Source: Fibrobacterota bacterium (lineage in GTDB: Bacteria; Fibrobacterota; Fibrobacteria; UBA11236). Taken from it: a stretch of DNA of 64,000 bases. Every line of letters begins with the position of its first letter. Positions within the stretch are counted from its first letter, which is position 1. Below, in pieces: positions 1-64,000 of this stretch. Position numbers and translations under genes: made by a program. The DNA is taken from positions 1 to 64,000 of the forward strand of contig JAEKLQ010000022.1 in the NCBI GenBank assembly GCA_019509785.1, read 5' to 3'. The notes beneath the pieces are model-generated. The model saw nothing but the letters and a program-made list of their open reading frames with translations. It was not told the origin of the DNA and did no database searches.

Positions 1-69
1 GAAGGCCAAGGCGGCGGCGCCGGCCAGGGCCAGGGAGCGGAGAGCGGGGCTGAAGAGGATTCGGTTCAT
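1..69 (-). CDS. Secreted protein, N-terminal fragment (runs off left edge)
   Basis: Only the first 23 codons lie in the window. They read MNRILFSPALRSLALAGAAA and onward, a short basic start followed by a hydrophobic Ala/Leu core, which is a typical signal peptide. The ATG at 67-69 is preceded by AGGAAG at a good distance, which supports the start. A near-consensus promoter lies about 50 bases upstream (123-151). The product is exported, but its function cannot be judged from this fragment. Confidence 0.7.
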   Translation of the reverse strand, partial: MNRILFSPALRSLALAGAAALAF

Positions 70-450
70 GAGTTCTTCCTTTCTAGGCCGGCAACTCCGG
101 CATGGGTTCATGTGTCCCTCATAAGATATCCCGGAACCGGGCTACAGTCAATCACTAATCATGTATATGATAACACCGTTTTGGGGTTTAATTGGGCTAA
201 ATTGATTAAAAATGGGGATAAATGAGATCGATATTCGAATTGTTGCTATGAAAACCGATAACGGAAAGGGAGTCCGTGTTAAAGTTCTCGGTACCATGGA
301 TGGGGAAAAGGATAACGGATGGGAAGGGTTGGCCGCGACCGGTTGGCTGGGAGGTTTCTTGGGAAGGCGCGGGCTGACGTTTCGACGCCGGTCCGGGCTA
401 GGCCATCGGCCCATGTCATCGACCGAAGTCTCCGACCGGGCCGGTCGATT
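70..450. other. Intergenic region, promoter only
   Basis: This is about 380 bases between a lipoprotein gene (stop at 451) and the partial gene at the left edge. Positions 170-270 are clearly more AT-rich than the surrounding genes. Apart from the promoter at 123-151 and a short GC dyad near 435-455 just past the lipoprotein stop, I see no gene or RNA here. Confidence 0.6.
123..151 (-). promoter_or_regulatory. Sigma70-type promoter with inverted repeat in the spacer
   Basis: Read on the minus strand this is TTGACT, a 17-base spacer, then TATCTT. That is five of six bases in the -35 box, four of six in the -10 box, and the preferred spacing. The spacer contains CCCGGTTCCGGG, a perfect dyad that could be a repressor site. 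It drives the secreted gene that begins at position 69. Confidence 0.65.
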
Positions 451-1875
451 TCAGGGCAATTTGCTCTGACTGATAGGAACGCCTTGGGCGGTCCATTTGG
501 CATGGTAGCGGCGGACCTTCCCGACCTTGTCGGTATCGGTCACGTCGGCCTCGATGATCTTGTCCAGGAAGGTTCCGATGGCCCGGGCGGAATGCCCATT
601 GGCCAGGGCGGCGGACAAGTCCAAGGCGCCGTTGATGGAGAGTTGGGCCGACGGCACCGCTTGGGACGGGGCGAAGGTGAACGAGGTCGTTACCAGGGAA
701 TCGTTCTTGTGCCAGGTGGCTTCGAGACTGTAATGCAGGAGCTTGTTGTCCGCGAAGCGCTTCGGCTCCCCGCCCAATTCCACCTTGTACTTCGCCGTCT
801 TCGACACCATCTTGGCGCCGTCCGGGAAATCGGTTTGCACGGTCACCCAGGCGGTATCGCCGGGCTCGAAGGTGCTGTCTTCGCCATTGCGCACCCCGCG
901 GACCGAGAAGACGACCTTCTTCCCGTCCTTTTCGGTGCGGGTTTCATGGAAGGAAACCGGATAGGTGCGGGATTCGTCCTTGAAGAGGATGGCGCGCATG
1001 CGTTGCACGATCAGGTCTACCGTGGGCCGCCCGGACGGGTTGGGGGTCTTCTGCTTGAATTCCACGACTCCGGAATCGCCCGCGCCCCAGAGGACCCCGT
1101 CGCCATCGGCATCGGTGATCTCGAAGGACTCGGTGGTATCGGGCGCGGCGCCGTCCACGGTGCGGGTGCGCGCGTAGGCGTAGAAGGCCGGGCGGGCGCC
1201 CGCTTGCACGTCGAACTTGCCCTCGGGCGAAGCCAGCACGATGAGCAGCTTGTATTTGAAGCCCGCGGGAAGCAAGGCGGGAAGCTTCTGCAGGAAGATG
1301 GCGCGATCGAAGCCTCCGGCGGAATCGGTGTTCTCGTAGCGGAAGCCCGTGCGCCGTCCCGTGGCGATGAGGGTTTCGGCGCCTTTGGATTCGAGCAGGA
1401 CCCCCAACGCGGGTTGGCCGGCGATCAGGTTTCCGCCATAGCGCCAGGTGACGGTGTCGCCTTTGAGTTTGAATGCGGTCTCGGTTTGCCGGATGAGGCG
1501 CACCACCTTGAGCGTAGCCGTGTCGGAGAGGTCCCAATACAAGGTATCGGAAAGAGCGGCGTTAGCTGCTCCAGCGGAGCCGGCGGTCGCGCTGATCTTG
1601 CCTGCCGCTATCTTGGGCGCGGACGGGATCGTATCGGGGTCTACCACCAGGGACTCGGCGTCGGCGAAGGTAGGCAGGCTGGAAGGGATGACGGAGAACT
1701 GGTCCCAACCGGTATGGTCATCGATATGGGTGGAGGCGGCCGTTCCCAAGGTCACGGTGTTGGGGAAATCCTGGGCGCCCCCGGCGACCTTCTCGTCGGT
1801 GGAGAAGATGCAGCCAATGGCGCAGAGGACCGCCGGGATGGAAAGGATGCGGAGAAGGGGCTGCAAGGAGCGCAT
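451..1875 (-). CDS. Putative lipoprotein, partner of TIGR02147 gene
   Basis: A 474-residue exported protein. The N-terminus has a basic start, a hydrophobic stretch and a lipobox ending LCAIGC, so it is probably lipidated at Cys21. The rest is a beta-rich, Asp/Thr-rich extracellular-type sequence with no domain I recognise. The ATG at 1873-1875 lies 3 bases after the stop of the TIGR02147 gene, so the two are surely cotranscribed and probably coupled in translation. Genes of the TIGR02147 family are a large paralogous group in Fibrobacter. Placement directly upstream of a lipoprotein suggests that the TIGR02147 product controls or serves this lipoprotein. Function is otherwise unknown. Confidence 0.75.
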   Translation of the reverse strand: MRSLQPLLRILSIPAVLCAIGCIFSTDEKVAGGAQDFPNTVTLGTAASTHIDDHTGWDQFSVIPSSLPTFADAESLVVDPDTIPSAPKIAAGKISATAGSAGAANAALSDTLYWDLSDTATLKVVRLIRQTETAFKLKGDTVTWRYGGNLIAGQPALGVLLESKGAETLIATGRRTGFRYENTDSAGGFDRAIFLQKLPALLPAGFKYKLLIVLASPEGKFDVQAGARPAFYAYARTRTVDGAAPDTTESFEITDADGDGVLWGAGDSGVVEFKQKTPNPSGRPTVDLIVQRMRAILFKDESRTYPVSFHETRTEKDGKKVVFSVRGVRNGEDSTFEPGDTAWVTVQTDFPDGAKMVSKTAKYKVELGGEPKRFADNKLLHYSLEATWHKNDSLVTTSFTFAPSQAVPSAQLSINGALDLSAALANGHSARAIGTFLDKIIEADVTDTDKVGKVRRYHAKWTAQGVPISQSKLP

Positions 1876-1878
1876 AGG

Positions 1879-2736
1879 CTATTTCCGCTTCTTGGTTTTG
1901 GGGAAATACTGGATGGACAATTGCATCAACGATTCCGGCTTACCGGAGTCGCCCGCCACGATATCGAGGACCTCCCTGCGGAAGCGTTCGATCTCGCCGT
2001 GCAAACGCTTGCGGGCATCCACGCTCACCGAAAGCAACAAGGTGGAAACGTGGCGCTCATCGGTTCCGAAGCGGAAGGGAGCCTCGGCGGCTTGCAGAAT
2101 CCATTCCCGGTTGAGGCGGCGCACCAAGGCGCCCATGGTCACGGGCGGCTCCACGAAGGACTCGGTCACCAGGTACCGCCCGTCGCCCCCTTGTTTGACC
2201 AGCTCCCACTCGCATAGCTCCCGGATATACTTCTTCAAGGCCGCCGGAGCGATGGGCGGATCGAACACGGCAGCGAAGGCTTCATAGTCGCCGCGGAATT
2301 CGAAGGCATGCAAGGCGCTGTACACCAGCGGATAATGGAAGTCCTGGTAGTACTTGACCAAGTGCGGGCTCACGCGCGCGAAACGGCTGCGATTGCGGCG
2401 GTACAGGATTTCCTGATAGATCTCCTGCCGCTGCGCGTCCTTCTTGGACTGCCCGAAATCCACCAACAGCTTGAAGAATTCCCCTTCCGCCTCGTTCAAC
2501 CCGAAGGCGGCCACGGTCTTCTTGATGGCGTTGTCGCTCAAGGTCCGCTTCCCGAGGATCACGTCCAGCAAATACCCCGGATTGGAAATCCCCGCATCCT
2601 TCGCGAAGCGCCGATAGGAATACTCGCTATCCTGCGCCTTCTTCCACGCGAAGCTCTCTTTCAGGAAAGCCCGGAAATCGTCATACCGATACACGTTCGG
2701 CGGCGACTCTTCCTCAATATGCGGCTTGGCTTCCAT
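1879..2736 (-). CDS. TIGR02147 family protein (DUF4423), probable DNA-binding regulator
   Basis: 285 residues, the usual size for this family, which is best known as a large paralogous set in Fibrobacter. The N-terminus carries the typical opening YRYDDFRAFL, followed by an HTH-like stretch (SYRRFAKDAGISNPGYL...VILGKR) and then the helical DUF4423 region to the end. I place the start at the ATG of MEAKPHIEEE because GGGAG lies about 11 bases upstream; a GTG 33 bases further up has no convincing ribosome site. An exact TATAAT lies upstream on the minus strand at about 2826-2831. The lipoprotein gene follows 3 bases downstream. A regulatory role is inferred from the fold. Confidence 0.85.
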   Translation of the reverse strand: MEAKPHIEEESPPNVYRYDDFRAFLKESFAWKKAQDSEYSYRRFAKDAGISNPGYLLDVILGKRTLSDNAIKKTVAAFGLNEAEGEFFKLLVDFGQSKKDAQRQEIYQEILYRRNRSRFARVSPHLVKYYQDFHYPLVYSALHAFEFRGDYEAFAAVFDPPIAPAALKKYIRELCEWELVKQGGDGRYLVTESFVEPPVTMGALVRRLNREWILQAAEAPFRFGTDERHVSTLLLSVSVDARKRLHGEIERFRREVLDIVAGDSGKPESLMQLSIQYFPKTKKRK

Positions 2737-2739
2737 GGC

Positions 2740-2939
2740 GTAGATCGCTCCCAAAAGTAAAGATGCCACATGACCCGGTGGTAGTCAATCAATTTTTAAG
2801 ATAGTGATAACGATTTATTTCAATTATACGGCAAAAAATCCCATTATTTGGTGATTTTTTGGGGATTTAAGTATTTGAAACTATTAATAATGGATAACAG
2901 GAGATGCTTGCGCTGCCCCCATCTGCGCTCATCGTCGCC
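2740..2939 (-). promoter_or_regulatory. AT-rich promoter and terminator-like region between BNR gene and TIGR02147 gene
   Basis: About 200 bases, far richer in A+T than the flanking genes. On the minus strand an exact TATAAT occurs near 2826-2831, but without a good -35 box at 17 bases. Just upstream a 9-bp A/T-rich inverted repeat (CAAAAAATC ... GATTTTTTG, about 2831-2860) could end transcription of the BNR gene. It probably carries the promoter of the TIGR02147-lipoprotein pair. Confidence 0.45.
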
Positions 2940-4541
2940 TTACGGTTCGATGTATCGCCAGATTCCGGCGGACCAGCTACCGCCAACGAGTACATATTTG
3001 CCAATCGATGCATCATAGGTCACTGCGGTAACCTTTGGCCCGTTGGTCATACCCGCCGGCACCGCCGAAGTCGCCCATACGAAGGATTGTCCATTGCTAT
3101 CGCCCACCTGAAAGTAGGGATTCTGGTAAGCATTTGTCGCGCCGTTGCAACTGGAGTACACATGATTAGGCGTTCCGTATACGCTCCCACCGCTGAGATC
3201 CTGACCGACATGGGTCCACGTCGCTCCCAAATCGGTGCTGCGCGATATCCCTTTGCCTTCTTTCGCATTGTCACCGCTGATGTATACGACACCACCCGCG
3301 CCCGCCTGATAAATCTGGGTCCCTCCATGCGCATGCTCGTTGCTGGAGACTTTGGTCCAGTGCGTTCCGCCGTCGGTCGTTCTGACCGTTCCTGCAGAGC
3401 CGTCTTGCACCTGCGCGATGGCAATCCAGGTTGTTCGCGTGGTGGCGGCGCTGCCGGTATTGATGAAGAACGGATACCACGAAATCCCCCCATTCATGTC
3501 TCCACTCGCATCGTGCCACGTGACGCCACCGTCCACCGATTCCGCAACGCCGCTTTGCTCATGAATCCCGGTGATGAGATGGTTCGCGTCAAACGGGTCG
3601 ACTTGCGGTGAGTACGGATCGCTATTGGCGTTTCCGCCAAAGGGGATCGCGTAGTTGGCCCATGTTACACCGCCGTCGGTGGATTTGAAAATGCCCGAAA
3701 CGCCGTATCCCTGGCATGCCCACATTGTCGGCGGAGTATTCGGATCGCGATTTGGATTGAGGTCGATACATTCACCCCACGCGCGGCCGGCGTCCATCAC
3801 GCCGGTTGCGGTGATTTTCGTCCAGTTTACGCCGGCGTTGGTCGACTTCCAAACGCCTTGATAGCAAGAAAACGCGTAGACATCATTAGGGCGAACCGGG
3901 TCGGCAAGGACATCCATCGCCCCGAAGTTCTGGCTAGTCCCGTGAAAATCGAAATCGAGCGTGAAGCCTGCCGGAGTAACATTGGTCCAGACACCGGTTT
4001 CGACGGTAAGGGGTAACAGTTTGATTGTCCCGACAGCGCTCTGCGTATTGGCTACGCTGATCTGCCTGCCCGAGTAACCAGTCGCGTTGATGTAGAGCGT
4101 GTAATTTGCGCCGACCTTTGATAAATGGCTTTTTGATGATACCGCGAAAAGGGCGGTCTGGCTTGCGTTGCCGCTCTGCAGCAAAGAAGCAGGATAGATC
4201 CGCGATCCGTTCGCCAGGTAACTTTCGATACTCACCGTGGAGAGCGGGGTTATACCCGAAATCGAGATTTGCTTTTCATCAAGGATGATTTTCCCTTGCG
4301 CGGATTGACGGGTGTTTCGCGACAAAATGCTCGTTGCCGTTCCGGTAAGCGTGAAGATTCCATTTGCTGCTGTTGTCGTCGAGAATTGCGGGAGCTCGAG
4401 GAGCTTGACCGAAGCGCTTGCAATGGCCTGCGATGTGGAGCTGTCAACAACGGTGCCTGCGATATTTACCGTCTGGCAATTTGCCGACGCATTTATGAGG
4501 ATTACAATTGCGGCCGTGAATACGAATTTTTGAGGGAATAT
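2940..4541 (-). CDS. Secreted BNR/beta-propeller protein with N-terminal carboxypeptidase-regulatory-like domain; non-standard start
   Basis: The coherent reading frame extends well above the first ATG/TTG. From 4541 it gives a signal peptide (FPQKFVFTAAIVILINASA), then a beta-sandwich like the carboxypeptidase regulatory domain (NIAGTVVDSSTSQAIASASV, later GIFTLTG), then at least five BNR/Asp-box-like repeats (STNAGVNWTK, STDGGVTWAN, SVDGGVTWHD, TTDGGTHWTK, STDLGATWTH). The fold is therefore a sialidase/GH74/sortilin-type propeller, about 533 residues. No ATG, GTG or TTG precedes the signal peptide in frame. A GGAGG site sits 6 bases before an ATA codon (4539-4541), so either ATA is used or ATG has mutated or been misread. 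GC is clearly lower than in the neighbours, which suggests transfer. The substrate is unknown. Confidence 0.7.
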   Translation of the reverse strand: MFPQKFVFTAAIVILINASANCQTVNIAGTVVDSSTSQAIASASVKLLELPQFSTTTAANGIFTLTGTATSILSRNTRQSAQGKIILDEKQISISGITPLSTVSIESYLANGSRIYPASLLQSGNASQTALFAVSSKSHLSKVGANYTLYINATGYSGRQISVANTQSAVGTIKLLPLTVETGVWTNVTPAGFTLDFDFHGTSQNFGAMDVLADPVRPNDVYAFSCYQGVWKSTNAGVNWTKITATGVMDAGRAWGECIDLNPNRDPNTPPTMWACQGYGVSGIFKSTDGGVTWANYAIPFGGNANSDPYSPQVDPFDANHLITGIHEQSGVAESVDGGVTWHDASGDMNGGISWYPFFINTGSAATTRTTWIAIAQVQDGSAGTVRTTDGGTHWTKVSSNEHAHGGTQIYQAGAGGVVYISGDNAKEGKGISRSTDLGATWTHVGQDLSGGSVYGTPNHVYSSCNGATNAYQNPYFQVGDSNGQSFVWATSAVPAGMTNGPKVTAVTYDASIGKYVLVGGSWSAGIWRYIEP

Positions 4542-5102
4542 AATGAGCCTCCGTTGAGAAGGGCGCCGACCAGGATGAGGATCCCTCTTAAGGTCTTATA
4601 TTGAAAAGATACCCCGATGTTGACCTATATCCCCAGAATAACGGGAAAAAAACAGTTGTCTGATATCACTTCATCATCCCTATCGGGGGCAGCCATGATG
4701 CGGTCCCGACCGCCAGTACCGCATTCAATACCGATAACGACTTAAGGCCCTCCCGACGCAGTTAACGGGTCATGCGCGGGTCAGCCAGACCGGGCCGCGA
4801 TCGCGGCTGATGCGCGTGAGAGACGGACGGGCTGCGGGGGTGCGTGGCCGGCGAGTTACGAGCGTCACGGGCTGGGGAATGGAATCGTAACCAGGGAATC
4901 GAAAGCCCGCACACCCACAAGAAGGACCGCGAAGTCTATTGCGGGCATCCATTCCCCAGACCGTGGATGGACCGCAATTGCGGAAAGCGAGTAGCCGAGC
5001 CGGCCACGCACCCCCGCAGACCGGCCGGCCCTAAAGATCAAGCCACGCTCGCGCCAAGAACCTCGCCGCGAGAACGAACCTTAAGAGTGCGCCAAGCGAG
5101 CC
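4542..5102. other. Intergenic region holding a large inverted-repeat structure
   Basis: 560 bases without a convincing gene. The first 250 bases contain a small palindrome (CCGCGATCGCGG near 4796-4807). Positions 4820-5030 fold into one long rod, described separately. The last 70 bases before the pgsA-like stop hold short imperfect repeats (GCGCCAAG twice) but no T-rich terminator. Confidence 0.6.
4822..5029. ncRNA. Candidate structured RNA, rod-like with central bubble (6S-like outline)
   Basis: A perfect 21-bp inverted repeat (4832-4852 with 4999-5019) extends with two mismatches to about 30 bp (4822-4852/5000-5029). Nested inside are a 16-bp stem (4866-4882/4949-4965, one mismatch) and a 6-bp stem (4905-4910/4941-4946). 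Between the outer and inner stems lies an uneven bubble, 13 bases on one side and about 33 on the other. The long side holds the palindrome CCGCAATTGCGG. Closing stem, central bubble with a small hairpin, inner stem and terminal region, at about 208 bases in all, match the general plan of bacterial 6S RNA. No sequence motif proves this and the strand is not clear. RNase P, tmRNA and SRP RNA motifs are absent. Confidence 0.5.
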
Positions 5103-6323
5103 CTAAAAATATTCCTTGAGGACTTTCTTGTTCGCCACGAAGTAATCGATTCCGGAAAGAAACGTCACCAAAGTCACGATGCTCATCAGCGCATAGGGGG
5201 TATACGCCCAGATATCCGGCCAGTAGGGCGTATGTGGCGCATAACGCCGTAGCAAGGTATCCACGATCTCCAGCACCAGGATGGTGATGATGGCCACCCC
5301 TTGCAGCGCCGTCTTCCATTTCCCGCTCCGGCGCGCGTCGATGGTCACCCCGGAAGCCGCGCCCAGGGTCCGCAGGGTTTCCACCGTGGACTCGCGGAAG
5401 AAGATGACGGCCACCATCCACACCGCCGCGTAACCCGAAGCCAGGAAGCAGAGGAAAATGCCCATGTTCGAGATCTTGTCCGAATAGGGATCCAAGTACT
5501 TGCCCAATTGGCTGACCTCGCCGCGTTTGCGCGCCAGGTAGCCGTCGAGACCGTCGCTGATCACGAAGAAGATGGCCAATAGCGCCGCCAGGATCTTGAA
5601 GACCAGATGGTTGTCCTGGTAGACCAGGTTGTTGTCGTAGAAGAAGACCCAGATGAAGACGGGGGTGAGGAGGATGCGGCTGAAGGTCACTTGCGTCGCG
5701 AGCGAGACGGGCTTGCGCGATTGCGGATCGCGGTAGTAGAAGTACAGGTAGCCGATGCTGGTGGCGATCATCATGAGGATGCTGACGACCATCATGATGC
5801 GGGAGTAATGCTCCGAGTTCCAGGTGTAGAGGAGCATGGTGACGTTGAGGGAAAGCGTGGTGATCTTGCTCCAGATGGTCTTGAGCGGTAGCTCGCGGTG
5901 CTCTTTGAGAAGGGCGATGGAGAAGATGAGGTAGAAGACGTTGCGCAGGGTGAGGGTGATTAGGCCCGCGCAAAGCATGGTGGGGAAGTTTTCGTTGGGA
6001 TCCCACAGCATATTGAGGAAGATGGCCAGGAAGATGAGGTTCCCGAGCAGCTTCTCGCCGAGCTCCAGCCAGAATAGGGCCAGGGGGCGCTCGATGTCCT
6101 CTAGTTGCAGCTTGAAGGAGGCCCAGAAGCCCATGGCCAGCGAAGCCGAAAGGAACAGGGCGCCAGCGAGCGGTTTGTGCAGGAACAGGCAGACCAAGGT
6201 GGCGGCGAAGGTGCCCATCTTGGTGAGGACCCACGCGCGGCCCGCTTTGCGCTTAGGCTCCAACCGGGCCTGCTCTGATTCCGTTCCGGCCGCGGCGGCC
6301 GTGCCGGCGGGGATCTCTGCCAT
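5103..6323 (-). CDS. CDP-alcohol phosphatidyltransferase family membrane protein (PgsA-like)
   Basis: 406 residues. The C-terminal half holds the complete CDP-alcohol phosphotransferase signature DG-x2-AR-x8-G-x3-D-x3-D (DGYLARKRGEVSQLGKYLDP, then YSD), so it transfers a phosphatidyl group from CDP-diacylglycerol to an alcohol at the inner membrane. The family is usually about 180-250 residues. This one has an extra N-terminal part of about 190 residues with several hydrophobic segments, so the exact substrate (glycerol phosphate, inositol phosphate or other) is uncertain. It is the last gene of a long minus-strand run, about 95 bases after recN. The start ATG at 6323 has only a distant ribosome site. 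Confidence 0.85.
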   Translation of the reverse strand: MAEIPAGTAAAAGTESEQARLEPKRKAGRAWVLTKMGTFAATLVCLFLHKPLAGALFLSASLAMGFWASFKLQLEDIERPLALFWLELGEKLLGNLIFLAIFLNMLWDPNENFPTMLCAGLITLTLRNVFYLIFSIALLKEHRELPLKTIWSKITTLSLNVTMLLYTWNSEHYSRIMMVVSILMMIATSIGYLYFYYRDPQSRKPVSLATQVTFSRILLTPVFIWVFFYDNNLVYQDNHLVFKILAALLAIFFVISDGLDGYLARKRGEVSQLGKYLDPYSDKISNMGIFLCFLASGYAAVWMVAVIFFRESTVETLRTLGAASGVTIDARRSGKWKTALQGVAIITILVLEIVDTLLRRYAPHTPYWPDIWAYTPYALMSIVTLVTFLSGIDYFVANKKVLKEYF

Positions 6324-6418
6324 GGGGTAAGTATAGGAATTCCCCTAAGCGGGGGCGATGGGCCGCAGGGCGGGGCCGCGAACGGCATCCCCTGGCGGCC
6401 GTTAGCATCCCCTCGGCT

Positions 6419-8140
6419 TCAGGTCTGCGCCAGGATTTCCCGGGCATGTTTCAGGGTCGCCTGCGAGCTTTCGTCGCCCATCATGCGGGCCAGTTCCTGC
6501 ACGCGTTCCTTGGGGGAGAGAGGGAGGACCTTGGTGATGGTGCGGCCGCCTTCCAGTTCCTTCACCACGCGTTGCTGTTGGGCGGCCTGGGCCGCGACCT
6601 GATGCAGGTGGGTGATGACGATGAGCTGATGATGCCCGGCCAGCTCCTTGAGGGCTTCGCCCACGCGGTTGGCGGTGACGCCGCCGATGCCGGTATCGAG
6701 TTCGTCGAAGACGAGCAAGGGCCGCGGATCGCTCTTGGCCAGCGCGGCCTTGATGGCCAGCATGATGCGGGAAATCTCGCCGCCCGAAGCGATCTGGCGC
6801 AAGGGTTTGGCCGGTTCGCCGGGATTGGCCGCCAGGAAGAATTCGATCTGATCGGCCCCCGTCGCCGTGAGGGCGGCCGTCTCGGAAGCCGGGGCGGGCG
6901 CTCCCGAGGCCGGAGCGCCCGCTCCAGAAGCTGGAGCGGGGGCGATGCGCGTTTCGAAGCGCGCGCCTTCCATGCCCAGGCCCTGGAGCTTTTCGTTCAC
7001 CAGCTTGTCGAAGCCTCGGCTGGCCTCCCGGCGTTTGGCCGATAGGACTTGGGCCAGTTCCGCCGCGCGGGCGAAGGCGGAGCCCAGCTTGGACTTGAGA
7101 TCGCCGATATCGGCTTCCGCGTTTTCGAAAGCGTCCAAATCGGCGCGGCGTCGGTCGCGCAGTTCGATCAACCCGGCCAGATCGGTATGGTACTTGGCCT
7201 TCAGCTTCTGGATCAGGGCCAGCTTGGCATTGAGTTCGTCCAGCTTGGCGGCATCGGCCGATTGCGGGAGGCGGAAAGCGCGTAGGGCGGAGCGCAGATC
7301 GGAAAGGGAGGCGCGGGCCGCGTCCAGGGAGTTGAGATGGGCGTCGAAGGGACTCGGGGAAAGGGCCTTGCCCAGGGCTTGCAGCTCGCGTTGCAGGCGC
7401 GCCAGCGCCCCCAGCATGTCGCCGTCTTCGCCGTCGAGCACGGAAAGCGAAGCCGCTATGCCCGAGCCAATCTTTTCCAACGAGCTTTGCATCTTGAGTT
7501 CGGATTCGATGCGTTCCTCTTCGCCCGGGGCCAGCGGCGCTTTCTCCAATTCCTTGGCCTGGAATTTGAGGAAGTCGTATTGCTCGCGCACGCGCCGGGC
7601 GTTCTCTTCGGCCTCCCGCAATTTATCTCCGGCCGCGCGCCAGGCGCGCCAGGCGGATTGGTAGGCTTCCGCCTGGTTCTCGAGCTTGGCGTAGCCATCG
7701 AGGAATTCCAGGTGGGTGGCGGGGTCGAGCAGGGATTGCTGATGGTGCTGCCCGTGCAGATCCACCAGATGCGAACCGATTTCCTCCAGCGCCGCCTGGG
7801 TCACCAAGGTGCCGTTCACGCGGCAACGGTTCTTACCGGCTTGGGACAGTTCGCGTTCCAGAACCAGCTCGTCGCCTTCGGGATCGATCTCCATTTTCTC
7901 CAGGGCCTTGCGCAAGGCCTTGGAAGGCGGCACGCCGAATACGGCTTCCACTTTCAACTTGTCCGCCGATTGGCGGATGAGATCGGCCTTTACCTTCGCC
8001 CCCAGGATGAACTTCAGGGCGTTGAGGAGGATGGATTTGCCCGCGCCGGTTTCGCCGGTGACCGCGGTGAAGCCCGGCGCCCATTGCAGGTCGGCGGCTT
8101 CGATGATGGCCAGGTTGCGGATCTTCAGTTCGCGCAGCAT
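6419..8140 (-). CDS. recN: DNA repair protein RecN
   Basis: 573 residues, the normal size for RecN, an SMC-like ATPase that acts on double-strand breaks. The Walker A motif GETGAGKS is near residue 30, a long coiled-coil region runs through the middle, the ABC signature region ASGGEISRIM is near residue 440, and the Walker B motif LLVFDELDTGIGG follows. An Ala/Pro/Gly-rich insertion of about 30 residues (near 400-430) is unusual and probably a surface loop. It lies about 22 bases after nadK in the same direction, as in many bacteria where nadK and recN are neighbours. Confidence 0.95.
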   Translation of the reverse strand: MLRELKIRNLAIIEAADLQWAPGFTAVTGETGAGKSILLNALKFILGAKVKADLIRQSADKLKVEAVFGVPPSKALRKALEKMEIDPEGDELVLERELSQAGKNRCRVNGTLVTQAALEEIGSHLVDLHGQHHQQSLLDPATHLEFLDGYAKLENQAEAYQSAWRAWRAAGDKLREAEENARRVREQYDFLKFQAKELEKAPLAPGEEERIESELKMQSSLEKIGSGIAASLSVLDGEDGDMLGALARLQRELQALGKALSPSPFDAHLNSLDAARASLSDLRSALRAFRLPQSADAAKLDELNAKLALIQKLKAKYHTDLAGLIELRDRRRADLDAFENAEADIGDLKSKLGSAFARAAELAQVLSAKRREASRGFDKLVNEKLQGLGMEGARFETRIAPAPASGAGAPASGAPAPASETAALTATGADQIEFFLAANPGEPAKPLRQIASGGEISRIMLAIKAALAKSDPRPLLVFDELDTGIGGVTANRVGEALKELAGHHQLIVITHLHQVAAQAAQQQRVVKELEGGRTITKVLPLSPKERVQELARMMGDESSQATLKHAREILAQT

Positions 8141-8162
8141 AGGCTGCCCTCCGGGATGCGAT

Positions 8163-9149
8163 TCATGGCGTTACCGCGCCGTCGCGCGCATGGCGCGAAC
8201 CCGTCCAGCCCAGCTTGGAGCGGAGGGATTCGAAGTAGGACGAGCCCTTGGGGCGGACCAGGAGCACTCCATCCTTATGCTTGCGTATGAGGGCGGTGTG
8301 CTCGGGGCGCAGCTTGAATTGGTTGCGGCCGTCCACGAACATGTTCACTTCTTCGCCGCGGCCCAGGTTGCTGCGTACGCTGATCTGCATGTAGTCCGGC
8401 AGGATGAGCGGCCGCACGGAAAGCGAGGTCGGGTTCATGGGCGTCAGCAGAATGGAATCGGCGGAAGGATGGATGATGGGGCCTCCGGCAGAGAGGGAAT
8501 ACGCGGTCGAGCCGGTGGGCGTGGAGACCAGCAAACCGTCCACCCAATAATCGGTCAGGAAGCGGCCCTGCGCGGTGACGCGCAAATCGACCATCTGGTG
8601 GCCCATCTGCCCGGTGAAGGCCACGTCGTTCATGGCGATGTCCCGCAGCAGGCATTTGTTGCCCTTGAAGACTTCGACCTCCACCAGCATGCGCCGGCGG
8701 AAGCTGTATTCGCGGCGGAGGATCTCATCCAGGATGCGGTGCAGGTTGTCGAGGGCGACGTCGGCGAGGAACCCCACGCGTCCCAGGTTGACGCCCAGGA
8801 TGGGCGTGGAGGCGCCGTGGACCAAGCGCGCCGCCGAGAGGAACGTCCCGTCTCCGCCCAGGGAAAGGATCATATCGACCTTGGTGCGCAGGAAGGCGTC
8901 GGGCTTAGGCCTGATGGTTTGCCGGGCGAAGGGCTTCAAGTACTCGTTCGTGAAGATCTGGATGGAAGGATTCTCTTCGGCCCAACGGGCCAGCAGATCG
9001 AGGGCGGGGGCCATGTTCCCGGAGAAAGCCACCGCGCCGATGCTGCGCACCTCCTTCTTCGGGTAGGTAATATGGGTATCGTGCAAGGCGATGGGACCCG
9101 GATCTTGCTCCGGGACCGGCGGTACGATCGCCGGCTTGCGCGGGCTCAT
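8163..9149 (-). CDS. nadK: NAD kinase
   Basis: 328 residues, NAD(+) phosphorylation to NADP(+). The diagnostic GGDGT motif is in LSLGGDGTFLSAA, followed by the NAD-binding region (AMNDVAFT) and the substrate-binding stretch TPTGSTAYSLSAGGPIIHP. The first 40 residues are a variable extension. The ATG overlaps the stop of the EPSP-synthase-like gene as ATGA, which implies translational coupling. recN follows 22 bases later. Confidence 0.95.
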   Translation of the reverse strand: MSPRKPAIVPPVPEQDPGPIALHDTHITYPKKEVRSIGAVAFSGNMAPALDLLARWAEENPSIQIFTNEYLKPFARQTIRPKPDAFLRTKVDMILSLGGDGTFLSAARLVHGASTPILGVNLGRVGFLADVALDNLHRILDEILRREYSFRRRMLVEVEVFKGNKCLLRDIAMNDVAFTGQMGHQMVDLRVTAQGRFLTDYWVDGLLVSTPTGSTAYSLSAGGPIIHPSADSILLTPMNPTSLSVRPLILPDYMQISVRSNLGRGEEVNMFVDGRNQFKLRPEHTALIRKHKDGVLLVRPKGSSYFESLRSKLGWTGSRHARDGAVTP

Positions 9150-10999
9150 GGCTTCCCCCCTTGCCTATCCGCGGCCTTATCCGTTCCCTTATCCATTCCC
9201 TTTTCCGCTCCCGGCTTCTCCGGCGTTTTTTCCTGGGTCTTATCCTGTGCCTTGTCCTGCGTCTTGTCGGCCGCGGCCAAGCCTGCCATTTGCCCGAGTA
9301 ATCCCGGATATCGGCCGTCCAAGCACTCCCCATTGCGCAGGGTGGATGCTCCATGCGACTTGAGGCCCATTACCACGGCCGCCAGGGCCAGGCCGGGATG
9401 GCCCATGCAATCGTAGGCGCTCCCGTCGTAATCGGATCGTCCGCGGATGACCACGCCGTCCTCGATCTCGCCGATCTCCACTCCCGCGGCCTTCAAGGCG
9501 GCCGAAAAGCCTTTCAGCAGATCGCGATCATGCCTGCGCAGGAAGGCGATATCGCGTATCACGGTCTCGCCTTCGGCGAAGGCGGCCGCCACCATGAGCA
9601 GGAAGATTTCGTCGCGCATGCCCGCGTGGTTCTCGGCCGCGAAACGCTTGCCGAACAGGTCCGCCGAACGCACGCGCAAGAGGCCCAACCCTTCGCCGTT
9701 CCGCTCCCGGCGGCTGATGACCTCGATGTCCGCCCCCATGCGCCGCAGGGCGGCGATGAAGCCGGCCCGCGACGGGTTCAAGGGGACGTTCTCGAGGGTG
9801 ACGTCCGAGCCTTTGATGAGGGTGGCGGCCAGGCAATATGCCGATGCCAAGGCGATGTCGGCGGGAACGACGTAGGTGATGGGCTTGAGCTTGGCCCCCG
9901 CGCCCAGGCGGATACGGGCCTGGGGCTCGCTCTTGCCCGCGGCGCGCATTTGCCGGGCGATACGGCGCGCCAGTTCGTCGCCTTCGGGGGCCTCGTTCTT
10001 CTCCGTCCTGATGGGCCCGCCGAATTGGGCCGCCAGGGTTTCCAGCCAATCCGGTCCCGGTTTGGTAAGGGCGAGGTCCAACGCCTGCCCCGCGGCCAGA
10101 TGGTACGAGAGCAAGGCGAGCTTGGCCTGGAACTCATCCCACCCGAAATCGGCGGGCTTACAAGTCGCCGTCGCCGCGGCGGAAGGATGCAAGAGCGCGG
10201 CGACCTTGGGAGTGAGCCCGCTAGGCGCCTGTATCAATAAAGCCTCCGACAGGAGGCTCGCCTCCGACAGGAGGCTCGCATCCGAGGGGAGGCTCGTCTC
10301 CGAAGCCAGATTAACCGCCGAAAGAGGAGTTGCCTTAGTGGAAGGCTCCGCCGCATCAGGGTCCGCGGTTTCCGGCGAATCCCCGGCCTCTTCCGCTTCC
10401 AGGCGACGCAAGGCGGCCATGGACGGGCTTTCCGAACCGGCTTCGGCGATACGCGCATTCTCGGCGGCGAACGGATCGGGTTCTGATTCTTCCGGATCGG
10501 CTTCGGATCCGGAAGCATCGGCTCCCGGCGCCGGCGGGGCCAGGCCCACCTCGTGGGCGGGCACGGTGGAGGCGGGCGCTTCCAGCTTAAGGATACGGCC
10601 CAGCAGCTCCAGGGCTTCGCCGGCCACGCAGGCCGGATCGATCGCCAGCGGCCGGCGGCAGCCTTTGGCGGCCAGGAAACCGGCGAGGGTGAGCAATTCG
10701 GCCTCATGGCGAACGCGCAGCGGCTCCTCCCCGGATACCGGATCCGTTCCGCCGTGGATGATCCATTGCCCGTCCAGGGCCTGCTGGGCATAGCCCATGC
10801 GCACGAAATCCTGCAGGATGTCGCGGAACCAGGGGGAATCCGGCAGGTTCTCCAGGCGCGTGGGGCCTTCGGCCAGCGCGCCCATCAGCAGGGCCTGGTA
10901 GCCGGTGAGTCCGTCCCCTTGCAGGGACGGCTGCCCCTTGAGGCGTTTGCTCCGCTTGATCTCCAAAGTCATTACCTCCGACCCTACCGTCACGCCCAT
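9146..10999 (-). CDS. EPSP-synthase-fold protein with degenerate active site and inserted low-complexity region
   Basis: 617 residues, against about 430 for EPSP synthase (AroA). Homology is clearest in the second half: PADIALASAYCLAATLI, a DEIFLLMVAAAFAEGET segment and MGHPGLALAAVVMGL match the usual PGDISSA, DEIPVLAVAAAFAEG and DHRIAMALAV regions. The catalytic signatures are gone, however. The KS-x2-NR loop at the N-terminus reads SLQGDGLTGYQALL, the GNAGT-x2-R motif is missing, and the E-x-R-x-KESDR loop reads IAFLRRHDRD. An acidic Ala/Ser-rich insert (about residues 165-270) contains tandem repeats, and the C-terminus is a Lys/Asp/Thr repeat tail. It sits after tyrA and overlaps nadK. 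By eye it should not catalyse the AroA reaction; a regulatory or structural role in the aromatic operon is possible. Start may instead be 10972. Confidence 0.75.
   Translation of the reverse strand: MGVTVGSEVMTLEIKRSKRLKGQPSLQGDGLTGYQALLMGALAEGPTRLENLPDSPWFRDILQDFVRMGYAQQALDGQWIIHGGTDPVSGEEPLRVRHEAELLTLAGFLAAKGCRRPLAIDPACVAGEALELLGRILKLEAPASTVPAHEVGLAPPAPGADASGSEADPEESEPDPFAAENARIAEAGSESPSMAALRRLEAEEAGDSPETADPDAAEPSTKATPLSAVNLASETSLPSDASLLSEASLLSEALLIQAPSGLTPKVAALLHPSAAATATCKPADFGWDEFQAKLALLSYHLAAGQALDLALTKPGPDWLETLAAQFGGPIRTEKNEAPEGDELARRIARQMRAAGKSEPQARIRLGAGAKLKPITYVVPADIALASAYCLAATLIKGSDVTLENVPLNPSRAGFIAALRRMGADIEVISRRERNGEGLGLLRVRSADLFGKRFAAENHAGMRDEIFLLMVAAAFAEGETVIRDIAFLRRHDRDLLKGFSAALKAAGVEIGEIEDGVVIRGRSDYDGSAYDCMGHPGLALAAVVMGLKSHGASTLRNGECLDGRYPGLLGQMAGLAAADKTQDKAQDKTQEKTPEKPGAEKGMDKGTDKAADRQGGKP
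10243..10296. repeat. Three tandem 18-bp repeats inside the EPSP-synthase-like gene
   Basis: Units at 10243-10260 and 10261-10278 are identical (CCTCCGACAGGAGGCTCG); the third (10279-10296) differs at a few bases and a partial fourth follows. Each unit is self-complementary (CCTCC ... GGAGG). In protein they give repeats of the type LLSEAS in the low-complexity insert. The count could vary between strains. Confidence 0.9.
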
Positions 11000-11000
11000 G

Positions 11001-12146
11001 TTACCTAGTCCGCGCCTTGAAGCCGGCCGACCGCAAGGCGGCGATCGCCTTCTCGGCCGCCACGGCCCCGGGGAAGCCCATCATCAAAACCCCGCCCTCG
11101 CCTTCGCGTACCTTGAGGATCTCCGTGTCCAGTACGTTCAAGCCGGCTTCCGCCAGGGGCGCGAAGGCCCGGACCAGTTCGCCGGGCTTGTCCTCGAGAT
11201 CGACCAGGATTTCCGAGAGGGGCAGGGCGAAGCCTTTCTTCGCCGTCGAGAGTTGCGCCCGCAGCCGGTTGGCCTCGCGGAAGTATCCCGCGCCAAGGTC
11301 GCCGTCCAAGGCGGTCTCTAGGCCGTCCAGATGCAGGCGAAAGCCGCGGAAAGCCTCGGCCACCGCTTCGCGATTGGTCCGCAGGATCGGTTCCCAGACG
11401 TGGAACTGGGACGCCGCCAGACGGGTCATGTCGCGGAAGCCGCCCCCGGCGATTTGCACGCAATTTTCGACCACGTCCCGGCGCCCGCCCACGTAGGCGG
11501 CCAGCGCGGTGCTGAGCAATTGGGGGAGGTGGGAAACGTGCGCGGCCACCCGGTCGTGCAGTCCGGCCGGCATGCGCGTGACGCGCGCGCCCAGCCCTTG
11601 GGCGAAAAGCCGCAAGCGATCGGCCGCTTCCCCGACGCGGCCCGCCTGCTCGGGCGGGAGGCCGTCGGATTCGGGGCAAATGACCCAGGATGCGTTCTGG
11701 AACAACAGGGGATCGCGGGCCTCGATACCGGTCTTTTCGCTACCCGCCATGGGATGCGAACCCACGAAAACCGCTCCGCGCGAACCGTCGGCGGGGAAGG
11801 CCGCGCGGCCCAAGGCGCACAGGCCGGCCTTGGTGCTGCCCACGTCGGTGACGATGGATCCGGGCCGGAACGGCGCCGGACGCCGGGCCCAGGCCTCAAG
11901 CGAAGCCGCAATCTGATCGATGGGCGTGCATAGGACGAGGAGATCCGCGTCCGCCGCGGCCGCGTCGATTCCCTCGTAGGGAAAGCCGGACTCGATAAGG
12001 CCGGCGGTCTTGGCCTTCTCCAGGGTGGCGGGGGACGAGACTCCGGTCACCTGCAATCCGGGCCAGCGCTTGCGCGCCGCTTCGGCCAGGGATGCGCCCA
12101 AGAGCCCCAGGCCCACCACCGCCAAGCGTTGGGGCCGGCCTTCCAT
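11001..12146 (-). CDS. tyrA: Prephenate dehydrogenase with C-terminal ACT domain
   Basis: 381 residues. It oxidises prephenate to 4-hydroxyphenylpyruvate on the tyrosine branch, in the cytosol. A Rossmann fingerprint (VVGLGLLGASLA) opens the protein, then GSHPMAGSEKTGIEA and the catalytic-His region HVSHLPQLLSTALA. A C-terminal ACT domain (about residues 305-381, starting SEILVDLEDKPGELVRAF) probably binds an amino acid for feedback control. The frame is open further upstream, but the true start is the ATG at 12146 because the conserved protein begins there and it overlaps the chorismate mutase stop as TGATG. Confidence 0.92.
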   Translation of the reverse strand: MEGRPQRLAVVGLGLLGASLAEAARKRWPGLQVTGVSSPATLEKAKTAGLIESGFPYEGIDAAAADADLLVLCTPIDQIAASLEAWARRPAPFRPGSIVTDVGSTKAGLCALGRAAFPADGSRGAVFVGSHPMAGSEKTGIEARDPLLFQNASWVICPESDGLPPEQAGRVGEAADRLRLFAQGLGARVTRMPAGLHDRVAAHVSHLPQLLSTALAAYVGGRRDVVENCVQIAGGGFRDMTRLAASQFHVWEPILRTNREAVAEAFRGFRLHLDGLETALDGDLGAGYFREANRLRAQLSTAKKGFALPLSEILVDLEDKPGELVRAFAPLAEAGLNVLDTEILKVREGEGGVLMMGFPGAVAAEKAIAALRSAGFKARTR

Positions 12147-12406
12147 CAGTGGGATTCTTCCAGGCGCCGATGCTCGGCCATGATGCATTCGAAGATGCGC
12201 CGCACCGAATCGTCCGGCAAAGGACCCTGATTCCTGGTTATAACGGATTCGAGCACCTGGCGTTCGCGCTCGCCGTCCAGCACCGGCAACATCTTCTTCT
12301 TCTTGATTTCGGCGATGGCTTGCGCGCATTGGGCGCGTTCGTTGAGCAACTCCAACATCCGCAGGTTGAGCGCGTCGATGCGCTTGCGCCAATCGCTCAG
12401 GTCCAT
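12146..12406 (-). CDS. Chorismate mutase, AroQ type
   Basis: 86 residues, a free-standing all-helical chorismate mutase that makes prephenate from chorismate. The first helix WRKRIDALNLRMLELLNERA and the AQAIAEIKK segment with its Arg and Lys residues are typical of the AroQ class. It overlaps the end of trpA by 10 bases and the start of tyrA by one base, so mutase and dehydrogenase are made together; in enteric bacteria the same two activities are fused. Confidence 0.92.
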   Translation of the reverse strand: MDLSDWRKRIDALNLRMLELLNERAQCAQAIAEIKKKKMLPVLDGERERQVLESVITRNQGPLPDDSVRRIFECIMAEHRRLEESH

Positions 12407-13275
12407 GATTCTTTGGTAGGGGAAATGAGTGGGGCGGCGAAGGCTTTCAGATCGGCCAGCATGGCGGGAAAGGGCTTATCCTCCATAGTACGGCGTACCA
12501 AGGCGCTACCCACCACCGCCCCGTCGGCGAGGCGGCACACGGTGCGTACGTGGGCGGGCGTGGAAATTCCGAAGCCCACCACCACCGGCAGCTTGCTGCC
12601 GGCCTTGATGGCGCCCAACTTGGCCTCGAAGTCCTGCTGGAAGGTATCCCGCTCGCCGGTGATGCCGGTGCGGGAGATGTAGTACAGGAAGCCCGAGCCG
12701 CTCTGCAGCATCTTGGCCAGCCGGGCGGGCGTGGTCGTGGGCGCGGCCAGGAAAATCAAGGCCAGGCCTTCGCGGTCGCAGACCTTCCGGAAGGCGTCCG
12801 CTTCCTCCACGGGCATGTCCACCAGCAGCAATCCGTCCATCCCGGCGGCCTTGGCGCGCACGGCGAAGGCTTCCATCCCGTATTTGTAAATGGGGTTCAG
12901 GTACGAGAAAACAATCAGGGGGATTTGCGATTTGGCGCGGATGTCCGCCACCATGCCGAAATAGGCTTCCGCGTCCACGCCCAGCTCCAGGGCCTTATTG
13001 GCGGCGGCCTGGTTCACCACGCCATCGGCCATGGGATCGGAGAAGGGATAGCCGAACTCGATTATATCCGCTCCCAGCTTCTCCAGCTCGAGCACCATCT
13101 CGACTGTCTCTTTGCGCCCGGGTACGCCCGCGACGAGATAGGGGATGAAGGCCTTCTGCTTCTTTTCCTTCAGGCGCGCGAAGACGGCGTCGATGCGGTT
13201 CCCCTTAGCCACGCTAGCGCCCGGGCCTTTCACGCCATCGCCGACGCTCTTCGTGCTGTCGCCCAGGCTACTCAC
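12397..13275 (-). CDS. trpA: Tryptophan synthase alpha chain
   Basis: 292 residues. It cleaves indole-3-glycerol phosphate to indole, which is passed to TrpB. The TIM-barrel signatures are present: the catalytic Glu in [17 protein letters not shown] with the partner Asp in the same motif, and the phosphate-binding GFGIST near residue 240. About 25 extra residues precede the conserved core. The start is GTG, overlapping the trpB stop as GTGA, so TrpA and TrpB are coupled. Confidence 0.95.
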
Positions 13276-14522
13276 GCGCGCCCCTTCCCGTTCTTTTCCA
13301 TGGCCTGGGTGGCCGCTCCCGAGGCCGCCATCACCGTGGCCAGATCCTTATCCCCCCGGCCCGACAGGTTCACGATCATCAACTTGTCCTTAGGGAGGGT
13401 CGGCGCCAAACGCATGGCATGCGCGATGGCATGCGAGCTTTCCAAGGCCGGGATGATGCCCTCCAGGCGGCACAGGTCATGGAAGGCGCGCAGGGCTTCC
13501 GCGTCGGTCGCGTGCGTGAATTCGATGCGGCCCTGGTCCCGGTACATGGCATGCTCCGGCCCCACGCTGGCGTAGTCGAGGCCGGCGGAGATGGAATGGG
13601 TCTCCGCGATCTGCCCCTGCGCGGTCTGCAGGATATAGCTCTTGGCCCCATGCAGCACGCCCAAGGTGCCGCCCTCAAAGCGGGCCGCGTGCCGGCCCGT
13701 GGCGATGCCTTCGCCCCCGGCCTCCACGCCGATCAGGCGCACCGAAGGCTTGGCGAGGAAGTTCCAGAACAGCCCCATGGCATTGCTGCCGCCGCCTACG
13801 CAGGCCACCAGCACGTCCGGCAGGCGGCCTTCCTTGGCGAGGATCTGCGCTTCGGCCTCGATGCCGATGATCTTCTGGAAATCCCGCACGATGCGGGGAT
13901 AGGGATGCGGCCCCAGCACCGAGCCGAACACGTAATGCGTCCCCTCGATGTTCGTCACCCAATCCCGGATGGCCTCATTGATGGCGTCTTTCAGGGTGCG
14001 GCTTCCCGATTCCACCGGCACCACTTTCGCCCCGAGCATCTCCATACGCTGGACGTTGGGGGCCTGCCGTTCCATGTCCACGCGGCCCATATAGACCACG
14101 CATTCCATATCGAACTTGGCCGCTACCGTGGCCGTGGCCACGCCATGCTGGCCGGCCCCCGTCTCGGCGATGATGCGCTTCTTGCCCATGTGCCGGGCCA
14201 CCAGTACCTGGCCCAGGGAATTGTTGATCTTATGCGCCCCGGTATGGTTCAGGTCTTCGCGCTTCAGGTAAATCTTGGCCCCGTGGGTCAAAGATGACCC
14301 GGCGCATTGGCGGGTCATGCGCTCCGCGAAATAAAGGGGAGAGGGGCGCCCCACGAAATCGGCCAAATGGCCTTGCAGCTCGCTTTGGAATTCCGGGTTA
14401 TCGATCAGCTTCAGGTAATGGGCCTCGAGCTCCTCCAGCGCAGGCATGAGAATCTCCGGGGCGTATTTTCCGCCAAATTGGCCGAAACGGCCCCATTGAT
14501 CGGGATATTGCCGGGGATCCAT
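13272..14522 (-). CDS. trpB: Tryptophan synthase beta chain
   Basis: 416 residues, joining indole and serine to tryptophan with PLP. The PLP lysine lies in HTGAHKINN, the catalytic Glu in AETGAGQHG, the phosphate loop is GGGSNAMG and the C-terminal SGRGDKD is intact. The frame runs on upstream, but the ATG at 14522 ([14 protein letters not shown]) is the start: it follows AGGAG by 4 bases and begins where the family begins. It is the first gene of the trpB-trpA-aroQ-tyrA-aroA-like-nadK-recN run. No other trp genes are in the window. Confidence 0.96.
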
Positions 14523-14902
14523 GACGCTCCTGTTGGCGGGTGGAAGACACCCTGATCGGGGCACGGAAACCCGCGTGCCCATGGGGTGGAAAGGTAGTTT
14601 TTCCGGCCTTTTTTGGCTTTCCGGGAGCCATTCCATCCTCGTCTTGCGCAGGACTCGCGGGCGCTCCAGCCAGGGGTTTTTTACCGGGGTTTGCAGGGGG
14701 TTCCTTTTGGGCTGAAGATTTCGGAGTGGATCAATTCGGAAACGGATTTTGGAGCGCTCTGGACCAAGTGAGCCCGAGCTGGGAGTAATTTTATCGGCCG
14801 ATGACGTCCTTCCGCATGCCTTGCAACTTTATTCGGAAGAAATCGTACCGGTAGATTCCGGGAAACCCGTGCTCGCGCTCTACAACTCTCCAAAGAGGAA
14901 TC
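14523..14902. promoter_or_regulatory. Divergent intergenic region with a trp leader hairpin
   Basis: 380 bases between trpB (minus) and a secreted-protein gene (plus); promoters for both must lie here. On the minus strand the trpB leader contains a perfect 7-bp hairpin (GGGCACG ... CGTGCCC, about 14560-14581) some 40 bases before the start codon and a purine/pyrimidine stretch (14591-14625). I see no convincing leader peptide with adjacent Trp codons and no U-tract attenuator. On the plus strand AGAGGAATC directly precedes the ATG at 14903. Confidence 0.45.
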
Positions 14903-16153
14903 ATGATTCATCCTTCTATACGCTTTGCCCTATTGCTTGGAATCGGAGTCGCTCTCGCCGATCAGAAAACCATCCGAATCCCCTTGGTCGCCGATGCCCG
15001 CGGCGGTGCGCCCGCGACCTGGCATTACACCACGGATGATCCCGGAGTGACCTGGGCCGATACCGATTTCGTGGATGATGCTTGGCAGACGGGCGCCGGC
15101 GGATTCGGCAGCGGCAATCCGGACAGCGCCCACGTCAATACCGTCTGGTCCACCGGCCAGATCTGGCTTCGGACCGCTTTCACGCTTCCGGACGTAGCCG
15201 TCAATTCCCTGGTGCTGTCCCTCTACCATGATGAAGACGTCCAGATTTTCCTGAACGGGAAGCCCGTTTTCCAGGAAGCCGCTTTCGTTTTCAATTACGA
15301 GACCCCTGGCCTGACGGACGATTTCAAAGCCGCCCTGAAGCCCGGGAAGAACGTCCTCGCCATCACCTGCGTCAATACCGATGGGCCCGGATACATCGAC
15401 GCCGGCCTCGCCGCCTTGGCCGATTTCGAGGCTACCCCCCTGGTCGGGGATGCGCGCGCCGCCGCCCCGGCGGATTGGAGTTTCACCACCACCGATCCCG
15501 GTACCGATTGGGCCGGCTCCGCATTCGACGCGTCCGCCTGGACCTCGGGCAAGGGCGGTTTCGGCTCGGCCGACTATGCCACCGGTACGGCCTGGACCGA
15601 CCCGGATATCTGGATGCGTACGACCTTCCAGGTCACGGCCAAGGCCTCCCAGTACGACCTGAGCTTCATGCATGACGACGGCATGGAGGCGTTCGTGAAC
15701 GGTACCCAGGTCTTCCAAGCGGCGAATTGGAATACCGACTACGAAGACGCGCTCTCCTCGGCGATTTCCGGCGCCATCTTGGTCGGGAAGAACACCTTAT
15801 CCGTCCACTGCCACAACGTTGAGGGCCCGCAATTCATCGACGCCGGCCTGTTCGGCCTGGAGAAGCCCGGACCGACCCGCCTCGCGGGCAAATCCCGGAT
15901 CCTGGCGGCCCCCGGCCGCGGCCCCTCCCTGGTGGCGGGATCCGATTCCCGGCTGGATCTGTCGTCCCTGACCGGCAAAGGCGCAGGGCGGCTGACCGTG
16001 TTCGGGACGGACGGCAGGGTCCTGGCCCAGGTCCACACGAGCGGCGCCGCGCGCTCCCTGGCGCTGCCGGTTGCCCTGGGGACCGGCGTTTTCCGGTACC
16101 GCTGGGAGGCGTCCCAAGGAAATCTGCAGGGCACCCTTGTGAAGCTCCCCTAG
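14903..16153 (+). CDS. Secreted protein with two galactose-binding-like beta-sandwich modules and C-terminal sorting-type tail
   Basis: 416 residues. A signal peptide (to about residue 19) is followed by two homologous modules of about 140 residues (about 25-165 and 168-312). Both contain ATWHYTTDDPG/ADWSFTTTDPG-type openings, an IW-x-RT-x-F strand, a short HDE/HDD motif with FLNG/FVNG, and GYIDAGL/QFIDAGL ends. This resembles sugar-binding beta-sandwiches attached to glycoside hydrolases. The last 80 residues (VFGTDGRVLAQV ... GVFRYRWEA) look like the C-terminal secretion tails common in Fibrobacterota and Bacteroidota. No catalytic domain is present, so it may be a binding or adhesion protein. 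Confidence 0.7.
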   Translation: MIHPSIRFALLLGIGVALADQKTIRIPLVADARGGAPATWHYTTDDPGVTWADTDFVDDAWQTGAGGFGSGNPDSAHVNTVWSTGQIWLRTAFTLPDVAVNSLVLSLYHDEDVQIFLNGKPVFQEAAFVFNYETPGLTDDFKAALKPGKNVLAITCVNTDGPGYIDAGLAALADFEATPLVGDARAAAPADWSFTTTDPGTDWAGSAFDASAWTSGKGGFGSADYATGTAWTDPDIWMRTTFQVTAKASQYDLSFMHDDGMEAFVNGTQVFQAANWNTDYEDALSSAISGAILVGKNTLSVHCHNVEGPQFIDAGLFGLEKPGPTRLAGKSRILAAPGRGPSLVAGSDSRLDLSSLTGKGAGRLTVFGTDGRVLAQVHTSGAARSLALPVALGTGVFRYRWEASQGNLQGTLVKLP

Positions 16154-16457
16154 CCGGGGTTACTACGTGGGCCCGGTCACGGTCCGGATCCCTCCGGGCC
16201 GAAGATCGGATGGGTTCCAGGCCGGTTACGGGGACCTGAATAGTGGTTGTTCGCCGATGGGGCCGGCCAGGGTTCCGACCCCGTCCAGACGTCCCCAAAA
16301 GGGGGGTTTCGCGCATGATACCCCCCTTCCCGGTCCGGTCGGATTCACTAATTCCCGGTTCCAAGGCGTATTTCCGTATACAGAATCGGGCCTTATGGGT
16401 ATCTTTTGCGCCGTATCGGTTGTGCGGGAATACCCCCGATAAAGGCAGGTCGACGCT
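16154..16457. other. Intergenic region
   Basis: 304 bases between two plus-strand genes. A 7-bp GC hairpin (GGGGGGT at 16301-16307 with ACCCCCC at 16320-16326) may end transcription of the upstream gene, although no T-tract follows. The promoter of the DGQHR gene should lie in the AT-richer part after 16360, but no clear boxes stand out. No riboswitch was recognised. Confidence 0.4.
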
Positions 16458-17558
16458 ATGCTGGCTACCCAAGTCCGACAGAAAGACGCAATCTTCTACT
16501 TCGCCGCCTATCCGGCGAAGGCCTTACTGGAGAAGGTGCGTTTCAGCAGCCGCTTCTACGACGAGGGTACTCCCATCGCCGCCGAACCCGCGCCGGAAGG
16601 GGACGATATCGCCAAGTTCATCGGCCGTATCGAGAAATCGGACAAGGCCTTCCAGCGCGCCATGGCCCGGGACAAGATCCGCGCCATCCGCAATTTCTAC
16701 GAAACCGCCAGCACTCAGCCCCCCATTCCCGGGACCGTCCTGCTTTTCACCGCCGAGAAACTGCGGTTCAAGGGCCTGCAAGGGGACGAAGGCGTGGGCC
16801 ATCTGTCCGAACCGGACAACAAGTACCTCATCATCGACGGGCAGCATCGCCTGGCGGCCCTGCACTTCTTCTTCCGCGAACGCCCGGACGAGGCTTCCTC
16901 CATCAACGTCCCTTGCATCATCTTCGATGGCCGGAGCGAGGACTTCGCCACCGAGATGTTCGTCATCATCAATTCCACCCCCACTCGCATCAACAAGAGC
17001 CATCTGGTGGACTTGTACGAGCGCGTTTCCTTCGCCTCGCCGGACAAGCGTTGTTCGGCCCGCGTGGTGGAAAACCTGTACGGCCGCGACGATAGCCCGC
17101 TGCAATACCGCATCAACCGCTTGGGCGGCAAGAGCAAGGCGGAAAAATGGATCCTGCAGGCCGAGCTTTTCAACGAAATCAACCGCTGGGTGAAATCGGA
17201 ATGGGATCCCAAGGAGGATCTCTCGCCCACCCATCAGGCGGAGCGCTATTACGAGCAACTGCGTGATTTCCTGAAGGCGTCCGCCCAGGTCTGGGGCGAT
17301 GCTTGGGGGAATTCCGCCTACATGGTCACCAAGCCGGTCACCATCAAGGCCTTGATCCGCGTCTGCGCCGACCTCTCGGAAAAGGACAGCGAGCCGACGG
17401 TGGGCCGCGTGAAGCGCTGGGCGGAACGCCTGGCCCCTTGGATCGAAATGAAGAAGGCGTTCAAGTCCGAAGGCTTCTACGAACGCTTTCCGGCCAAGGG
17501 CCAGATCGAACGCGTGAGCCGCATCGAAAAGGATTTGGCCAAAGAAATCGGAGTGTAA
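16458..17558 (+). CDS. DGQHR domain protein (DndB-like), stand-alone
   Basis: 366 residues. The hallmark DGQHR is in LIIDGQHRLAAL (about residue 127), followed by a ParB-like fold segment (FVIINSTPTRINKSHL). The family includes DndB, which regulates DNA phosphorothioation, and related proteins of phage-defence islands. Here no dndA, C, D or E gene and no restriction gene is nearby; neighbours are a secreted protein and a fibro-slime protein, so the gene stands alone in its own transcription unit. The C-terminal third is helical and charged. A DNA-related regulatory role is inferred from the family only. Confidence 0.8.
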   Translation: MLATQVRQKDAIFYFAAYPAKALLEKVRFSSRFYDEGTPIAAEPAPEGDDIAKFIGRIEKSDKAFQRAMARDKIRAIRNFYETASTQPPIPGTVLLFTAEKLRFKGLQGDEGVGHLSEPDNKYLIIDGQHRLAALHFFFRERPDEASSINVPCIIFDGRSEDFATEMFVIINSTPTRINKSHLVDLYERVSFASPDKRCSARVVENLYGRDDSPLQYRINRLGGKSKAEKWILQAELFNEINRWVKSEWDPKEDLSPTHQAERYYEQLRDFLKASAQVWGDAWGNSAYMVTKPVTIKALIRVCADLSEKDSEPTVGRVKRWAERLAPWIEMKKAFKSEGFYERFPAKGQIERVSRIEKDLAKEIGV

Positions 17559-17608
17559 CGCCGCTCTCCGGGATCGGCATCCGAACGCCCGCCGCGGCGA
17601 TCATCGAA

Positions 17609-19528
17609 TCACTCTCGAGGTATTTTTTGCGGGATGAGGGGTGCTTGGGCCCGGGAGGGGCCGACGGGCACCCTGCGGCCCAGGATGTTCCGGTACCGGA
17701 CCCCGGATCGGGATTCCGCCGCGGGATTTTTGCCCTTCCTCAAGGCCGAACCGGCGTTTCGGGTCCGGAAGGACACGCTTACCTGGAGCGTGGGATTGGC
17801 GGCTTCGAACGCGACTACTCGATAGGCGGAGCCGGGAACCAGGATGCTATCCGTGATCAGCTTAGCGGTATCCACCGAGATCACCGGCTCGGCGATGGTG
17901 ATTCCGCCGAAGTAGGTTTTCCCGTTGGCCAATTCCTTGACCAGCTTGCCCGTGAGGTCGAGCAGCTGGTAGGTCAGGTTGGAAGCTTTTAGGCTATCCG
18001 TTTTCGTCCCGGTGGATGCGCAGGAACCGTTCCCGCCGACCCGTTTCCAGACTTCCAAGGTGAAGGGGCCGGTCGTCGGGTCGGTCTTTGCGATCCCGTA
18101 CAAGGAACGCTGTTGCCGGAAGTTGATGGCGGTCTTGATAAGCAAGTCCGAACCGCAGGGCTGGCGTTCGCAATAGAAGAAGTCCCACTTGTAGGTCTTG
18201 CCCGCGATAAGGCCTAGAGTATCCAGATCCGCCGAGCCGTCTGCGGGCAAATGCACGCCCCCGAGATCGATGACCAATTTTCCGTTGATAAAAACCCAGA
18301 CATCGTCATCCCCGCGTACGGAGATTTTCTGGCCGGGCGCATAGGTGAAATCCGCGTGGGACTCGGCGCAGAAATTCCCGTTACGCGCCGGGCCGTTAGT
18401 GACCATGAAATCGGTGTCCGGCACCGGCTTGTAGTAGCACGTGGTCGAAGTTTCGTTGAATCGATTAAGGGCCCCTTCTACCGGCCAAAAGCCATGGTCC
18501 GGGCTGTCGCGATTGCTGTCGTATTCCCACTGGCCTTCCCTGCTCTTGCCCATGGGCAGGTCATAGCAGCTTTCATAGTTCTGCAACGGCGGGGGCCGGG
18601 TCGAGTCGGTGACCCACCAATCGTCGAAATGGCTGAAGGAGATATCCCCAACAATGGCCGGATTTAGGACCGGCTTGCGGCCCGGTTCGGGGCCGATATC
18701 CGGCATCACTATGCCTTGGACCAAACCATCGCCGCCGCCGCCTTCGAAGTCGAAATTGGGATGGTCCTTGCTGAAATCGCGCACCGTCATCGATAGCATG
18801 TATCGGCACGTTCCCTCTACGTTGGGGAAGGCCGCGGTCCAGGATTTGGCATCGGTGTTCAACCACGGGGTTGGCCCGTACTGCGCGAACAGGGCGGCGA
18901 AGTCGAAGTCGTCGCCGGCGCCAAACCCGCTCTTACCGTAGGTCCCGGCGTCGCCGATCTCCGCGAAATGGCCTCCGGTCATGGTCGTATCCAGTATCAT
19001 GGCCGAGAACCAGCCGCAATGACCAGATATCGTGGTCATGTTCCGGGTCTTGGTCCCGGAGATGAGTTTGGGGGCAGTAGCGGACCAGGGATTGAGGATG
19101 TTCACCAGCTTGGGCGCCCGCGTCAGGATGTAGGGCCGGGCGGTGGGGGGAGCGGTAGGATCGATGATGATCCAGATTTCCTTCTTCCCTTGGAAATCGG
19201 GCAGGGTGAAGCGCGGGGAGCCGATGACCCCCAGTCCGTCCTTGGACAAGTAACTGCGAAGGTATGGGTCAGTGAAATAAAAGCCGTCCGGGTTGTCGTA
19301 CAGGCCCGACTTGGTGAAGGTGTACGAGTACCAGTACTCTGCGTCTTTGGTCAGCCCGGCTTTCACGTTCTGGATCACCAGGCTATCGATGTCGTCGAGC
19401 GGGAGGAAGACATGCACGGTTTTCCCGCCCAGGGAATCGGCGGGAGCTTGAGCATGGGCCGGAACTACAGCCGCGAAGCAGGCAACCATTACGAATACGG
19501 AAAGCGGGGTGGACCAGGGTTTCAGCAT
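17609..19528 (-). CDS. Fibro-slime domain secreted protein (copy 1)
   Basis: 639 residues. Signal peptide to about residue 26, ending AHA. The fibro-slime/PA14-like region is recognised by TVRDFSKDHPNFDF, the repeated DLPMGKS and HGFWP stretches, and the calcium/sugar-binding-type core DDDVWVFINGKLVIDLGGVH. A C-terminal module of about 110 residues (LTYQLLDLTGKLVKELANG) and the tail YRNILGRRVP follow. The domain is shared with slime-mould and Fibrobacter surface proteins that bind carbohydrate. It starts 3 bases after the stop of the large TPR/transglutaminase gene, so both are in one operon. It is a paralogue of the gene at 23385-25289. Confidence 0.88.
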   Translation of the reverse strand: MLKPWSTPLSVFVMVACFAAVVPAHAQAPADSLGGKTVHVFLPLDDIDSLVIQNVKAGLTKDAEYWYSYTFTKSGLYDNPDGFYFTDPYLRSYLSKDGLGVIGSPRFTLPDFQGKKEIWIIIDPTAPPTARPYILTRAPKLVNILNPWSATAPKLISGTKTRNMTTISGHCGWFSAMILDTTMTGGHFAEIGDAGTYGKSGFGAGDDFDFAALFAQYGPTPWLNTDAKSWTAAFPNVEGTCRYMLSMTVRDFSKDHPNFDFEGGGGDGLVQGIVMPDIGPEPGRKPVLNPAIVGDISFSHFDDWWVTDSTRPPPLQNYESCYDLPMGKSREGQWEYDSNRDSPDHGFWPVEGALNRFNETSTTCYYKPVPDTDFMVTNGPARNGNFCAESHADFTYAPGQKISVRGDDDVWVFINGKLVIDLGGVHLPADGSADLDTLGLIAGKTYKWDFFYCERQPCGSDLLIKTAINFRQQRSLYGIAKTDPTTGPFTLEVWKRVGGNGSCASTGTKTDSLKASNLTYQLLDLTGKLVKELANGKTYFGGITIAEPVISVDTAKLITDSILVPGSAYRVVAFEAANPTLQVSVSFRTRNAGSALRKGKNPAAESRSGVRYRNILGRRVPVGPSRAQAPLIPQKIPRE

Positions 19529-19531
19529 ACC

Positions 19532-22500
19532 CTACGGGTGGGCCTTCCGGCTGCTTGCGGCGACTTCCCGCTGGGTGAAAACCAATTGCACATCGTCCGC
19601 CTTGGCGATGCCGGTCAAGAAGCTCCGGGCTTTGGCCACGTTGGCGGCGGTTACCGGATGGCCCAGGTTGAAAGTGGCCTTCCGCACGTAAGTAAGGGTT
19701 TTCCCCTTCAGCTGGATCGAAAGCGAGTATTCCCCGAAAGGCGTCTTGAGGGATACGGGCGGAGGCACGCTCAGGAGTTTCCAAGTGGGGGGGAAGGAAA
19801 CGGACGTCGTTTGCTGATAAGCGTCCAGGCTGTAGGACATATCGTAGAGATCCATGCCCTCCGGATAGGGTTCGTCCACGGGGATTTCCCCCGCCGATAA
19901 CTTGTCGGGGATATACAGGCTGAAGATCCGTGTGGGCCCGGCGGATTTTACGGCCTGGCGGGCGCGGAAGTTGAATAGGTAGCCCGAGCTGTCTACGGCA
20001 GGATCCATGTCGTCGAAGGCGGTGGAATCCAGCGCGATGTCGGGATAATCCTGGGATAAGGATTGGCGTAACCGGTTCTCGCGTTCTTCACGGGAAAGGA
20101 AGCGATAGGCGGCGCGCGTGGTGTTGGCAGCCCCGGCGTAGCGGGTATTCCGGGAAACGAAGATGGCGTCGCCGGAATCGTCGAGGCGGCATTCGACCTT
20201 GCGGACCACGCGGCGCTTGGAAGGCGGGTCGACGGGAAGGGCGGCCAGCTGGTTGTTGCCGCGGCGGACCACCAGGGCGATGGAGCCCTGGTCCATCTTG
20301 TCCAGGTCGGTCCAATGCAAATTGGGATCGGTCAGTTCCATATAATGTTCGGCGCCGTTCAGGGTGTAGGCGAGGATGCAATGGTTGAAGTACGGGCCGA
20401 TGGGGCCCGGACGCGTCCCCAATTCGTTCCGGGTGGCCACCAACGCCAGATAGGCGGGGATACCCGCCAAGTCCAGCAGGCTCTTCGCCAAGGCGCTCTT
20501 GTCCTTGCAATCGCCGAGGCGGGAGGCCAGCACCTCTTGCGCCGTCTGGGGCACCCAGCCGCTTTGGCGGAAGGAGAGGCTGCTATAGGCGATGCCGCTG
20601 CTGACGAAGCGTTGGACCCGGGAGAGCTTTTCCTCGGCGGTGGTGGCGCCGCGGAACAGGGAATCGGCCAATTTTCTTAGTATGGGCGAGGCGGCGGTCT
20701 TGTTCTCGGTCAGGTTGGCGTACCAATCCGTGATCTTCCCCCAGTCGGAGAATGTGGAATAGACCACGTCCGGCTGGGAAGCATCCGTGGAAGGCAGCCA
20801 GCGATCGGAGGGGGAGACCGTGTAGGGCCCGCGCCGGAAGGAGCGGATGCGCACCCCATCGCGATCGGCCGACGCGACGCTCACATGGGGGCCGCGAACC
20901 TGCCAGGCGAGGGTGTCCGCGCCTGCCATGAATAAGCCGAGGCGCGAGTCGAAGACCGGCATCCCCAACTTGAAATCGAAGCGGCCCCAGGCCTGCCGCG
21001 CCATGTCGCCGTCGTAGTCGTCCTTCGTCACCCATTCCATGACGATGGCGTCCCCGGGCTCGGCGGATTTGAAGACCATGTTGCTGCCGCGGACTTCCGC
21101 ATCCACTTCCCGGCCGGACGATTTATGGGTATAGGCGCGGAGGACGTTCAGGGTCTGGTAGGTCCGGTTGTAGGGGATCTCGTAATTGGTCCAAAGGCTT
21201 ACCGCTTCCTGGGACGGCAATTGGACGACCAGGAAGTCGCGCCGACGCACCGCGCGGCTGGGATACCAGAAGACGTCCTCGTAATAGGCGACGATGGCGC
21301 CCCGCTCGCGCTTGAGGCCTTCCCACTGGGAGGCCGCCTGCAAGAGGCTGTCCAGCGGGGGCAGCGGCGAAAGGGACTCGAAGGTTCCCTTGCCGCCCAT
21401 TTCCTGGAGGTGATCCCAGGAATCGAAATCGTTGTAGTTGTACGATACGCTGGCGGTCAGGGTCTTGCGGGCGTCCTCCTTATGCTCGGTGAGGAGTTCG
21501 AGATTGGCCTTGAGCCCCAGCACCACCGGATGGGTGGGCGCCAGCGTTTCGGCCGCGGCCAGCGCCTTCATCGCTTCCGGGTATCGTTTCAATTGCAGGA
21601 GGACATTGGTGAGCAGGATGGGCAGGCTGGGGCTCATCGGCACGTACTTCATGCCTTGCTTCAAGGCATCGATGGCGGGGGCCGATTCGCCGCCCTTCAA
21701 GTAAACGTCCGCCAAGTTGCGCCAGGCATCGAAGCTGCCGCGGTTATGCTCCAACATCTTCTTCCAGACCTTGACCGCCTCGTCCTTCTTGCCCTGGCCT
21801 TGGTACACGGAGGACAGGAGGGTGGCGGTCATTTCGTCGAACCGATCCAGCTTTTCGATGCGGCCGACCAGATCCATGATTTCCGCTTTGCGACCCAGTT
21901 CGCCGGCCTTGGCCATGCGGGCCATGAGGCCCATCTCCTTGTCCGCGAACTCCTTGGGGCCTTTGGAGATGAACTCCAGCGTGGTCTGCGCGCCCGCCGA
22001 TTTGGAAAGATGGTTAAGCTCGTGCAGCCAGCCCATGTAGCAGTAAGGGCTGTTCTTGTAGGCCGCCTTCAGGTATTCCTGCGAACGGGTCGTTTGCCGG
22101 CTGCGCCTCAGGGCCTCGGCCAGCAGGGACTGCCAGACGGCGCTCTTGGGGCTGCGCTCCAGGCGCGCCAGGGCCCATACCTCCCCGCTATCGGTCATAT
22201 CGTTCACGTTATAGCTATCCATGAGCAGCAGGGACGCGTCTTCATCCTCGGGATCAACGCGCAGGCGCTGCTTGAGGTAGGCGATATTACGCTCGTCGAG
22301 CGGGGAACGGTCCAGGCGTTCGGCCTGGCCTTTGTCCTTGGGATAAGCGCCCTCCGGTTTGGCCAGCTTGAAATCCGCCAGTCCCCGGCCGTCGGCGTCC
22401 AAAAGGCGCAGTTGGAAATTGGAATTGCGCTCCTCGTTGCCGAGCTTGACCAAGATCCGGTTCATCCCTTTCTTAAGGGTCACTTCCTGGCTGAAGGCGT

Positions 22501-23326
22501 CTTCGCCGGTATTGCGGAATACCCGATCGGCCAGCACCAGCTTATCGTTCACGAACACCTTGAAGCTTCCCGAGGCCCCGAAGCTGATCCACGCTTGCCT
22601 ATCCTTGGGGACTTCCGCCTGGGTGGCGAAATAAAGGATGGAGTTTTCGGAGGGAAGATGGTTCTGGCTGTACACCCACGTGGCCGGGGCTTCTAGCGAG
22701 ATGGGGAACCAACGAACTTGGTTGCCGTTCTTGCCCGCGTACTCCTTCCCGAGTTCTACCGATGCCTCGGGAGGATACGCAATGTCGAACCCGCTTCCGG
22801 ATATGTTGGAAAAGGGGCCGACGGCCCACCATTTGCGCACCAGGCCCAGGCCGTCCTCGATCCGGCGGGCTTCCTCGGTTTCGCCGTCCGCAGCCAGGCG
22901 CAAGGCCAATTCGCTGCCTACCCGGGCCGTATACAGGCTCGGCCGCTTCTGGAGGTCGCGGGAAACCTTATACCCGTTCGCGAGGTTGTGCCCGTCCCAA
23001 TGGCGGGAGAAGAACATGTGCCGGATATTCCCGGCCATGAAGGCGGTCGTATCCTTGTCCTTGAGGAAGGCGGAGTAGGCGTAATCGGCCTCGGCGAGAT
23101 TGTCGCCCATGAAGCGGGCGATGACGCTCAGCCCGCGGTACGCCTCGCCCGCGACCGCATCCGCGCCCTTGCTGTTCTTCTCGAACTCGGCGCGGGCCTC
23201 CAACGGTTGGTTGTCGATGAAGAGTTGCCAGGCGTGCTTGTTTTCCGGATGGGCCCCGGCGCCGATGGCGAAGCATGCCGACAGGGCGGCCAAGGCGATG
23301 CGGATGGGTTGCGCGAGATACGGCAA
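19532..23326 (-). CDS. Large periplasmic TPR / DUF3857 / transglutaminase-like protein
   Basis: 1264 residues with an N-terminal signal peptide (ending GAGA). The first 600 residues hold TPR-like helical repeats around a beta-sandwich insert (about 190-320, with VFVNDKLVLADRVF). Residues about 680-900 are of DUF3857 type. Residues about 920-1010 are a transglutaminase core with the Cys in RLGDCKDKSALAKSLL and a later His/Asp-containing segment (HYMELTDPNLHW). A C-terminal beta-rich DUF2569/DUF3858-like part ends the protein. The family is common in Bacteroidota and related phyla, with no proven substrate. The start is TTG after GGGG-N6. Fibro-slime genes lie 58 bases before and 3 bases after, so it probably processes or crosslinks them; that is inference. 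Confidence 0.8.
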   Translation of the reverse strand: MPYLAQPIRIALAALSACFAIGAGAHPENKHAWQLFIDNQPLEARAEFEKNSKGADAVAGEAYRGLSVIARFMGDNLAEADYAYSAFLKDKDTTAFMAGNIRHMFFSRHWDGHNLANGYKVSRDLQKRPSLYTARVGSELALRLAADGETEEARRIEDGLGLVRKWWAVGPFSNISGSGFDIAYPPEASVELGKEYAGKNGNQVRWFPISLEAPATWVYSQNHLPSENSILYFATQAEVPKDRQAWISFGASGSFKVFVNDKLVLADRVFRNTGEDAFSQEVTLKKGMNRILVKLGNEERNSNFQLRLLDADGRGLADFKLAKPEGAYPKDKGQAERLDRSPLDERNIAYLKQRLRVDPEDEDASLLLMDSYNVNDMTDSGEVWALARLERSPKSAVWQSLLAEALRRSRQTTRSQEYLKAAYKNSPYCYMGWLHELNHLSKSAGAQTTLEFISKGPKEFADKEMGLMARMAKAGELGRKAEIMDLVGRIEKLDRFDEMTATLLSSVYQGQGKKDEAVKVWKKMLEHNRGSFDAWRNLADVYLKGGESAPAIDALKQGMKYVPMSPSLPILLTNVLLQLKRYPEAMKALAAAETLAPTHPVVLGLKANLELLTEHKEDARKTLTASVSYNYNDFDSWDHLQEMGGKGTFESLSPLPPLDSLLQAASQWEGLKRERGAIVAYYEDVFWYPSRAVRRRDFLVVQLPSQEAVSLWTNYEIPYNRTYQTLNVLRAYTHKSSGREVDAEVRGSNMVFKSAEPGDAIVMEWVTKDDYDGDMARQAWGRFDFKLGMPVFDSRLGLFMAGADTLAWQVRGPHVSVASADRDGVRIRSFRRGPYTVSPSDRWLPSTDASQPDVVYSTFSDWGKITDWYANLTENKTAASPILRKLADSLFRGATTAEEKLSRVQRFVSSGIAYSSLSFRQSGWVPQTAQEVLASRLGDCKDKSALAKSLLDLAGIPAYLALVATRNELGTRPGPIGPYFNHCILAYTLNGAEHYMELTDPNLHWTDLDKMDQGSIALVVRRGNNQLAALPVDPPSKRRVVRKVECRLDDSGDAIFVSRNTRYAGAANTTRAAYRFLSREERENRLRQSLSQDYPDIALDSTAFDDMDPAVDSSGYLFNFRARQAVKSAGPTRIFSLYIPDKLSAGEIPVDEPYPEGMDLYDMSYSLDAYQQTTSVSFPPTWKLLSVPPPVSLKTPFGEYSLSIQLKGKTLTYVRKATFNLGHPVTAANVAKARSFLTGIAKADDVQLVFTQREVAASSRKAHP

Positions 23327-23384
23327 TAGGTGCCCCTTTGGCGAAAGTGTGCGATGCGCGGTACGGGCCAGATTATACAGAATC

Positions 23385-25289
23385 CTACCGGTTCCAACTA
23401 GGGTGGATGGCCTTTTCGGAAGCAGGAACCCTACGGCCTAGGGCGTTTCGGTACCGGGGTTTGCGAAGGGATCCTTCCGCGGGAACCCGGATCCGTTTCA
23501 GAACCGATGCGGCGGACGGGACCCGGAAGGTCACGCCGACCTCGACCGTAGGATAGGCGGCCTCGAACGCGACCAAACGATAGCTGTCTCCGGCGGTAAG
23601 GCTGCTGTCGGGGATCAGCTTGGAGGTGTCCAGCGCGATGACCGGTTCGGCGATGGTGATCCCTCCGTAATAGGTATGGCCGTTGGCCAGCTCCTTGACC
23701 AACTTGCCCGCGGCGTCGAAGAGCTGGTAGGTGAGGTTAGTCGCTTTCAGGCTGTCCGTCTTCGTCCCAATGGAAGCGCAGGAACCGTTTCCGCGGGCGC
23801 GTTTCCAAATCTCTATGCTTACGGACCCGGGGGCGGATCCGGGCATCGCGATCCCGTATAAAGGAAGCGCTTGCTTGAAGTAGATGGAAGTCTTGATGCG
23901 CAAGGCTGAGCCGCAGGGCTCTCGATTGCATTGGAAGAAGTCCCAAGCGTAGGTCTTGTTGGGGGTGAGGCCGAGCTTGTCCAGATCGATGGAATCGGAC
24001 ATGGGCGCATGCACGCCTCCCAGATCGACCACCAGCTTACCGTTGATGAACACCCAAATGTCATCGTTCCCCCGGAACGCGAAATGCTGCCCGGTTTCAT
24101 ATGTAAAGCTCGCATGGGACTCGGCGCAGAAATTGCCGTTGCGTTGCGGGCCTCCGGTCACCCAGGTGGAGGTATCCGGGAGCGGCTTCAGGTAGCAGGA
24201 AGCCATGGTCTCGCTGAAGCGGTTCTTCCCGGCCCCTTCCGCGGGCCAGAAGCCATGGTCCTGGCCGTCCCGGTAGCTGTCGTATTCCCATAAGCCGTCG
24301 TTGCTCTTGCTCATGGGCAAATCGTAACAGCTTTCATAATCCTTCAAGGGATCCGCCCGCGTCGAATCGGTGGCCCACCAATCTTCGAAATGGCTGAACG
24401 CGATGGCGGGATCCTGGGCGGCATTGGCCGGGTTGAGGACCGGCCTGTGATCCGCCCCGAGAACCGGCTGTACCACGCCCTTCATCAAATGGTTTCCGGT
24501 CAGGCTGCCGAAATCGAAATCCGGATGGGCCTGGCTGAAATCGCGCACCGTCATCGCCAGCATGTATTGGCAGGTTCCTTCCAGGTTGGGCCAAGTCCCG
24601 GTCCAGGAATTGTCCTCGGTGTTCAGCCAAAGCGCCGGCCCCTTTTGCGCGAACAGGAAGGTGAAATCGTAGTCTTCGGTGCTGCCGAACCCGCTCTTCC
24701 CGAACGCCTCGGCGCCGCCGATCTCGGCGAAATGGCCCTTGGCCAGGGTCGTGTCCAATATCAGGGCCGAGAACCAACCGCAATGCCCGGACACCGTCGT
24801 CATATTCCGCGTCTTGGCGCCGTAGATCAATTTCGGCGCCGTGGCGGGCCAGGGATTCAGGATGTTCACGGTCTTCGGCGCCGAGGTCATGATGATCGGC
24901 GGCGCGGTGGCGGGACCGGTCGGGTCCGCTATGATCCAGATTTCCTTGCTACCGTGGAAATCGGAGAGCAGGAAACGCGGCGCCTCGGCGGCCCCTAGTC
25001 CGGACTTGGAAAAAAGCAGATTATGGGACGGGTTGGAGAAATAGAATCCGTCCTGGTAATCGTAGAAGCCCGCATGGGTGAAGGTGTAGGAATACCAGTA
25101 CTGGGCGTCGATCTTCATCGGGATATTCAGGTTTTCGATCCATAGGGTATCGATGCCGGGGCTGGGGAGGAATACGTGCACGGTTTTCCCGCCCAAGCTG
25201 TCCGTGGGCATCGTTTGGGCGGAAGCCCCATGCGCCATGAACTGGATGGCGGCGGATAGGCAAAGGAAGATGGAGCGGGGTCGCGGCAT
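23385..25289 (-). CDS. Fibro-slime domain secreted protein (copy 2)
   Basis: 634 residues, a paralogue of the gene at 17609-19528 along its whole length. Shared landmarks include SLGGKTVHVFLP just after the signal peptide, KTRNMTT-SGHCGWFSA, TVRDFSQAHPDFDF, DDIWVFINGKLVVDLGGVHAP, NGSCASIGTKTDSLKA and the tail YRNALGRRVP. The start ATG follows GGAG by 6 bases. It is the first gene of a three-gene unit with the TPR/transglutaminase gene and copy 1. The many conserved Cys and aromatic residues suit an extracellular carbohydrate-binding role. Confidence 0.88.
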   Translation of the reverse strand: MPRPRSIFLCLSAAIQFMAHGASAQTMPTDSLGGKTVHVFLPSPGIDTLWIENLNIPMKIDAQYWYSYTFTHAGFYDYQDGFYFSNPSHNLLFSKSGLGAAEAPRFLLSDFHGSKEIWIIADPTGPATAPPIIMTSAPKTVNILNPWPATAPKLIYGAKTRNMTTVSGHCGWFSALILDTTLAKGHFAEIGGAEAFGKSGFGSTEDYDFTFLFAQKGPALWLNTEDNSWTGTWPNLEGTCQYMLAMTVRDFSQAHPDFDFGSLTGNHLMKGVVQPVLGADHRPVLNPANAAQDPAIAFSHFEDWWATDSTRADPLKDYESCYDLPMSKSNDGLWEYDSYRDGQDHGFWPAEGAGKNRFSETMASCYLKPLPDTSTWVTGGPQRNGNFCAESHASFTYETGQHFAFRGNDDIWVFINGKLVVDLGGVHAPMSDSIDLDKLGLTPNKTYAWDFFQCNREPCGSALRIKTSIYFKQALPLYGIAMPGSAPGSVSIEIWKRARGNGSCASIGTKTDSLKATNLTYQLFDAAGKLVKELANGHTYYGGITIAEPVIALDTSKLIPDSSLTAGDSYRLVAFEAAYPTVEVGVTFRVPSAASVLKRIRVPAEGSLRKPRYRNALGRRVPASEKAIHPSWNR

Positions 25290-25387
25290 GTTTCACTCCG
25301 GATGCGGATTCCGAATCGACCAGGAAAAGATAGTCTAAGGGAGGATGGGATTCCCGGCCGTCCGGAGGACGCTTCCGGAAAACGCCC

Positions 25388-27151
25388 TCAGAATAGGGAA
25401 ATGGGGCGGGAGTATTCCCCGTTGGGCGTCCTGACCAGAGCCAGATAGACGCCCGCGCGGATCCCGGCGCGGCCGGGGATATCCCTGAACCGATAGGTTC
25501 TAGACCCTATTCCTTGGTCGCTCCAAACGCGGCGTCCATCGAGGCCGTAAAGGGAGACCAAGTGGGGCCCGGTTTCGGTAACGGCGATACCCATCGGATC
25601 GATCCGGATTTCCGGGCGAGGGCGCCCCGTTCGTTTCGCGGCGGCGGGGACCCGGCAGGCGCCTTTGTAGGTCACCCGGAAGGCTCCGGGGTTGACGCCG
25701 GATTGATAAGGCAAGCCGTCGTAGTTCAGGATGTAAAGCGCGCCATCCTTGCCGTACATGCCCTGGATGAAATTGCGGATGGGAAAATTCTTGAAAATGC
25801 CGTCCCCATCCAATTTGATGGGCGCGCCTACCGTATGCGGGGCGGACTCGGTGGAATCCACCTTCACGCCCCAGAGCCCCCCGTCGAATCCCGCCATCAG
25901 CCAGGTATCGTCGAAGTGGGGAGGGAATTTGAAATCGTTGTCCAGCGATGGGTCGAAGGCGTAGATGGGCCCGCCGATGGCGATGTTCGTCAACCCGTTG
26001 ATGGCGCCGGGAACGGCCGGGGGCAGATCGGTTACGCCGCTGTTCAACGGCGAGGTATTGAGAGGCGCGTCCGCGTTCTTCCCGTTGTCGCAGACGCGGA
26101 GATTGTCGCCGTGGAAATAGGGGAACCCGGCGAAGGCAGGATGGCTGACGATGTTGAATTCATCGAGTGCGCTGCCGTAGTTCGACGAACCCCATGCCAA
26201 CCAACGTTTGGTGGGATGCACCGCGACGGAGAAGTTGCTGCGCTCGCCCTTTACGTACACTTCCGGCAGCACCTTGGAGGTATCGCGATACTGCGAGGAC
26301 AAGGTGGAAAGGCCTTGCATCGCATACTGATCGGCCCAGTACTCGCCGAAGTTCCCCTTCGGTATGGAGTAGCCTTTGGGCGAATCGTCGGGATGGATGC
26401 GGAAGAAGCCGCCGCGGAGGCTGTGCGTATCCGAAGCGCCCCATTCCGCGCTTTGCACGCTATCGGTTTTAGACAGCACGTTGCCTCCCGCATCGCATGC
26501 GGTGGGATCCACATCGCTTCCGTTGGTGCCGACCGCGACCCACAAATCCCCGTAAGCGTCGAATTGCATGGGGCCGCCGCTATTCCAACTGTCGGTGCGA
26601 TTACCCAGGATGTTGATGAGGATCTTCTCGTTGGCCATGTCCAAGGTATTGTCCGATTTCACCGTGAAACGGGAGAGCCGCAATTGCCGGTTTTGCCCGC
26701 CAGGCGAGAAATCCGGGTAAACGGTTTGGAGGGGGCTATACCAGGCGTAGAGGTAGCGGTTGGTTTCGAACGCGGGATCGAAGGCCACGCCCATCAGCCC
26801 ATTGTCGCCCTGCGAACCGGGTCCCGAATGGACGTCGATATGGCCCATCGATTTCACGGTCTTCGCGGCCCCGTCGTACCATTTCATGTCTCCCGTGCGT
26901 TGCACGAAGACGATGTCGCTGTGATCATATTTTCCGGACGCGTCATTCACCACGCGCACGTCCATATGGACCGGCTCGGATAGGGCGGAGTCCTTCGCGG
27001 CTTGTCCGCTGCCTTGCTTGTTGAATAGTTCGGCGACCTCGAAATCGTCCGCGCTTAACTGGACGCCCGGACATGAGGAGGAGGTAAAATCGGCGCGGGC
27101 AGCAAGGGCGGCCGCGGAGAAGACGAAGCAAAGGCGCGGTAAGAACCTCAT
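25388..27151 (-). CDS. Secreted PQQ-type sugar dehydrogenase (glucose/sorbosone dehydrogenase fold) with C-terminal sorting tail
   Basis: 587 residues. The ATG at 27151 is chosen because GCGAGG lies 6 bases upstream and a signal peptide (RFLPRLCFVFSAAALAARA) begins there; the open frame above it is not protein-like. The body is a six-bladed propeller of the soluble aldose dehydrogenase type: GDNGLMGVAFDPAFETNRYLYAWYS, RLSRF, WNSGGPMQFDAYGDLWVAVG and a Ca/PQQ-type region HSLRGGFFRIHPDDS are recognisable. The last 75 residues (LVSLYGLDGRRVWSDQG ... AGVYLALV) form a secretion tail. It probably oxidises an extracellular sugar or polyol. Confidence 0.8.
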   Translation of the reverse strand: MRFLPRLCFVFSAAALAARADFTSSSCPGVQLSADDFEVAELFNKQGSGQAAKDSALSEPVHMDVRVVNDASGKYDHSDIVFVQRTGDMKWYDGAAKTVKSMGHIDVHSGPGSQGDNGLMGVAFDPAFETNRYLYAWYSPLQTVYPDFSPGGQNRQLRLSRFTVKSDNTLDMANEKILINILGNRTDSWNSGGPMQFDAYGDLWVAVGTNGSDVDPTACDAGGNVLSKTDSVQSAEWGASDTHSLRGGFFRIHPDDSPKGYSIPKGNFGEYWADQYAMQGLSTLSSQYRDTSKVLPEVYVKGERSNFSVAVHPTKRWLAWGSSNYGSALDEFNIVSHPAFAGFPYFHGDNLRVCDNGKNADAPLNTSPLNSGVTDLPPAVPGAINGLTNIAIGGPIYAFDPSLDNDFKFPPHFDDTWLMAGFDGGLWGVKVDSTESAPHTVGAPIKLDGDGIFKNFPIRNFIQGMYGKDGALYILNYDGLPYQSGVNPGAFRVTYKGACRVPAAAKRTGRPRPEIRIDPMGIAVTETGPHLVSLYGLDGRRVWSDQGIGSRTYRFRDIPGRAGIRAGVYLALVRTPNGEYSRPISLF

Positions 27152-27293
27152 ATTGAACCTCGCGCGGAAGCGCCCGATCTCGTGGTACAAACGGATGCGG
27201 AAAAACACCTGCCCAAAAAAAGTAGTCAGATTGCGCGGATTGCGCTCGCAGTGATCGGGGCGATCATCTCCCGGAAAGACGAAATCAAGCGGG

Positions 27294-27797
27294 TTATTTG
27301 GTCTTTTCCACCCGATCTCTGGCCTCACCCACGAGCCTGCCCAGAGGTTCTTCCCTGCCGGGGCGGGAAACGTCGGTTTTGCTTTCCCCCAAATCCAGCA
27401 GATACTTCTCGATCTCGCGGAACGAATCGGCGCGATAGCTCGCTTGGGAATCCAGGTTGTTCACCTTGCCTTTGACGAGCGAGACCCGCCGGGGGACCCG
27501 CGTTTCGCTTTTGGGTTGGATGATCAGGAGACCCCGGTACTCGGGGGTGCTTTCCGAGGGTTCCAGAGGCCCGGTCGGGGGATTTTCCATCGCCGCTTTG
27601 AGCCGCGATACCAGGTCCTCCTTCTTATCGTCTTCGCAAATAAGGTAGGCCGGCCGCGGGCGCCCCGAAAACATCATCAGCTCGACGCGGATGCAATTCT
27701 TGGCCGTGTCCGCCTGGGATGCCGCAGGCGCCTGGGCCCGCGAGGCGGATACGCAGAGAGCTAACGATCCGGCCGCGATTAGGATGCGCGAATTCAT
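27294..27797 (-). CDS. Small secreted protein, unknown function
   Basis: 167 residues. The start at 27797 (MNSRILIAAGSLALCVSASRAQA) gives a clean signal peptide and follows GGGGA by about 5 bases; earlier ATGs in frame lack one. The mature part is charged, with two Cys (NCIRVELMMFSGRPRPAYLICEDD could form a disulphide) and a long acidic/basic helix at the end. No family recognised. It lies 19 bases after the NCYNYA-type gene and probably shares its message. Confidence 0.65.
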   Translation of the reverse strand: MNSRILIAAGSLALCVSASRAQAPAASQADTAKNCIRVELMMFSGRPRPAYLICEDDKKEDLVSRLKAAMENPPTGPLEPSESTPEYRGLLIIQPKSETRVPRRVSLVKGKVNNLDSQASYRADSFREIEKYLLDLGESKTDVSRPGREEPLGRLVGEARDRVEKTK

Positions 27798-27816
27798 GCT
27801 TTTCCCCATGCGAGAT

Positions 27817-28704
27817 TCACCGTACATTGGCGTCTCCGCCGCAAGTGCAATAGAACCCGCCGTTATCGGTGTAATTGTGGACGCCATAATTGCGATTAGC
27901 CGTGAGCGGATTCAAGATGATATTGTGGCCGGCGTCGAGATCGGTCGCGGGCGAATCCGAGATTTTATGGGTCCATTTTCCATTGGCCTTGTCCAGGCGG
28001 TACCAATGGTAATCGACATGGGGCGCTACGGTCATGAATACCAGGGTGCCGGCGTTGGGGCAGGTATAACCGTTTCCGGGAAAGTTCCAACCCACCCAGG
28101 TCAGCCCGTCGTTCAAGGCCGCGGTGCGAATCTGGGACACCACATCGTCCGTCTCAGGCGCGCCCGAAGCGAGCCCAGGGGTGGCGAAGGTGAAGGTGGC
28201 CTGGTTGTTCGCGTAGTTGTAGCAATTGTTCTCGGACTGGACGAAAGGGTTCGTATTCCATTTCGCGAACTCGGTAACGGGAGCGACGCATAGCGAAACG
28301 TCTTCGATCGCGCCTTTCACATAGAGGTTTCCCGCATCATCGATGGAGGCCATCACGGTGCCGTCCGCTTTCTTGAACCGGGTCCTGCCCGGAAATGAAC
28401 TCTGGAAGGTTTTGATGATCCCTTTCAGGAAGAGATCGTTGTTGACGAATGCTCCCGATTCGCCTCCCCCGGCAGCATTGACATACAACGATCCGCCGAT
28501 GGGCCAGGTGTCCCCGAGGGGGACATTGGTGAATATCCTGCCTTCGGGTTGCACGTTTCCGTTCGACTTGAAAATGACGCCGCGGCCGAAAATGGGCGAG
28601 GAGATTTTCAAATCGATGGCGGAAGCGGGCGCCGCTGCGGCGGCGGCCAAGGCCAGCCAGCCCAAGGCCCGCAAGCCCTGGCTCGATAGCAAGCGTATTA
28701 TCAT
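27817..28704 (-). CDS. Secreted protein with NCYNYA / DYHWYR Cys-His motifs
   Basis: 295 residues with a signal peptide ending ASA. Residues about 30-145 are beta-rich. The C-terminal half has a distinctive set of motifs: NCYNYANNQ, TFATPG, DGLTW, then DYHWYRLD, KWTHKIS and SPATDLDAGHNII. I recall the same order (Cys, then His-Trp-Tyr, then Trp-x-HK) in a widespread family of secreted proteins of unknown function, where it suggests a papain/NlpC-like Cys-His site; this assignment is from memory. Start at the second ATG (28704), where GGA lies about 8 bases upstream. It is 24 bases after the S74 gene. Confidence 0.65.
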   Translation of the reverse strand: MIIRLLSSQGLRALGWLALAAAAAAPASAIDLKISSPIFGRGVIFKSNGNVQPEGRIFTNVPLGDTWPIGGSLYVNAAGGGESGAFVNNDLFLKGIIKTFQSSFPGRTRFKKADGTVMASIDDAGNLYVKGAIEDVSLCVAPVTEFAKWNTNPFVQSENNCYNYANNQATFTFATPGLASGAPETDDVVSQIRTAALNDGLTWVGWNFPGNGYTCPNAGTLVFMTVAPHVDYHWYRLDKANGKWTHKISDSPATDLDAGHNIILNPLTANRNYGVHNYTDNGGFYCTCGGDANVR

Positions 28705-28737
28705 CGGTTCCATCCTTTCTCGCGTTCCGGTTTCGCT

Positions 28738-29484
28738 TTATTTGGACAGCTTGGCGAGGGCGTCCTTGAGGGCGGCGATTTCGGCTTGCTGTTCCTTGAT
28801 GGCGCCGACCAGGACCGGGATCATCCCGGTATAGTTGACGCTCTTGAAGGTGGCGGAAGCCCCGGGAGCCGGGTTTTTCGCTTCGCCGGGATCTTCGGGA
28901 ATGGGCACGTCCGTTACCAGTTCGGGCAACACCGCCGCTACGTCGTCGGCTAGTAATCCGAGTTGCCTCCTTTCCGGAAGTCCTTTGACCCGGGTTTGGA
29001 TGGCGTCGAAGTTATAGCTGCTGGGACGCAATGAGGCCAGCTTCTGCAGATTGCCTTGCAGCGGTTGGATGTTGGTCTTGAGGCGGGAGTCGGAAGGATT
29101 GCTGAGGGTGCCGGAGATGTAGACGTTGCCCTGGAAGTACCCGGCATAGGCGCCGGTCCCGGAACCGGAGGCGTATACGCCGTAATTGTTGCTCGTGCCG
29201 CCGTATGCGACGAAGTAGCCTCCGAAGCGCGAACCGCTCCCGGACACGGTGGACCAGCCTCTCACGCCGATATACCCGCCTTCGCCATGGACCCCGATGC
29301 CATAGAACGGTTGCGGAATGGATTGCCCGGAGACCGCGATGCCGTCCACCGCCGCTCCCGAAATGTTATGGGAACTCACGATGGGGTTGGTGGACGCGTC
29401 ACCGTCGGCACTGATCTGGGCGTGCCCGAGAGCCGCCGCCATGAGCACGCAGAAACCGGTGGTGAGCAATCGATTCGTGGGCAT
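28738..29484 (-). CDS. Secreted protein with C-terminal S74 intramolecular chaperone domain
   Basis: 248 residues. Signal peptide (ending GHA), a Gly/Ser-rich beta-helix-like middle (GVHGEGGYIGVRGWS), then the tail-spike chaperone domain: SDSRLKTNIQPL with the self-cleaving Ser-Lys pair, LGLLADDVAAVLPELV, and a closing coiled coil (VLVGAIKEQQAEIAALKDAL). Such proteins trimerise and cut off their own chaperone; the family is known from phage tail spikes, and the same domain occurs in cell-surface proteins. AGGAGG lies 7 bases before the ATG. First of three secreted genes after a short TIGR02147 gene. Confidence 0.85.
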   Translation of the reverse strand: MPTNRLLTTGFCVLMAAALGHAQISADGDASTNPIVSSHNISGAAVDGIAVSGQSIPQPFYGIGVHGEGGYIGVRGWSTVSGSGSRFGGYFVAYGGTSNNYGVYASGSGTGAYAGYFQGNVYISGTLSNPSDSRLKTNIQPLQGNLQKLASLRPSSYNFDAIQTRVKGLPERRQLGLLADDVAAVLPELVTDVPIPEDPGEAKNPAPGASATFKSVNYTGMIPVLVGAIKEQQAEIAALKDALAKLSK

Positions 29485-29562
29485 GCAATCGCCTCCTGAA
29501 GGGGTGGATTTTGGAGCCCATAAAGACAGTCAAGCCGGGATCGCCAGGCAACCCTTTTCAGT

Positions 29563-29907
29563 TCAGCGATTGCTGAACACGGCCGCCCCGCTTCCGTATC
29601 CGGAATAGAGACCAGCCAGGACCTGGGTCCTGAGCCTTTCATCCGCTATCTTGCGCAGCATGAACAGATGGGCGAGGAAATCCCTCTCCATGGCATCGAG
29701 CTTGAACACCCGGGCCAGCCCGTCGATCGATTTCGCCGAGGGTTGGATGCGGCCGTTGACGATCTGGCAAAAGACGGCCGGGGATCGGAAACCCAAGCAT
29801 GCGGAGATGTAGCGGTGCGAAATGCCGGGCTCGGCTTCCTTCAACGCCTGGTAACGCTGCTTTAAGAAGCCGCCCGGTTCCCGGAATTCGAAAATGGAAT
29901 AAGTCAT
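29563..29907 (-). CDS. Short TIGR02147-like protein (N-terminal domain only)
   Basis: 114 residues, less than half of the usual length of about 270. The sequence MTYSIFEFREPGGFLKQRYQ and the following HTH-like part (SHRYISACLGFRSPAVFCQIVNGRIQPS) match the N-terminal, presumably DNA-binding, half of the family. The DUF4423 half is absent and the reading frame stops at 29563, inside a perfect 7-bp hairpin (GTTCAGC-N4-GCTGAAC, 29560-29577). GGGGGG lies about 7 bases before the ATG, so it is probably expressed. It may be a true short regulator of the secreted genes downstream or a truncated relic. Confidence 0.7.
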   Translation of the reverse strand: MTYSIFEFREPGGFLKQRYQALKEAEPGISHRYISACLGFRSPAVFCQIVNGRIQPSAKSIDGLARVFKLDAMERDFLAHLFMLRKIADERLRTQVLAGLYSGYGSGAAVFSNR

Positions 29908-29996
29908 TCGCGGTCCCCCCAAGGTGTTGCCCCCTTAGATGCTCTTACCGCGACGATTATATCAGGGAATGCTCCATGGGAACGGGATAGGGCCGC

Positions 29997-30794
29997 TTAG
30001 CCCAGTTTCAAAGGCCCGGCCGCCGGCGCCGTCCCGGCCGGCGCTTCCAGATTACCGGCCAGCAGGCGGCGATCGAATATTTCCAAGGCCAGATCGTAGA
30101 CGATATCCGCCAGGGCCGCATCGAAACGGTGGCCTTCATCCCGGATGAAGGCGTGCTGGGCGTTGAATTCATGCCACGTGAAATTCGTTCCCGCCGCGGT
30201 CAGGGCGCGATAGATCTTGTCGCGGCCTTCCTGGGGAACGTGGGGATCCTGGCGGCCCCAGACCATGAGCAATTCGCCTTTGATGCCGGGGATGCGGGCC
30301 AGGGAATCATCCTGCATGCCTTTGCCCAAGCTGCCCTTGTGGATGTCGGTGGCATACAGGCAGACGCCGGCCAGGACTTCGTGGTTCATGGCGCAGCGGA
30401 AGCTCAAATGGCCTCCCAGGCAGATGCCCATTGAGCCTAGGCGCCCGTTGCAGTAGGGGAGGGAACGTAAATGCGCGAGGGCGGCGCGCGCGTCGGAGTC
30501 GTAGGCGGAGAGTACTTTCTCGATCTTGTAGCGATTGCCTTTGTCCGTGCCGTCCTTGTCGTAGGCCAAGGCGCAACCGGCGGGTTCGAATTCGTGGTAC
30601 ACCTCGGGAGCGGCCACTACATAGCCGCGGGAAGCCAAGCGGCGCGCCGTGCGTTGGATGGGCCCGGTGACTTGGAAGATTTCGGAGAAGAGGACGATCC
30701 CGGGGAAAGGTCCGGATCCCGATGGGCGGAAGCGATGGATCCGCATGGGCCCGGTGGATGTGGAAACGTCGGCGAAATCTTCTTGGATAAGCAT
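29997..30794 (-). CDS. Dienelactone hydrolase family protein
   Basis: 265 residues, alpha/beta-hydrolase of the dienelactone hydrolase type. The nucleophile is Cys in GSMGICLGGHL, the acid is Asp in WGRQDPHVP and the base is His in QHAFIRDEGHR. No signal peptide, so cytoplasmic. It would hydrolyse a lactone or ester; the true substrate is unknown, since no aromatic-degradation genes are nearby. The ribosome site GGGAGG lies in the 3' arm of a 16-bp hairpin (30800-30836), described separately. Confidence 0.88.
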   Translation of the reverse strand: MLIQEDFADVSTSTGPMRIHRFRPSGSGPFPGIVLFSEIFQVTGPIQRTARRLASRGYVVAAPEVYHEFEPAGCALAYDKDGTDKGNRYKIEKVLSAYDSDARAALAHLRSLPYCNGRLGSMGICLGGHLSFRCAMNHEVLAGVCLYATDIHKGSLGKGMQDDSLARIPGIKGELLMVWGRQDPHVPQEGRDKIYRALTAAGTNFTWHEFNAQHAFIRDEGHRFDAALADIVYDLALEIFDRRLLAGNLEAPAGTAPAAGPLKLG

Positions 30795-30799
30795 TAATC

Positions 30800-30836
30800 C
30801 CTCCCCGTCGCGGCGCAGGCGCGCCGGACGGGGAGG
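30800..30836 (-). promoter_or_regulatory. Long hairpin enclosing the ribosome site of the dienelactone hydrolase gene
   Basis: On the minus strand CCTCCCCGTC-CGGCGC pairs with GCGCCG-(C)-GACGGGGAGG around a 4-base loop: 16 base pairs with a single bulge. The 3' arm contains the GGGGAGG Shine-Dalgarno sequence, which ends about 6 bases before the ATG at 30794. No T-run follows, so a simple terminator is less likely than control of translation. Confidence 0.6.
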
Positions 30837-30860
30837 AATACTAGCAAACAGGCCTATCCG

Positions 30861-31028
30861 TCAGATCGTCGTACCACGCCTGCCTGTAAGAAAGGAGATC
30901 AAGGCGAGCACCAGGAAGACGAAGAACAGGATTTTGGCGATACCGGCAGCGGTACCGGCAATGCCGCCGAAACCCAGGACGGCGGCCACGAGCGCGATGA
31001 TAAGGAACAAGATTGCGGCGTTCAGCAT
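30861..31028 (-). CDS. DUF1328 small membrane protein
   Basis: 55 residues with two hydrophobic helices separated by a Gly-rich turn ([23 protein letters not shown]), the standard form of the DUF1328/YtjA family of unknown function. The ATG at 31028 is preceded by GGAGG-N5, so the longer open frame upstream is not used. Family members are often stress-related; nothing here shows how it is regulated. Confidence 0.88.
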
Positions 31029-31132
31029 GTTTGCCTCCGGTTGTGGATAATCTGAAGATATGTTCTGACCTATCCGGGGCAAGACCAAATTTCCTACAGA
31101 ATAGGAAGGGGCGACCGCGATTGCGCGCGTAT

Positions 31133-31690
31133 TCAGCGGAATAACGAATGCGCCAACGCGCGGAGCTCCTCGGCCTGGATCATGACCAGGGTTTCCATCG
31201 CGGGCGATTCCTCCTTGGCACGGCGGCGCGCCTCGGCGTTGAAGGCCGGGGCGGACCAGATTCCCCCGGGGAGCAAGGCGGCGCGTAGGGCGGGCGGCAC
31301 GGGCAAAACCGAAAGGCGCTCCGCCAGTATAAGGTAACAGGGGTGTTTCCCGGCCCGGCTGAACCAGTAATCGGCATTTTCGTGATCGCCTTCGCGGCGA
31401 TGGAAAATGGCGTGCAGCAGATCATGATCGGGATCGCCCTCGCGCGATTGCGCGATTTCATGGGCCTCCTCCCCATGATCATGCCAGAGCAACGCCAGGC
31501 CTTCCAGTACACGGTGCCGCGTTCCGGGAGCGGAGGGCGGCGGATGGGCCGCAGCCAAGGCCAGCACCGAGGCGGCATCGCGCGTTCCCGGCCTGGCGGT
31601 CAGGCGCAGTCCGGGCGGCCGCGCCGTAAAAACGGCCTCGCAGAAGGCTATCGCAGCGTCCGTGCCCTTTTCCATTTTTCGCGCCGGCAT
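31133..31690 (-). CDS. Hypothetical protein with conserved HDLLH / REGD / [10 protein letters not shown] motifs
   Basis: 185 residues, no signal peptide. The middle part ([24 protein letters not shown], then FSRAGKHP) looks strongly conserved and His/Asp-rich, as in a group of uncharacterised bacterial proteins, and may bind metal. GAGGAG lies 6 bases before the ATG. It stands alone between the DUF1328 gene and a divergently transcribed lipoprotein gene. I cannot assign a function. Confidence 0.65.
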
Positions 31691-31779
31691 GCCGAACTCC
31701 TCGCCTTATTCCAGAAAAGGTCAAAAATAGTTTCCCCCGGGCTTGCTAAGTTATTCTTCCTCGAAAGGTTAATTGCACT

Positions 31780-33204
31780 ATGTATTTACGATCCGCCTTT
31801 TCCATGATTTTATCGACGCTGGCCGGGTGCGTTTCGTTGACCTGCGCAACGCCCGAAGAGTTCCTGCTTCACCCGGGTTTCGACTTGCTTTCGCTCCGCC
31901 CGAAAGGATTCGAGCCGCGGGTGGCCGGCCTCGCGGCCCTTCCCGGGGATCGCCTGGCCGTCGCCACCTGGCGCCCGAACGAGATCTGGATCCTATCGGG
32001 ATACCATGGGCCTTTGGCGGGGATGAAGGCGCGCAAGGCCATGGGCGGCTTCCACGAACTCATGGGCCTCTGCGCTTTGGGCGACACCTTATACGCCGCC
32101 GATCAGGATTCCATCTACGTCCTTCGCGATACCGATGGCGATGGCCTGCCCGACGCCCGTAAAGGCGTGGGCGCGCTCCCCTGGTCGGGATCGTTCCACG
32201 AATGGTCCTTCGGGTTGGTGCATACCGGCGGCCGTTTTTACACCGCGCTGTCGGTGGCGGCCAAGAACAGCCTGGCCACCTTGGATCCGCAAAAGGATAA
32301 TCGCCGCGGCTCCCTGGTTTCCATGGACCCAGCCGGCAAGCTGGAAGTGGTCGCCAGCGGCCTGCGGGCCCCGGACGGCCTTTGCCTGGGGCCCGATAGC
32401 GGCCTCTTCGCCACCGACAATCAGGGCACCTGGCTGCCCGCGAACAAATTCATCCATGTGCAGCCCGGCCATGGCTACGGGCATCATATCCGTCCCGCGG
32501 GCGCCTTCGATGAGGGATATCCCTCCCCGCCGGCGGTTTGGCTGCCCTATGGTTCGTTCACGAAATCCCCGACCCAGCCGGCTTACCTCACGGAAGGGCC
32601 GTATGCCGGGCAGTTCCTGGTGGGCGATATAGCCTACGGCGCGATGCGGCGCATCGCCATCGAGAAAGTGAATGGCCAATGGCAGGGATGCGTGATGCAT
32701 TTCTCCGGCGGCTTCGAGGCCGGCGAACATCGCCTGTTGCCAGGGCCCGGAGGCACGGTCGTGGTGGGAGGATTGGGCAACGGGGACATGGCGGATTGGG
32801 GCTGGAACGGGAAACTCATGGGGCTGCAAATGCTGAAGCCCAACGGCAAGCCGGTCTTCGAGATCCTCACCGTACATGCGCGCAAGGGCGGGTACGAGGT
32901 GGTCTTCACCCAACCCATCGACTCGGCGGCGGCTACCAGAAAACGTTTTCAGGCGAAGCAATGGTGGTACGAACCCACGGAAGCCTTCGGGGGGCCGGAA
33001 AAGGACGTAACCCGGCTCAACGTGGCCTCGGTCAATCTTTCGCGCGACGGATCGCGCCTGTTCCTTAAGATCGACGGGCTTTTGCCGCAACAGGTTTGCC
33101 ACGTACACATCGAGGGATTAAAATCGCGCGCGGGACTGAACCTGTGGACTCCCGATTTCTGGTACACCTTGAATGCGCCGTCGGAAACCGGATGGGGGCC
33201 ATGA
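31780..33204 (+). CDS. Lipoprotein with PQQ/NHL-type beta-propeller
   Basis: 474 residues with a perfect lipobox (LAGC, Cys17). The body resembles the propeller of membrane-bound dehydrogenase-like proteins common in Planctomycetota and Verrucomicrobiota: DTDGDGLPD, APDGLCLGPDSGLFATDNQGTW, FIHVQPGHGYG and VGDIAYGAMRRIAIE. A C-terminal beta-rich part of about 110 residues follows (YEVVFTQPIDSAAA ... CHVHIEGLKS). It probably acts on or binds an extracellular sugar or polyol. It is monocistronic, divergent from the 31133 gene. Confidence 0.7.
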   Translation: MYLRSAFSMILSTLAGCVSLTCATPEEFLLHPGFDLLSLRPKGFEPRVAGLAALPGDRLAVATWRPNEIWILSGYHGPLAGMKARKAMGGFHELMGLCALGDTLYAADQDSIYVLRDTDGDGLPDARKGVGALPWSGSFHEWSFGLVHTGGRFYTALSVAAKNSLATLDPQKDNRRGSLVSMDPAGKLEVVASGLRAPDGLCLGPDSGLFATDNQGTWLPANKFIHVQPGHGYGHHIRPAGAFDEGYPSPPAVWLPYGSFTKSPTQPAYLTEGPYAGQFLVGDIAYGAMRRIAIEKVNGQWQGCVMHFSGGFEAGEHRLLPGPGGTVVVGGLGNGDMADWGWNGKLMGLQMLKPNGKPVFEILTVHARKGGYEVVFTQPIDSAAATRKRFQAKQWWYEPTEAFGGPEKDVTRLNVASVNLSRDGSRLFLKIDGLLPQQVCHVHIEGLKSRAGLNLWTPDFWYTLNAPSETGWGP

Positions 33205-33210
33205 AGAATG

Positions 33211-33234
33211 GGGGGACACCTGAAAGTGACCCCC
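33211..33234. terminator. Hairpin downstream of the propeller lipoprotein gene
   Basis: GGGGG-A-CAC, a 6-base loop, then GTG-A-CCCCC, so 8 base pairs around one A/A mismatch, directly after the stop at 33204. No long T-run follows. It could be a terminator, or the remnant of a transposon end, given the transposase-like HTH gene about 110 bases further on. Confidence 0.4.
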
Positions 33235-33341
33235 TATCTTCGTCGATTCCGCCGAAAATTCCCTGATTAATAATTTTGCTACCGACTAATCCTTTTCATA
33301 TAATTCCGTTTTTATTAGTTTAGCCGAGTCGGAAAGTATTA

Positions 33342-33680
33342 ATGACACCCCAGGGAAAGGAATCCGTTTTGGCAAGAGGCAGGAAGAAAGGGAATACCGG
33401 AAAGCGTTATAGCGAGGAACAAAAACGCGAGATCCTCGCTTTCGTCGCGAGCCAAGGGCGCGGGGGCATCACGGCAGCGGGCAAGAAATACGGCGTATCC
33501 TACATCGCCTTGCGGCGGTGGATGAACGGGGCCGGCGGCAATCGCAAGACCGCGCGCGGCTCGTCCAAGGCCCTCGATGGCCGCAAGCTGAAGAGCGTGG
33601 CGGCGGCTTTGACCGCTCTCAAGTCCTTCAAGAAGCAGGTCACCATCCTGCAGCGCGCCCTCAAGCAACTGGCGCGCTGA
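33342..33680 (+). CDS. Transposase-type helix-turn-helix protein, stand-alone
   Basis: 112 residues. RYSEEQKREILAFVASQG then GITAAGKKYGVSYIALRRWM is the helix-turn-helix found at the N-terminus of IS3/IS911 OrfA-type transposases. The C-terminal part is a Lys-rich helix (LKSVAAALTALKSFKKQV) instead of an OrfB partner. No orfB, no inverted repeats and no target duplication are visible. GGAAAG-N5-ATG is a fair start. The upstream 100 bases are AT-rich. It may be a domesticated DNA-binding protein or a relic. Confidence 0.65.
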   Translation: MTPQGKESVLARGRKKGNTGKRYSEEQKREILAFVASQGRGGITAAGKKYGVSYIALRRWMNGAGGNRKTARGSSKALDGRKLKSVAAALTALKSFKKQVTILQRALKQLAR

Positions 33681-33701
33681 AGGAACCCCGGAACGGGCCG
33701 C

Positions 33702-35480
33702 CTAGCGGCCCGCGAAGAGGGTTTCCGCATCCCAGCGGGGCGGCGAGATCGATGCGCTGGCCGGGTTCACGTATTCGCGGTAGAGATTATTCTCCAGCGC
33801 GAAACGGAACCAGCCATCGCCGCCCGGGCTGTACGCATCCGCGCTCATGACGGGCAGATCCTGCCGGATTCCGCCCGCGGCCGCTACCACCGTGAAGCGT
33901 CCCCAATCCCGCTTCCGGGTCATCGCGTATCTGCCATCGGTATCGGTACGCCGGAGTCCCGTCGCCCCCAAGGCGGCGCCCATTTCCACCTCCAGGTTCT
34001 CGCACAATCCGAAAAAGTCATCGGCCGAGGACTGCTTCAGATCCAGCTTGATGCCCCATAATTCGCCTTGGGCATTGAAGGCCAAGCGAATGCGGGCCCG
34101 CGTGGGCCTGCGATCGGGAAAGGCGACTACTTCGGCGGCGATCTCTCCGGAATCGGCCCGCACCCCGGAGGCCTGGTAGAGCCCCAGGTTGGCGCGGCAT
34201 TCCTTCCGTCCCATCCCCCAATAGAATCCCATCATGCCCGCCGGCACGCGCAATTGATCCGCGCCGAGGAGGGCCAGCAATTCCTTGGCTTTGGGATCGA
34301 AGGCCATCGACCCGTCCCGGTATTCCTTCATGGCCATGGGCAGCCCCTCGGGAGACCAGGTCCGATAGGCCCCATCCAAGCGGCCTTGCTTGTAATACGC
34401 CTGCTCTTGGAGGCCTCCGGAGGGATACCAGATCCGGCTCAGGCCATCCTTGCGGCCGTGGGCGAAGCGGCAGCGCATCCGCAACTTGTTGCCGGGATGC
34501 CACTGGGAGAACTCCCCTTCCAAGAGCCCGGCGGCGTACCGTGCCGAGTAGAGGCGGGTTCCGTCGGGATACCAGGCTTCTTCCGGGCCCTGGCGGCGGC
34601 CGCCGGCGAAGGCGCCGCGCAAGCGCGGTCGCGCGTTGGGGTACCATTCCCGATACTCCCCTTCGGCCCGGCCGGAGCGGAAGCGCGTGATCGACTTCCG
34701 TTGCCCGTCGGGGAACCATTCCTCCCAGGGCCCATCGCGCTCCCCGCGCAGGTAATTCGCGGACCAGAGCGGATTGCCGCTGCGCGAATAGGTCTTCCAG
34801 GCTCCCGTGGGCCGATCCACTGAATAACCACCCGAAAGCCACGGAGTGCCGTCCGGATACCAGGCCTTGACCGGCCCATCGAGCCGGCCTTCCTTGAAAT
34901 GCCTCTCGGCCATGAGCTTGCCGTCCGGATATTTCATCTCGCATAAACCGTCGCGAACGCGACGGTCACCATCCCGAACGGGGTGGGGACCGTCCCGTAC
35001 GGAACTGTCACCGTCGCGGAGCCGAACCCGCGTCTCGCTCGCTGCACCCACGCTCCAAGCGCAAGTTTCCATAACTGTCAGGGAATCGCCCGCCGGACCC
35101 ACCGCATCCACGCGCGCGGAGCGGACCTCGAAGCGGCGATCGTAGGCCGCATGCCCGAGCGAATCGTAACGAAGCTCCCGCACGAGGAAGCCGCGCGACC
35201 ATTCGCGCTCTGCGCTCAGGCGCCCGCGCGCATCCCAGGCGCGGGCCCGCCCATCGCGCTTGCCGCCGAGGTAGGGTACCGTCATCTCACGGCTCCCATC
35301 GGGATAAAAGGATTGGTAATCGCCTTCGCGGACGCCGGGTTTACCTGCCTGGCCTTTTTCGGTCCAGCGCTCGCGGATGCGGCCGTCCGGATAGCGCGAT
35401 TCGTGGACGACGCCATGGCCGCAGGCCCAGAAGCATAACGCTACGATGATCGCAGAGAGAATCCGCATGCCCGACTTCAT
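33702..35480 (-). CDS. MORN-repeat (YwqK-type) lipoprotein
   Basis: About 592 residues. The N-terminus (MRILSAIIVALCFWAC) fits a lipoprotein or secretion signal. At least nine repeats of the type W-x-PDG-x-x-x-x-x-x-x-x-G (YPDGRIRERW, YPDGSREMTV, WYPDGTPWLSGGY, WFPDGQRKSITRF, WYPNARPRLRGAF, WYPDGTRLYSARY, WYPSGGLQEQAYY) fill residues about 25-400, the pattern called YwqK antitoxin or MORN_2. A separate C-terminal domain of about 190 residues follows. These repeats generally bind proteins or membranes; the antitoxin name comes from one case. It is divergent from the motor operon, sharing a 120-base promoter region. The exact ATG (35480 or 35468) is uncertain. Confidence 0.75.
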   Translation of the reverse strand: MKSGMRILSAIIVALCFWACGHGVVHESRYPDGRIRERWTEKGQAGKPGVREGDYQSFYPDGSREMTVPYLGGKRDGRARAWDARGRLSAEREWSRGFLVRELRYDSLGHAAYDRRFEVRSARVDAVGPAGDSLTVMETCAWSVGAASETRVRLRDGDSSVRDGPHPVRDGDRRVRDGLCEMKYPDGKLMAERHFKEGRLDGPVKAWYPDGTPWLSGGYSVDRPTGAWKTYSRSGNPLWSANYLRGERDGPWEEWFPDGQRKSITRFRSGRAEGEYREWYPNARPRLRGAFAGGRRQGPEEAWYPDGTRLYSARYAAGLLEGEFSQWHPGNKLRMRCRFAHGRKDGLSRIWYPSGGLQEQAYYKQGRLDGAYRTWSPEGLPMAMKEYRDGSMAFDPKAKELLALLGADQLRVPAGMMGFYWGMGRKECRANLGLYQASGVRADSGEIAAEVVAFPDRRPTRARIRLAFNAQGELWGIKLDLKQSSADDFFGLCENLEVEMGAALGATGLRRTDTDGRYAMTRKRDWGRFTVVAAAGGIRQDLPVMSADAYSPGGDGWFRFALENNLYREYVNPASASISPPRWDAETLFAGR

Positions 35481-35584
35481 CCCGGAGTTATCGGAATATC
35501 TTGCGCGTAGGATTAGGATTTCTTCAAGCTTTGGCGTTAATCGTCCGGACCGGGAAAAACCTAGGCATCGCAAATGCCGTCCCG

Positions 35585-35590
35585 TATAAT
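35585..35590 (+). promoter_or_regulatory. Exact TATAAT box just before the motor operon
   Basis: A perfect -10 hexamer lies 10 bases before the ATG at 35601, without a good -35 box. If used, the message would start only a few bases before the ATG or at it. It argues against the earlier ATG at 35574, which would lie upstream of this box. Confidence 0.4.
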
Positions 35591-35600
35591 CGGAATTGCC

Positions 35601-37424
35601 ATGCCTATAACCCTAAAAACCACAAGCCTGGCCGCGCTTCTCGGCTGGGCCCTGGCAGCGGCGCAGCCTTCTGCCCCGGCGATGCGGCCGGCGCAGGATC
35701 AGGCCGCCAAGCTGACCCAGTACTACGAGAACCTCGCGACGCGGACCCTGGCGCGCTATTACGAGGAGGAAACCTTCCTCGTCAAGGCCAAGGTGGAGAT
35801 GGAGCCGCCCCCGGAGATCGAGCTCGGGAGCACGGACGACGGGACGCCGGCGGAACCGCCCCAACAACTCCCCGGCCTGCCTTTCCTGCCCGACAACGCG
35901 CAACCGGAAAAGCCCGCTCCCGCCAAGGAGGCCCCGAAGGGCGGGGGTATCCAGGCGGTTACCTATGACGTGCTGGTGGATACCGGCTATTCCGAAAAGG
36001 ACGCGGAATTCATCCGCAACCTGCTGGCGATGACCGCCCGCCTCGACGATGCGCGCGGCGACCGCGTCAGCGTGCACGAAGGCGTGTTCCCGCGCGACAA
36101 CCACGCGCTCACCAGTTATCGTAAGCCGCCCGAACCACCGCCCGCGGCATCGAATGCGCCGCAGCCCAAGTCCAAGGCGGACACGGGCGATGCCCGCAAG
36201 CAGGACGCGCGCGAAAAGGCCGCGGCCAATCCTTTCGCCCAATACATGGATCATCTGCCTTCGCTGATCCCCCTGCTGCTCATCTGCCTCCTGATCCTGG
36301 CTTGCGTGTGGATGGTCTCGCGCGCCATCGTGGGCGCGGCCCGCGCCGAGCGCAAACCCGCCGATGCGCCTCCCGTCCTTCCCGCCGCGCCGATTGCTCC
36401 GGCCCCCGCCCCCAAGGCCCCCGAAGGCAAAGGCCAACCCCCCGAGCTCGCGGCCTTCCGCCCTTTCCTCCTGAATTGCTTCGTCGGCAACCCCAAACAC
36501 TGCGCCCAGATCATCAAGAGTTGGATCCAGCGCGATCCCGATCGCGGCATGCGCGACGCGGCCGCCCTGGTCGCCAGCCTGGACGACCGCCTGATGGGCG
36601 TGTTGGGCCCGGAAATCGGCAAGGATTCGCTTTCCAAGCTCGAGGTCCACCTGGCCGCGGGCGAACCTCCGTCCCCGGACGATTTGCTGAACGTGTACAA
36701 GGAATTCAAGCGCGAGTACGGGAACCTGGCCGGCGCGGATACCCAGGGGGATCAGTACAAGGACATGTTCGGCTTCCTGAAGCAGATGAACGAGCAGCAG
36801 ATCATGCACGTCCTGCGCGACGAATCCCTTGGCATAGCCGGGCTGGTGCTAGCGCAATTACCGGGTGAGATGGCCAGCGGCATCCTGCAGAAGACCGATC
36901 CCGATAACCGGGGCAAGCTCCTCATCGCCATGGGCAACATCGATCATATCCCGCTCAACGTCTACAAGGAAATCGCCGACCGCCTTTCCCTGAAGGCCCT
37001 GGCGGTGGGCAACATGCGCTACGTGGCCGCCGACGGCGTCGACAGCATCCTGGAATTGATCGACAGCCTCCCCTTAAGCATGCAATTCCAGTACATCCAT
37101 TCCATCTCGGAAATGGATCTGGGCTTGGGGGAGAAGCTCCGTAACCGGTACGTTACCCTGCCGGAACTGGTCGGCCTTCCCGACAAGTTCCTGTCCAACG
37201 TGCTGCAAGGCCTCGATCAGGAAACGCTCATCCTGGCCCTCGCCCACGTGGACGATGCCGTGAAGGGGAAAATCCTGTCCCTGCTGCCCGAGCGCATGCA
37301 AATGCTGGTCGCTAGCGGCCTGGATGGGGCCATGGACCGTGCCCCCAAGGACTCCGAAGTCGCCCAGCGACGCCTCTTGCGGAAGATCCGCGAGGAGATC
37401 CGGCATTCGGGGAGACCGGTATGA
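35601..37424 (+). CDS. Natural FliF-FliG fusion protein, first gene of a non-flagellar motor operon
   Basis: About 607 residues. After an N-terminal signal or membrane helix (ITLKTTSLAALLGWALAAA) comes a short periplasmic part matching the C-terminal ring-building region of FliF: KAKVEMEPPP and, near residue 150, a segment ending DDARGDRVSVHEGVF, like the RGD-x-V-x-V-x-x-x-x-F motif of FliF. A single membrane helix (LIPLLLICLLILACVWMV) leads into a Pro/Ala linker and then the FliG middle domain (DESLGIAGLVLAQLPGEMAS in place of EHPQ...) and FliG C-terminal domain to the end. FliF and FliG are normally separate proteins. Most of FliF is missing. Of the FliG torque charges, by hand alignment, one Arg is kept (PERMQML), another is Lys (APKDSEV), the paired Asp are lost. 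Stop overlaps the next start as ATGA. Confidence 0.8.
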   Translation: MPITLKTTSLAALLGWALAAAQPSAPAMRPAQDQAAKLTQYYENLATRTLARYYEEETFLVKAKVEMEPPPEIELGSTDDGTPAEPPQQLPGLPFLPDNAQPEKPAPAKEAPKGGGIQAVTYDVLVDTGYSEKDAEFIRNLLAMTARLDDARGDRVSVHEGVFPRDNHALTSYRKPPEPPPAASNAPQPKSKADTGDARKQDAREKAAANPFAQYMDHLPSLIPLLLICLLILACVWMVSRAIVGAARAERKPADAPPVLPAAPIAPAPAPKAPEGKGQPPELAAFRPFLLNCFVGNPKHCAQIIKSWIQRDPDRGMRDAAALVASLDDRLMGVLGPEIGKDSLSKLEVHLAAGEPPSPDDLLNVYKEFKREYGNLAGADTQGDQYKDMFGFLKQMNEQQIMHVLRDESLGIAGLVLAQLPGEMASGILQKTDPDNRGKLLIAMGNIDHIPLNVYKEIADRLSLKALAVGNMRYVAADGVDSILELIDSLPLSMQFQYIHSISEMDLGLGEKLRNRYVTLPELVGLPDKFLSNVLQGLDQETLILALAHVDDAVKGKILSLLPERMQMLVASGLDGAMDRAPKDSEVAQRRLLRKIREEIRHSGRPV

Positions 37425-38557
37425 TCCTCCAAGCCGTCAGGAAGTCGGGCCGCAAGGCGGCCCTCGCCATCGCATTGCTCGTCACCTTCGCCGCCGCCGC
37501 GGTCGATAAACCGCCTTCCGACCCGTTCGCGCCCAGTTCCACCGGCCTCCGCCAGATCGCGGAGATCATGTCGCGCCTGGCCAAATCCATGGGGGACATC
37601 CCGCCCAACGTCGACCGCATGGCGCTCTCGCAGATCAAGGTCGATCCGCGCCAATTCGATCCGGGCATGGCCCGCTACATACAGGCCCAGGTCGAAGACG
37701 TGTTCCGCAAGGAAGGCCGCCGTACCATCGTGACCTCGCCCGAACTGCGCACCTTCCGCGTGGTGGCGACGGACTCTACTTTCAAGTTCTCCAACACCTT
37801 GCCTTCCATGGAAGATCTCTGGCGCCTGGGCGATAAGCTGCGGGTGGACGGATACATCGAAGGCTCCTGTTCCAAGAGCGCCGACGGCGACGTCATCATG
37901 AACCTCAAGGTGTTCCGGCATCGCACCGGGGAAATCGTATGGTCGAACAGCTTCGTGGCGGGCCCCAACGAGAAGAAGCCGGACATCCTGAACCTGGACT
38001 ACAGCGTTTCGGCGAACCTGCGGCGCTTCCCTATCAAGCAAGGCATTGTCCCGCGGCCCGATACCCTCGATCCCAAGACCGGCAGGCGGGTGCTCGATAC
38101 CCTCGGCTCGCTGGCCCTCACCATGTACGGCATCGAGGGCTCCGTGAGTGAAGCGGTGACCTCCGATAAATCCTTGCTCTTCTCCGTTTCGCTGGGATAC
38201 GGTTACGCCAGCGGCGTGGGCGGACCAGACAGCCTGGGCGTCGATTTCAACATCCAGATGGTGAAATTCGGGATCGAGATGCTGGGGATCTTTTTCCGCA
38301 AATCCAATCCCGATCTCGGCTATTGGCTGGGCACCTATGTGGGGTACGAGGAATTCATCCCCTTCGCCAACAAGGGCCATTTGAGCACGATAAGCGTCGG
38401 CTACAAGTCTCGCGTAAGCCGGCACTTCACCTTGGGAGGCGGCATCAACTTCCTTTTCCTCAACGACAAGCTGCGGGGATTGGGCGAAAATTCGGATCGC
38501 TTTCTGACCTTAGAGCCGGTGGCATATGACCTCACCTATTTGCACTACACCTTCTAG
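37421..38557 (+). CDS. Outer-membrane protein with CsgG/FlgO-like domain and beta-barrel C-terminus
   Basis: 378 residues. Signal peptide (KAALAIALLVTFAAAAV), then a globular domain (about 60-190) with a TolB-N/CsgG/FlgO-like pattern: QVEDVFRKEGRRTIVTS, LGDKLRVDGYIEGS, VIMNLKVFRHRTGEIVWSN. Residues about 240-378 alternate polar and aromatic residues as in outer-membrane strands and end in ...LTYLHYTF with a terminal Phe, the usual barrel signal. FlgO-like proteins form outer rings around some flagella, so it may be the outer-membrane end of the motor; this is inference. The start overlaps the fusion gene as ATGA, with GGAG upstream. Confidence 0.65.
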   Translation: MILQAVRKSGRKAALAIALLVTFAAAAVDKPPSDPFAPSSTGLRQIAEIMSRLAKSMGDIPPNVDRMALSQIKVDPRQFDPGMARYIQAQVEDVFRKEGRRTIVTSPELRTFRVVATDSTFKFSNTLPSMEDLWRLGDKLRVDGYIEGSCSKSADGDVIMNLKVFRHRTGEIVWSNSFVAGPNEKKPDILNLDYSVSANLRRFPIKQGIVPRPDTLDPKTGRRVLDTLGSLALTMYGIEGSVSEAVTSDKSLLFSVSLGYGYASGVGGPDSLGVDFNIQMVKFGIEMLGIFFRKSNPDLGYWLGTYVGYEEFIPFANKGHLSTISVGYKSRVSRHFTLGGGINFLFLNDKLRGLGENSDRFLTLEPVAYDLTYLHYTF

Positions 38558-39785
38558 GCATTTCCGGGCCTTTGCCGGGCCGGCCCTGGCCGCGCTCCTG
38601 CTGGCCGCCTGCGCGGGGGACAAGCCCGATCCGGCGCGGCCGATCGATCCCGCCCTGCCCACCGCCCAGGCGGGCGTCGAGCCCGATAAGGGCCAAGGCA
38701 ATCTGAGTTTCCATTACTCCAACAAGAGCACGGACGCCAACCTGGCCATCGACCTCAGTTCCACGGACGTATATCTGGAAATGACGGGGAAGTCGGCGCA
38801 GGAGCAGGCGGATCAGTTGCGCGCGGAAGCCAAGCCGGATCCCCGCAAGGTCGCGCCTTCGGGCCATAAGCCCACCACGTCCGGGGAGGACGCGAAGGCT
38901 TCCGAGCCAAAGGGCGATGAAGAGAACGATGATGCGGGAGATGCCAAGGGGGAGAAAAACCAGGCTCCCACGGGGGCTCAGTCCGCGAAAGGCTTGCACA
39001 AGGGACCTCCCAAGAAGCCCGAGCCTCCGCCCGAGGAAGATCCGGGAGACTACGAGGACGTAACCACCAAGGTACTGGCCGGCATCCGCCGCGCCCAGGA
39101 GCTGTTCTACCAGAAGCGTTATCCCGAGGCGCTGCAGGCCGCGCGCTCTTCGCTGGATGCGCGCCCGACCGCCGAAGGCTATGGCCTGCTGGGCAGCATC
39201 TATTTCATGCAAGGCAACACCGGCATGGCGCGCCGCCAATGGATGGAGGCCCTGCGCCTAAATCCCGACATGCCGGCCGTGGTCAACATGCTGGATAAAA
39301 CCCGTACGCCCGGCGGCCGCGGTTCTCCCGCGCCCCGCCCGGTCTACCATCCTCCCGCGCGTGCCGCCGATCCCGATGCCCCCTATCCGGAGGAATATTC
39401 CTCGCCGGGCGCCGAAGCCGCGCCATCCTCCTCCGTCCCTGCGGCTCCCGCCCGTCCCGCCTCTTCAGCCGCCGCCCGCCCGTCCGCTTCGGCTCCGGCC
39501 CCGGCAGCCACGCCTTCGGCCGCACCCGCCGATCCCGCCGCGGTCGAATCCGCTCCGCCCGCCTCCGCGCCCCAGCCCGAAGAGGACGGCGACGAGGACG
39601 CCACCGTTCCCGCCACGACTGCACCCGCCGCAGCGCCTGCACCCGCTGCAAAGCCCGCTCCCGCGCCATCCGCGCCCGCCAAAGCGGCCGCGAAAGGAAC
39701 GGCCGCCGCGCCTAAAGGTACGCCGAAGGCCGCCACCAAGGCCGCGCCCGCAGCCGCGAAACCGGCTCAGGAAGGGACCCGATAA
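38526..39785 (+). CDS. TPR lipoprotein with long Pro/Ala-rich tail
   Basis: 419 residues. Lipobox LLAAC (Cys29), an acidic, Lys/Pro-rich low-complexity stretch, a TPR pair (about 175-255: AQELFYQKRYPEALQAARSS, YGLLGSIYFMQGNTGMARR), and then about 160 residues almost wholly Ala, Pro, Ser and Lys. A tail of this kind is stretched and could cross the periplasm or bind peptidoglycan. It overlaps the end of the barrel gene by 32 bases and its stop overlaps the motA start (TAATG). By position it should link the motor to the outer membrane. Confidence 0.7.
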   Translation: MTSPICTTPSRHFRAFAGPALAALLLAACAGDKPDPARPIDPALPTAQAGVEPDKGQGNLSFHYSNKSTDANLAIDLSSTDVYLEMTGKSAQEQADQLRAEAKPDPRKVAPSGHKPTTSGEDAKASEPKGDEENDDAGDAKGEKNQAPTGAQSAKGLHKGPPKKPEPPPEEDPGDYEDVTTKVLAGIRRAQELFYQKRYPEALQAARSSLDARPTAEGYGLLGSIYFMQGNTGMARRQWMEALRLNPDMPAVVNMLDKTRTPGGRGSPAPRPVYHPPARAADPDAPYPEEYSSPGAEAAPSSSVPAAPARPASSAAARPSASAPAPAATPSAAPADPAAVESAPPASAPQPEEDGDEDATVPATTAPAAAPAPAAKPAPAPSAPAKAAAKGTAAAPKGTPKAATKAAPAAAKPAQEGTR

Positions 39786-40597
39786 TGATCTCCCTTTCCA
39801 CCGTACTCGGGGTCATCTTCGGCTTCATCGTCATCGCCGCCGGAATCCTGCACGAAACCAAGGACTGGCACGTCTTCCTCAGCACGTCTTCGCTCGCCAT
39901 CGTCTTCGGGGGTACCGTCACGGTTACCTTCATCGGTTTCCGGTTCCAGTATATCTGGAATGCTTTCAAGGCCACCTTGAGGATTTTCCTCAAGCAATCC
40001 ATCTCGTCCAAGACCCTGATGCTGGACGTGAAGACCGCCATCGAGTGGCAGAAGAAAGTGCAGGCCGAAGGGCCCGCCGGATATGAGGCCATCTCCAAGG
40101 CCAGCAAGGACGAGTTCGTACGGTATATCTTCGGGCTGGCCAGCACCGGGTATAAGGCGGAGGACATCCGCGAGTTCGGCACCACCAACATCGAGGAACA
40201 TTATTTCCGCCACCTGCAAGAGGCGAGCATCCTCAACACCATGGCTTCCATGACCCCCGCTTTCGGCCTGGTGGGCACCTTGATGGGGCTAATCGTCATG
40301 TTGGGCCGCCTCGAGGATCCCTCCAAGCTGGGCCCGGGACTTTCGCTGGCCTTGACCTCCACGCTCTACGGTTTGCTTTTCGCGCGCTTCGTCTTCATGC
40401 CCAGTTCCACCAAGGTCAAGCAGACCTTGAGCATCGACCGCTTCCGGCATTACCTCCTGCTCGAGGCCCTGGTCCTGATCCTGGAGAAGAAGCCGGCCAT
40501 GTACATCCAGGACAAGCTGAACTCGTACCTGAGCCGCAAGGACCAATATTCCATGTTCGCGAACAAAGGCGGATCGGCGCCGGCCAAGAGGCCTTAA
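39785..40597 (+). CDS. MotA-type stator protein
   Basis: 270 residues, four membrane helices (two near the N-terminus, two around 155-205). The signature stretch TPAFGLVGTLMGLIVML with the conserved Pro, LEDPSKLGPGLSLALTSTLYG, and the second conserved Pro in FVFMPSSTKVKQ identify a flagellar-type MotA/PomA subunit rather than ExbB or TolQ, which have three helices. No long cytoplasmic tail, unlike ZorA. It forms a proton or sodium channel with MotB and should push on the FliG part of the fusion protein at 35601. The start overlaps the preceding stop. Confidence 0.9.
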   Translation: MISLSTVLGVIFGFIVIAAGILHETKDWHVFLSTSSLAIVFGGTVTVTFIGFRFQYIWNAFKATLRIFLKQSISSKTLMLDVKTAIEWQKKVQAEGPAGYEAISKASKDEFVRYIFGLASTGYKAEDIREFGTTNIEEHYFRHLQEASILNTMASMTPAFGLVGTLMGLIVMLGRLEDPSKLGPGLSLALTSTLYGLLFARFVFMPSSTKVKQTLSIDRFRHYLLLEALVLILEKKPAMYIQDKLNSYLSRKDQYSMFANKGGSAPAKRP

Positions 40598-40606
40598 GGT
40601 TACGCC

Positions 40607-41281
40607 ATGGCCATCGCCAAGCATCCCAACCGCCACCGCGTCCACGAGCCGGAGCACATCGAAGAAGATTGGCTCATGAGCTACGCCGACATGGTGACCT
40701 TGCTGATGGCGTTCTTCCTCGCGATGCTTTCGGTCTCCCACGTCGATCCAGTCCTCTTCGAGCAGATGAAGAAGGGCCTGCGCAGCGACATCGGCAAGGA
40801 CAAGGACGTGAAGACGCCCCTGGGCGAGATCAAGCACGACCTCGATTCGCTGCTGGCGAGCGAGCGGGCCCGCGGCGACGTGAACATCGATTTGGGCCGC
40901 GAAGGCATCATCCTGGAATTCTCGAGCTCGGCGGTGTTCGATCCGGGCAAGGCGGACGTCGGCCCGGCGGCGCGCGCGAACATGGACAAGGTGGCCGACG
41001 CCATCAAGAACATCGAGTACTACAAGTTCGCCGTGGACATCGAAGGCCATACCGACAACATCCCCATCAAGACCCTCCAGTTCCCGTCCAACTGGGAACT
41101 CTCGGTCATGCGCGCGACCAATATCGTGAAGTACCTGATCGGAAAAGGGATCCCCTCGGAGCGCCTGAAGGCCGCGGGCTACGCCGATACCAAGCCCAAG
41201 ACGCCCAACGTGGATGCCGAAGGGAAGCCCATCCCCGCCAACCAGGCCAAGAACCGGCGCATCGTTCTCAAGATCCACTGA
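40607..41281 (+). CDS. MotB-type stator protein with OmpA-like peptidoglycan-binding domain
   Basis: 224 residues. A single helix carries the ion-binding Asp in MSYADMVTLLMAFFLAML. After a short plug/linker the OmpA-like domain contains the VDIEGHTDN, NWELSVMRATNIVKYL and NRRIVLKI motifs for peptidoglycan binding. It is shorter than E. coli MotB (308) mainly in the linker and C-terminus. It lies 9 bases after motA and is the last gene of the operon. The intact Asp argues that the stator is working. Confidence 0.92.
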   Translation: MAIAKHPNRHRVHEPEHIEEDWLMSYADMVTLLMAFFLAMLSVSHVDPVLFEQMKKGLRSDIGKDKDVKTPLGEIKHDLDSLLASERARGDVNIDLGREGIILEFSSSAVFDPGKADVGPAARANMDKVADAIKNIEYYKFAVDIEGHTDNIPIKTLQFPSNWELSVMRATNIVKYLIGKGIPSERLKAAGYADTKPKTPNVDAEGKPIPANQAKNRRIVLKIH

Positions 41282-41327
41282 AGGCTGATTTCCGCTTGCG
41301 ACGAAGCGTGGAGCGCGCGGCGACTTC

Positions 41328-42098
41328 CTAGCGAGGCGCCTGTTTCGGAAAATCCTCGCAAAACCGATCGATCGCCCGGCATAGAAATTCCGCCAGCCCC
41401 GGCGCCGTTTTGTCGTAATACGCGCGGAACTCCGGATGCTCGACGTAAAGCCGTCCCAACCCACGATAGGATTCCGCATCCGGGCTCCAGAAATTCCGGA
41501 CCCATGCGAGGTGCCGGGCTACCACCGCGCGCGCTTCCCTCGAGCCCGGATCGCTTCCGGACTCCATCAGCGCGGCCAAATCGCGGCTGATGGCTTCCGC
41601 CTCGCGGTTCGTCTCCGCCCAACGCGCTTTCCCCATCGACTTCGCTTTTCTCTCGCTCTCCGCAACGCGTTCCTCGCCGTAAAGTTCGCGCGCCTCTTTG
41701 CGGATGGCGGCGACCTTCTCCGGCGGGAAGCCTTGGTACAATTCGGAATCGGTCAACATAGGTCCTCCTTCGTAATGGGCCAGGGTTTCGTCCAAGGTGC
41801 GGAGCAAGCGATGGAGCCGGCCCAACCGGGCCTCCAGCGCTTTCCTGTGCCCGCGCAGGCTTTCGGCGGGATCGAACTCCGGATCGTCCAGGATCCGCCC
41901 GATCTCGGCCAAGGGAAGGTCCAGCTCGCGGTAGAACAGGATCTGCTGCAAGCGCAACAGATTCGCTTGTCCATACAAACGATACCCGGACGCGCTACGG
42001 CGTCCCGGCTTCAAAAGCCCGATGGCGTCGTAATGGTGCAATGCGCGCACGCTGACGCCGGCGAGCCGCGCGAGTTGGCGAACGGTGTGGCCTTCCAT
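41328..42098 (-). CDS. MerR family regulator with TipAS-type ligand domain
   Basis: 256 residues. The N-terminal winged helix (TVRQLARLAGVSVRALHHYD, GLLKPGRRSASGYRLY) is a standard MerR domain, followed by the dimer helix and a TipAS-like domain (about 110-256) of the kind that binds peptide antibiotics or other drugs. The ATG at 42098 begins MEGHTVRQ; the longer frame is not used because it would run through the promoter. Its own promoter has the 19-bp spacer of MerR-controlled genes (42106-42136), so it is autoregulated. No drug-efflux target lies next to it. Confidence 0.9.
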   Translation of the reverse strand: MEGHTVRQLARLAGVSVRALHHYDAIGLLKPGRRSASGYRLYGQANLLRLQQILFYRELDLPLAEIGRILDDPEFDPAESLRGHRKALEARLGRLHRLLRTLDETLAHYEGGPMLTDSELYQGFPPEKVAAIRKEARELYGEERVAESERKAKSMGKARWAETNREAEAISRDLAALMESGSDPGSREARAVVARHLAWVRNFWSPDAESYRGLGRLYVEHPEFRAYYDKTAPGLAEFLCRAIDRFCEDFPKQAPR

Positions 42099-42105
42099 GT
42101 AAAGC

Positions 42106-42136
42106 AAGATACGCCCTGACGCCGCGTGAGGGTCAA
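42106..42136 (-). promoter_or_regulatory. MerR-type promoter with 19-bp spacer and operator dyad
   Basis: Minus strand: TTGACC, 19 bases, TATCTT. The spacer contains an imperfect dyad CCCTcACG-CGG-CGTcAGGG. An over-long spacer with a dyad between the boxes is the hallmark of promoters that MerR proteins twist into shape. The -10 box ends only 7 bases before the ATG at 42098, so the message is leaderless or nearly so. Confidence 0.8.
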
Positions 42137-42166
42137 GGGGGCATTTCAAATGGGATATTCAAGCGT

Positions 42167-42586
42167 CTTGACTTTGGTAGCTTCATCCTCGGGCAGGCGG
42201 AAGGGGCCGAAACGCTAGAGCTCTGGGCCGGAAACGATTCGCGCTGCTCGTCCATTTTGCTCAAAGCGGAGTGCCTTATCAATCTCCGCAAGCATGCGGC
42301 GCGGCTTCCCAAAGCCGCCTCGGGGAATTGGATGCGGGAACGTTCCGGTTTCCTGGATCAAAGCCTTGCTGAAATCCATCTCAAGGATATCGATGCATCG
42401 GTGCTAACGGTTCTGGATCGGGAGACCGGACTGGCCGATTGCCGGACCTTGGATGCCTTGCATCTGGCCACGGCCTTGTATATGCGGGAACGGGCCGGCG
42501 AAGGATTCAAGCTGGTGACCCTGAATCAGCGTATGCGTCAAACGGCCGCAAAGTTCAAGTTCGATATTCTGCCGTCCGCCGGCTGA
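42167..42586 (+). pseudogene. PIN-domain toxin (VapC-like), 5' end degenerate
   Basis: The frame is open from before 42167 and reads LDFGSFILGQAEGAETLELW, ILLKAECLINLRKH, then GLADCRTLDALHLATAL and KLVTLNQRMRQTA. This follows the PIN nuclease fold in order: first acidic residue, Glu in the second motif, Asp in DALHLA. The fourth acidic position is Asn, and the start region lacks a normal Met; the first usable codon is a TTG at 42257, which would remove the first catalytic motif. No antitoxin gene is next to it. It is probably a decayed or inactive VapC remnant. Confidence 0.55.
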
Positions 42587-42602
42587 GATTACCGGGGAAC
42601 CC

Positions 42603-42618
42603 GTAACCGAAGGGTTAC
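42603..42618. terminator. Bidirectional hairpin between convergent genes
   Basis: GTAACC-GAAG-GGTTAC, a perfect 6-bp stem with a 4-base loop, lies between the PIN remnant stop (42586) and the alkyltransferase-like stop (42619). Position suggests a shared terminator; T-runs are short. Confidence 0.4.
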
Positions 42619-42993
42619 CTAGGCGGGCTTCCACAGGAACCGCGCCAGATCCAGCCTTCCGCGCGCATCCACCGGCACCCCTTCCCGCCGCAGCCTCCGC
42701 GCCTGTTCCGCTCCGCCCTCCGCCGGCAAGGAGATGCTCCCCGCGGCCCCGATCACCCTGTGCCAGGGGAGTTTTTCCTTGCCGGACAAGCTATGCAGCA
42801 CGCGCGCGACCTGGCGCGCCCCGCGGGGGCTTCCCGCCAGGGCCGCGACCTGCCCGTAGCTGGCCACCGTTCCTTTGGGGATGGCCTTGATGACGGCCAC
42901 TATGCGTTCAGTCAGGGGCGCGCGCGTCTTCGCGGTCCGTCCGTCGGCCGCTGGCCTTCGTTTCGCGCCGGACTTGGTTGGGCTTTTCCGCAT
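42619..42993 (-). CDS. Alkyltransferase-like protein (ATL, MGMT family without catalytic Cys)
   Basis: 124 residues. The MGMT DNA-binding fold is clear: TERIVAVIKAIPKGTVASYGQVAALAG, then a GARQVARVLHSL segment with the Arg finger. The active-site motif PCHRV reads PWHRV, so the alkyl-accepting Cys is Trp. ATL proteins recognise O6-alkylguanine and hand it to nucleotide excision repair instead of repairing it themselves. The ATG at 42993 (MRKSPTKSG) has GGA a few bases upstream; the longer frame above it is not family-like. A basic Lys/Arg-rich leader of about 25 residues precedes the fold. Confidence 0.88.
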   Translation of the reverse strand: MRKSPTKSGAKRRPAADGRTAKTRAPLTERIVAVIKAIPKGTVASYGQVAALAGSPRGARQVARVLHSLSGKEKLPWHRVIGAAGSISLPAEGGAEQARRLRREGVPVDARGRLDLARFLWKPA

Positions 42994-43182
42994 TCGATCC
43001 AAGATAACGTATCGCTGCGAGGATCCCGAAGCGCTCAAAGCCGCGCTGCTGGCGCAGCCTATCATCATCCAAGATTCCGCGCCATCCTCGCCTCCGGTGC
43101 AAAGATTCACATGATTTGTCGGAATATTTTACGGTTTTAAAGGGGTAGGAAGGGATTTTGACTTTCTTCGCTAACATCCTCA

Positions 43183-43196
43183 GGCATGGCCTTTGC
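43183..43196 (+). promoter_or_regulatory. Sigma54 (-24/-12) promoter of the PEP-CTERM gene
   Basis: AGGCAT-GGCCT-TTGCA fits the sigma54 consensus TGGCAC-N5-TTGCA, with GG (43183-43184) and GC (43195-43196) exactly 10 bases apart. The expected start is about 12 bases downstream, near 43208, and leaves room for AGGAGA and the start at 43235. PEP-CTERM genes are often under sigma54 control with the PrsK/PrsR system, so this fits the gene. Confidence 0.7.
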
Positions 43197-43234
43197 ATTG
43201 CAGGGGCCCGTCAACTCAATAGGAGAACCCCCGC

Positions 43235-43861
43235 TTGAAAAAGATCGCCCTAGCAATTCTGGCCGCCGGAGCCCTTTCCGCCCATGCGAACCTGCTCGTC
43301 AACGGCAGCTTCGAGGACAATGGCTCGAACATGTACGCGAACAACGGTTCCTGGCAGACCTACAACTCCATCTCCGGATGGAGCAACACCGGCTACGTCG
43401 AAATCCAGAATAACGGCCTTTTCGGCGCGGCCACCGTCGCAGCCGATGGCTCGAACTGGCTGGAGCTGGATAGCTATTCCTCCTACTCCATCTCCCAGGG
43501 CTTCGGCGCCGCAGCCGGACAGTCCTATACCCTGTCCTTCGCCTATGCCGGCCGTCCCGACGCCCCCATCTACGATGACGCCATGCTCGTCAGCGTGAAC
43601 GGCGTGACCACCACCTTCAACACCACCGCCAGCAACGTCGGCCAACCCCTTAATTGGTTGAACGGAAGCCTCACCTTCACCAGCACCGGCGCCGACGTCA
43701 TCTCCTTCATCGCGCAAGGCCCCAGCGACGGCCTCGGCATGCTTTTGGACAATGTCGCCGTCAACACTCCCGCCGTTCCCGAGCCGACCTCCCTGGGCCT
43801 GATGGGCCTCGGGCTCGTCGCCTTGGCCGGCTTCGCCAAGTCGCGTACCAAGCGCGCCTAG
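43235..43861 (+). CDS. PEP-CTERM sorting domain protein (DUF642-like)
   Basis: 208 residues. Signal peptide (KKIALAILAAGALSAHA), then a beta-sandwich of DUF642 type (NLLVNGSFEDN, GWSNTGYVEIQNN, WLELD, LSFAYAGR). The C-terminus is a full exosortase signal: VPEPTSLGLM, hydrophobic helix, then KSRTKRA. An exosortase (EpsH) must exist elsewhere in the genome to cut and attach it. The start is TTG after AGGAGA with 8 bases between; no ATG is better placed. A sigma54 promoter precedes it and a strong terminator follows. Confidence 0.9.
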   Translation: MKKIALAILAAGALSAHANLLVNGSFEDNGSNMYANNGSWQTYNSISGWSNTGYVEIQNNGLFGAATVAADGSNWLELDSYSSYSISQGFGAAAGQSYTLSFAYAGRPDAPIYDDAMLVSVNGVTTTFNTTASNVGQPLNWLNGSLTFTSTGADVISFIAQGPSDGLGMLLDNVAVNTPAVPEPTSLGLMGLGLVALAGFAKSRTKRA

Positions 43862-43912
43862 AAACCCGCCTGGCCGGGGCGATGGCGCTTCGGCCGGTTC
43901 TTTCAAGTCATG

Positions 43913-43940
43913 AAAGCGGCTCCGAGCGGGGCCGCTTTTT
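43913..43940 (+). terminator. Rho-independent terminator after the PEP-CTERM gene
   Basis: AAAGCGGC, a 10-base loop and GCCGCTTTTT: an 8-bp stem running into a T-run, 50 bases after the stop codon. Two more perfect hairpins follow (GGGGGAA-AGCC-TTCCCCC at 43948-43965 and ACGGGGGC-GGC-GCCCCCGT at 44007-44025) with no assigned role. Confidence 0.8.
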
Positions 43941-44070
43941 CATTTATGGGGGAAAGCCTTCCCCCTGGCCTCAGCCGCGCGGGCGCGGCATCGGCCACCC
44001 CCTTCTACGGGGGCGGCGCCCCCGTAACGCCCCGCTTAATGTCCGACAGGCGGTTGGACGATTTGCCCAA

Positions 44071-44568
44071 TCAGACCAGGCTTTTCCGCGCGTCCTTCAA
44101 TAAGAGGATCAATTGCCCCTCTCGAATAGGGGACGCGACGAATCCGAACGCCGAATAGAATCGCGCCGCCTCCGCGTCGATAGGGTGTGTCAGCAAGGCC
44201 CGGATTCCGGCTTGTTCGGCGACCAGTAAGGTGCGGCGGACCGCGTCCTGGAGCAATCCGCGGCCGATGCCCTTACCTTGATCGGATAGGTCAACGGCCA
44301 GCCTGGCGAGAACGACCACGGGATTGGGATACCGGCCCATACCTTGCCGCACCCGGTCGGGCGCTTCCAGGAAATCGATTTGGCCGACGGTCAGGTTGAA
44401 ATAGCCCGCTACCCCGGTTGCTTGTGCGGAAACGAAGGTCTTGGCCAATCCGGCTGCTTGAGCCTGTAAGGCATGCCGGACCAACCATTCATTGAGCGGG
44501 GCTTTGCCGCAATCGAATCCCGCCACGGCATGTTTTCCGTCGAAAGGGACCGGAGCGGAATATTTCAA
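44071..44568 (-). CDS. GNAT acetyltransferase, toxin-like (AtaT/TacT type), no antitoxin partner
   Basis: 165 residues. The opening HAVAGFDCGKAPLNEWLVRHA, then GYFNLTVGQIDF, VVVLARLAVDLSDQGKGIGRGLL (the acetyl-CoA loop Q-x-x-G-x-G) and FYSAFGFVASP follow the pattern of GNAT toxins that acetylate aminoacyl-tRNA. Such toxins are usually made from the same message as a small ribbon-helix-helix (DUF1778) antitoxin just upstream. Here the upstream gene is an unrelated lipoprotein. The start appears to be TTG (44568); no ATG is available before an in-frame stop. It may be an orphan or used as an ordinary acetyltransferase. Confidence 0.75.
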   Translation of the reverse strand: MKYSAPVPFDGKHAVAGFDCGKAPLNEWLVRHALQAQAAGLAKTFVSAQATGVAGYFNLTVGQIDFLEAPDRVRQGMGRYPNPVVVLARLAVDLSDQGKGIGRGLLQDAVRRTLLVAEQAGIRALLTHPIDAEAARFYSAFGFVASPIREGQLILLLKDARKSLV

Positions 44569-44607
44569 TGCCAGGCGTACGCCGGAAACCAGGCAAAATC
44601 GGATGAG

Positions 44608-44970
44608 TCAGGGGATAGGGACGTCCAAAAGCTTTATGTAATATTTCTTGTCCCCGGTTATCAGGATGCTTTCCCCGGATTTCCAACCGAATACCTCTAC
44701 CTCACGGCCGATGTATTCTCTTCCGTCCAGCTTGGAAGAGTCGAAGCCCAACAGGTCCCCATAGGTCTCCGCGCTCCAGCCCTTCCCGAAAACGATTTCT
44801 TTCCCGGAAATCCGCATGGAGCAGATGCCGTCGGCCCAGCAGCCGACGTTCACCGCTTCCAGGGTTCCCGTGAATTTCACTTCTTGTTTCTGCGCGGGGG
44901 CCGGCGCGCAACCCAGCCAAGCGAAAATCCCCGCCATTAGGACGCGAAGCCGTCCTGAGCGACGGGACAC
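44608..44970 (-). CDS. Small putative lipoprotein
   Basis: 120 residues, GTG start. The N-terminal helix ends LGC, a lipobox-like site at Cys21. The mature part is an OB-like small beta domain (KFTGTLEAVNVGCWADGICSMRI, EVEVFGWKSGESILITGDKKYY) with two further Cys that could pair. It begins 2 bases after the lepA stop, so it is probably read through from lepA. No family recognised. Confidence 0.65.
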   Translation of the reverse strand: MSRRSGRLRVLMAGIFAWLGCAPAPAQKQEVKFTGTLEAVNVGCWADGICSMRISGKEIVFGKGWSAETYGDLLGFDSSKLDGREYIGREVEVFGWKSGESILITGDKKYYIKLLDVPIP

Positions 44971-44972
44971 GT

Positions 44973-46778
44973 CTATTCCTTATCCATCGACAACACCGCC
45001 AGGAAGGCCTCCTGCGGGATCTCCACGTTGCCCACGGCCTTCATGCGCTTCTTGCCTTCCTTCTGCTTCTCCAGCAGCTTGCGCTTACGCGAGATATCGC
45101 CGCCGTAGCATTTGGCCGTAACGTTCTTGCGCAGCGCCTTCACGGTCGAGCGGGAAATCACCCGGCTGCCGATGGCGGCTTGGATCACTACTTCGAACAT
45201 TTGCTGGGGAATCAATTCCTTCAGCTTGTTGCACAGGGCGTTGCCCCAGTTATAGGCCTTGTTCTTGTGGATGATGACGGAGAAGGCGTCCACCGGATCG
45301 CCGTTCAAGAGGATATCCAGCTTGACCAGGTCGCCCTCGCGGTAACCGATCAACTCGTAATCGAAGGAGGCGTAGCCCTTGGAGACCGACTTCAGCTTAT
45401 CGAAGAAGTCGAACATGATCTCGCCCATGGGGAACTCGTACTTGAGATCCACCTTGTCGGGCGTGAGGTATTCCATGGTCTGGTAGATGCCGCGCTTCTC
45501 CTCGGCCAGCTTCATCACCCCGCCCACGTATTCCTTGGGCAGGATGATTTGCGATTTCACGTAGGGCTCGTGGATGGCTTCGTACTTGCCCGCGTCCGGC
45601 AGCTTGCTCGGGTTTTCCACCGTGAATTGCGTCCCGTCGTTCAATATCACGTGGTATTCCACGTTGGGAACGGTGGAGATGACGCTCATGTTGAATTCGC
45701 GGTCCAGGCGCTCGCGGACCACTTCCATGTGCAAGAGCCCCAGGAAGCCCACACGGTATCCGAAGCCCAAGGCCAGCGAGGTTTCGGGTTGCCAGGACAA
45801 GGCGGAATCATTCAGGGCCAGTTTTTCCAGGGCCTCGCGCAAATCCTCGAAGTCGTCGCTGTCCACCGGATAGATGCCCGCGAACACCATGGGTACGATG
45901 TCCCTGTAGCCCTTCAGCGGCTCGGCCGCGGGATTGCGGCGATCGATGATGGTGTCGCCGATCTTGGTGTCCTTGACGTTCTTGATATTGGCCACGACAT
46001 AGCCCACCTCGCCGGCAGCCAGGGATTCGGCGGGCTCGCGCGTCATGGTCAGGGTGCCGATCTCGTTGATTTCGAAATCCTTGTCCGTGAACATGAGGTG
46101 GATGGGGGCCTTCTGCTCAAGCACTCCGTCGAAGACGCGCACGAAGGCGACGGCGCCGCGGTAGGGATCGTACTTGGAATCGAAAATCAAGGCGCGCGCG
46201 GGCAAGGTACGATCGGCCTTGGGAGGGGGGATCTCTTCGATGACCCGGTCGAGCAATTCCCTGATGCCGATGCCTTCCTTAGCCGAGACGCGCAAGATGC
46301 GATCCGGTTCATAGCCCAGCAATTCTCCCACCGATTCGGCGATATCGTCCGGATGCGCCGAAGGCAAATCGATTTTGTTCAGGATGGGAACCAAGGTCAG
46401 GTTGGCATCCATGGCGAGATAGAGGTTGGATAAGGTCTGGGCTTCGATGCCCTGGGTCGCATCCACCACCAGGATGGCGCCCTCGCAGGCCGCCAGGGAA
46501 CGGGAGACCTCATAAGTGAAATCCACATGCCCGGGGGTATCGATCAAGTTCAGAAAGTAGGTTTCCCCCTGGTAGGTATACCGCATGCGGATGGCGTGGC
46601 TCTTGATGGTAATGCCCCGCTCCCGCTCCAGATCCATGTCGTCCAATACCTGGGCCTGCATATCTTGCTTAGTAATGGTTTTGGTCAACTCGAGCATGCG
46701 GTCGGCCAGGGTCGATTTCCCATGATCGATGTGGGCAATGATGCAGAAATTGCGGATTCGGGACGGGTCTGGACGCAT
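44973..46778 (-). CDS. lepA: Elongation factor 4 (LepA)
   Basis: 601 residues, full length. GTPase motifs: AHIDHGKST (G1), DTPGHVDF (G3), NKID (G4). The C-terminal LepA-specific domain with the [17 protein letters not shown] stretch is present. LepA binds stalled ribosomes and back-translocates or helps initiation under stress. Downstream a small lipoprotein gene follows at once; upstream, a secreted cyclophilin gene is divergent. Confidence 0.97.
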
Positions 46779-46918
46779 GGGTATCCGTGGGAAGAGGGGC
46801 TAAAGGTACTTTTTTCCGGCGGAATTTACTAAATTCATGCCCTGGTCTTTGGGAGCTTCGATGTACGAGGCTCCATAAACCCTTTCATAACGGCACCTTA
46901 GTAGGCGGTAGGACGGTT

Positions 46919-47485
46919 ATGGCGGCTTCCAATATTTCCATGCGCACCCAGATGCTCCGGGTTTCGGCTTTTCTCATCCTGATTACCCTGGGCGCGGTCT
47001 CCCAGAGCGCAGCTCAAGGGGGCAGGCTCTATAATCGCGATTATACGGGAGTGAAGCAGATTTTCGTTGAAATCACCACCCATGAAGGCCCCATGAAATT
47101 GGAGCTCTATTTCAAGGAAGCCCCCAACACCGTGGCCAACTTCATCCACTTGGCCGATTCCGGTTTCTATAAGGGCCTCACCTTCCATCGCATCATCGAA
47201 GGTTTCATGGCCCAAGGCGGGGACCCCAATGGCGACGGCACCGGCGGTCCGAATTGGAAGATCGACGATGAGCCGAACAAGCTGACCCACGAGGCGGGAT
47301 CTCTTTCCATGGCCAATGCCGGACCGGGCACCGCCGGATCGCAGTTCTTCATTTGCCATATGCCCCAGCCGCATCTGAACGGACGGCATACCGTTTTCGG
47401 CAAGCTCGTATCCGGGTTCGACGTGTTGACCCGCCTCGAGCGCGGCGATCCGATGCTGGACGTTAAAATCATAGAGGTGAAATAA
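46919..47485 (+). CDS. Secreted cyclophilin-type peptidyl-prolyl isomerase
   Basis: 188 residues. The ATG at 46919 is chosen because AGGA lies about 7 bases upstream and the signal peptide (MLRVSAFLILITLGAVSQSAAQ) follows; the earlier open frame is not protein-like. The cyclophilin fold is complete, with FHRIIEGFMAQGGDP, GSQFFICHMPQPHLNGRHTVFGKL and the catalytic Arg in FHRII. It acts in the periplasm on exported proteins. It is divergent from lepA and 7 bases before the zinc-finger gene. Confidence 0.92.
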   Translation: MAASNISMRTQMLRVSAFLILITLGAVSQSAAQGGRLYNRDYTGVKQIFVEITTHEGPMKLELYFKEAPNTVANFIHLADSGFYKGLTFHRIIEGFMAQGGDPNGDGTGGPNWKIDDEPNKLTHEAGSLSMANAGPGTAGSQFFICHMPQPHLNGRHTVFGKLVSGFDVLTRLERGDPMLDVKIIEVK

Positions 47486-47492
47486 AGCCAGC

Positions 47493-48635
47493 GTGGGATC
47501 CTCTAAGCCAAACCCCAAGAAACCGGCGACCAAGGTCGCTGCCAAGCCGGCTCCGGCCAAGAAGCCCGCCGCCCCCGCCAAGAAAGCGGTCAAGGCCGCT
47601 CCTGCCGCGAAGGCCGCCCCGGCTAAAGCCGTTGCTCCGGCCAAGGCGGTGCCTGCGTCCAAAGCCGCGCCTGCCGCCAAGAAACCGGCTGCCAAAGCTG
47701 CTCCGGCCAAGCCCGTAGCGGTCGGCAAAGCCGTCGCCGCGAAGGCTGCGCCTGCCGCGAAGAAGAGCCCCGAAGCGGCGAAGAAGCCTTCGCCTCCCGC
47801 GGCCAAAGGCAAGAAAGAAGAAAAGGCCGCCGCCCCGGTCGCGGCGAAGGCCGCGCCTGCGAAAGCGGCCGGCACGGCTCCGGCAAAGGCCGCGATTCCG
47901 GCTGCCAAGGGTCTCAAGCCCGCCGCGCCCGTGAAGCCTCCTGCTGCGGTGAAGCCTCCTGCCGTCCCGAAGCCGCCCGCGGTCAAGAAACCGAAGAAGG
48001 CCCCCGTGGTTTTGGGCCCGATGGAGAAGGCGCAACGGAGCCTGGCCGCCACGGCCGCCCGCGCGGCCGCCAAGGACAAGGTCCCGCCCAGCAAGGCGTT
48101 GGCTGCCGTCAAGGAAGCCCAAGCCAAGGCGCTCAACAAGGTTTCGACCATTACCTCGATCGAGGCCAAGGTCCCGGCCCCGAAAAAATCCTCGAAGATC
48201 TTCTTCCACGAAGTCCAGCCCGGGGCGGAACGCATCATCAAGCGCGGGGACAAGACCACGGCTACGCCCATTCCCGCGGACATCCAGAACCGCCGTCGCG
48301 GCGGAGGCGGCGAAGAAAGCCCCGAGGAACTCGTCGAGCGCATCGAACGGGAACTGGAGAACCAGCACATCTTCAAGAGGAACATGTTGCGGCCCCAATT
48401 GTGCACCAAGTGCGGCATCAACCAGGTTTCCGAGCGCTTTACCATCGACAAGGAACTCGGCTACTGCGATGACTGCGCCGAGATCCTGCACCTGGGCGAG
48501 ACCAAGGAAGCGCGGAAAATCGATTTCCATCCTTCCCTGATGAAGAAAGACGGCGAGCCCGCGGCCGAAGGCGCCGAAGAGGACGAGGACGGGGAAGTAG
48601 AGCCTCCCAAAGGCCCAGTGCCCGAAATCGATTGA
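47493..48635 (+). CDS. Histone-H1-like Lys/Ala/Pro-rich protein with C-terminal DksA-type zinc finger
   Basis: 380 residues. The first 185 are almost purely Lys, Ala, Pro and Val in short repeats (AAPAK, KPAA), like histone H1 or bacterial H1-type proteins. A linker with RRRGGGG follows. The C-terminus carries CTKC-x17-CDDC, the same spacing as the DksA/TraR zinc finger, preceded by a helix (SPEELVERIERELENQHIFKRN), and ends in an acidic tail. The start is GTG (47493). A DNA- or RNA-polymerase-binding role is likely from composition and motif, but the DksA coiled coil with its tip Asp residues is not evident. Confidence 0.7.
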   Translation: MGSSKPNPKKPATKVAAKPAPAKKPAAPAKKAVKAAPAAKAAPAKAVAPAKAVPASKAAPAAKKPAAKAAPAKPVAVGKAVAAKAAPAAKKSPEAAKKPSPPAAKGKKEEKAAAPVAAKAAPAKAAGTAPAKAAIPAAKGLKPAAPVKPPAAVKPPAVPKPPAVKKPKKAPVVLGPMEKAQRSLAATAARAAAKDKVPPSKALAAVKEAQAKALNKVSTITSIEAKVPAPKKSSKIFFHEVQPGAERIIKRGDKTTATPIPADIQNRRRGGGGEESPEELVERIERELENQHIFKRNMLRPQLCTKCGINQVSERFTIDKELGYCDDCAEILHLGETKEARKIDFHPSLMKKDGEPAAEGAEEDEDGEVEPPKGPVPEID

Positions 48636-48706
48636 AGACCCCGCGCCGGGGCGGGCCCCTGCCGGGAGCGCTCCGTCGTTTGACCGCGAATGATATAATG
48701 GGGACC

Positions 48707-51157
48707 ATGTCTTTCTTCCACCCCCGTTCCTTGGCCGCTTGCGCCGCATTGGCCCTCGCCGCGGCGAGCCTACCCGCCCGCGCCGGCTATTTCGACGATC
48801 GCCACTATCCCATCATCACCGACGAAACCTTTCCCGCCGACGACTATATCCTCGATCAGGCGCGCTTCTGGTACGCCATCTACATCGACGTGGGCGACGA
48901 TGAAGGATTGCTACACGATCCCTTCTATCCCGAGCTGGTGTTCCGGAAGGCGAAGGCCCCGGGCCAAGGCCGGGCGGGATCCAAGCTGGCCGAGGTCCAG
49001 GTAAAATCCCTGCAGGCCGAAATCCGATCGATGATCGCCAAGGATACTTCGGCTTGGACGCCGGAGGACCGGGCCTTGCGCGCGCGCTTCCCGCTCTATT
49101 GGGACACCACCGCCATCCGTCTTTCTTGCGATCGGATCCGATTCCAACGCGGCCTGAAGGGCAAGTATCGCGCGGGCCTGGAGCGCTCCTACCGGTACCT
49201 GCCGCTCATCGATTCCGTATTCGCCGCCGAAGGGGTGCCCGCGCGCCTCAAGTTCCTGCCGCACGTGGAATCGTCGTTCTACCCGTTCGCCTATTCCAAG
49301 GTGGGCGCGGCCGGCATGTGGCAGTTCATGAAGTCGTCGGCCAAGCGCTTCCGCATGAAGGTGGGCTACCAGATCGACGAACGCCGCGATCCGTTGGCCT
49401 CGACCGTGGCAGCGGCCCGCATGCTGGCCTATAACCGGCAACTACTGCAAAGCTGGCCGCTGGCCATCGTCGCTTATAACCACGGGCCCGGGGGGCTGGC
49501 CAACGCCGCGCGCACCACGGGCACGCGCGAGCTATCCACCATCATCAAGAGCTATTACTCCAATACCTTCGGTTTCGCATCCAAGAATTTCTACGCCGAA
49601 TTCCTGGCCGCCTCCAGCATCGCCCTGAAGGCGGATTCGCTTTTCCCGGATCTACGTAAGCTGGAGCCGTTGCGTTACCGCCACGTGGTTCTGCAGAAAT
49701 CGGTGGGAACCAAGTTCGTCTGCGGCGTGACGGGGCTATCGCCCGAGGAGCTGGAGGAATACAACCTCGCCCTGCGCCCCACCGCCTTCCGGGGGAACGG
49801 GCAATTGCCGAAGAGCTTCGCCCTGCGTCTTCCCGCCGCCCTGGATCTGGGGGCCATCGCCCTGCGCCTGGGCGCCGTCGAACCGCCGGGACAACGCCTG
49901 GCCGCCGCTTCCGCGCCCATCGCCGCTGTGCCTGTCGCCGCCTCGCCTGCCGCGGCCGTCCCTGCCGGCGGGACCGCTCCATCCGTCGTTGTCGCGGCGA
50001 CTGCGTCGTCTCCGTCCCCCGCCGCGGCCATAGCCGGCGCTGCACCGGCCACGCACGCCGCCCCCTTGCCGGCGGCCCCGGCGCCCGCATCCCCAACCGT
50101 AGTCGCTGCCGCATCCGCCCCCGCTTACGCAGGTTCGTCCCATCCTGGAGTGGTCCCTTCGGCGGTAACCGACACGTCATCCCCGCCCCCGGTGGAAGCC
50201 GAAGCCGATCCGGACAAATCGGATAACCTGGCTTCGGACGCCAATCCCCTGGAGCCGCGTCCGAAGGCTAAGCCTAAATTGCGCGAGCGCATGCAGGCGC
50301 GTCTCGCGGAGAAGCGAGGCGAGAACGTCCCGAAGCCGCAGGCCGTGTTGACCGCCGAACCTCCGCCCGGACCGAAAGCCGAGCCGGCGCCGTCCCCGCG
50401 GGCGACCCCACCGGCCGTCGCCACGGCGAAATCCGCCAAGCCCCCGATCCCGCTGCCGCCCGTACTGCCTTCGGCCGCGCCTCCGCAATCGGCGGCATTG
50501 CCCGTGGCCGCCGCGGCCCCCAAGCCCGCGCTCCCGCCCGCGCCGGCGGCGCCCGAACGCCTCATCGATTCCTCCTTGGCTTTGCAGGCTTCGGATCTGG
50601 ATAAGCTGGCCCATCCCATGGACCGCTTTAATCCCTCAGCGTATCCCTTGGAATACAAGTACGAGAACGGCATCCTGAGCTTTCTGGCAGGCACCGAAGA
50701 GACGTTATCGCATTACTCCGATTGGGCCGGGATTTCGGAAACGGCCTTGCGGAAGGCGAACGGCATGCGCGGGAAGATGGATATCCGCCTGGGCCGCCGC
50801 ATCAAGATCCCGCTCGGCGAAGATAAGGCGAAGGAGTTCATGAAACGCCGCGAAGAGAACTACCGGGCCATAGAGGAGGATTTCTACAGCAGCTACTACG
50901 TATCCGGAACGGAACCGCTGGCCGTGACCCAAGGGCAAAACCTTTGGGGCTGGGCGCAGGACCAGGAGATCCCGTTCTGGCTGCTGCAAAAGCATAATCC
51001 CGGCAAGTCCCTCGCCGAGCTGCATCCGGGCGACACCCTGAACGTGCCCGTGATCGAGACGGGCATCCGCAAGTGGGGCTTCACGCGCTACGGGAATTCG
51101 CGGGAATACCTGCAAGGCGTGGCACGCTATCTGGCCACAGGGAAGCCCGAGCCGTGA
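48707..51157 (+). CDS. Lytic transglycosylase (MltD-like) with Pro/Ala linker and two LysM domains
   Basis: 816 residues from the ATG at 48707, which follows GGGG and begins a signal peptide (ending ARA). The SLT domain (about 170-320) holds the catalytic Glu in HVESSFYPFAYSKVGAAGMWQ, then AYNHGPGG. About 260 residues of Pro/Ala-rich linker follow, then two LysM-like domains (about 665-720: LSHYSDWAGISETALRKANG; about 755-800: LWGWAQDQEIPFWLLQKHNP). It cuts peptidoglycan between MurNAc and GlcNAc. The long stretch of 24 residues before the ATG is in frame but not used. Confidence 0.9.
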   Translation: MSFFHPRSLAACAALALAAASLPARAGYFDDRHYPIITDETFPADDYILDQARFWYAIYIDVGDDEGLLHDPFYPELVFRKAKAPGQGRAGSKLAEVQVKSLQAEIRSMIAKDTSAWTPEDRALRARFPLYWDTTAIRLSCDRIRFQRGLKGKYRAGLERSYRYLPLIDSVFAAEGVPARLKFLPHVESSFYPFAYSKVGAAGMWQFMKSSAKRFRMKVGYQIDERRDPLASTVAAARMLAYNRQLLQSWPLAIVAYNHGPGGLANAARTTGTRELSTIIKSYYSNTFGFASKNFYAEFLAASSIALKADSLFPDLRKLEPLRYRHVVLQKSVGTKFVCGVTGLSPEELEEYNLALRPTAFRGNGQLPKSFALRLPAALDLGAIALRLGAVEPPGQRLAAASAPIAAVPVAASPAAAVPAGGTAPSVVVAATASSPSPAAAIAGAAPATHAAPLPAAPAPASPTVVAAASAPAYAGSSHPGVVPSAVTDTSSPPPVEAEADPDKSDNLASDANPLEPRPKAKPKLRERMQARLAEKRGENVPKPQAVLTAEPPPGPKAEPAPSPRATPPAVATAKSAKPPIPLPPVLPSAAPPQSAALPVAAAAPKPALPPAPAAPERLIDSSLALQASDLDKLAHPMDRFNPSAYPLEYKYENGILSFLAGTEETLSHYSDWAGISETALRKANGMRGKMDIRLGRRIKIPLGEDKAKEFMKRREENYRAIEEDFYSSYYVSGTEPLAVTQGQNLWGWAQDQEIPFWLLQKHNPGKSLAELHPGDTLNVPVIETGIRKWGFTRYGNSREYLQGVARYLATGKPEP

Positions 51158-52263
51158 CCAGCCGCCGCCGCGACGTGGCGCTGGACGCCTTGCGTCTGCT
51201 CGCGGTGTTGCTGATGATCGCCTCGCATACCACGCGCCTGATAGCCTGGGACGAACGGCGCGCTTGGAGCTGGTTCTCCTTGCTCATCGAACCCTTTACC
51301 GCCTCCTTATTCTTGATCCTGGTGGGCGCTTCCCTGGTGCTGTCGTGGCGGGCGGCCCAGGCGGCCCAGGCGGGCCGGGCGGGCCGGGCGGGCGGGCGCG
51401 CGGCCTGGTTCCGTAAGCAAGCCTTGCGCGCATCGGGATTGTGGGCCATCTCCTTCTTGTTTTACGCGCTCGAGGAAGGCGTCCGCTGGCCGGACGTGGC
51501 GACCATGAGCGGCATCCTCGCCACCATCGCCTACGTCTCTTTGTTGGGGATGGTACTGGTGGCTTCGCCGCGCCCCGCCCTCGCGCTGTCCATCGCCGCC
51601 GCCCTCTGCATGGGGGCGCACCTCTGGTTCGATAAGACGGGGCTCAGGATATTCGGCCTCAATGCCGGCAATAGCCCTTTGCTGCCGCTTTTCCCGTTGG
51701 CCTGCATGGGAGCCTTGGGGGTTCTGGTCTTGGAAGCCGGCCGGCCGGCGCGGGTCGGCGTCGCGGTCGCGGCCGCGGCAATCGTCGCGGGGTTGGTGGC
51801 GCATAACGGTTTCGCCGCGATTTTCTCCACTCCCCTGGGCCGCTACGAAACCGCGCGCGTCCTGGAATGGATGGATCACGGGCGCATGCAGCGCAAGGAG
51901 ATCCCGTACTACAACCTGCGGCCCATCCTGGTTCCCATGATCGCGTCCATGACCGTGCTCATTTATACCGTCTTCTCCCTGATCCGGCCCGTGCTGGAAC
52001 GCGGGCAAAGATTCTTCCTGGCCATGGGCCGCCGCAGCCTGGACGTATACATCCTGCACCTCGCGATCCTGGCCATCTTCGTGGAAGCGGGCAACGGAAG
52101 GCGCCCGTTGCAAAAGACCTGGCAGGGTGACGCCGTGGTCTTGGGAGCGATCACGGCCAGTTGGCTGTGGGTGCTGGGGCGCGACGCCTTCGCGGCGCGC
52201 AAGCGGAGAGGTTACCTGAATGTTACCGTGCCGGAGTCCAATCGTCCCGTCGAATTGAAGTAA
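51154..52263 (+). CDS. Acyltransferase-like multi-pass membrane protein (DUF1624/heparan-acetyltransferase type)
   Basis: 369 residues, about ten membrane helices. The opening RRRDVALDALRLLAVLLMIASHTTRL, with R-x-x-x-x-D and the His, is the mark of the DUF1624/YeiB/HGSNAT group, which moves acetyl groups across membranes to sugars. GRRSLDVYILHLAIL near the C-terminus is also typical. The start is GTG, overlapping the transglycosylase stop as GTGA, which implies coupling; it may modify cell-wall sugars. A short Ala/Gly/Arg repeat (AAQAAQAGRAGRAG) sits in the first loop. Confidence 0.8.
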   Translation: MTSRRRDVALDALRLLAVLLMIASHTTRLIAWDERRAWSWFSLLIEPFTASLFLILVGASLVLSWRAAQAAQAGRAGRAGGRAAWFRKQALRASGLWAISFLFYALEEGVRWPDVATMSGILATIAYVSLLGMVLVASPRPALALSIAAALCMGAHLWFDKTGLRIFGLNAGNSPLLPLFPLACMGALGVLVLEAGRPARVGVAVAAAAIVAGLVAHNGFAAIFSTPLGRYETARVLEWMDHGRMQRKEIPYYNLRPILVPMIASMTVLIYTVFSLIRPVLERGQRFFLAMGRRSLDVYILHLAILAIFVEAGNGRRPLQKTWQGDAVVLGAITASWLWVLGRDAFAARKRRGYLNVTVPESNRPVELK

Positions 52264-52402
52264 CGATTTCGGCCGGGTAAGGCGCATAACCGGTCGGCGC
52301 GCGCGCGCGGCGGAAGTGCCGGAAGGCCTTGATGAGCATGGCCAAAATGAAAACGGGATAGGCCGCCGAGACCAACAGCCAGAGGGCCATGGAGTTTTCC
52401 AT
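52223..52402 (-). CDS. Small membrane protein, unknown
   Basis: 59 residues if started at the ATG at 52402 (MENSMALWLLVSAAYPVFIL), with GGA just upstream. One hydrophobic helix and a basic C-terminal part (KAFRHFRRARAP). It is convergent with the acyltransferase gene and overlaps its last 41 bases. No family recognised; it could be a chance frame. Confidence 0.4.
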   Translation of the reverse strand: MENSMALWLLVSAAYPVFILAMLIKAFRHFRRARAPTGYAPYPAEIVTSIRRDDWTPAR

Positions 52403-52482
52403 GATCCGATCGAACATGGCGATAAAGCTAATAATCGCCCCGCGGCATTGACCGGACTTCGCCGGGCGGATAGTTTAGCCTT

Positions 52483-54744
52483 ATGGCTTCCCAGACGAAA
52501 ACGACCGCTCCCGGGAAAATGGCGGCAATGGCCAAAACGGCTTTCGGGGTGGAAGGCATGAGTTGCGCGAGCTGCGTGGGGCGGGTGGAACGCGCCCTCG
52601 CGAAATTGCCGGGGGTGGCCGAGGCCCACGTGAATCTGGCCACCTCGCGGGCCGACGTGCGCTTCGATCCGGCCTTGATGGACGAAGAGAAGCTATTCGC
52701 CGGGGTGCGCGAAGCCGGGTACGGGCCCGTGCCCTGGAAGCAAGGCGGAGTCCCGACCGGGGGCGAGGAGACCGTCCGCGACCTCGTCTTGTCCCTCATC
52801 TTCGGCATACCTCTCCTGCTTCTGTCCATGGCCCCCATGGCCTTTCCGCCCTTGCATCATTTCCTGATGCGCGCCAATCCTTCCGAAGGATTCTGGAACC
52901 TGATCCAGATGGGGCTGGCCACGCCGGTCTTGTTCGGGCCGGGCCGGCGCTTCCTGCGCCGCGGCTGGGCCTCCCTCCGCGATCGCAGTCCCGACATGAA
53001 TACCTTGGTCGCGTTGGGAACCTGGTCGGCTTACCTGTCGAGCGCGGCGGTCACCCTGGCCCCGACCCTGTTCCCGCCCGCCGCCCGGCATGCCTACTTC
53101 GAGGCCGCGGCCGTGGTCATCGCCCTGGTGCTGCTCGGGCGTTGGTTGGAGGCCCGGGCCAAGGGCCGCGGCGCGCAGGCCATCGGGCGCTTGCTCGAGC
53201 TGAGGCCCGCCACCGCGCGCCTATTGCGGCGCGGCAAGGAAGTCGAGGTGGAAGTGGCCGCCCTGATTCCCGGGGACGAGATTTCCGTGCGGCCCGGCGA
53301 TCGCGTGCCCGTGGACGGCGTGGTGATCGGCGGCGAGAGCCGCGTGGACGAAAGCATGCTGACCGGCGAACCGATGCCGAAGGCCAAACGGATCGGGGAT
53401 CGCGTGACGGGCGGGACCGCGAACGGGGACGGCCACTTCACCCTGCGGGCCGAGGCCGTAGGCGCCGACACCGCCTTGGCGCGCATCATCCAACTGGTGG
53501 AAGAAGCCCAGGCCACGCGCCCGCCCATACAGGACTTGGCCGATAAGGTGGTGGTGGTCTTCACTCCCTTGGTGCTTCTGGTAGCCGCCCTTACCTTCGC
53601 CGCCTGGATGATCCTGGCCGCCGCGCCCGCGTTCCCGGCCGCCCTTTCGCATGCGGTCGCCGTGCTCGTGATCGCTTGCCCGTGCGCCATGGGCCTGGCC
53701 ACCCCGGCAGCCCTGCTGGCCGGCACCGGCCGCGCCGCCGAATTAGGCGCGGTGATCCGCGATGGCGCCGCTTTCCAATCCCTGGCCGAAGCCCGCCGCA
53801 TGGCCCTCGATAAGACCGGAACCCTCACCCTGGGTAACCCGCAAGTGACGGAATTCCACGTGTTACCTACCTGGAAGGATGGCGAGGCCCTGGCCCTGGC
53901 CGCCGGGCTCGAGATCCGCAGCGCCCATCCCTTGGCCAAGGCCTTCGTCGCTTATGCGGGTTCCCGCGATGTGGCCCCGTCGGTCCCGTCCGCTTTCCGC
54001 GCCCTGGAGGGCATGGGGGTGGAAGGGGAGATCGCGGGCCGGCGCGTGGCGGTCGGTTCCGCGCGGCTGATGGACGCGTTAGGCGCGGACCGGTCGGCAT
54101 TCCGCGAGGCGGCGGAGGTCGCCTCCGGGCGAGGGGCCGGCCTGGCCTGGCTGGCGGTGGACGGGGCTTGCATGGCCCTGGCGGTGATCGCCGATCCGCT
54201 CAGGCCGGAAGCGAAGGAGGCGGTGGCCGCCTTGCGGAAAATGGGATTGGAACTGTCGATCCTCACCGGCGATCAGGACGCTCCCGCCCGGGCCGTGGGC
54301 GAGGCCGTAGGCATCTCAGCGGTGCAGGCCGGGCTTTTGCCGGCGGGTAAGGCCGAGGCGTTGCGGGCCTTCGGCGGGGGAAAGACCGCCTTCGTAGGCG
54401 ACGGGCTCAACGACGCCCCGGCTTTGGCCGCGGCGGATACGGGCCTGGCTTTGGCGGGCGGATCGGATCTGGCCATCGCCAGCGGGGACATATTGCTGTT
54501 ATCGCCGGATTTGCGCAGCGTTCCTCGCATGGTGGCATTGGCCCGCGCGGTGATGCGCACCATCAAACTCAATCTGCTCTGGGCCTTCGGATACAATGCC
54601 CTGCTGATCCCCGTGGCGGCCGGGGCCTTACACTCCAGGGGCTGGGAGCTGAGCCCGGTCCTGGCCGGCGCGGCCATGGGGCTGTCGAGCCTGTTCGTCC
54701 TCTTGAACAGCTTGCGATTGAAGGGGTTCCGTCCCGGAATCTGA
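52483..54744 (+). CDS. copA: Copper-translocating P1B-type ATPase
   Basis: 753 residues. One N-terminal metal-binding domain (GMSCASC), eight membrane helices, the CPC ion-binding motif in [10 protein letters not shown], the phosphorylated Asp in DKTGTLTLG, the HP motif (SAHPLAKAF), TGE in MLTGEPMPK and the [10 protein letters not shown] hinge. CPC plus the GMSCASC domain point to Cu(I)/Ag(I) export from the cytoplasm. It lies before a Cus-type efflux block (56471-62793), with a glycosidase gene between. The ribosome site is weak. Confidence 0.95.
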
Positions 54745-54841
54745 TTTCGGTTCCCGATTCGGGCCATATTTCCCGGGCATTCCCGAAAGCCCCCGGCATT
54801 ACATTAACCGCGGACTTCGCAGAAAGGCCGGGGAATCGCGA

Positions 54842-56386
54842 GTGGGTATCGGTTCGAAATCCTTCTTGATAGCGGCCGGGCTCGCCCTGGCCGCCGCGCG
54901 GGCCCAGACCCCGATCCGCATCGATCCCGCGGATACCCGGCAAACCTTCGAGGGATGGGGGACCAGCCTGGCCTGGTGGGCCTTTTCCCTGGGAGGCTGG
55001 AAGGAAGCCAACCTGGGAACCCTGGTGGATCAAGTGGCCGACAGCAATACCGGCCTGGGGATGACCATTTTCAGGTATAACATCGGGGGCGGCGAGCAGC
55101 CCGGGCATACGCATATGCGCGTGGATGCGGTTATACCGGGCTACAAGCCCACCGAGGCGGGACCTTACGCATGGCGGGCGGACTCCCTGCAAATCAGGAC
55201 CATGAAGGCGCTGCTGGCGCGCGTGAAGAACCCCATCCTGGAAGCCTTTTCCAACTCGCCGCCCTGGTGGATGACTAAGAGCGGCTGCGCATCGGGGAAC
55301 ACCGATGGTTCGAATAACCTGAAGGATGATTATTACGACGACTTCGCCGACTACCTGACCTCGGTGGTCAAGCACTTGCAGGATTCCTTAGGGCTGTCGT
55401 TCCGGACCCTGGAGCCGTTCAACGAGCCCAACTCCAATTGGTGGACGGCGCTGGGCAAGCAGGAAGGCTGCATGTTCTCGCGCGCCACGCAACCGAAGCT
55501 GATCACGGAGGTGGCCAAAAGCTTGAAGGCAAAAAGCCTGGCGACGCGCCTGGTCGCGGCGGACGCCAATTCCATCGCGGAAATGGTCGGCAACGTGCAA
55601 AGCTACGATTCGGCCTCAATGGCATCGCTCGCCCAGATCAACACGCATTCCTATAACGGTTCCGTTTCGGATCGGAAGACCTTGCGGACCTTGGCGACCA
55701 AGGCAGGTAAGCGGCTCTGGCAATCGGAAACGGGGCCTTCGGCCATGTCCGGGAAGCCCCTGTTCGATGTCGCCATCTGGTCGGCATCGCTCATCGTGAA
55801 GGATCTGCGCGACATGGGAGCGGAGGCGTGGGTGGATTGGCAAGTGGCGGGCGGCGGCATCTGGGGCGTGATCGATTACAATGCCTCGGCCCAGACCAGC
55901 CAAATCAACAAGAAGGGATTCGCTTACGCCCAGTTCTCCCGCTTCATCCGCCCCGGGGCGATTATCCTGGGAGGCGGGGATTCCAATACGGTGGCCGCCT
56001 ATCACCCCGCCACGGGAGCATTGATCCTGGTGGTGGTCAATGCGGGCGATGCCGCGGCCGAATATACTTTCGACCTCTCGCGCTTCCCCGGCCGGCCCGC
56101 GTCGGCGCGCGCCTACCGGACCTCGTCCACCGAGGACATGAAATCCCTCGGCGCCGTCGCGCTGGCCGGGAGCACCTTGTCCGCCCAAATGCCCGCGCGT
56201 TCCGTCACGACCTTGGTATTGGACGGGGTCACGGTGGCCGTCCTGCCCAGGCCTCGCGCCGTGGTCGGATCAGAGCGGCGATTCCTTTCGGGAAGGGCGA
56301 TGGCGACTCCGGTCTACGGAACTCCGCAAGGCGTGTGCTGCCTGGATGCGGCCGGGCGTTTTGCGCCACCGGGCCTGGTGGAATAA
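54842..56386 (+). CDS. Secreted GH30-type glycoside hydrolase (endo-beta-1,6-galactanase-like)
   Basis: 514 residues, GTG start, signal peptide ending ARA. The opening QTFEGWGTSLAWWA is typical of GH30 galactanase-like enzymes; FRYNIGGGEQPG follows. The acid/base Glu is in EPFNEPNSNWW and the nucleophile Glu in LWQSETGPS. A C-terminal beta domain wraps the barrel (ALILVVVNAGDAAAEYTF). It should cut beta-linked galactan or glucan outside the cell. It sits inside the copper block but shows no link with it. Confidence 0.88.
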   Translation: MGIGSKSFLIAAGLALAAARAQTPIRIDPADTRQTFEGWGTSLAWWAFSLGGWKEANLGTLVDQVADSNTGLGMTIFRYNIGGGEQPGHTHMRVDAVIPGYKPTEAGPYAWRADSLQIRTMKALLARVKNPILEAFSNSPPWWMTKSGCASGNTDGSNNLKDDYYDDFADYLTSVVKHLQDSLGLSFRTLEPFNEPNSNWWTALGKQEGCMFSRATQPKLITEVAKSLKAKSLATRLVAADANSIAEMVGNVQSYDSASMASLAQINTHSYNGSVSDRKTLRTLATKAGKRLWQSETGPSAMSGKPLFDVAIWSASLIVKDLRDMGAEAWVDWQVAGGGIWGVIDYNASAQTSQINKKGFAYAQFSRFIRPGAIILGGGDSNTVAAYHPATGALILVVVNAGDAAAEYTFDLSRFPGRPASARAYRTSSTEDMKSLGAVALAGSTLSAQMPARSVTTLVLDGVTVAVLPRPRAVVGSERRFLSGRAMATPVYGTPQGVCCLDAAGRFAPPGLVE

Positions 56387-56470
56387 GCCGGAACAACGGA
56401 GATCCACCCGAAAACCTGCCAAGACGGCAGAAAGCTAGGTCCTAACCCGGGCCTGTGGTATATTTGGGGT

Positions 56471-56890
56471 ATGCGGAACTTGCGTCGACATGGAATCCTG
56501 GGGCCAGCCGCCTTGCTGCTGGCCGCGGTCTTCTTCGTGGCCCAGGTTTTCGCCTGCTGCCAAGCGAACGCGCGCCTCGGCCGCTCCCTGCTTTCCATGT
56601 TCGCGCGGACCTCCCAACCGGCCCATGCCTGTTGCGCCAGGGCCGCGGCTCGCGAGCCCCTCGCGCCTCCGGCGCATTCCGGTTGCGCCGCCGGCCAATG
56701 TTGCCTCCATCAAGCGGCCCAGAATGCGCCCCAGTTGGCCTCCGCGCCCAGCGAAGCACCGGTATTCTCCGTGTCCCTGGTGCTCTTGCCGGCCTTCATC
56801 GAACCTCCCGTCGCCCTGGGCGAATGGCCCCCGACGGTGATCGATTCCGGGCCGCCGATCTACCTCCGCACCCTCCGCCTCCTCGTCTGA
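56471..56890 (+). CDS. Small Cys-rich exported protein at head of Cus-type efflux genes
   Basis: 139 residues. A signal or membrane helix (AALLLAAVFFVAQVFA), then Cys pairs (FACCQ, HACCAR, SGCAAGQCCLHQ) and a Pro-rich C-terminus. Cys/His clusters directly before TolC/CusB/CusA genes suggest metal binding in the periplasm. No known family recognised. The next gene begins 113 bases later. Confidence 0.55.
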   Translation: MRNLRRHGILGPAALLLAAVFFVAQVFACCQANARLGRSLLSMFARTSQPAHACCARAAAREPLAPPAHSGCAAGQCCLHQAAQNAPQLASAPSEAPVFSVSLVLLPAFIEPPVALGEWPPTVIDSGPPIYLRTLRLLV

Positions 56891-56903
56891 GATCCCCGTC
56901 GGT

Positions 56904-56936
56904 ACCGTAAGGGTCCGCCGACCGTAACGGGTCCGC
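56904..56936. repeat. Near-perfect direct repeats upstream of the TolC-like gene
   Basis: ACCGTAAGGGTCCGC (56904-56918) and ACCGTAACGGGTCCGC (56921-56936) are the same but for one inserted base, spaced 17 bases. A third partial copy (CGGGTCCC) occurs at 56958-56965. They could be operator sites. Confidence 0.4.
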
Positions 56937-57003
56937 TACCCTGCTCCGTGGACGCCACGGGTCCCTTCGTTATTCCCGATCACCGAACCTGAGAGGAGAA
57001 GCG

Positions 57004-58362
57004 ATGCTACGCTTTCCGTCCCTGAGCCTTTCCGCTTGCGCCCTGGCCGCGATCTGCGCCGGCGCGTCGGAGCCCGAAACGCCCATCCCGGCGGCCGCCA
57101 TCCCGATGGCCGCCGGCCCCGCCGACGATCCCTTGCCGGCCCTGGTGTCCGAGGCGATGCGAAACAATCCCTCCATCCAGGCCGCGGAGTACCAGGTCAA
57201 GGCGCTCCGGTCCGCGCCCGATCATGCCTGGTCCTGGGAGGCGCCGCAAGTCGGGGTGGAGTTCTTCCAGACGCCGGTGAAGTCTTTCCCGAACCCGATC
57301 AAGAACCAGCAGGAAATCGACTACTCCGTACAGCAGGCGTTCCCCTTCCCGGGGAAGATCGCCACGCGCATCAGGGCCGAGGATCGGCGCGTGGACATGG
57401 GTTCCGCCGAGCTGGAGGCCTTGAAGCATCAGGTGGCCCGCGACGTGAAAACCGATTATTACGAGCTATACCTCCTCGATCGCCGCATGGAGATCAATAG
57501 CGAAAGCCAGGCCCTGATGCGGCGCCTCATCGAGATCGCGCGCCGACAATACGAGGTGGGCATGGGGAGGCAGGCCGACATCCTCAAGGCGCAAACGGAG
57601 CTGACCTCGCTCCGCACCGACAGCATCGGCTTGGAGCAAATGCGACGGGCCACGGCCGGCATGCTGAACGCCTTGTTGAACCGGGAAACGGAAAGGCCTT
57701 TTCCGGTCGCGGCCGACCTCAAGGTCGCCGAAATCGGCTGGACCTTCGGGCAAATCGCCGTCATCCTGGAGGAGAACCATCCCAAGCTCCGCTCCATGCA
57801 GGCTTCGATCCGGATGCGCGAAGCGGAAAAGAGCATGGCCGGAAAGGAATACTTGCCCGAGTTCATGGTGCGTGGGACCTATAAGGATATGCTGGCGATG
57901 TCGTCCGGGGAAGGGTCGCCGGGGGACTTCTGGTCGGTGATGGTGAGCATGAACGTGCCCGTCGCCTTCTGGTCCCTGCCCAGGTATCGCGCCGGTTACG
58001 CACAAGGCGAAGCCAACCTCGCCCAGGCCAAACGGGAATACGCGAACATGCGGAACATGCTGTTCGCCAAGGCGCAGGAGGCGCTGCTCAAGGCCGAAAG
58101 CGGGGCCGAATTGGCCCGTCTGGCGAAGAGCGTATTGGTGCCGCAGGCCCAGCAGGCTCTGGAGTCGAACCAGGCGGCCTACCAGGGCGGGAAAGGCGAT
58201 TTCATGACCCTGTTGGACGCCTACCGAACCCGCTTGATGGCCAAGGAGAACGCCGAGATGGCCATCATGCAACTGTCCGCCAGCCAGGCCGACCTGGAAG
58301 AGGCCGTGGGCCTGGGACTGGAAGAAATCTCGCTGAAGATAAGCGAAGGAGCGAAGAAATGA
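57004..58362 (+). CDS. TolC/CusC-type outer-membrane efflux protein
   Basis: 452 residues. Signal peptide, then the two OEP repeats of the outer-membrane efflux family: long helices (ARDVKTDYYELYLLDRRME, ARRQYEVGMGRQADILKA) and a second set (LAKSVLVPQAQQALESNQAAY, GDFMTLLDAYRT). It forms the exit duct for the CusB/CusA pump. GAGAGGAG lies just before the ATG. The stop overlaps the cusB-like start as ATGA. Confidence 0.92.
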   Translation: MLRFPSLSLSACALAAICAGASEPETPIPAAAIPMAAGPADDPLPALVSEAMRNNPSIQAAEYQVKALRSAPDHAWSWEAPQVGVEFFQTPVKSFPNPIKNQQEIDYSVQQAFPFPGKIATRIRAEDRRVDMGSAELEALKHQVARDVKTDYYELYLLDRRMEINSESQALMRRLIEIARRQYEVGMGRQADILKAQTELTSLRTDSIGLEQMRRATAGMLNALLNRETERPFPVAADLKVAEIGWTFGQIAVILEENHPKLRSMQASIRMREAEKSMAGKEYLPEFMVRGTYKDMLAMSSGEGSPGDFWSVMVSMNVPVAFWSLPRYRAGYAQGEANLAQAKREYANMRNMLFAKAQEALLKAESGAELARLAKSVLVPQAQQALESNQAAYQGGKGDFMTLLDAYRTRLMAKENAEMAIMQLSASQADLEEAVGLGLEEISLKISEGAKK

Positions 58363-59846
58363 AAAAGGGAATGCTTATCGCCTTGGCCGCCATATTCCTG
58401 GCCGGCGTGGCGGCGGAGATCTGGACCTTGCGGCATGGGGCCGGGGCGCCGGCCGCGCGAATCAAGGCCGCCAAGACCATGTACAACTGCGCCATGCATC
58501 CGCAGTACATCTCGGACAAGCCGGGCAACTGCCCGATCTGCGGGATGAAACTGGTGCCGATGGACAAGGAGCATGCGGATTCGGGAAGCCGGGAGGCGAG
58601 CGCCGGCGCGGAAAGGAAAATCCTGTATTGGCGCGATCCCATGCATCCCTGGTACACGTCCGACAAGCCCGGCAAGGCGCCGGACTGCGGCATGGATCTG
58701 GTGCCCATATACGAGGGCGACCAGAGCGCGAAGGGCGTCCGCATCGATCCCACCACCGTGCAGAACATGGGGGTGAAAACCGAGGCGGTGGGCTTGCGGG
58801 ACATGCAAACCGAGATCCGCACCAGCGGCATGGTGAAGGTGGATCAAAGCAAGCTGACCTCGGTGAACGCGCGCGTGATGGGCTACGCGGAAAAGGTCGC
58901 GGTGAGCACCACCGGCGAGAAGGTCCGCAAGGGCCAGACGCTATTGGAACTCTACAGCCCCGACCTGGTGAGCACGCAGGAGGAATACCTGCAGGCGTTG
59001 CGGTACGCGAAGGGAAACGCCGGCGGGGCCGATCTCGGGGCGCGCGAATTGGTGGAAAGCTCGCGGCGGCGCTTGCTCAACTGGGGCATTTCCGAAAGCG
59101 AAATAGCCTCGTTGGAGAAGCTGGGCCATGCCCGGAGCGCCTTGCCCATCGCCTCCCCCGCCAACGGAATCGTGCTGGAGAAGATGGTGGTGCAGGGCCA
59201 GAACGTCATGCCCGGGACGGAACTGTACCAGATCGCCGATCTCTCCAAGGTGTGGATCGTGGCCAGCGTTTATCAGCAAGATCTGGCGGTAGCGCGCCTC
59301 GGGGCCGAGGCGGAGGTGGAACTGAACTACATGCCGGGAAAGACCTTCAAGGGCAAGGTCACTTCCATTTCCCCGGGGCTCAACGCGCAGACCATGACCG
59401 CGGAGCTGCGCGTCGAAGTGGCCAATACGCCCGCCCTGGATTTCCGGCCCGAAATGTTCGCGACCGTGCATATCCGTTCCGCGGCGCGCAGCCGCGTGGT
59501 GGCGGTGCCGGAGCAGGCCATCATCCGTTCCGGACGGCGCGACATCGCCGTGGTCGCCTTGGGTAACGGCTATTTCGAACCGCGCGAGGTAAAGCTGGGA
59601 GCCGCCTCCGGCGATTACGTGGAGATCACCGAAGGCCTGCACGAAGGCGAGACCTTGGTCGTCTCTTCCCAGTTCTTGATCGATTCGGAGAGCAATCTCA
59701 AGGCGGCCATCCAGCAAATGCAGGGCGGCTCCGCTAAGGGAATGGACATGGGCGCGTCGGGTGCGGGAGCGGCTCCCGCTTCGGGGGCTGCCCCGGGGCC
59801 CGCTGCCGCGGCCGATAGCGCCCATACCGGCTCGGACGGAAAGTAG
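58359..59846 (+). CDS. CusB-type periplasmic adaptor with two heavy-metal-binding domains
   Basis: 495 residues. After a membrane anchor come two heavy-metal-binding repeats (MYNCAMHPQYISDKPGNCPI with CGMKLVPM, then DPMHPWYTSDKPGKAPDCGM with DLVPIY); the second has lost two Cys. Then the barrel-sandwich and beta-barrel of RND adaptors (VNARVMGYAEKVAVSTTGEK, IASPANGIVLEKMVVQGQ). The C-terminus is Gly/Ala/Met-rich. It collects Cu/Ag in the periplasm and couples pump to duct. It overlaps the TolC-like gene by 4 bases; cusA follows 6 bases later. Confidence 0.92.
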   Translation: MKKGMLIALAAIFLAGVAAEIWTLRHGAGAPAARIKAAKTMYNCAMHPQYISDKPGNCPICGMKLVPMDKEHADSGSREASAGAERKILYWRDPMHPWYTSDKPGKAPDCGMDLVPIYEGDQSAKGVRIDPTTVQNMGVKTEAVGLRDMQTEIRTSGMVKVDQSKLTSVNARVMGYAEKVAVSTTGEKVRKGQTLLELYSPDLVSTQEEYLQALRYAKGNAGGADLGARELVESSRRRLLNWGISESEIASLEKLGHARSALPIASPANGIVLEKMVVQGQNVMPGTELYQIADLSKVWIVASVYQQDLAVARLGAEAEVELNYMPGKTFKGKVTSISPGLNAQTMTAELRVEVANTPALDFRPEMFATVHIRSAARSRVVAVPEQAIIRSGRRDIAVVALGNGYFEPREVKLGAASGDYVEITEGLHEGETLVVSSQFLIDSESNLKAAIQQMQGGSAKGMDMGASGAGAAPASGAAPGPAAAADSAHTGSDGK

Positions 59847-59852
59847 GCTATC

Positions 59853-62793
59853 ATGCTCGAGAAAATCATCACCTGGTCCATCCGCAACCGCATCCTCGTC
59901 CTATTGTTCACCGCGCTCGCCATCGGCCTCGGCATCTACGCCTTGTCCACCACGGCGGTGGACGCTCTGCCCGATCTCAGCGACGTTCAGGTCATCGTCT
60001 ACACCGAGCACAAGGGGCAATCGCCCCGCATCGTGGAAGATCAGGTCACCTATCCCCTGACCACCGCCATGGTTTCGGTGCCGGGGGCCAAGGTGGTGCG
60101 CGGCTATTCCTTCTTCGGCTACTCCCTGGTGTACGTCATCTTCGAGGACGGCACGGATATCTATTGGGCGCGCAGCCGCGTGTTGGAGTACCTGAACTAC
60201 GCGCAGAAGCGCTTGCCCGCCGGCGTGGTGCCGACCCTGGGCCCCGACGCCACCGGCGTCGGCTGGGTGTACGAGTACGCCCTGGTGTCCGACAAACGCT
60301 CGCTCCAGGAACTGCGATCCATCCAGGACTGGTACCTGAAATACCAGCTCGCCAGCATCGAAGGCGTAAGCGAGGTGGCCAGCGTGGGCGGCTTCGTGAA
60401 GCAATACCAGGTCAATGTCGATCCCGTGAGGCTGCAGGCCTTCGGCATCCCCATCGGCATGGTGGAAATGGCCATCAAGAAGGGCAATTCCGACGCCGGC
60501 GGCGAGGTGATCGAGATGGGGGAGGCGGAGTACATGATCCGCGGCCTCGGCTACCTGAAGAACCTGGACGACATCAAGAACATCCCCATCATGATGAATA
60601 GGGAAACCGGCACGCCGGTCTATCTCAAGGACATCGCCGACATCGCCATCGGGCCCGAGATGCGGCGCGGCATCGCCGAACTGGACGGGAAAGGGGAAGT
60701 GGCCGGCGGGGTGGTCGTGATGCGCTTCGGTCAGAACGCCTTGCAGGTCATCGATGCCGTGAAAAGGAAGCTGGAGGTCCTGAAGGCCGGCTTGCCGGCG
60801 GACGTGAAGATCGTGCCCACCTACGATCGCTCCCAATTGATCCACCGCGCCGTCGACAACCTGAAGCACAAGCTGATCGAGGAAATGATCATCGTCGCGA
60901 TCGTATGCGGGATTTTCCTCTTGCACTTGCGCAGCGCCTTGGTGGCCATCTTCACCTTGCCGGCCGCCATCCTGCTGGCCTTTTTCGTGATGCGCCTGCA
61001 GGGAATCAACGCCAACATCATGTCCCTGGGCGGTATCGCCATCGCCATCGGCGCCATGGTGGACGGGGCCATCATCCTCATCGAGAACGCCCATAAGCAC
61101 CTGGAGCAGGAGAACCTGAAACCGGAAAACGAGCGCCGGCCGCATTGGGACGTCATCCTGGACGCGTCCAAGGAGGTGGGCCCGGCCCTGTTCTGGTCCC
61201 TGCTCGTCATCACCGTGTCCTTCATCCCCGTCTTCACCCTGGAGGCCCAGGAAGGCCGCCTCTTCCGGCCCTTGGCCTTCACCAAGACCTATTCCATGGC
61301 CGCCGCTTCCATCCTGGCCATCACCATCGTCCCCATCCTCATGGGTTTCTTCATCCGCGGGAAAATCCCGCCCGAACATCGCAACCCCATCAACCGCTTC
61401 CTGATGCGCGTCTACCATCCGGTCGTCGATTTCGTTTTGCGCTTCCCCAAATGGGTGATCGGCACGGCCGTGCTGCTGGTATTGGTCACCATCATTCCTT
61501 TCCATAAGCTGGGATCGGAATTCATGCCGCCTTTGTTCGAAGGCGATATCCTCTACATGCCCACCACCCTGCCCGGCGTATCGGTGACCAAGGCCAAGGA
61601 AATCCTCCAGCAGACGGACAAGATCCTGAAGACCTTCCCGGAAGTCGAACAGGTGTTCGGGAAGATCGGGCGCGCGGAGACGGCTACCGATCCCGCCGGC
61701 CTGGACATGGTGGAGACCACGGTCCGCCTCAAGCCCGAGCAGGAATGGCGGCCGGGCATGACGCCGGAAAAGCTGATCGAGGAGATGGACGCGGTCCTGA
61801 AGTTCCCCGGCCTCACGAACTCGTGGACCATGCCCATCAAGAACCGCACCGACATGCTCTCGACGGGCATCAAGACCCCGGTGGGCATCAAGATTTCCGG
61901 GCCCAACCTGGATACCCTGCAGATGATCGGGCTGGAGGTGGAAGCGCTGATGCGGAAGGTCCCGCATACGGCCTCCGCCTTCGCCGAGCGCGCGGTGGGC
62001 GGCACTGAAGCGGGTCCTGATTCCCTCGCCTTCGGGGCAACAGGTGCCGCTGGGGCAGATCGCCGAACTGACGCCCACGCGGGGGCCCATGGTCATCCGC
62101 ACCGAAGGCGCCCGCCCCAACGCCTGGGTGTTCGTGGACATGCGCGGCACCGACATCGGGTCGTACATGAAGGAGGCCCAGAAGGCCATCGGGGCGCACT
62201 TGAGCCTTCCGCCGGGCTACAACCTGGTCTGGAGCGGCGAATACGAATTCATGCAACGCGCGCAGAAGCGCCTCATGCTCGTGATCCCGTTGACGCTCTT
62301 CATCATCCTCATCATCCTGTACCTGAATACCAAGTCGATGGCCAAGACGGCCATCGTGCTGTTGGCGGTACCCTTTTCCCTGGTCGGCGCGGTATGGTAC
62401 CTGTACCTGCTGGGCTTCAACATGAGCCTGGCGGTATGGATAGGCCTGATCGCCTTGGCGGGCCTGGACGCGGAGACCGGCGTGGTGATGCTGCTTTACC
62501 TGGAGCGCGCCTACGAGGCGGCCAAGGGCAAGGGCCTGATGAACAATCTCAAGGACCTGAAGGCCGCCATCGATCATGGCGCGGTCATGCGGGTGCGCCC
62601 GAAGATCATGACCGCCTCGGTGATCTTGGCGGGCCTCATCCCCATCATGTGGAGCCACGGCACGGGCTCCGACGTGATGAAGCGGATCGCGGCCCCCATG
62701 GTGGGCGGCGTGCTGACTTCGGTACTAATGGAATTGGTGGTTTATCCGGCGATTTACAGGTTGTGGCGAGGCAGAGGTTTACCGAGGGGCTGA
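59853..62793 (+). pseudogene. cusA: CusA-type RND metal pump, broken by an internal deletion with frameshift
   Basis: Frame 1 (59853 to about 62000) is a normal CusA: membrane segments, [19 protein letters not shown], and the periplasmic [13 protein letters not shown] and [17 protein letters not shown]. After ERAVGG at about 62000 the conserved sequence stops. It resumes at once in the next frame with [20 protein letters not shown] and runs to the true end ([12 protein letters not shown]) at 62793. By comparison with E. coli CusA about 60 codons are missing, a length not divisible by three. The lost part includes the GMTV region, which I recall holds one Met of the copper site. In frame 1 the ORF continues to 62948 as nonsense. 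Real deletion or assembly fault cannot be told apart here. Confidence 0.85.
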
Positions 62794-64000
62794 TTCCACA
62801 AGATGGACGATCCAAGGCCCGGGTCCCGGCGTTGCTACGAACCAATCATTCGGACCGGCGAGCACATTCCTGGCGGCCGTACGCATACGGACGCGCCCCT
62901 GGATATCCTGAAAAACCAGGACGGCGGACATGGGGAAGGGCGAATTGAATTGCAAATGCAGGCCGCCGAAAGCCTCCGGCCGGATCAAGCTCGTAGGGAA
63001 TTGGATCGCGCCGCGGGTACCCTTTGTGATCGATGTCGTAAAAGTACCTGATGGGAAGGCCGCCCATTTCAGGCTATCGGCGGTAAAAGCGTAAAACCGG
63101 TTCCCGAGCACCGCGATGGATTGCGGCATCCCTGCATTGGCCTCGACCGGGGAGGCGTTGCCCGGGAAAATCCAGTTCTTCGAAGTAAACACCCAGGAAT
63201 TATTTCCGGATGCGATGCCGGAGTAGCTAGCGCGCAAGGACGGGAATACCGAAGTGTCCGGACGCGCCCAAGTCTTTCCGCCATCCGTGGAGATTTGATC
63301 CTTGGCATGCGCCACAGCCGGATCGATGCATCCGAACTCCAGCGGGTGCGCGAGCAGCGCGGCGCCAACGGGCAGGACCTGCCAAGTCCCTCCCGGACAG
63401 GAAGTCGATAAAGGCTGCTGCCAAGTCGCGCCCGCGTCCCTGCTCGCATACAACTTTCCCTGGGCCTGGGCGAAAAGGGAGTTTCCGATTGCCGCCATAA
63501 TGCTGCCCGGCAGATTGCCGAGCATCCGCCAGGTGGAATCCAGGCGGTTCCGCAAGTAATATTCCGAAGGCCATCCCCTTACCGCCAATGAATCCGTGGC
63601 GAACAGCAAACCGCCCAAGCTGGTTTTCCCGAGGGTATCCAACGCCCTCCAGTCTTCGCCGGCATGGGCGCGAAACCAGATCCAATTCGCGGTGGATAAG
63701 AATATCCCTCCCAATCCCCGGGCCAAACCGGCTGGCACGGAAAAATCCAGCGGCGCCGGGGTCGGACTCCACGAGGCTCCCGAGTCGGCGCTTTCGAAAA
63801 GCCCGATACCCGTCAGGCAACTCAACCGGCCATCTTGTGCGACAAAAGTTCTTCCCAAGCCTACCGGAAGCTTTCCCGCATTTCCATGGATCTGCGGGAA
63901 CCATCGGGCAACGGAATCGCGCATGCGGGCGCCGAAAACGCCTTGGGTCGAAATCCACCGGGCTTCCTTTCCGATCAGCGCGACGCGGGAACCGCCATTT
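62779..64000 (-). CDS. BNR/propeller-type secreted protein with C-terminal sorting tail (runs off right edge)
   Basis: The frame is open to the window end, reading [19 protein letters not shown] upstream of the first Met, so the 5' end is outside. Repeats of the Asp-box type ([30 protein letters not shown]) indicate a sialidase/photosystem-HCF136-like propeller. The last 70 residues ([40 protein letters not shown]) resemble a secretion tail. It is convergent with cusA and overlaps its last 15 bases. Of the same general type as the gene at 2940-4541, but with a different tail. Confidence 0.7.

Follow-up and report, generated by a model that had tools for sequence, protein, structure and literature searches.

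The Fibrobacterota DNA analysed here (a window of 64,000 nucleotides) carries an unannotated 208-base hairpin (4822–5029), and the question is what kind of element it represents. The hairpin is flanked by the stop codon of pgsA, which runs towards it, and on the other side by a gene of the pgsA strand with weak similarity to glycosylhydrolases. The preliminary description took it for a rod-like RNA with the outline of 6S RNA or, failing that, for a new structured RNA of this phylum. The hairpin itself has held up in every respect: a perfect 21-bp inverted repeat (4832–4852 with 4999–5019) extends, close to the 30 bp originally suggested, to 27 pairs with two mismatched positions (4824–4852 with 4999–5027), and it encloses nested stems and an uneven bubble with a small palindrome, CCGCAATTGCGG (4972–4983). 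The folding energy is −124.5 kcal/mol, and none of 200 dinucleotide shuffles folded equally well on either the plus strand (z −9.97) or the minus strand (z −7.39), which, together with the conservation of the nesting across the family described below, bears out the statement that such nesting is improbable by chance. The hairpin is thus confirmed as a real, unannotated and evolutionarily constrained structure.

The whole rod occupies 4824–5027 in the plus orientation, which is used throughout although both strands fold, and is matched by a covariance model at 4840–5011 (plus strand, 143 bits). The 5' arm of the outer stem, P1 (4832–4852), contributes 13 bp to the model (4840–4852), all 13 of which show double-sided changes, and pairs with a 3' arm (4999–5019) supported by the fold and by pair changes. 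Fold and alignment then place a GA, the 5' arm of P2 (4855–4859), a second GA and the 5' arm of P3 (4862–4863) within 4853–4863, opposite the 3' arm of P3 (4987–4988), a GA, the 3' arm of P2 (4991–4995) and a CGA within 4987–4998; P2 is the weakest helix of the family, with 69.4% of cells paired. P4, a 17-bp stem with one G-A mismatch in the window copy, joins 4866–4882 to 4949–4965, the latter placed by alignment, and carries double-sided changes in 17 of 17 pairs. The P5 hairpin (GCCCGC/GCGGGC, 4905–4946) is nearly invariant, with 99.3% of cells paired, and surrounds a variable apical loop (4911–4940). On the 3' side the alignment shows an unpaired bulge (4966–4986) with a GACC motif (4970–4973), and an AGACC foot (5018–5022) lies at the base of the stem, in the window copy partly within the outermost pairs. 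The small palindrome is absent from the alignment consensus and looks incidental. A 91-aa open reading frame that spans the rod (4844–5119) matches no family and is not counted as a gene, since the rod evolves as a hairpin.

The proposed identity with 6S RNA was not borne out. No Rfam family matched the window at gathering scores, and none matched within 4500–5300 at E up to 10. RF00013, the model that the preliminary description had itself proposed to use, found no match anywhere in the genome even at E up to 10, whereas an identical search gave matches in eight of 14 control genomes. We therefore reject 6S RNA, or any other Rfam family, as an assignment.

The hairpin is instead one member of a repeat family. 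Searched at the DNA level, the complete 5.4-Mb genome (G000) returned additional, diverged copies, and a covariance model (R1) listed 46 rows there at E up to 10, the last three of them weak. With model R2 at E up to 0.01, there were 46 matches in this genome, 20 in G005, five in G004, four in G002, two in G003 and none in G001, the sixth genome of the genus; six genomes outside the genus had none. Three more rods at loci read with the models bring the total in G000 to 49 rods at 40 sites, and the R2 matches in four of the five other species provide 31 further copies, so that copy number per species ranges from 0 to 49. The window contains no further copy according to the covariance model. Under stricter filters, a survey of 167 genomes of the phylum found matches only in five genomes of a single genus out of 40, and no copy in the other 39 genera. 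Several of the counts below refer to a set of 80 rods (82 rows minus two reverse-strand matches of rods already counted) or, where stated, to a smaller set of 67 of 85 rows kept after removal of duplicates and one reverse match. With 49 copies, the hairpin is a multi-copy genomic repeat, an outcome that the preliminary description had itself counted against its reading, and it is not a single RNA gene.

The covariation that had been proposed as a check is present. An alignment of 11 copies (A1) has 42 predicted pairs, 26 of them with double-sided changes; among 68 distinct rows, 39 of 43 pairs show such changes, standard pairs fill 90.9% of cells against 65.2% in shuffles, and the covariation score reaches 0.602, as opposed to 0.165. 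The 68-row alignment had been fitted to the model, yet its signal disappears when the partners are shifted by one, two or three columns. For A2 and A3, the alignments obtained by such fitting, pair counts lean towards the model; A1 was obtained without it. The fold is thus conserved by paired changes in rods whose sequences have diverged widely.

These double changes run from one Watson-Crick pair to another, nearly without G-U steps. RNA tolerates G-U pairs but not A-C, so G-U should exceed A-C on a transcribed strand. In the two long stems, P1 and P4 together, G-U occupies 43 and A-C 35 of 2341 cells (32 and 31 of 1970 in the smaller set), as against 32 and 10 of 408 in RNase P RNA from four of the six genomes of the genus, G001 and G005 being omitted from that alignment owing to deletions (5 and 2 of 102 in G000 alone). 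The frequency of G-U in the rods is a quarter to a fifth of that in the RNase P RNA of the genus, with no clear excess over A-C. By helix, the ratio of G-U to A-C is 16:6 in P1, 27:29 in P4, 6:0 in P5 and 37:42 in P2; P1 and P5 lean towards a plus-strand RNA, P4 does not. The rarity of G-U suggests that the hairpin is kept as a perfect palindrome, either as DNA or on both strands, which does not disprove transcription. The unpaired motifs, namely the GA/GA loops and GACC in the bulge and the foot, are strand-specific.

Each repeat is a rod about 230 nt long, with an outer stem of about 26 bp (reaching a median of 13 bp past the 13 modelled pairs), GA-rich internal loops, a 17-bp stem, the GCCCGC/GCGGGC hairpin at the apex and a foot of unpaired (A)GACC. 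GACC occurs in the 16 bases 3' of the outer stem in 46 of the 80 copies, compared with 10.1 in shuffles; neither GTAG nor CGTC was enriched in the feet of these 80 copies relative to shuffles, and both were rejected as foot motifs. Rods less than 1 kb apart are invariably arranged head-to-head with the foot outward (16 of 16 pairs: nine in G000, one in G004 and six in G005), with spacers of 168–559 bp in the first eleven pairs read, and the paired arms often belong, as judged by eye, to two different sequence types. Searching by structure alone revealed an upstream partner palindrome for 26 of the 62 rods with enough sequence, about 0.05 being expected, so most rods are single. One single rod, on contig C54, is accompanied by a half-rod remnant near 5850–5924, with a foot where the partner would end.

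Rods are intergenic, and according to gene calls made with a home-made hexamer score, in which some starts are over-extended, the foot-side gene is near (median 73 nt from the core) and the other gene far (median 417.5 nt). Either a stop codon is close to the foot, or the rod precedes the start of a gene. Of the 20 convergent foot-side genes in G000, 16 end with a stop codon at a distance of 20–45 nt from the core; the window copy is an exception, as the stop codon of the convergent pgsA (5103–6323, minus strand; NCBIfam TIGR00560) lies 92 nt past the core. A TATNTT box is present 25–200 nt beyond 21 of the 80 rods, with 3.6 expected from base shuffles, so some rods are probably upstream of a promoter, and part of the rods may fall outside the transcript.

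Many sites are shared between species. When rods were masked and the flanks of 24 loci of G002–G005 were compared with G000, 17 loci were seen to border a gene that also borders a rod in G000, with the orientation preserved; this number excludes G003 L109, which shares its neighbour in another orientation. The pgsA site of the window is shared with G002 and G004, the pcrA site with G002, G003 and G005, and sites at genes that we take from their protein starts to be guaA, ftsY and uvrB with G005; there are other shared sites too. With an assumed 2000–4000 junctions, the number of loci expected to coincide by chance is well below one for each genome; the estimate used counts of 8, 4, 3 and 2, all far above expectation, with L109 included and with 8 rather than 9 loci for G005, two contigs of which correspond at uvrB to one G000 site. 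Orthologous rods of G000 and the other species mostly show no greater similarity than rods picked at random, and it is the sharing of sites, not the sequence, from which descent in place is inferred; among the more closely related G002, G003 and G004, orthologous rods were mutual nearest matches in the three comparisons that were run. In G001 the site at pgsA is empty, and there is no palindrome upstream of pcrA. At three loci upstream of pcrA (L160, L161 and L163) G000, G003 and G005 have different far-side genes although the rod remains next to pcrA, which may mean that rods mark the breakpoints of rearrangements. A separate difference at the window locus concerns a gene matching TIGR02147 (Fsuc_second), a match in keeping with the phylum name Fibrobacterota: in G000 the glycosylhydrolase-like gene (1879–4540) separates it from the pgsA-side rod, while in G001, G002 and G004 the gene of this type, recognised by eye in these relatives, follows more directly.

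The explanation that we favour, though only slightly better than evenly probable in our estimate, is that the rods form a giant REP/BIME-like family of extragenic palindromes of one genus, with a GACC foot, a maintained fold, early spread followed by inheritance in place, and a role as a two-way boundary. The maintained trait would be the folding ability of the DNA or of transcripts from both strands, preserved because the hairpin is selected for, because one arm is copied from the other in replication, or for both reasons. The element would have spread early in the genus by some mobiliser and would now be inherited mainly with its sites. Judging from its place and from folding on both strands, its present effect is probably that of a boundary at which a transcript from either side would end in, or be trimmed back to, a very stable hairpin. 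Against this explanation stand the plus-strand lean of P1 and P5, the strand-specific unpaired motifs and uninverted loops, which unselected arm-copying does not predict, the low similarity between orthologous rods of G000 and other species, the 92-nt distance of the window copy from the pgsA stop codon, and the failure to find the mobiliser. Y1 transposases (PF01797) are encoded in none of the five rod-carrying genomes; those of the IS200 type occur only in the element-free G001 (C47, 25212–25571; C51, 28492–28850), and for the present genomes such an enzyme is rejected as the mobiliser. So is a reverse transcriptase, as RVT_1 was detected in one of the six genomes of the genus, G005 only (C143, 6826–7440). 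Phage and plasmid records gave no match to the rod, and the apical hairpin had no exact match in viral contigs, which leads us to reject a phage or plasmid origin; nor did the apical hairpin match exactly in the genome contigs searched, among which its own genome was perhaps not included.

A published account of REP repeats (PMC3733652) describes head-to-head dimers, heterodimers and singletons that are remnants, located between tandem and convergent genes. REP/BIME/REPIN elements as portrayed there resemble the rods in being many-copy extragenic palindromes that lie after genes, with an unpaired foot tag, and the rods are likewise dispersed in many extragenic copies and form head-to-head dimers (the 16 pairs). 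They differ in the unit, 20–40 bp in REP/BIME against about 230 nt; in the foot tag, GTAG or CGTC in the two REP super-families against GACC; and in the spacers, mostly 20–100 bp in REP against those of the eleven pairs. Carriers of GTAG-class REP encode a RAYT (Y1) transposase, whereas rod carriers lack PF01797. By organisation the rods would be filed as a new variant of REP/BIME rather than as a member. They also share features with integron attC sites. In attC hairpins, too, conservation concerns the fold and not the sequence, certain unpaired bases are strand-specific, and a stop codon is adjacent; the rods differ from them in being larger, outside cassette arrays, and scattered at 40 sites in both orientations. 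In a partial coverage of the literature on non-coding and 6S RNA of the phylum, extragenic palindromes and intergenic stem-loop families, we found no description of the rod element. As a large natural case of compensatory changes in nearly every stem pair with almost no G-U, the rods test whether covariation always means RNA, and how long hairpins are maintained in bacterial chromosomes; if the boundary reading is true, dozens of gene borders in a single genus carry a giant hairpin as their mark.

A possibility that we hold more tentatively is that the rods are DNA-level recognition structures, cruciforms or single-strand hairpins, of some chromosomal system of this genus, with one or two hairpins and the GACC foot marking fixed gene borders, and that the covariation, commonly taken to prove an RNA, would arise at the DNA level.

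It appears unlikely that the rods are structured RNAs with an action from the plus strand, in cis or in trans, for example as a regulatory RNA or a protein sponge with repeated GACC. Such a family would account for the extreme covariation, the strand-specific motifs in loops, bulge and foot, the weak G-U excess in P1 and P5, and the orientation of the first set of 13 copies, in which nine of the 11 copies flanked by tandem genes share the direction of these genes. The shortage of G-U relative to RNase P RNA argues against it, as do the rods antisense to their neighbours (both neighbours are on the opposite strand in 21 of 71 cases), the mostly unrelated genes adjoining the rods, and the TATNTT boxes that could leave part of the rods outside the transcript. 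Of the suggested new structured RNA of this phylum, then, the structure is upheld by very strong covariation, but the family is confined to one genus, and with so few G-U pairs it does not resemble an ordinary RNA gene.

Somewhat less probable again is a non-autonomous, MITE-like transposon whose ends would be the two rods of a pair and whose remnants would be the single rods. Dispersed copies, head-to-head pairs with the foot outward, the empty pgsA site of G001, the half-rod on C54 and the variation in copy number between species would fit such an element; no target duplication was noticed by eye in the flanks of 11 pairs, no ORF-bearing copy was identified, paired arms are often of different type, and sites are shared across wide divergence, unlike the pattern of recent insertion. 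MITEs such as Correia/NEMIS or ERIC are small, non-coding, dispersed inverted-repeat elements of intergenic DNA. The rods resemble them in these respects, and differ in having neither an identified target duplication (in the same flanks) nor an identified parent transposon, in a far more elaborate structure and in sites common across deep divergence.

We consider it quite improbable that the rods are unselected palindromes kept perfect solely by template-switch copying in replication. Template switching has been proposed in print (PMC8794818) to create and maintain hairpin stems, and it would yield Watson-Crick to Watson-Crick changes nearly without G-U steps; the conserved unpaired motifs, the foot, head-to-head pairing and the persistence of sites are left unexplained. 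Loop inversion, its expected footprint, was not seen, only one of 2016 comparisons being inverted against 246 forward. Since loops are not inverted and unpaired motifs are kept, template switching between arms, which may contribute to the rods, is not the whole story. Least probable by far is 6S RNA, a low copy number RNA gene with which the window hairpin shares the rod-like outline and asymmetric central bubble, but from which its family differs in lacking any RF00013 or other Rfam match, in its 49 copies, in the rarity of G-U and in the pairing of rods.

The rods of the other genomes carry their own longer tails. Long tail repeats specific to a species or group were observed in the 3' flanks of L031, L042, L045, L046 and L050, for example CTTGAGAGTGCGCCC..GGCGCCC in G005 and CCCCTGGAAGCG..CGCCCCGCCG in G002 and G004. 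Such species-specific tails are a pattern pointing to homogenisation within genomes. In G000, a subfamily (L033, L047, L049, L060, L062, L071 and L014) has a second long stem, around GGTCGGG..GCGATCGCGGC, which extends its rods to over 400 nt.

Follow-up and report, generated by a model that had tools for sequence, protein, structure and literature searches.

Gene content and layout of the locus

The window analysed here is a 64,000-nucleotide stretch (positions 1 to 64,000, forward strand) of contig JAEKLQ010000022.1 from the Fibrobacterota bacterium assembly GCA_019509785.1. Five open reading frames were confirmed at positions 35601-41281 of the window, encoding a FliF-FliG fusion, an outer-membrane barrel protein, a TPR lipoprotein, MotA and MotB (Table 1). 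The first three junctions are overlaps of 4, 32 and 1 bases and the MotA and MotB genes are 9 bases apart; rod, hook, export and filament genes are absent from the five-gene operon. This gene set and its tight junctions had been proposed in an initial annotation, and the reading frames, Pfam matches, structure models and recurrence in eight other genomes all bear them out. The fusion has two candidate starts, of which ATG 35601, the one chosen initially, is probably the true one rather than ATG 35574, because a TATAAT-like box lies 10 bases upstream of it and is conserved in the genus (GTATAATC across 6 genomes, one of which has TATACT). A promoter scan taken by itself found promoter-like sites no commoner than in shuffled sequence. 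A transcript starting from this box would possibly be leaderless.

Table 1. Features of the operon, in window positions.
Feature	Position	Strand	Remarks
-10-like box, TATAAT	35585..35590	+	just 5' of ATG 35601; conserved at genus level
FliF(RBM3)-FliG fusion rotor protein	35601..37424	+	607 aa from ATG 35601; 616 aa from ATG 35574
RBM3a half of S-ring domain (helix + strand)	35691..35801	+	AF2 helix 40-59, strand 68-76; hhalign to canonical FliF
RBM3b half of S-ring domain (strand-helix-strand, LVDT...RGDxVxV)	35949..36080	+	hhalign to canonical FliF E 9e-5; Foldseek S-ring
Single transmembrane helix, FliF TM2 equivalent	36255..36344	+	AF2 helix 228-257; conserved hydrophobic stretch
FliG N-like helical domain	36441..36731	+	AF2; Pfam FliG_N E 8e-4, below cut-off
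FliG middle domain	36795..37013	+	EHPQ (FliM-binding) replaced by ESLG at 36822-36833
FliG C-terminal torque domain	37101..37397	+	R281 equivalent R574 (37293-37295) kept; D288/D289 equivalents S/G
Outer-membrane barrel protein	37421-38557	+	signal peptide
LpoB/TolB-N/FlgT-like periplasmic domain	about 37547-37960
Beta-barrel, about 8 strands	about 37997-38554		terminus ...HYTF
TPR lipoprotein	38526-39785	+
Lipobox cysteine	38610-38612
TPR	39171-39269
MotA	39785-40597	+
MotB	40607-41281	+

A putative rotor protein with an S-ring domain and a complete FliG

Within a single polypeptide, the fusion joins a FliF S-ring (RBM3) domain and one transmembrane helix to a complete FliG. Pfam places FliG_M (3.6e-13) and FliG_C (3e-13) above their curated cut-offs and gives a weak FliF_C match (0.025) that, like FliG_N, falls below. 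In the AF2 model the chain is predicted to form an RBM-type a-b/loop/b-a-b domain, the membrane helix and three helical FliG domains; overall model confidence is low (pTM 0.28), so domain packing and ring formation are tentative. With this model Foldseek retrieved full-length FliG at 1.2e-8 and S-ring structures of FliF from 9.7e-4, so the check for a FliG-like fold suggested initially returns three FliG domains. The initial description, a FliF C-terminal segment joined to FliG middle and C-terminal domains, was correct for those domains but had overlooked FliG_N.

When the periplasmic region and the barrel were compared with PDB sequences nothing usable emerged, and structure models were needed to classify both. 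Profile alignment to FliF is weak when only the Fibrobacterota region is used (hhalign prob 59); the assignment to the S-ring becomes firm because relatives from other phyla (described below) can be added, the joint set reaching 96% (7e-9) and the other-phyla set 97% (2.9e-11). Foldseek matches to S-ring chains and hhalign together place the RBM3a, collar, RBM3b and transmembrane arrangement in the fusion family. PF01514, which covers RBM1/2, the seat of the export gate, matches canonical FliF and none of the fusions. It also matches SctJ-like genes in two genomes, G156 and G158. The FliM-binding EHPQ motif is lost in 9/9 fusions and intact in 9/9 canonical FliGs, and it is likewise replaced in those relatives from other phyla that align at the motif.

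Stator and outer-membrane partners

MotA and MotB are matched above curated cut-offs by MotA_ExbB (3e-21), MotB_plug (1e-16) and OmpA (3e-17), the last being the peptidoglycan-binding domain of MotB. The channel aspartate, D32, corresponds to D28 of the operon MotB, and it is kept, with P173 and P222 of MotA, in all nine Fibrobacterota operons. Two charge contacts are known between MotA and FliG, R90 with D288/D289 and E98 with R281 (PMC12505986, PMC6700473). The first is gone from both partners: the R90 equivalent is Q (Q93 here) in 9/9 operons, and D288/D289 of the fusion are S/G in 9/9. The residues of the second, E98 (E101 here) and R281, are both kept in the Fibrobacterota operons. Loss of one contact on both sides with retention of the other fits the expectation for a private rotor-stator pair, and the nine identical changes may reflect a single event in one ancestor.

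The barrel protein has no Pfam match. Its structure model suggests an LpoB/TolB-N/FlgT-type domain followed by an OmpA-like barrel, and the periplasmic domain finds structural matches in LpoB (4q6l), FlgT (in 8z5n) and PelC (in 9h80). A long Pro/Ala tail on the TPR lipoprotein is limited to the host genus.

Distribution in Fibrobacterota and relation to the host flagellum

A barrel profile run over 392 genomes found a single copy in each of nine. The five proteins stand in the same order in all eight other carriers (one operon is split over a contig end), so the gene order, which had been singled out initially for a check, is conserved in the phylum, and their recurrence at fusion identities that drop to 32-39% between families argues that the operon is not a chance assembly. 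Divergence is correlated among fusion, barrel, MotA and MotB (r 0.95-0.996). Neighbourhoods vary: in genus g1 the operon is accompanied only by a MORN-repeat gene in divergent orientation, in G044 (L114) a CheA/MCP/CheB/CheR/CheY cluster is read in the opposite direction away from the operon, and in G154 genes for a Ser/Thr kinase and a GAF-HD protein lie upstream.

The ancestor of the phylum had flagella, which Fibrobacteraceae have lost (PMC4704652). The initial annotation called the motor flagellum-less and reasoned from Fibrobacter not being flagellated, which does not apply to this host: its genome holds a single FlhA on a different contig (C65), six flagellin-type genes, and separate FliF, FliG, FliM and MotAB outside the operon, and a host lacking flagella is thereby ruled out. 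Checked as suggested initially, other flagellar genes are not missing from the carrier genomes either; every Fibrobacterota carrier has flagellins and a separate canonical FliF, FliG, MotB and FlhA. The idea of a flagellum that uses the operon genes as its only FliF, FliG and Mot proteins fails on the same separate set, and the motor reading survives. None of the carriers has a second FliM (at most one per genome; that of G000 adjoins export genes), and the neighbourhoods read hold no flagellar genes next to the operon. The operon is a second, putative motor, separate from the host flagellum.

Relatives in other phyla

A pattern scan of GTDB r220 and the barrel profile had suggested a system limited to Fibrobacterota, and a whole-fusion profile overturned this. 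Proteins that pair RBM3 with FliG, fused or as gene pairs, are present in seven genomes from other phyla, mostly beside MotAB (absent there in G210 and G355); PF08345 scores above its cut-off in two of them. FlhA and canonical FliG were not found in five of the seven genomes. A rotor with its stator thus exists without a flagellum and reaches beyond Fibrobacterota. The channel residues D32, P173 and P222 are kept in these systems. Two of them reverse the charge pattern, having lost E98 and R281 and kept R/K90 and E289, and the pairing is imperfect in G249 and G380. No barrel of the Fibrobacterota type was found in the other phyla that were searched. In a FliG tree, one branch (support 94/90) splits the non-flagellar FliGs from the flagellar ones, with long branches. 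PorV/UPF0164-like genes flank two of the other-phyla systems only, and receiver-domain-like ORFs, identified by reading the sequence, lie beside two. A long frame in G045 (L129) is no further relative: it is a canonical gene, masked, with FliM coming after it.

Discussion

With the flagellar motor the operon shares a homologous S-ring domain, the three FliG domains, MotA and MotB, and the torque contact is partly conserved, as are the channel residues; it differs in lacking RBM1/2 and the FliM-binding motif and in carrying FliF and FliG in one chain, and a complete flagellar set of the cell's own lies elsewhere. RBM3-like domains make rings in FliF and in SpoIIIAG of Bacillus sporulation, so that SpoIIIAG shares a periplasmic ring domain outside the flagellum, and engineered FliF-FliG fusions of Salmonella and Vibrio, also single chains, form rings and can be functional, as in Salmonella (PMC11481574, PMC6079021). 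Those fusions are laboratory constructs with full-length FliF, whereas the present one is natural and has FliF reduced to RBM3 and TM2, and the SpoIIIAG ring is without FliG. Vibrio FlgO/FlgP/FlgT and CsgG/LpoB/PelC-type proteins share the fold of the barrel protein's periplasmic domain but no detectable sequence homology with it; in the operon protein this domain is fused to a C-terminal outer-membrane barrel. To our knowledge, the SpoIIIAG ring has no MotAB partner. Myxococcus AglRQS-Glt and Bacteroidota GldLM/T9SS likewise place a 5:2-type ion-driven stator on a non-flagellar envelope machine (PMC13104615, PMC9389320), but neither uses FliF or FliG. FliF and FliG are unmentioned in a 2026 review of gliding motors, and the operon's genes have no match to the AglRQS/Glt or GldLM families. 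The Zorya anti-phage motor shares a MotAB-type stator, but its rotor and outer-membrane genes are unlike those of the operon; ZorA, ZorC, ZorD and ZorE have no match here and the similarity of ZorB models to the operon MotB is generic, which rules out a defence system. A limited literature search found no published description of such an RBM3-FliG/MotAB system.

We consider it likely that, besides the flagellar motor, the operon specifies a second rotor-stator complex that is ion-driven, works independently of the flagellum and has an outer-membrane end. The fusion would assemble through its S-ring and FliG domains into a ring, with the S-ring in the periplasm, one transmembrane helix per subunit and the FliG ring on the cytoplasmic side. 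Anchored to peptidoglycan by MotB, MotA5MotB2 units would drive the FliG torque domain by ion passage, with torque passed through the E98-R281 contact; as no FliM/CheY switch site remains, rotation may be unidirectional. At the outer membrane, torque or force would be received by the barrel protein together with the TPR lipoprotein. The load is probably a non-flagellar cell-surface machine, since relatives occur in bacteria without a flagellum, and our best guess at the output is an outer-membrane or surface structure that is moved or tensioned in surface motility, gliding or adhesion. The non-flagellar trans-envelope motor first proposed thus holds as a rotor-plus-stator module with outer-membrane partners and relatives in FlhA-less genomes, but not as the motor of a bacterium that lacks flagella.

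MotAB might instead work as Tol-Pal and TonB do, charging a scaffold derived from FliF/FliG so that it exerts a pull on proteins of the outer membrane and cell wall or sends them a signal. MotA, TolQ and ExbB form one superfamily, TPR lipoproteins are frequent in envelope maintenance and the barrel protein's periplasmic domain matches LpoB and TolB-N; pulling, however, needs neither an S-ring domain nor a full FliG whose torque-domain arginine is intact, and contact residues on stator and rotor have changed in concert, so we regard such a non-rotary energiser as unlikely. We give slightly less credence to an accessory of the host flagellum, an alternative rotor/stator set or periplasmic scaffold joining the motor under some conditions. 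That all nine Fibrobacterota carriers are flagellated would fit, as would the presence of the same periplasmic fold in FlgT of the Vibrio LPHT ring, yet 62 genomes of the phylum are flagellated, most of them without the operon, and by genus the overlap is not significant (4 carrier genera; 31/41 genera flagellated). The fusion's missing RBM1/2 and FliM site and the operon's position away from flagellar genes also speak against it, and the relatives in five FlhA-less genomes strongly support independence from the flagellum. Because all carriers in Fibrobacterota are also flagellated, their stators may still be cross-used with the flagellum. A sensor in which the stator gauges outer-membrane resistance and reports to signalling proteins would suit the chemotaxis cluster of G044, the kinase and GAF-HD protein of G154 and the receiver-domain-like ORFs of two other-phyla systems, but these neighbours are not conserved and we think it very improbable.

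Taken across phyla, we lean towards a broad, undescribed class of ion-driven rotary motors in which MotAB turns an S-ring-FliG rotor, encoded by a single gene or by two, that is connected to outer-membrane proteins. Such motors would occur in flagellated and non-flagellated bacteria of several phyla and serve the envelope in some role other than the flagellum, for example surface motility; the rotor would be either an ancient offshoot or a sister of the flagellar one. A complete rotor and stator that dispense with export gate, switch, rod and filament would uncouple the motor from the flagellum. If this is true, FliG-MotAB rotation can serve other machines, and the operon offers a far simpler system in which to study stators turning a ring. 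It also bears on whether the motor is older than the flagellum or was reused from it, and it provides a candidate motor for bacteria whose genomes hold neither flagella nor known gliding genes.

Results

The five tightly packed genes that the initial annotation had described are all present as stated. Gene 1 probably starts at 35601 rather than 35574, because a TATAAT-like box kept across the genus sits directly 5' of the ATG at 35601. Its product, the fusion, matches Pfam FliG_M and FliG_C above cut-offs and FliG_N and FliF_C weakly. The AF2 model (mean pLDDT 67, pTM 0.28; usable for individual domains, not for the packing between them) begins with helix-strand and strand-helix-strand units joined by a loop of low confidence and continues with a single TM helix and then about 20 helices, reproducing the RBM3a-collar-RBM3b order of FliF, in which RBM3 is interrupted by a collar (PMC11481574), and Foldseek matched it first to full-length FliG and next to FliF S-ring structures. 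No sequence in Pfam, NCBIfam or PDB is related to gene 2, whose model places a small outer-membrane barrel after an LpoB/TolB-N/FlgT-type domain; gene 3 encodes a TPR lipoprotein, gene 4 MotA and gene 5 MotB.

The fusion occurs in 9/168 genomes of the phylum; six of these belong to a single genus, and each of the remaining three represents a further family. Gene order is conserved, all five genes recurring in order in the eight other carriers (8/8; a contig end divides the G155 copy), and eight loci matched in a scan of GTDB r220, every record being named Fibrobacteres or Fibrobacteria. The operon appears to have been inherited vertically as one unit, because pairwise distances of fusion, barrel, MotA and MotB correlate mutually (r 0.95-0.996) and with canonical FliG distances (r 0.91-0.97). 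The divergent MORN-repeat gene beside it holds the same place in 6/6 genomes of the genus and is not in the operon neighbourhoods of the other carrier families. A chemosensory cluster divergent from the operon in carrier G044 could regulate it.

Features noted in the window and in other genomes
Feature	Genome	Position	Strand
Five-gene operon	window	35601-41281	
MORN-repeat protein	window	33702-35573	-
DndB-like protein (DNA-sulfur modification associated)	window	16458-17555	
DUF642 protein with PEP-CTERM sorting signal	window	43235-43858	
Heavy-metal P-type ATPase and metal-binding RND efflux set (OEP, CusB/HlyD-like, AcrB-like), separated by a GH30 gene	window	52483-62945	
CheY-like, CheR, CheB, CheA with receiver, MCP	G044	L114 784-8599	
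Second MotB, N at channel aspartate position	G375	L130 4708-5391	
PorV/UPF0164-like protein adjoining fusion	G234	L131 10498-11520	
PorV/UPF0164-like protein adjoining fusion	G380	L132 8798-10384	
Coiled-coil protein, 1304 aa	G380	L132 2715-6626	
Second, divergent FlhA and SctJ-like FliF homologues	G156, G158	G156:C250, G156:C218, G158:C73	

The host had been taken to lack a flagellum, a view its genome contradicts with FlhA, FliF, FliG, FliM, MotAB and six flagellin-type genes, in agreement with flagella being ancestral in Fibrobacterota and lost in Fibrobacteraceae (PMC4704652). Nor are other flagellar genes missing from the carriers: since each has separate canonical FliF, FliG, MotB and FlhA, the operon is an additional system and not the flagellar motor. 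Two genomes of the genus, G156 and G158, also hold divergent FlhA and SctJ-like homologues, which suggest a non-flagellar type III secretion system.

In flagella the export gate is held by RBM2 of FliF (PMC11481574) and FliM binds the EHPQ motif of FliG (PMC6700473). The fusion has no PF01514 region and reads E-[SP]-x-G in 9/9 where canonical FliGs read EHPQ in 9/9, with A/G at R160; lacking both features, it is not a flagellar base. Flagellar MotA R90 contacts FliG D288/D289, and E98 contacts R281 (PMC12505986; PMC6700473). Operon MotA has Q at 90 and the fusion S/G at 288-289, each in 9/9, and E/D98 and R281 are retained in 9/9; canonical MotA and FliG of the same genomes retain all contact residues. 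Operon MotAB and the fusion may thus be a private rotor-stator pair, with shared ancestry lowering the weight of the 9/9 counts.

Run over 392 genomes, the fusion profile found relatives in other phyla.

Gene orders in genomes of other phyla
Genome	Arrangement
G375	fusion-MotA-MotB-MotB
G234	fusion-MotA-MotB
G380	fusion (with TPRs)-1304 aa protein-MotA-MotB; second fusion, 457 aa
G249	MotA-MotB-FliF'-FliG', unfused
G221	TPR-MotA-MotB-FliF'-FliG', unfused
G210, G355	fusion, TPR protein, small protein (may be barrel); no adjacent MotAB

FliG_C is above cut-off in 8/8 of their FliG-like proteins and FliF_C (PF08345, full model) in two relatives; their periplasmic regions align with canonical FliF in hhalign (97%, 2.9e-11). 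FlhA was not found in G210 (96% complete), G249 (86%), G375 (96%), G234 (98%) or G380 (95%), nor was canonical FliG by the fusion profile, which recovers canonical FliGs of other genomes down to 1e-8; G221 and G355 have FlhA. One branch separates non-flagellar from flagellar FliGs (support 94/90), in a tree with long branches. G375 and G234 have lost the other contact pair on both sides (A/Q at 98, G at 281) and retain R/K90 and E289; G221 retains both pairs, and G249 and G380 each have one discordant. The asparagine in the second MotB of G375 suggests an inactive or structural stator subunit.

Discussion

Within the open-access literature searched for naturally fused FliF-FliG, non-flagellar FliG and gliding with FliG, we found no description of this system, and a 2026 gliding review names neither FliF nor FliG. 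How the complex sits in the membrane, that it assembles as a ring and rotates, and what its output is are all inferred. The PorV-like neighbours in two genomes without FlhA are a possible hint at output, PorV being a type IX secretion protein. The motor might serve surface motility or adhesion, a tentative and somewhat doubtful reading.
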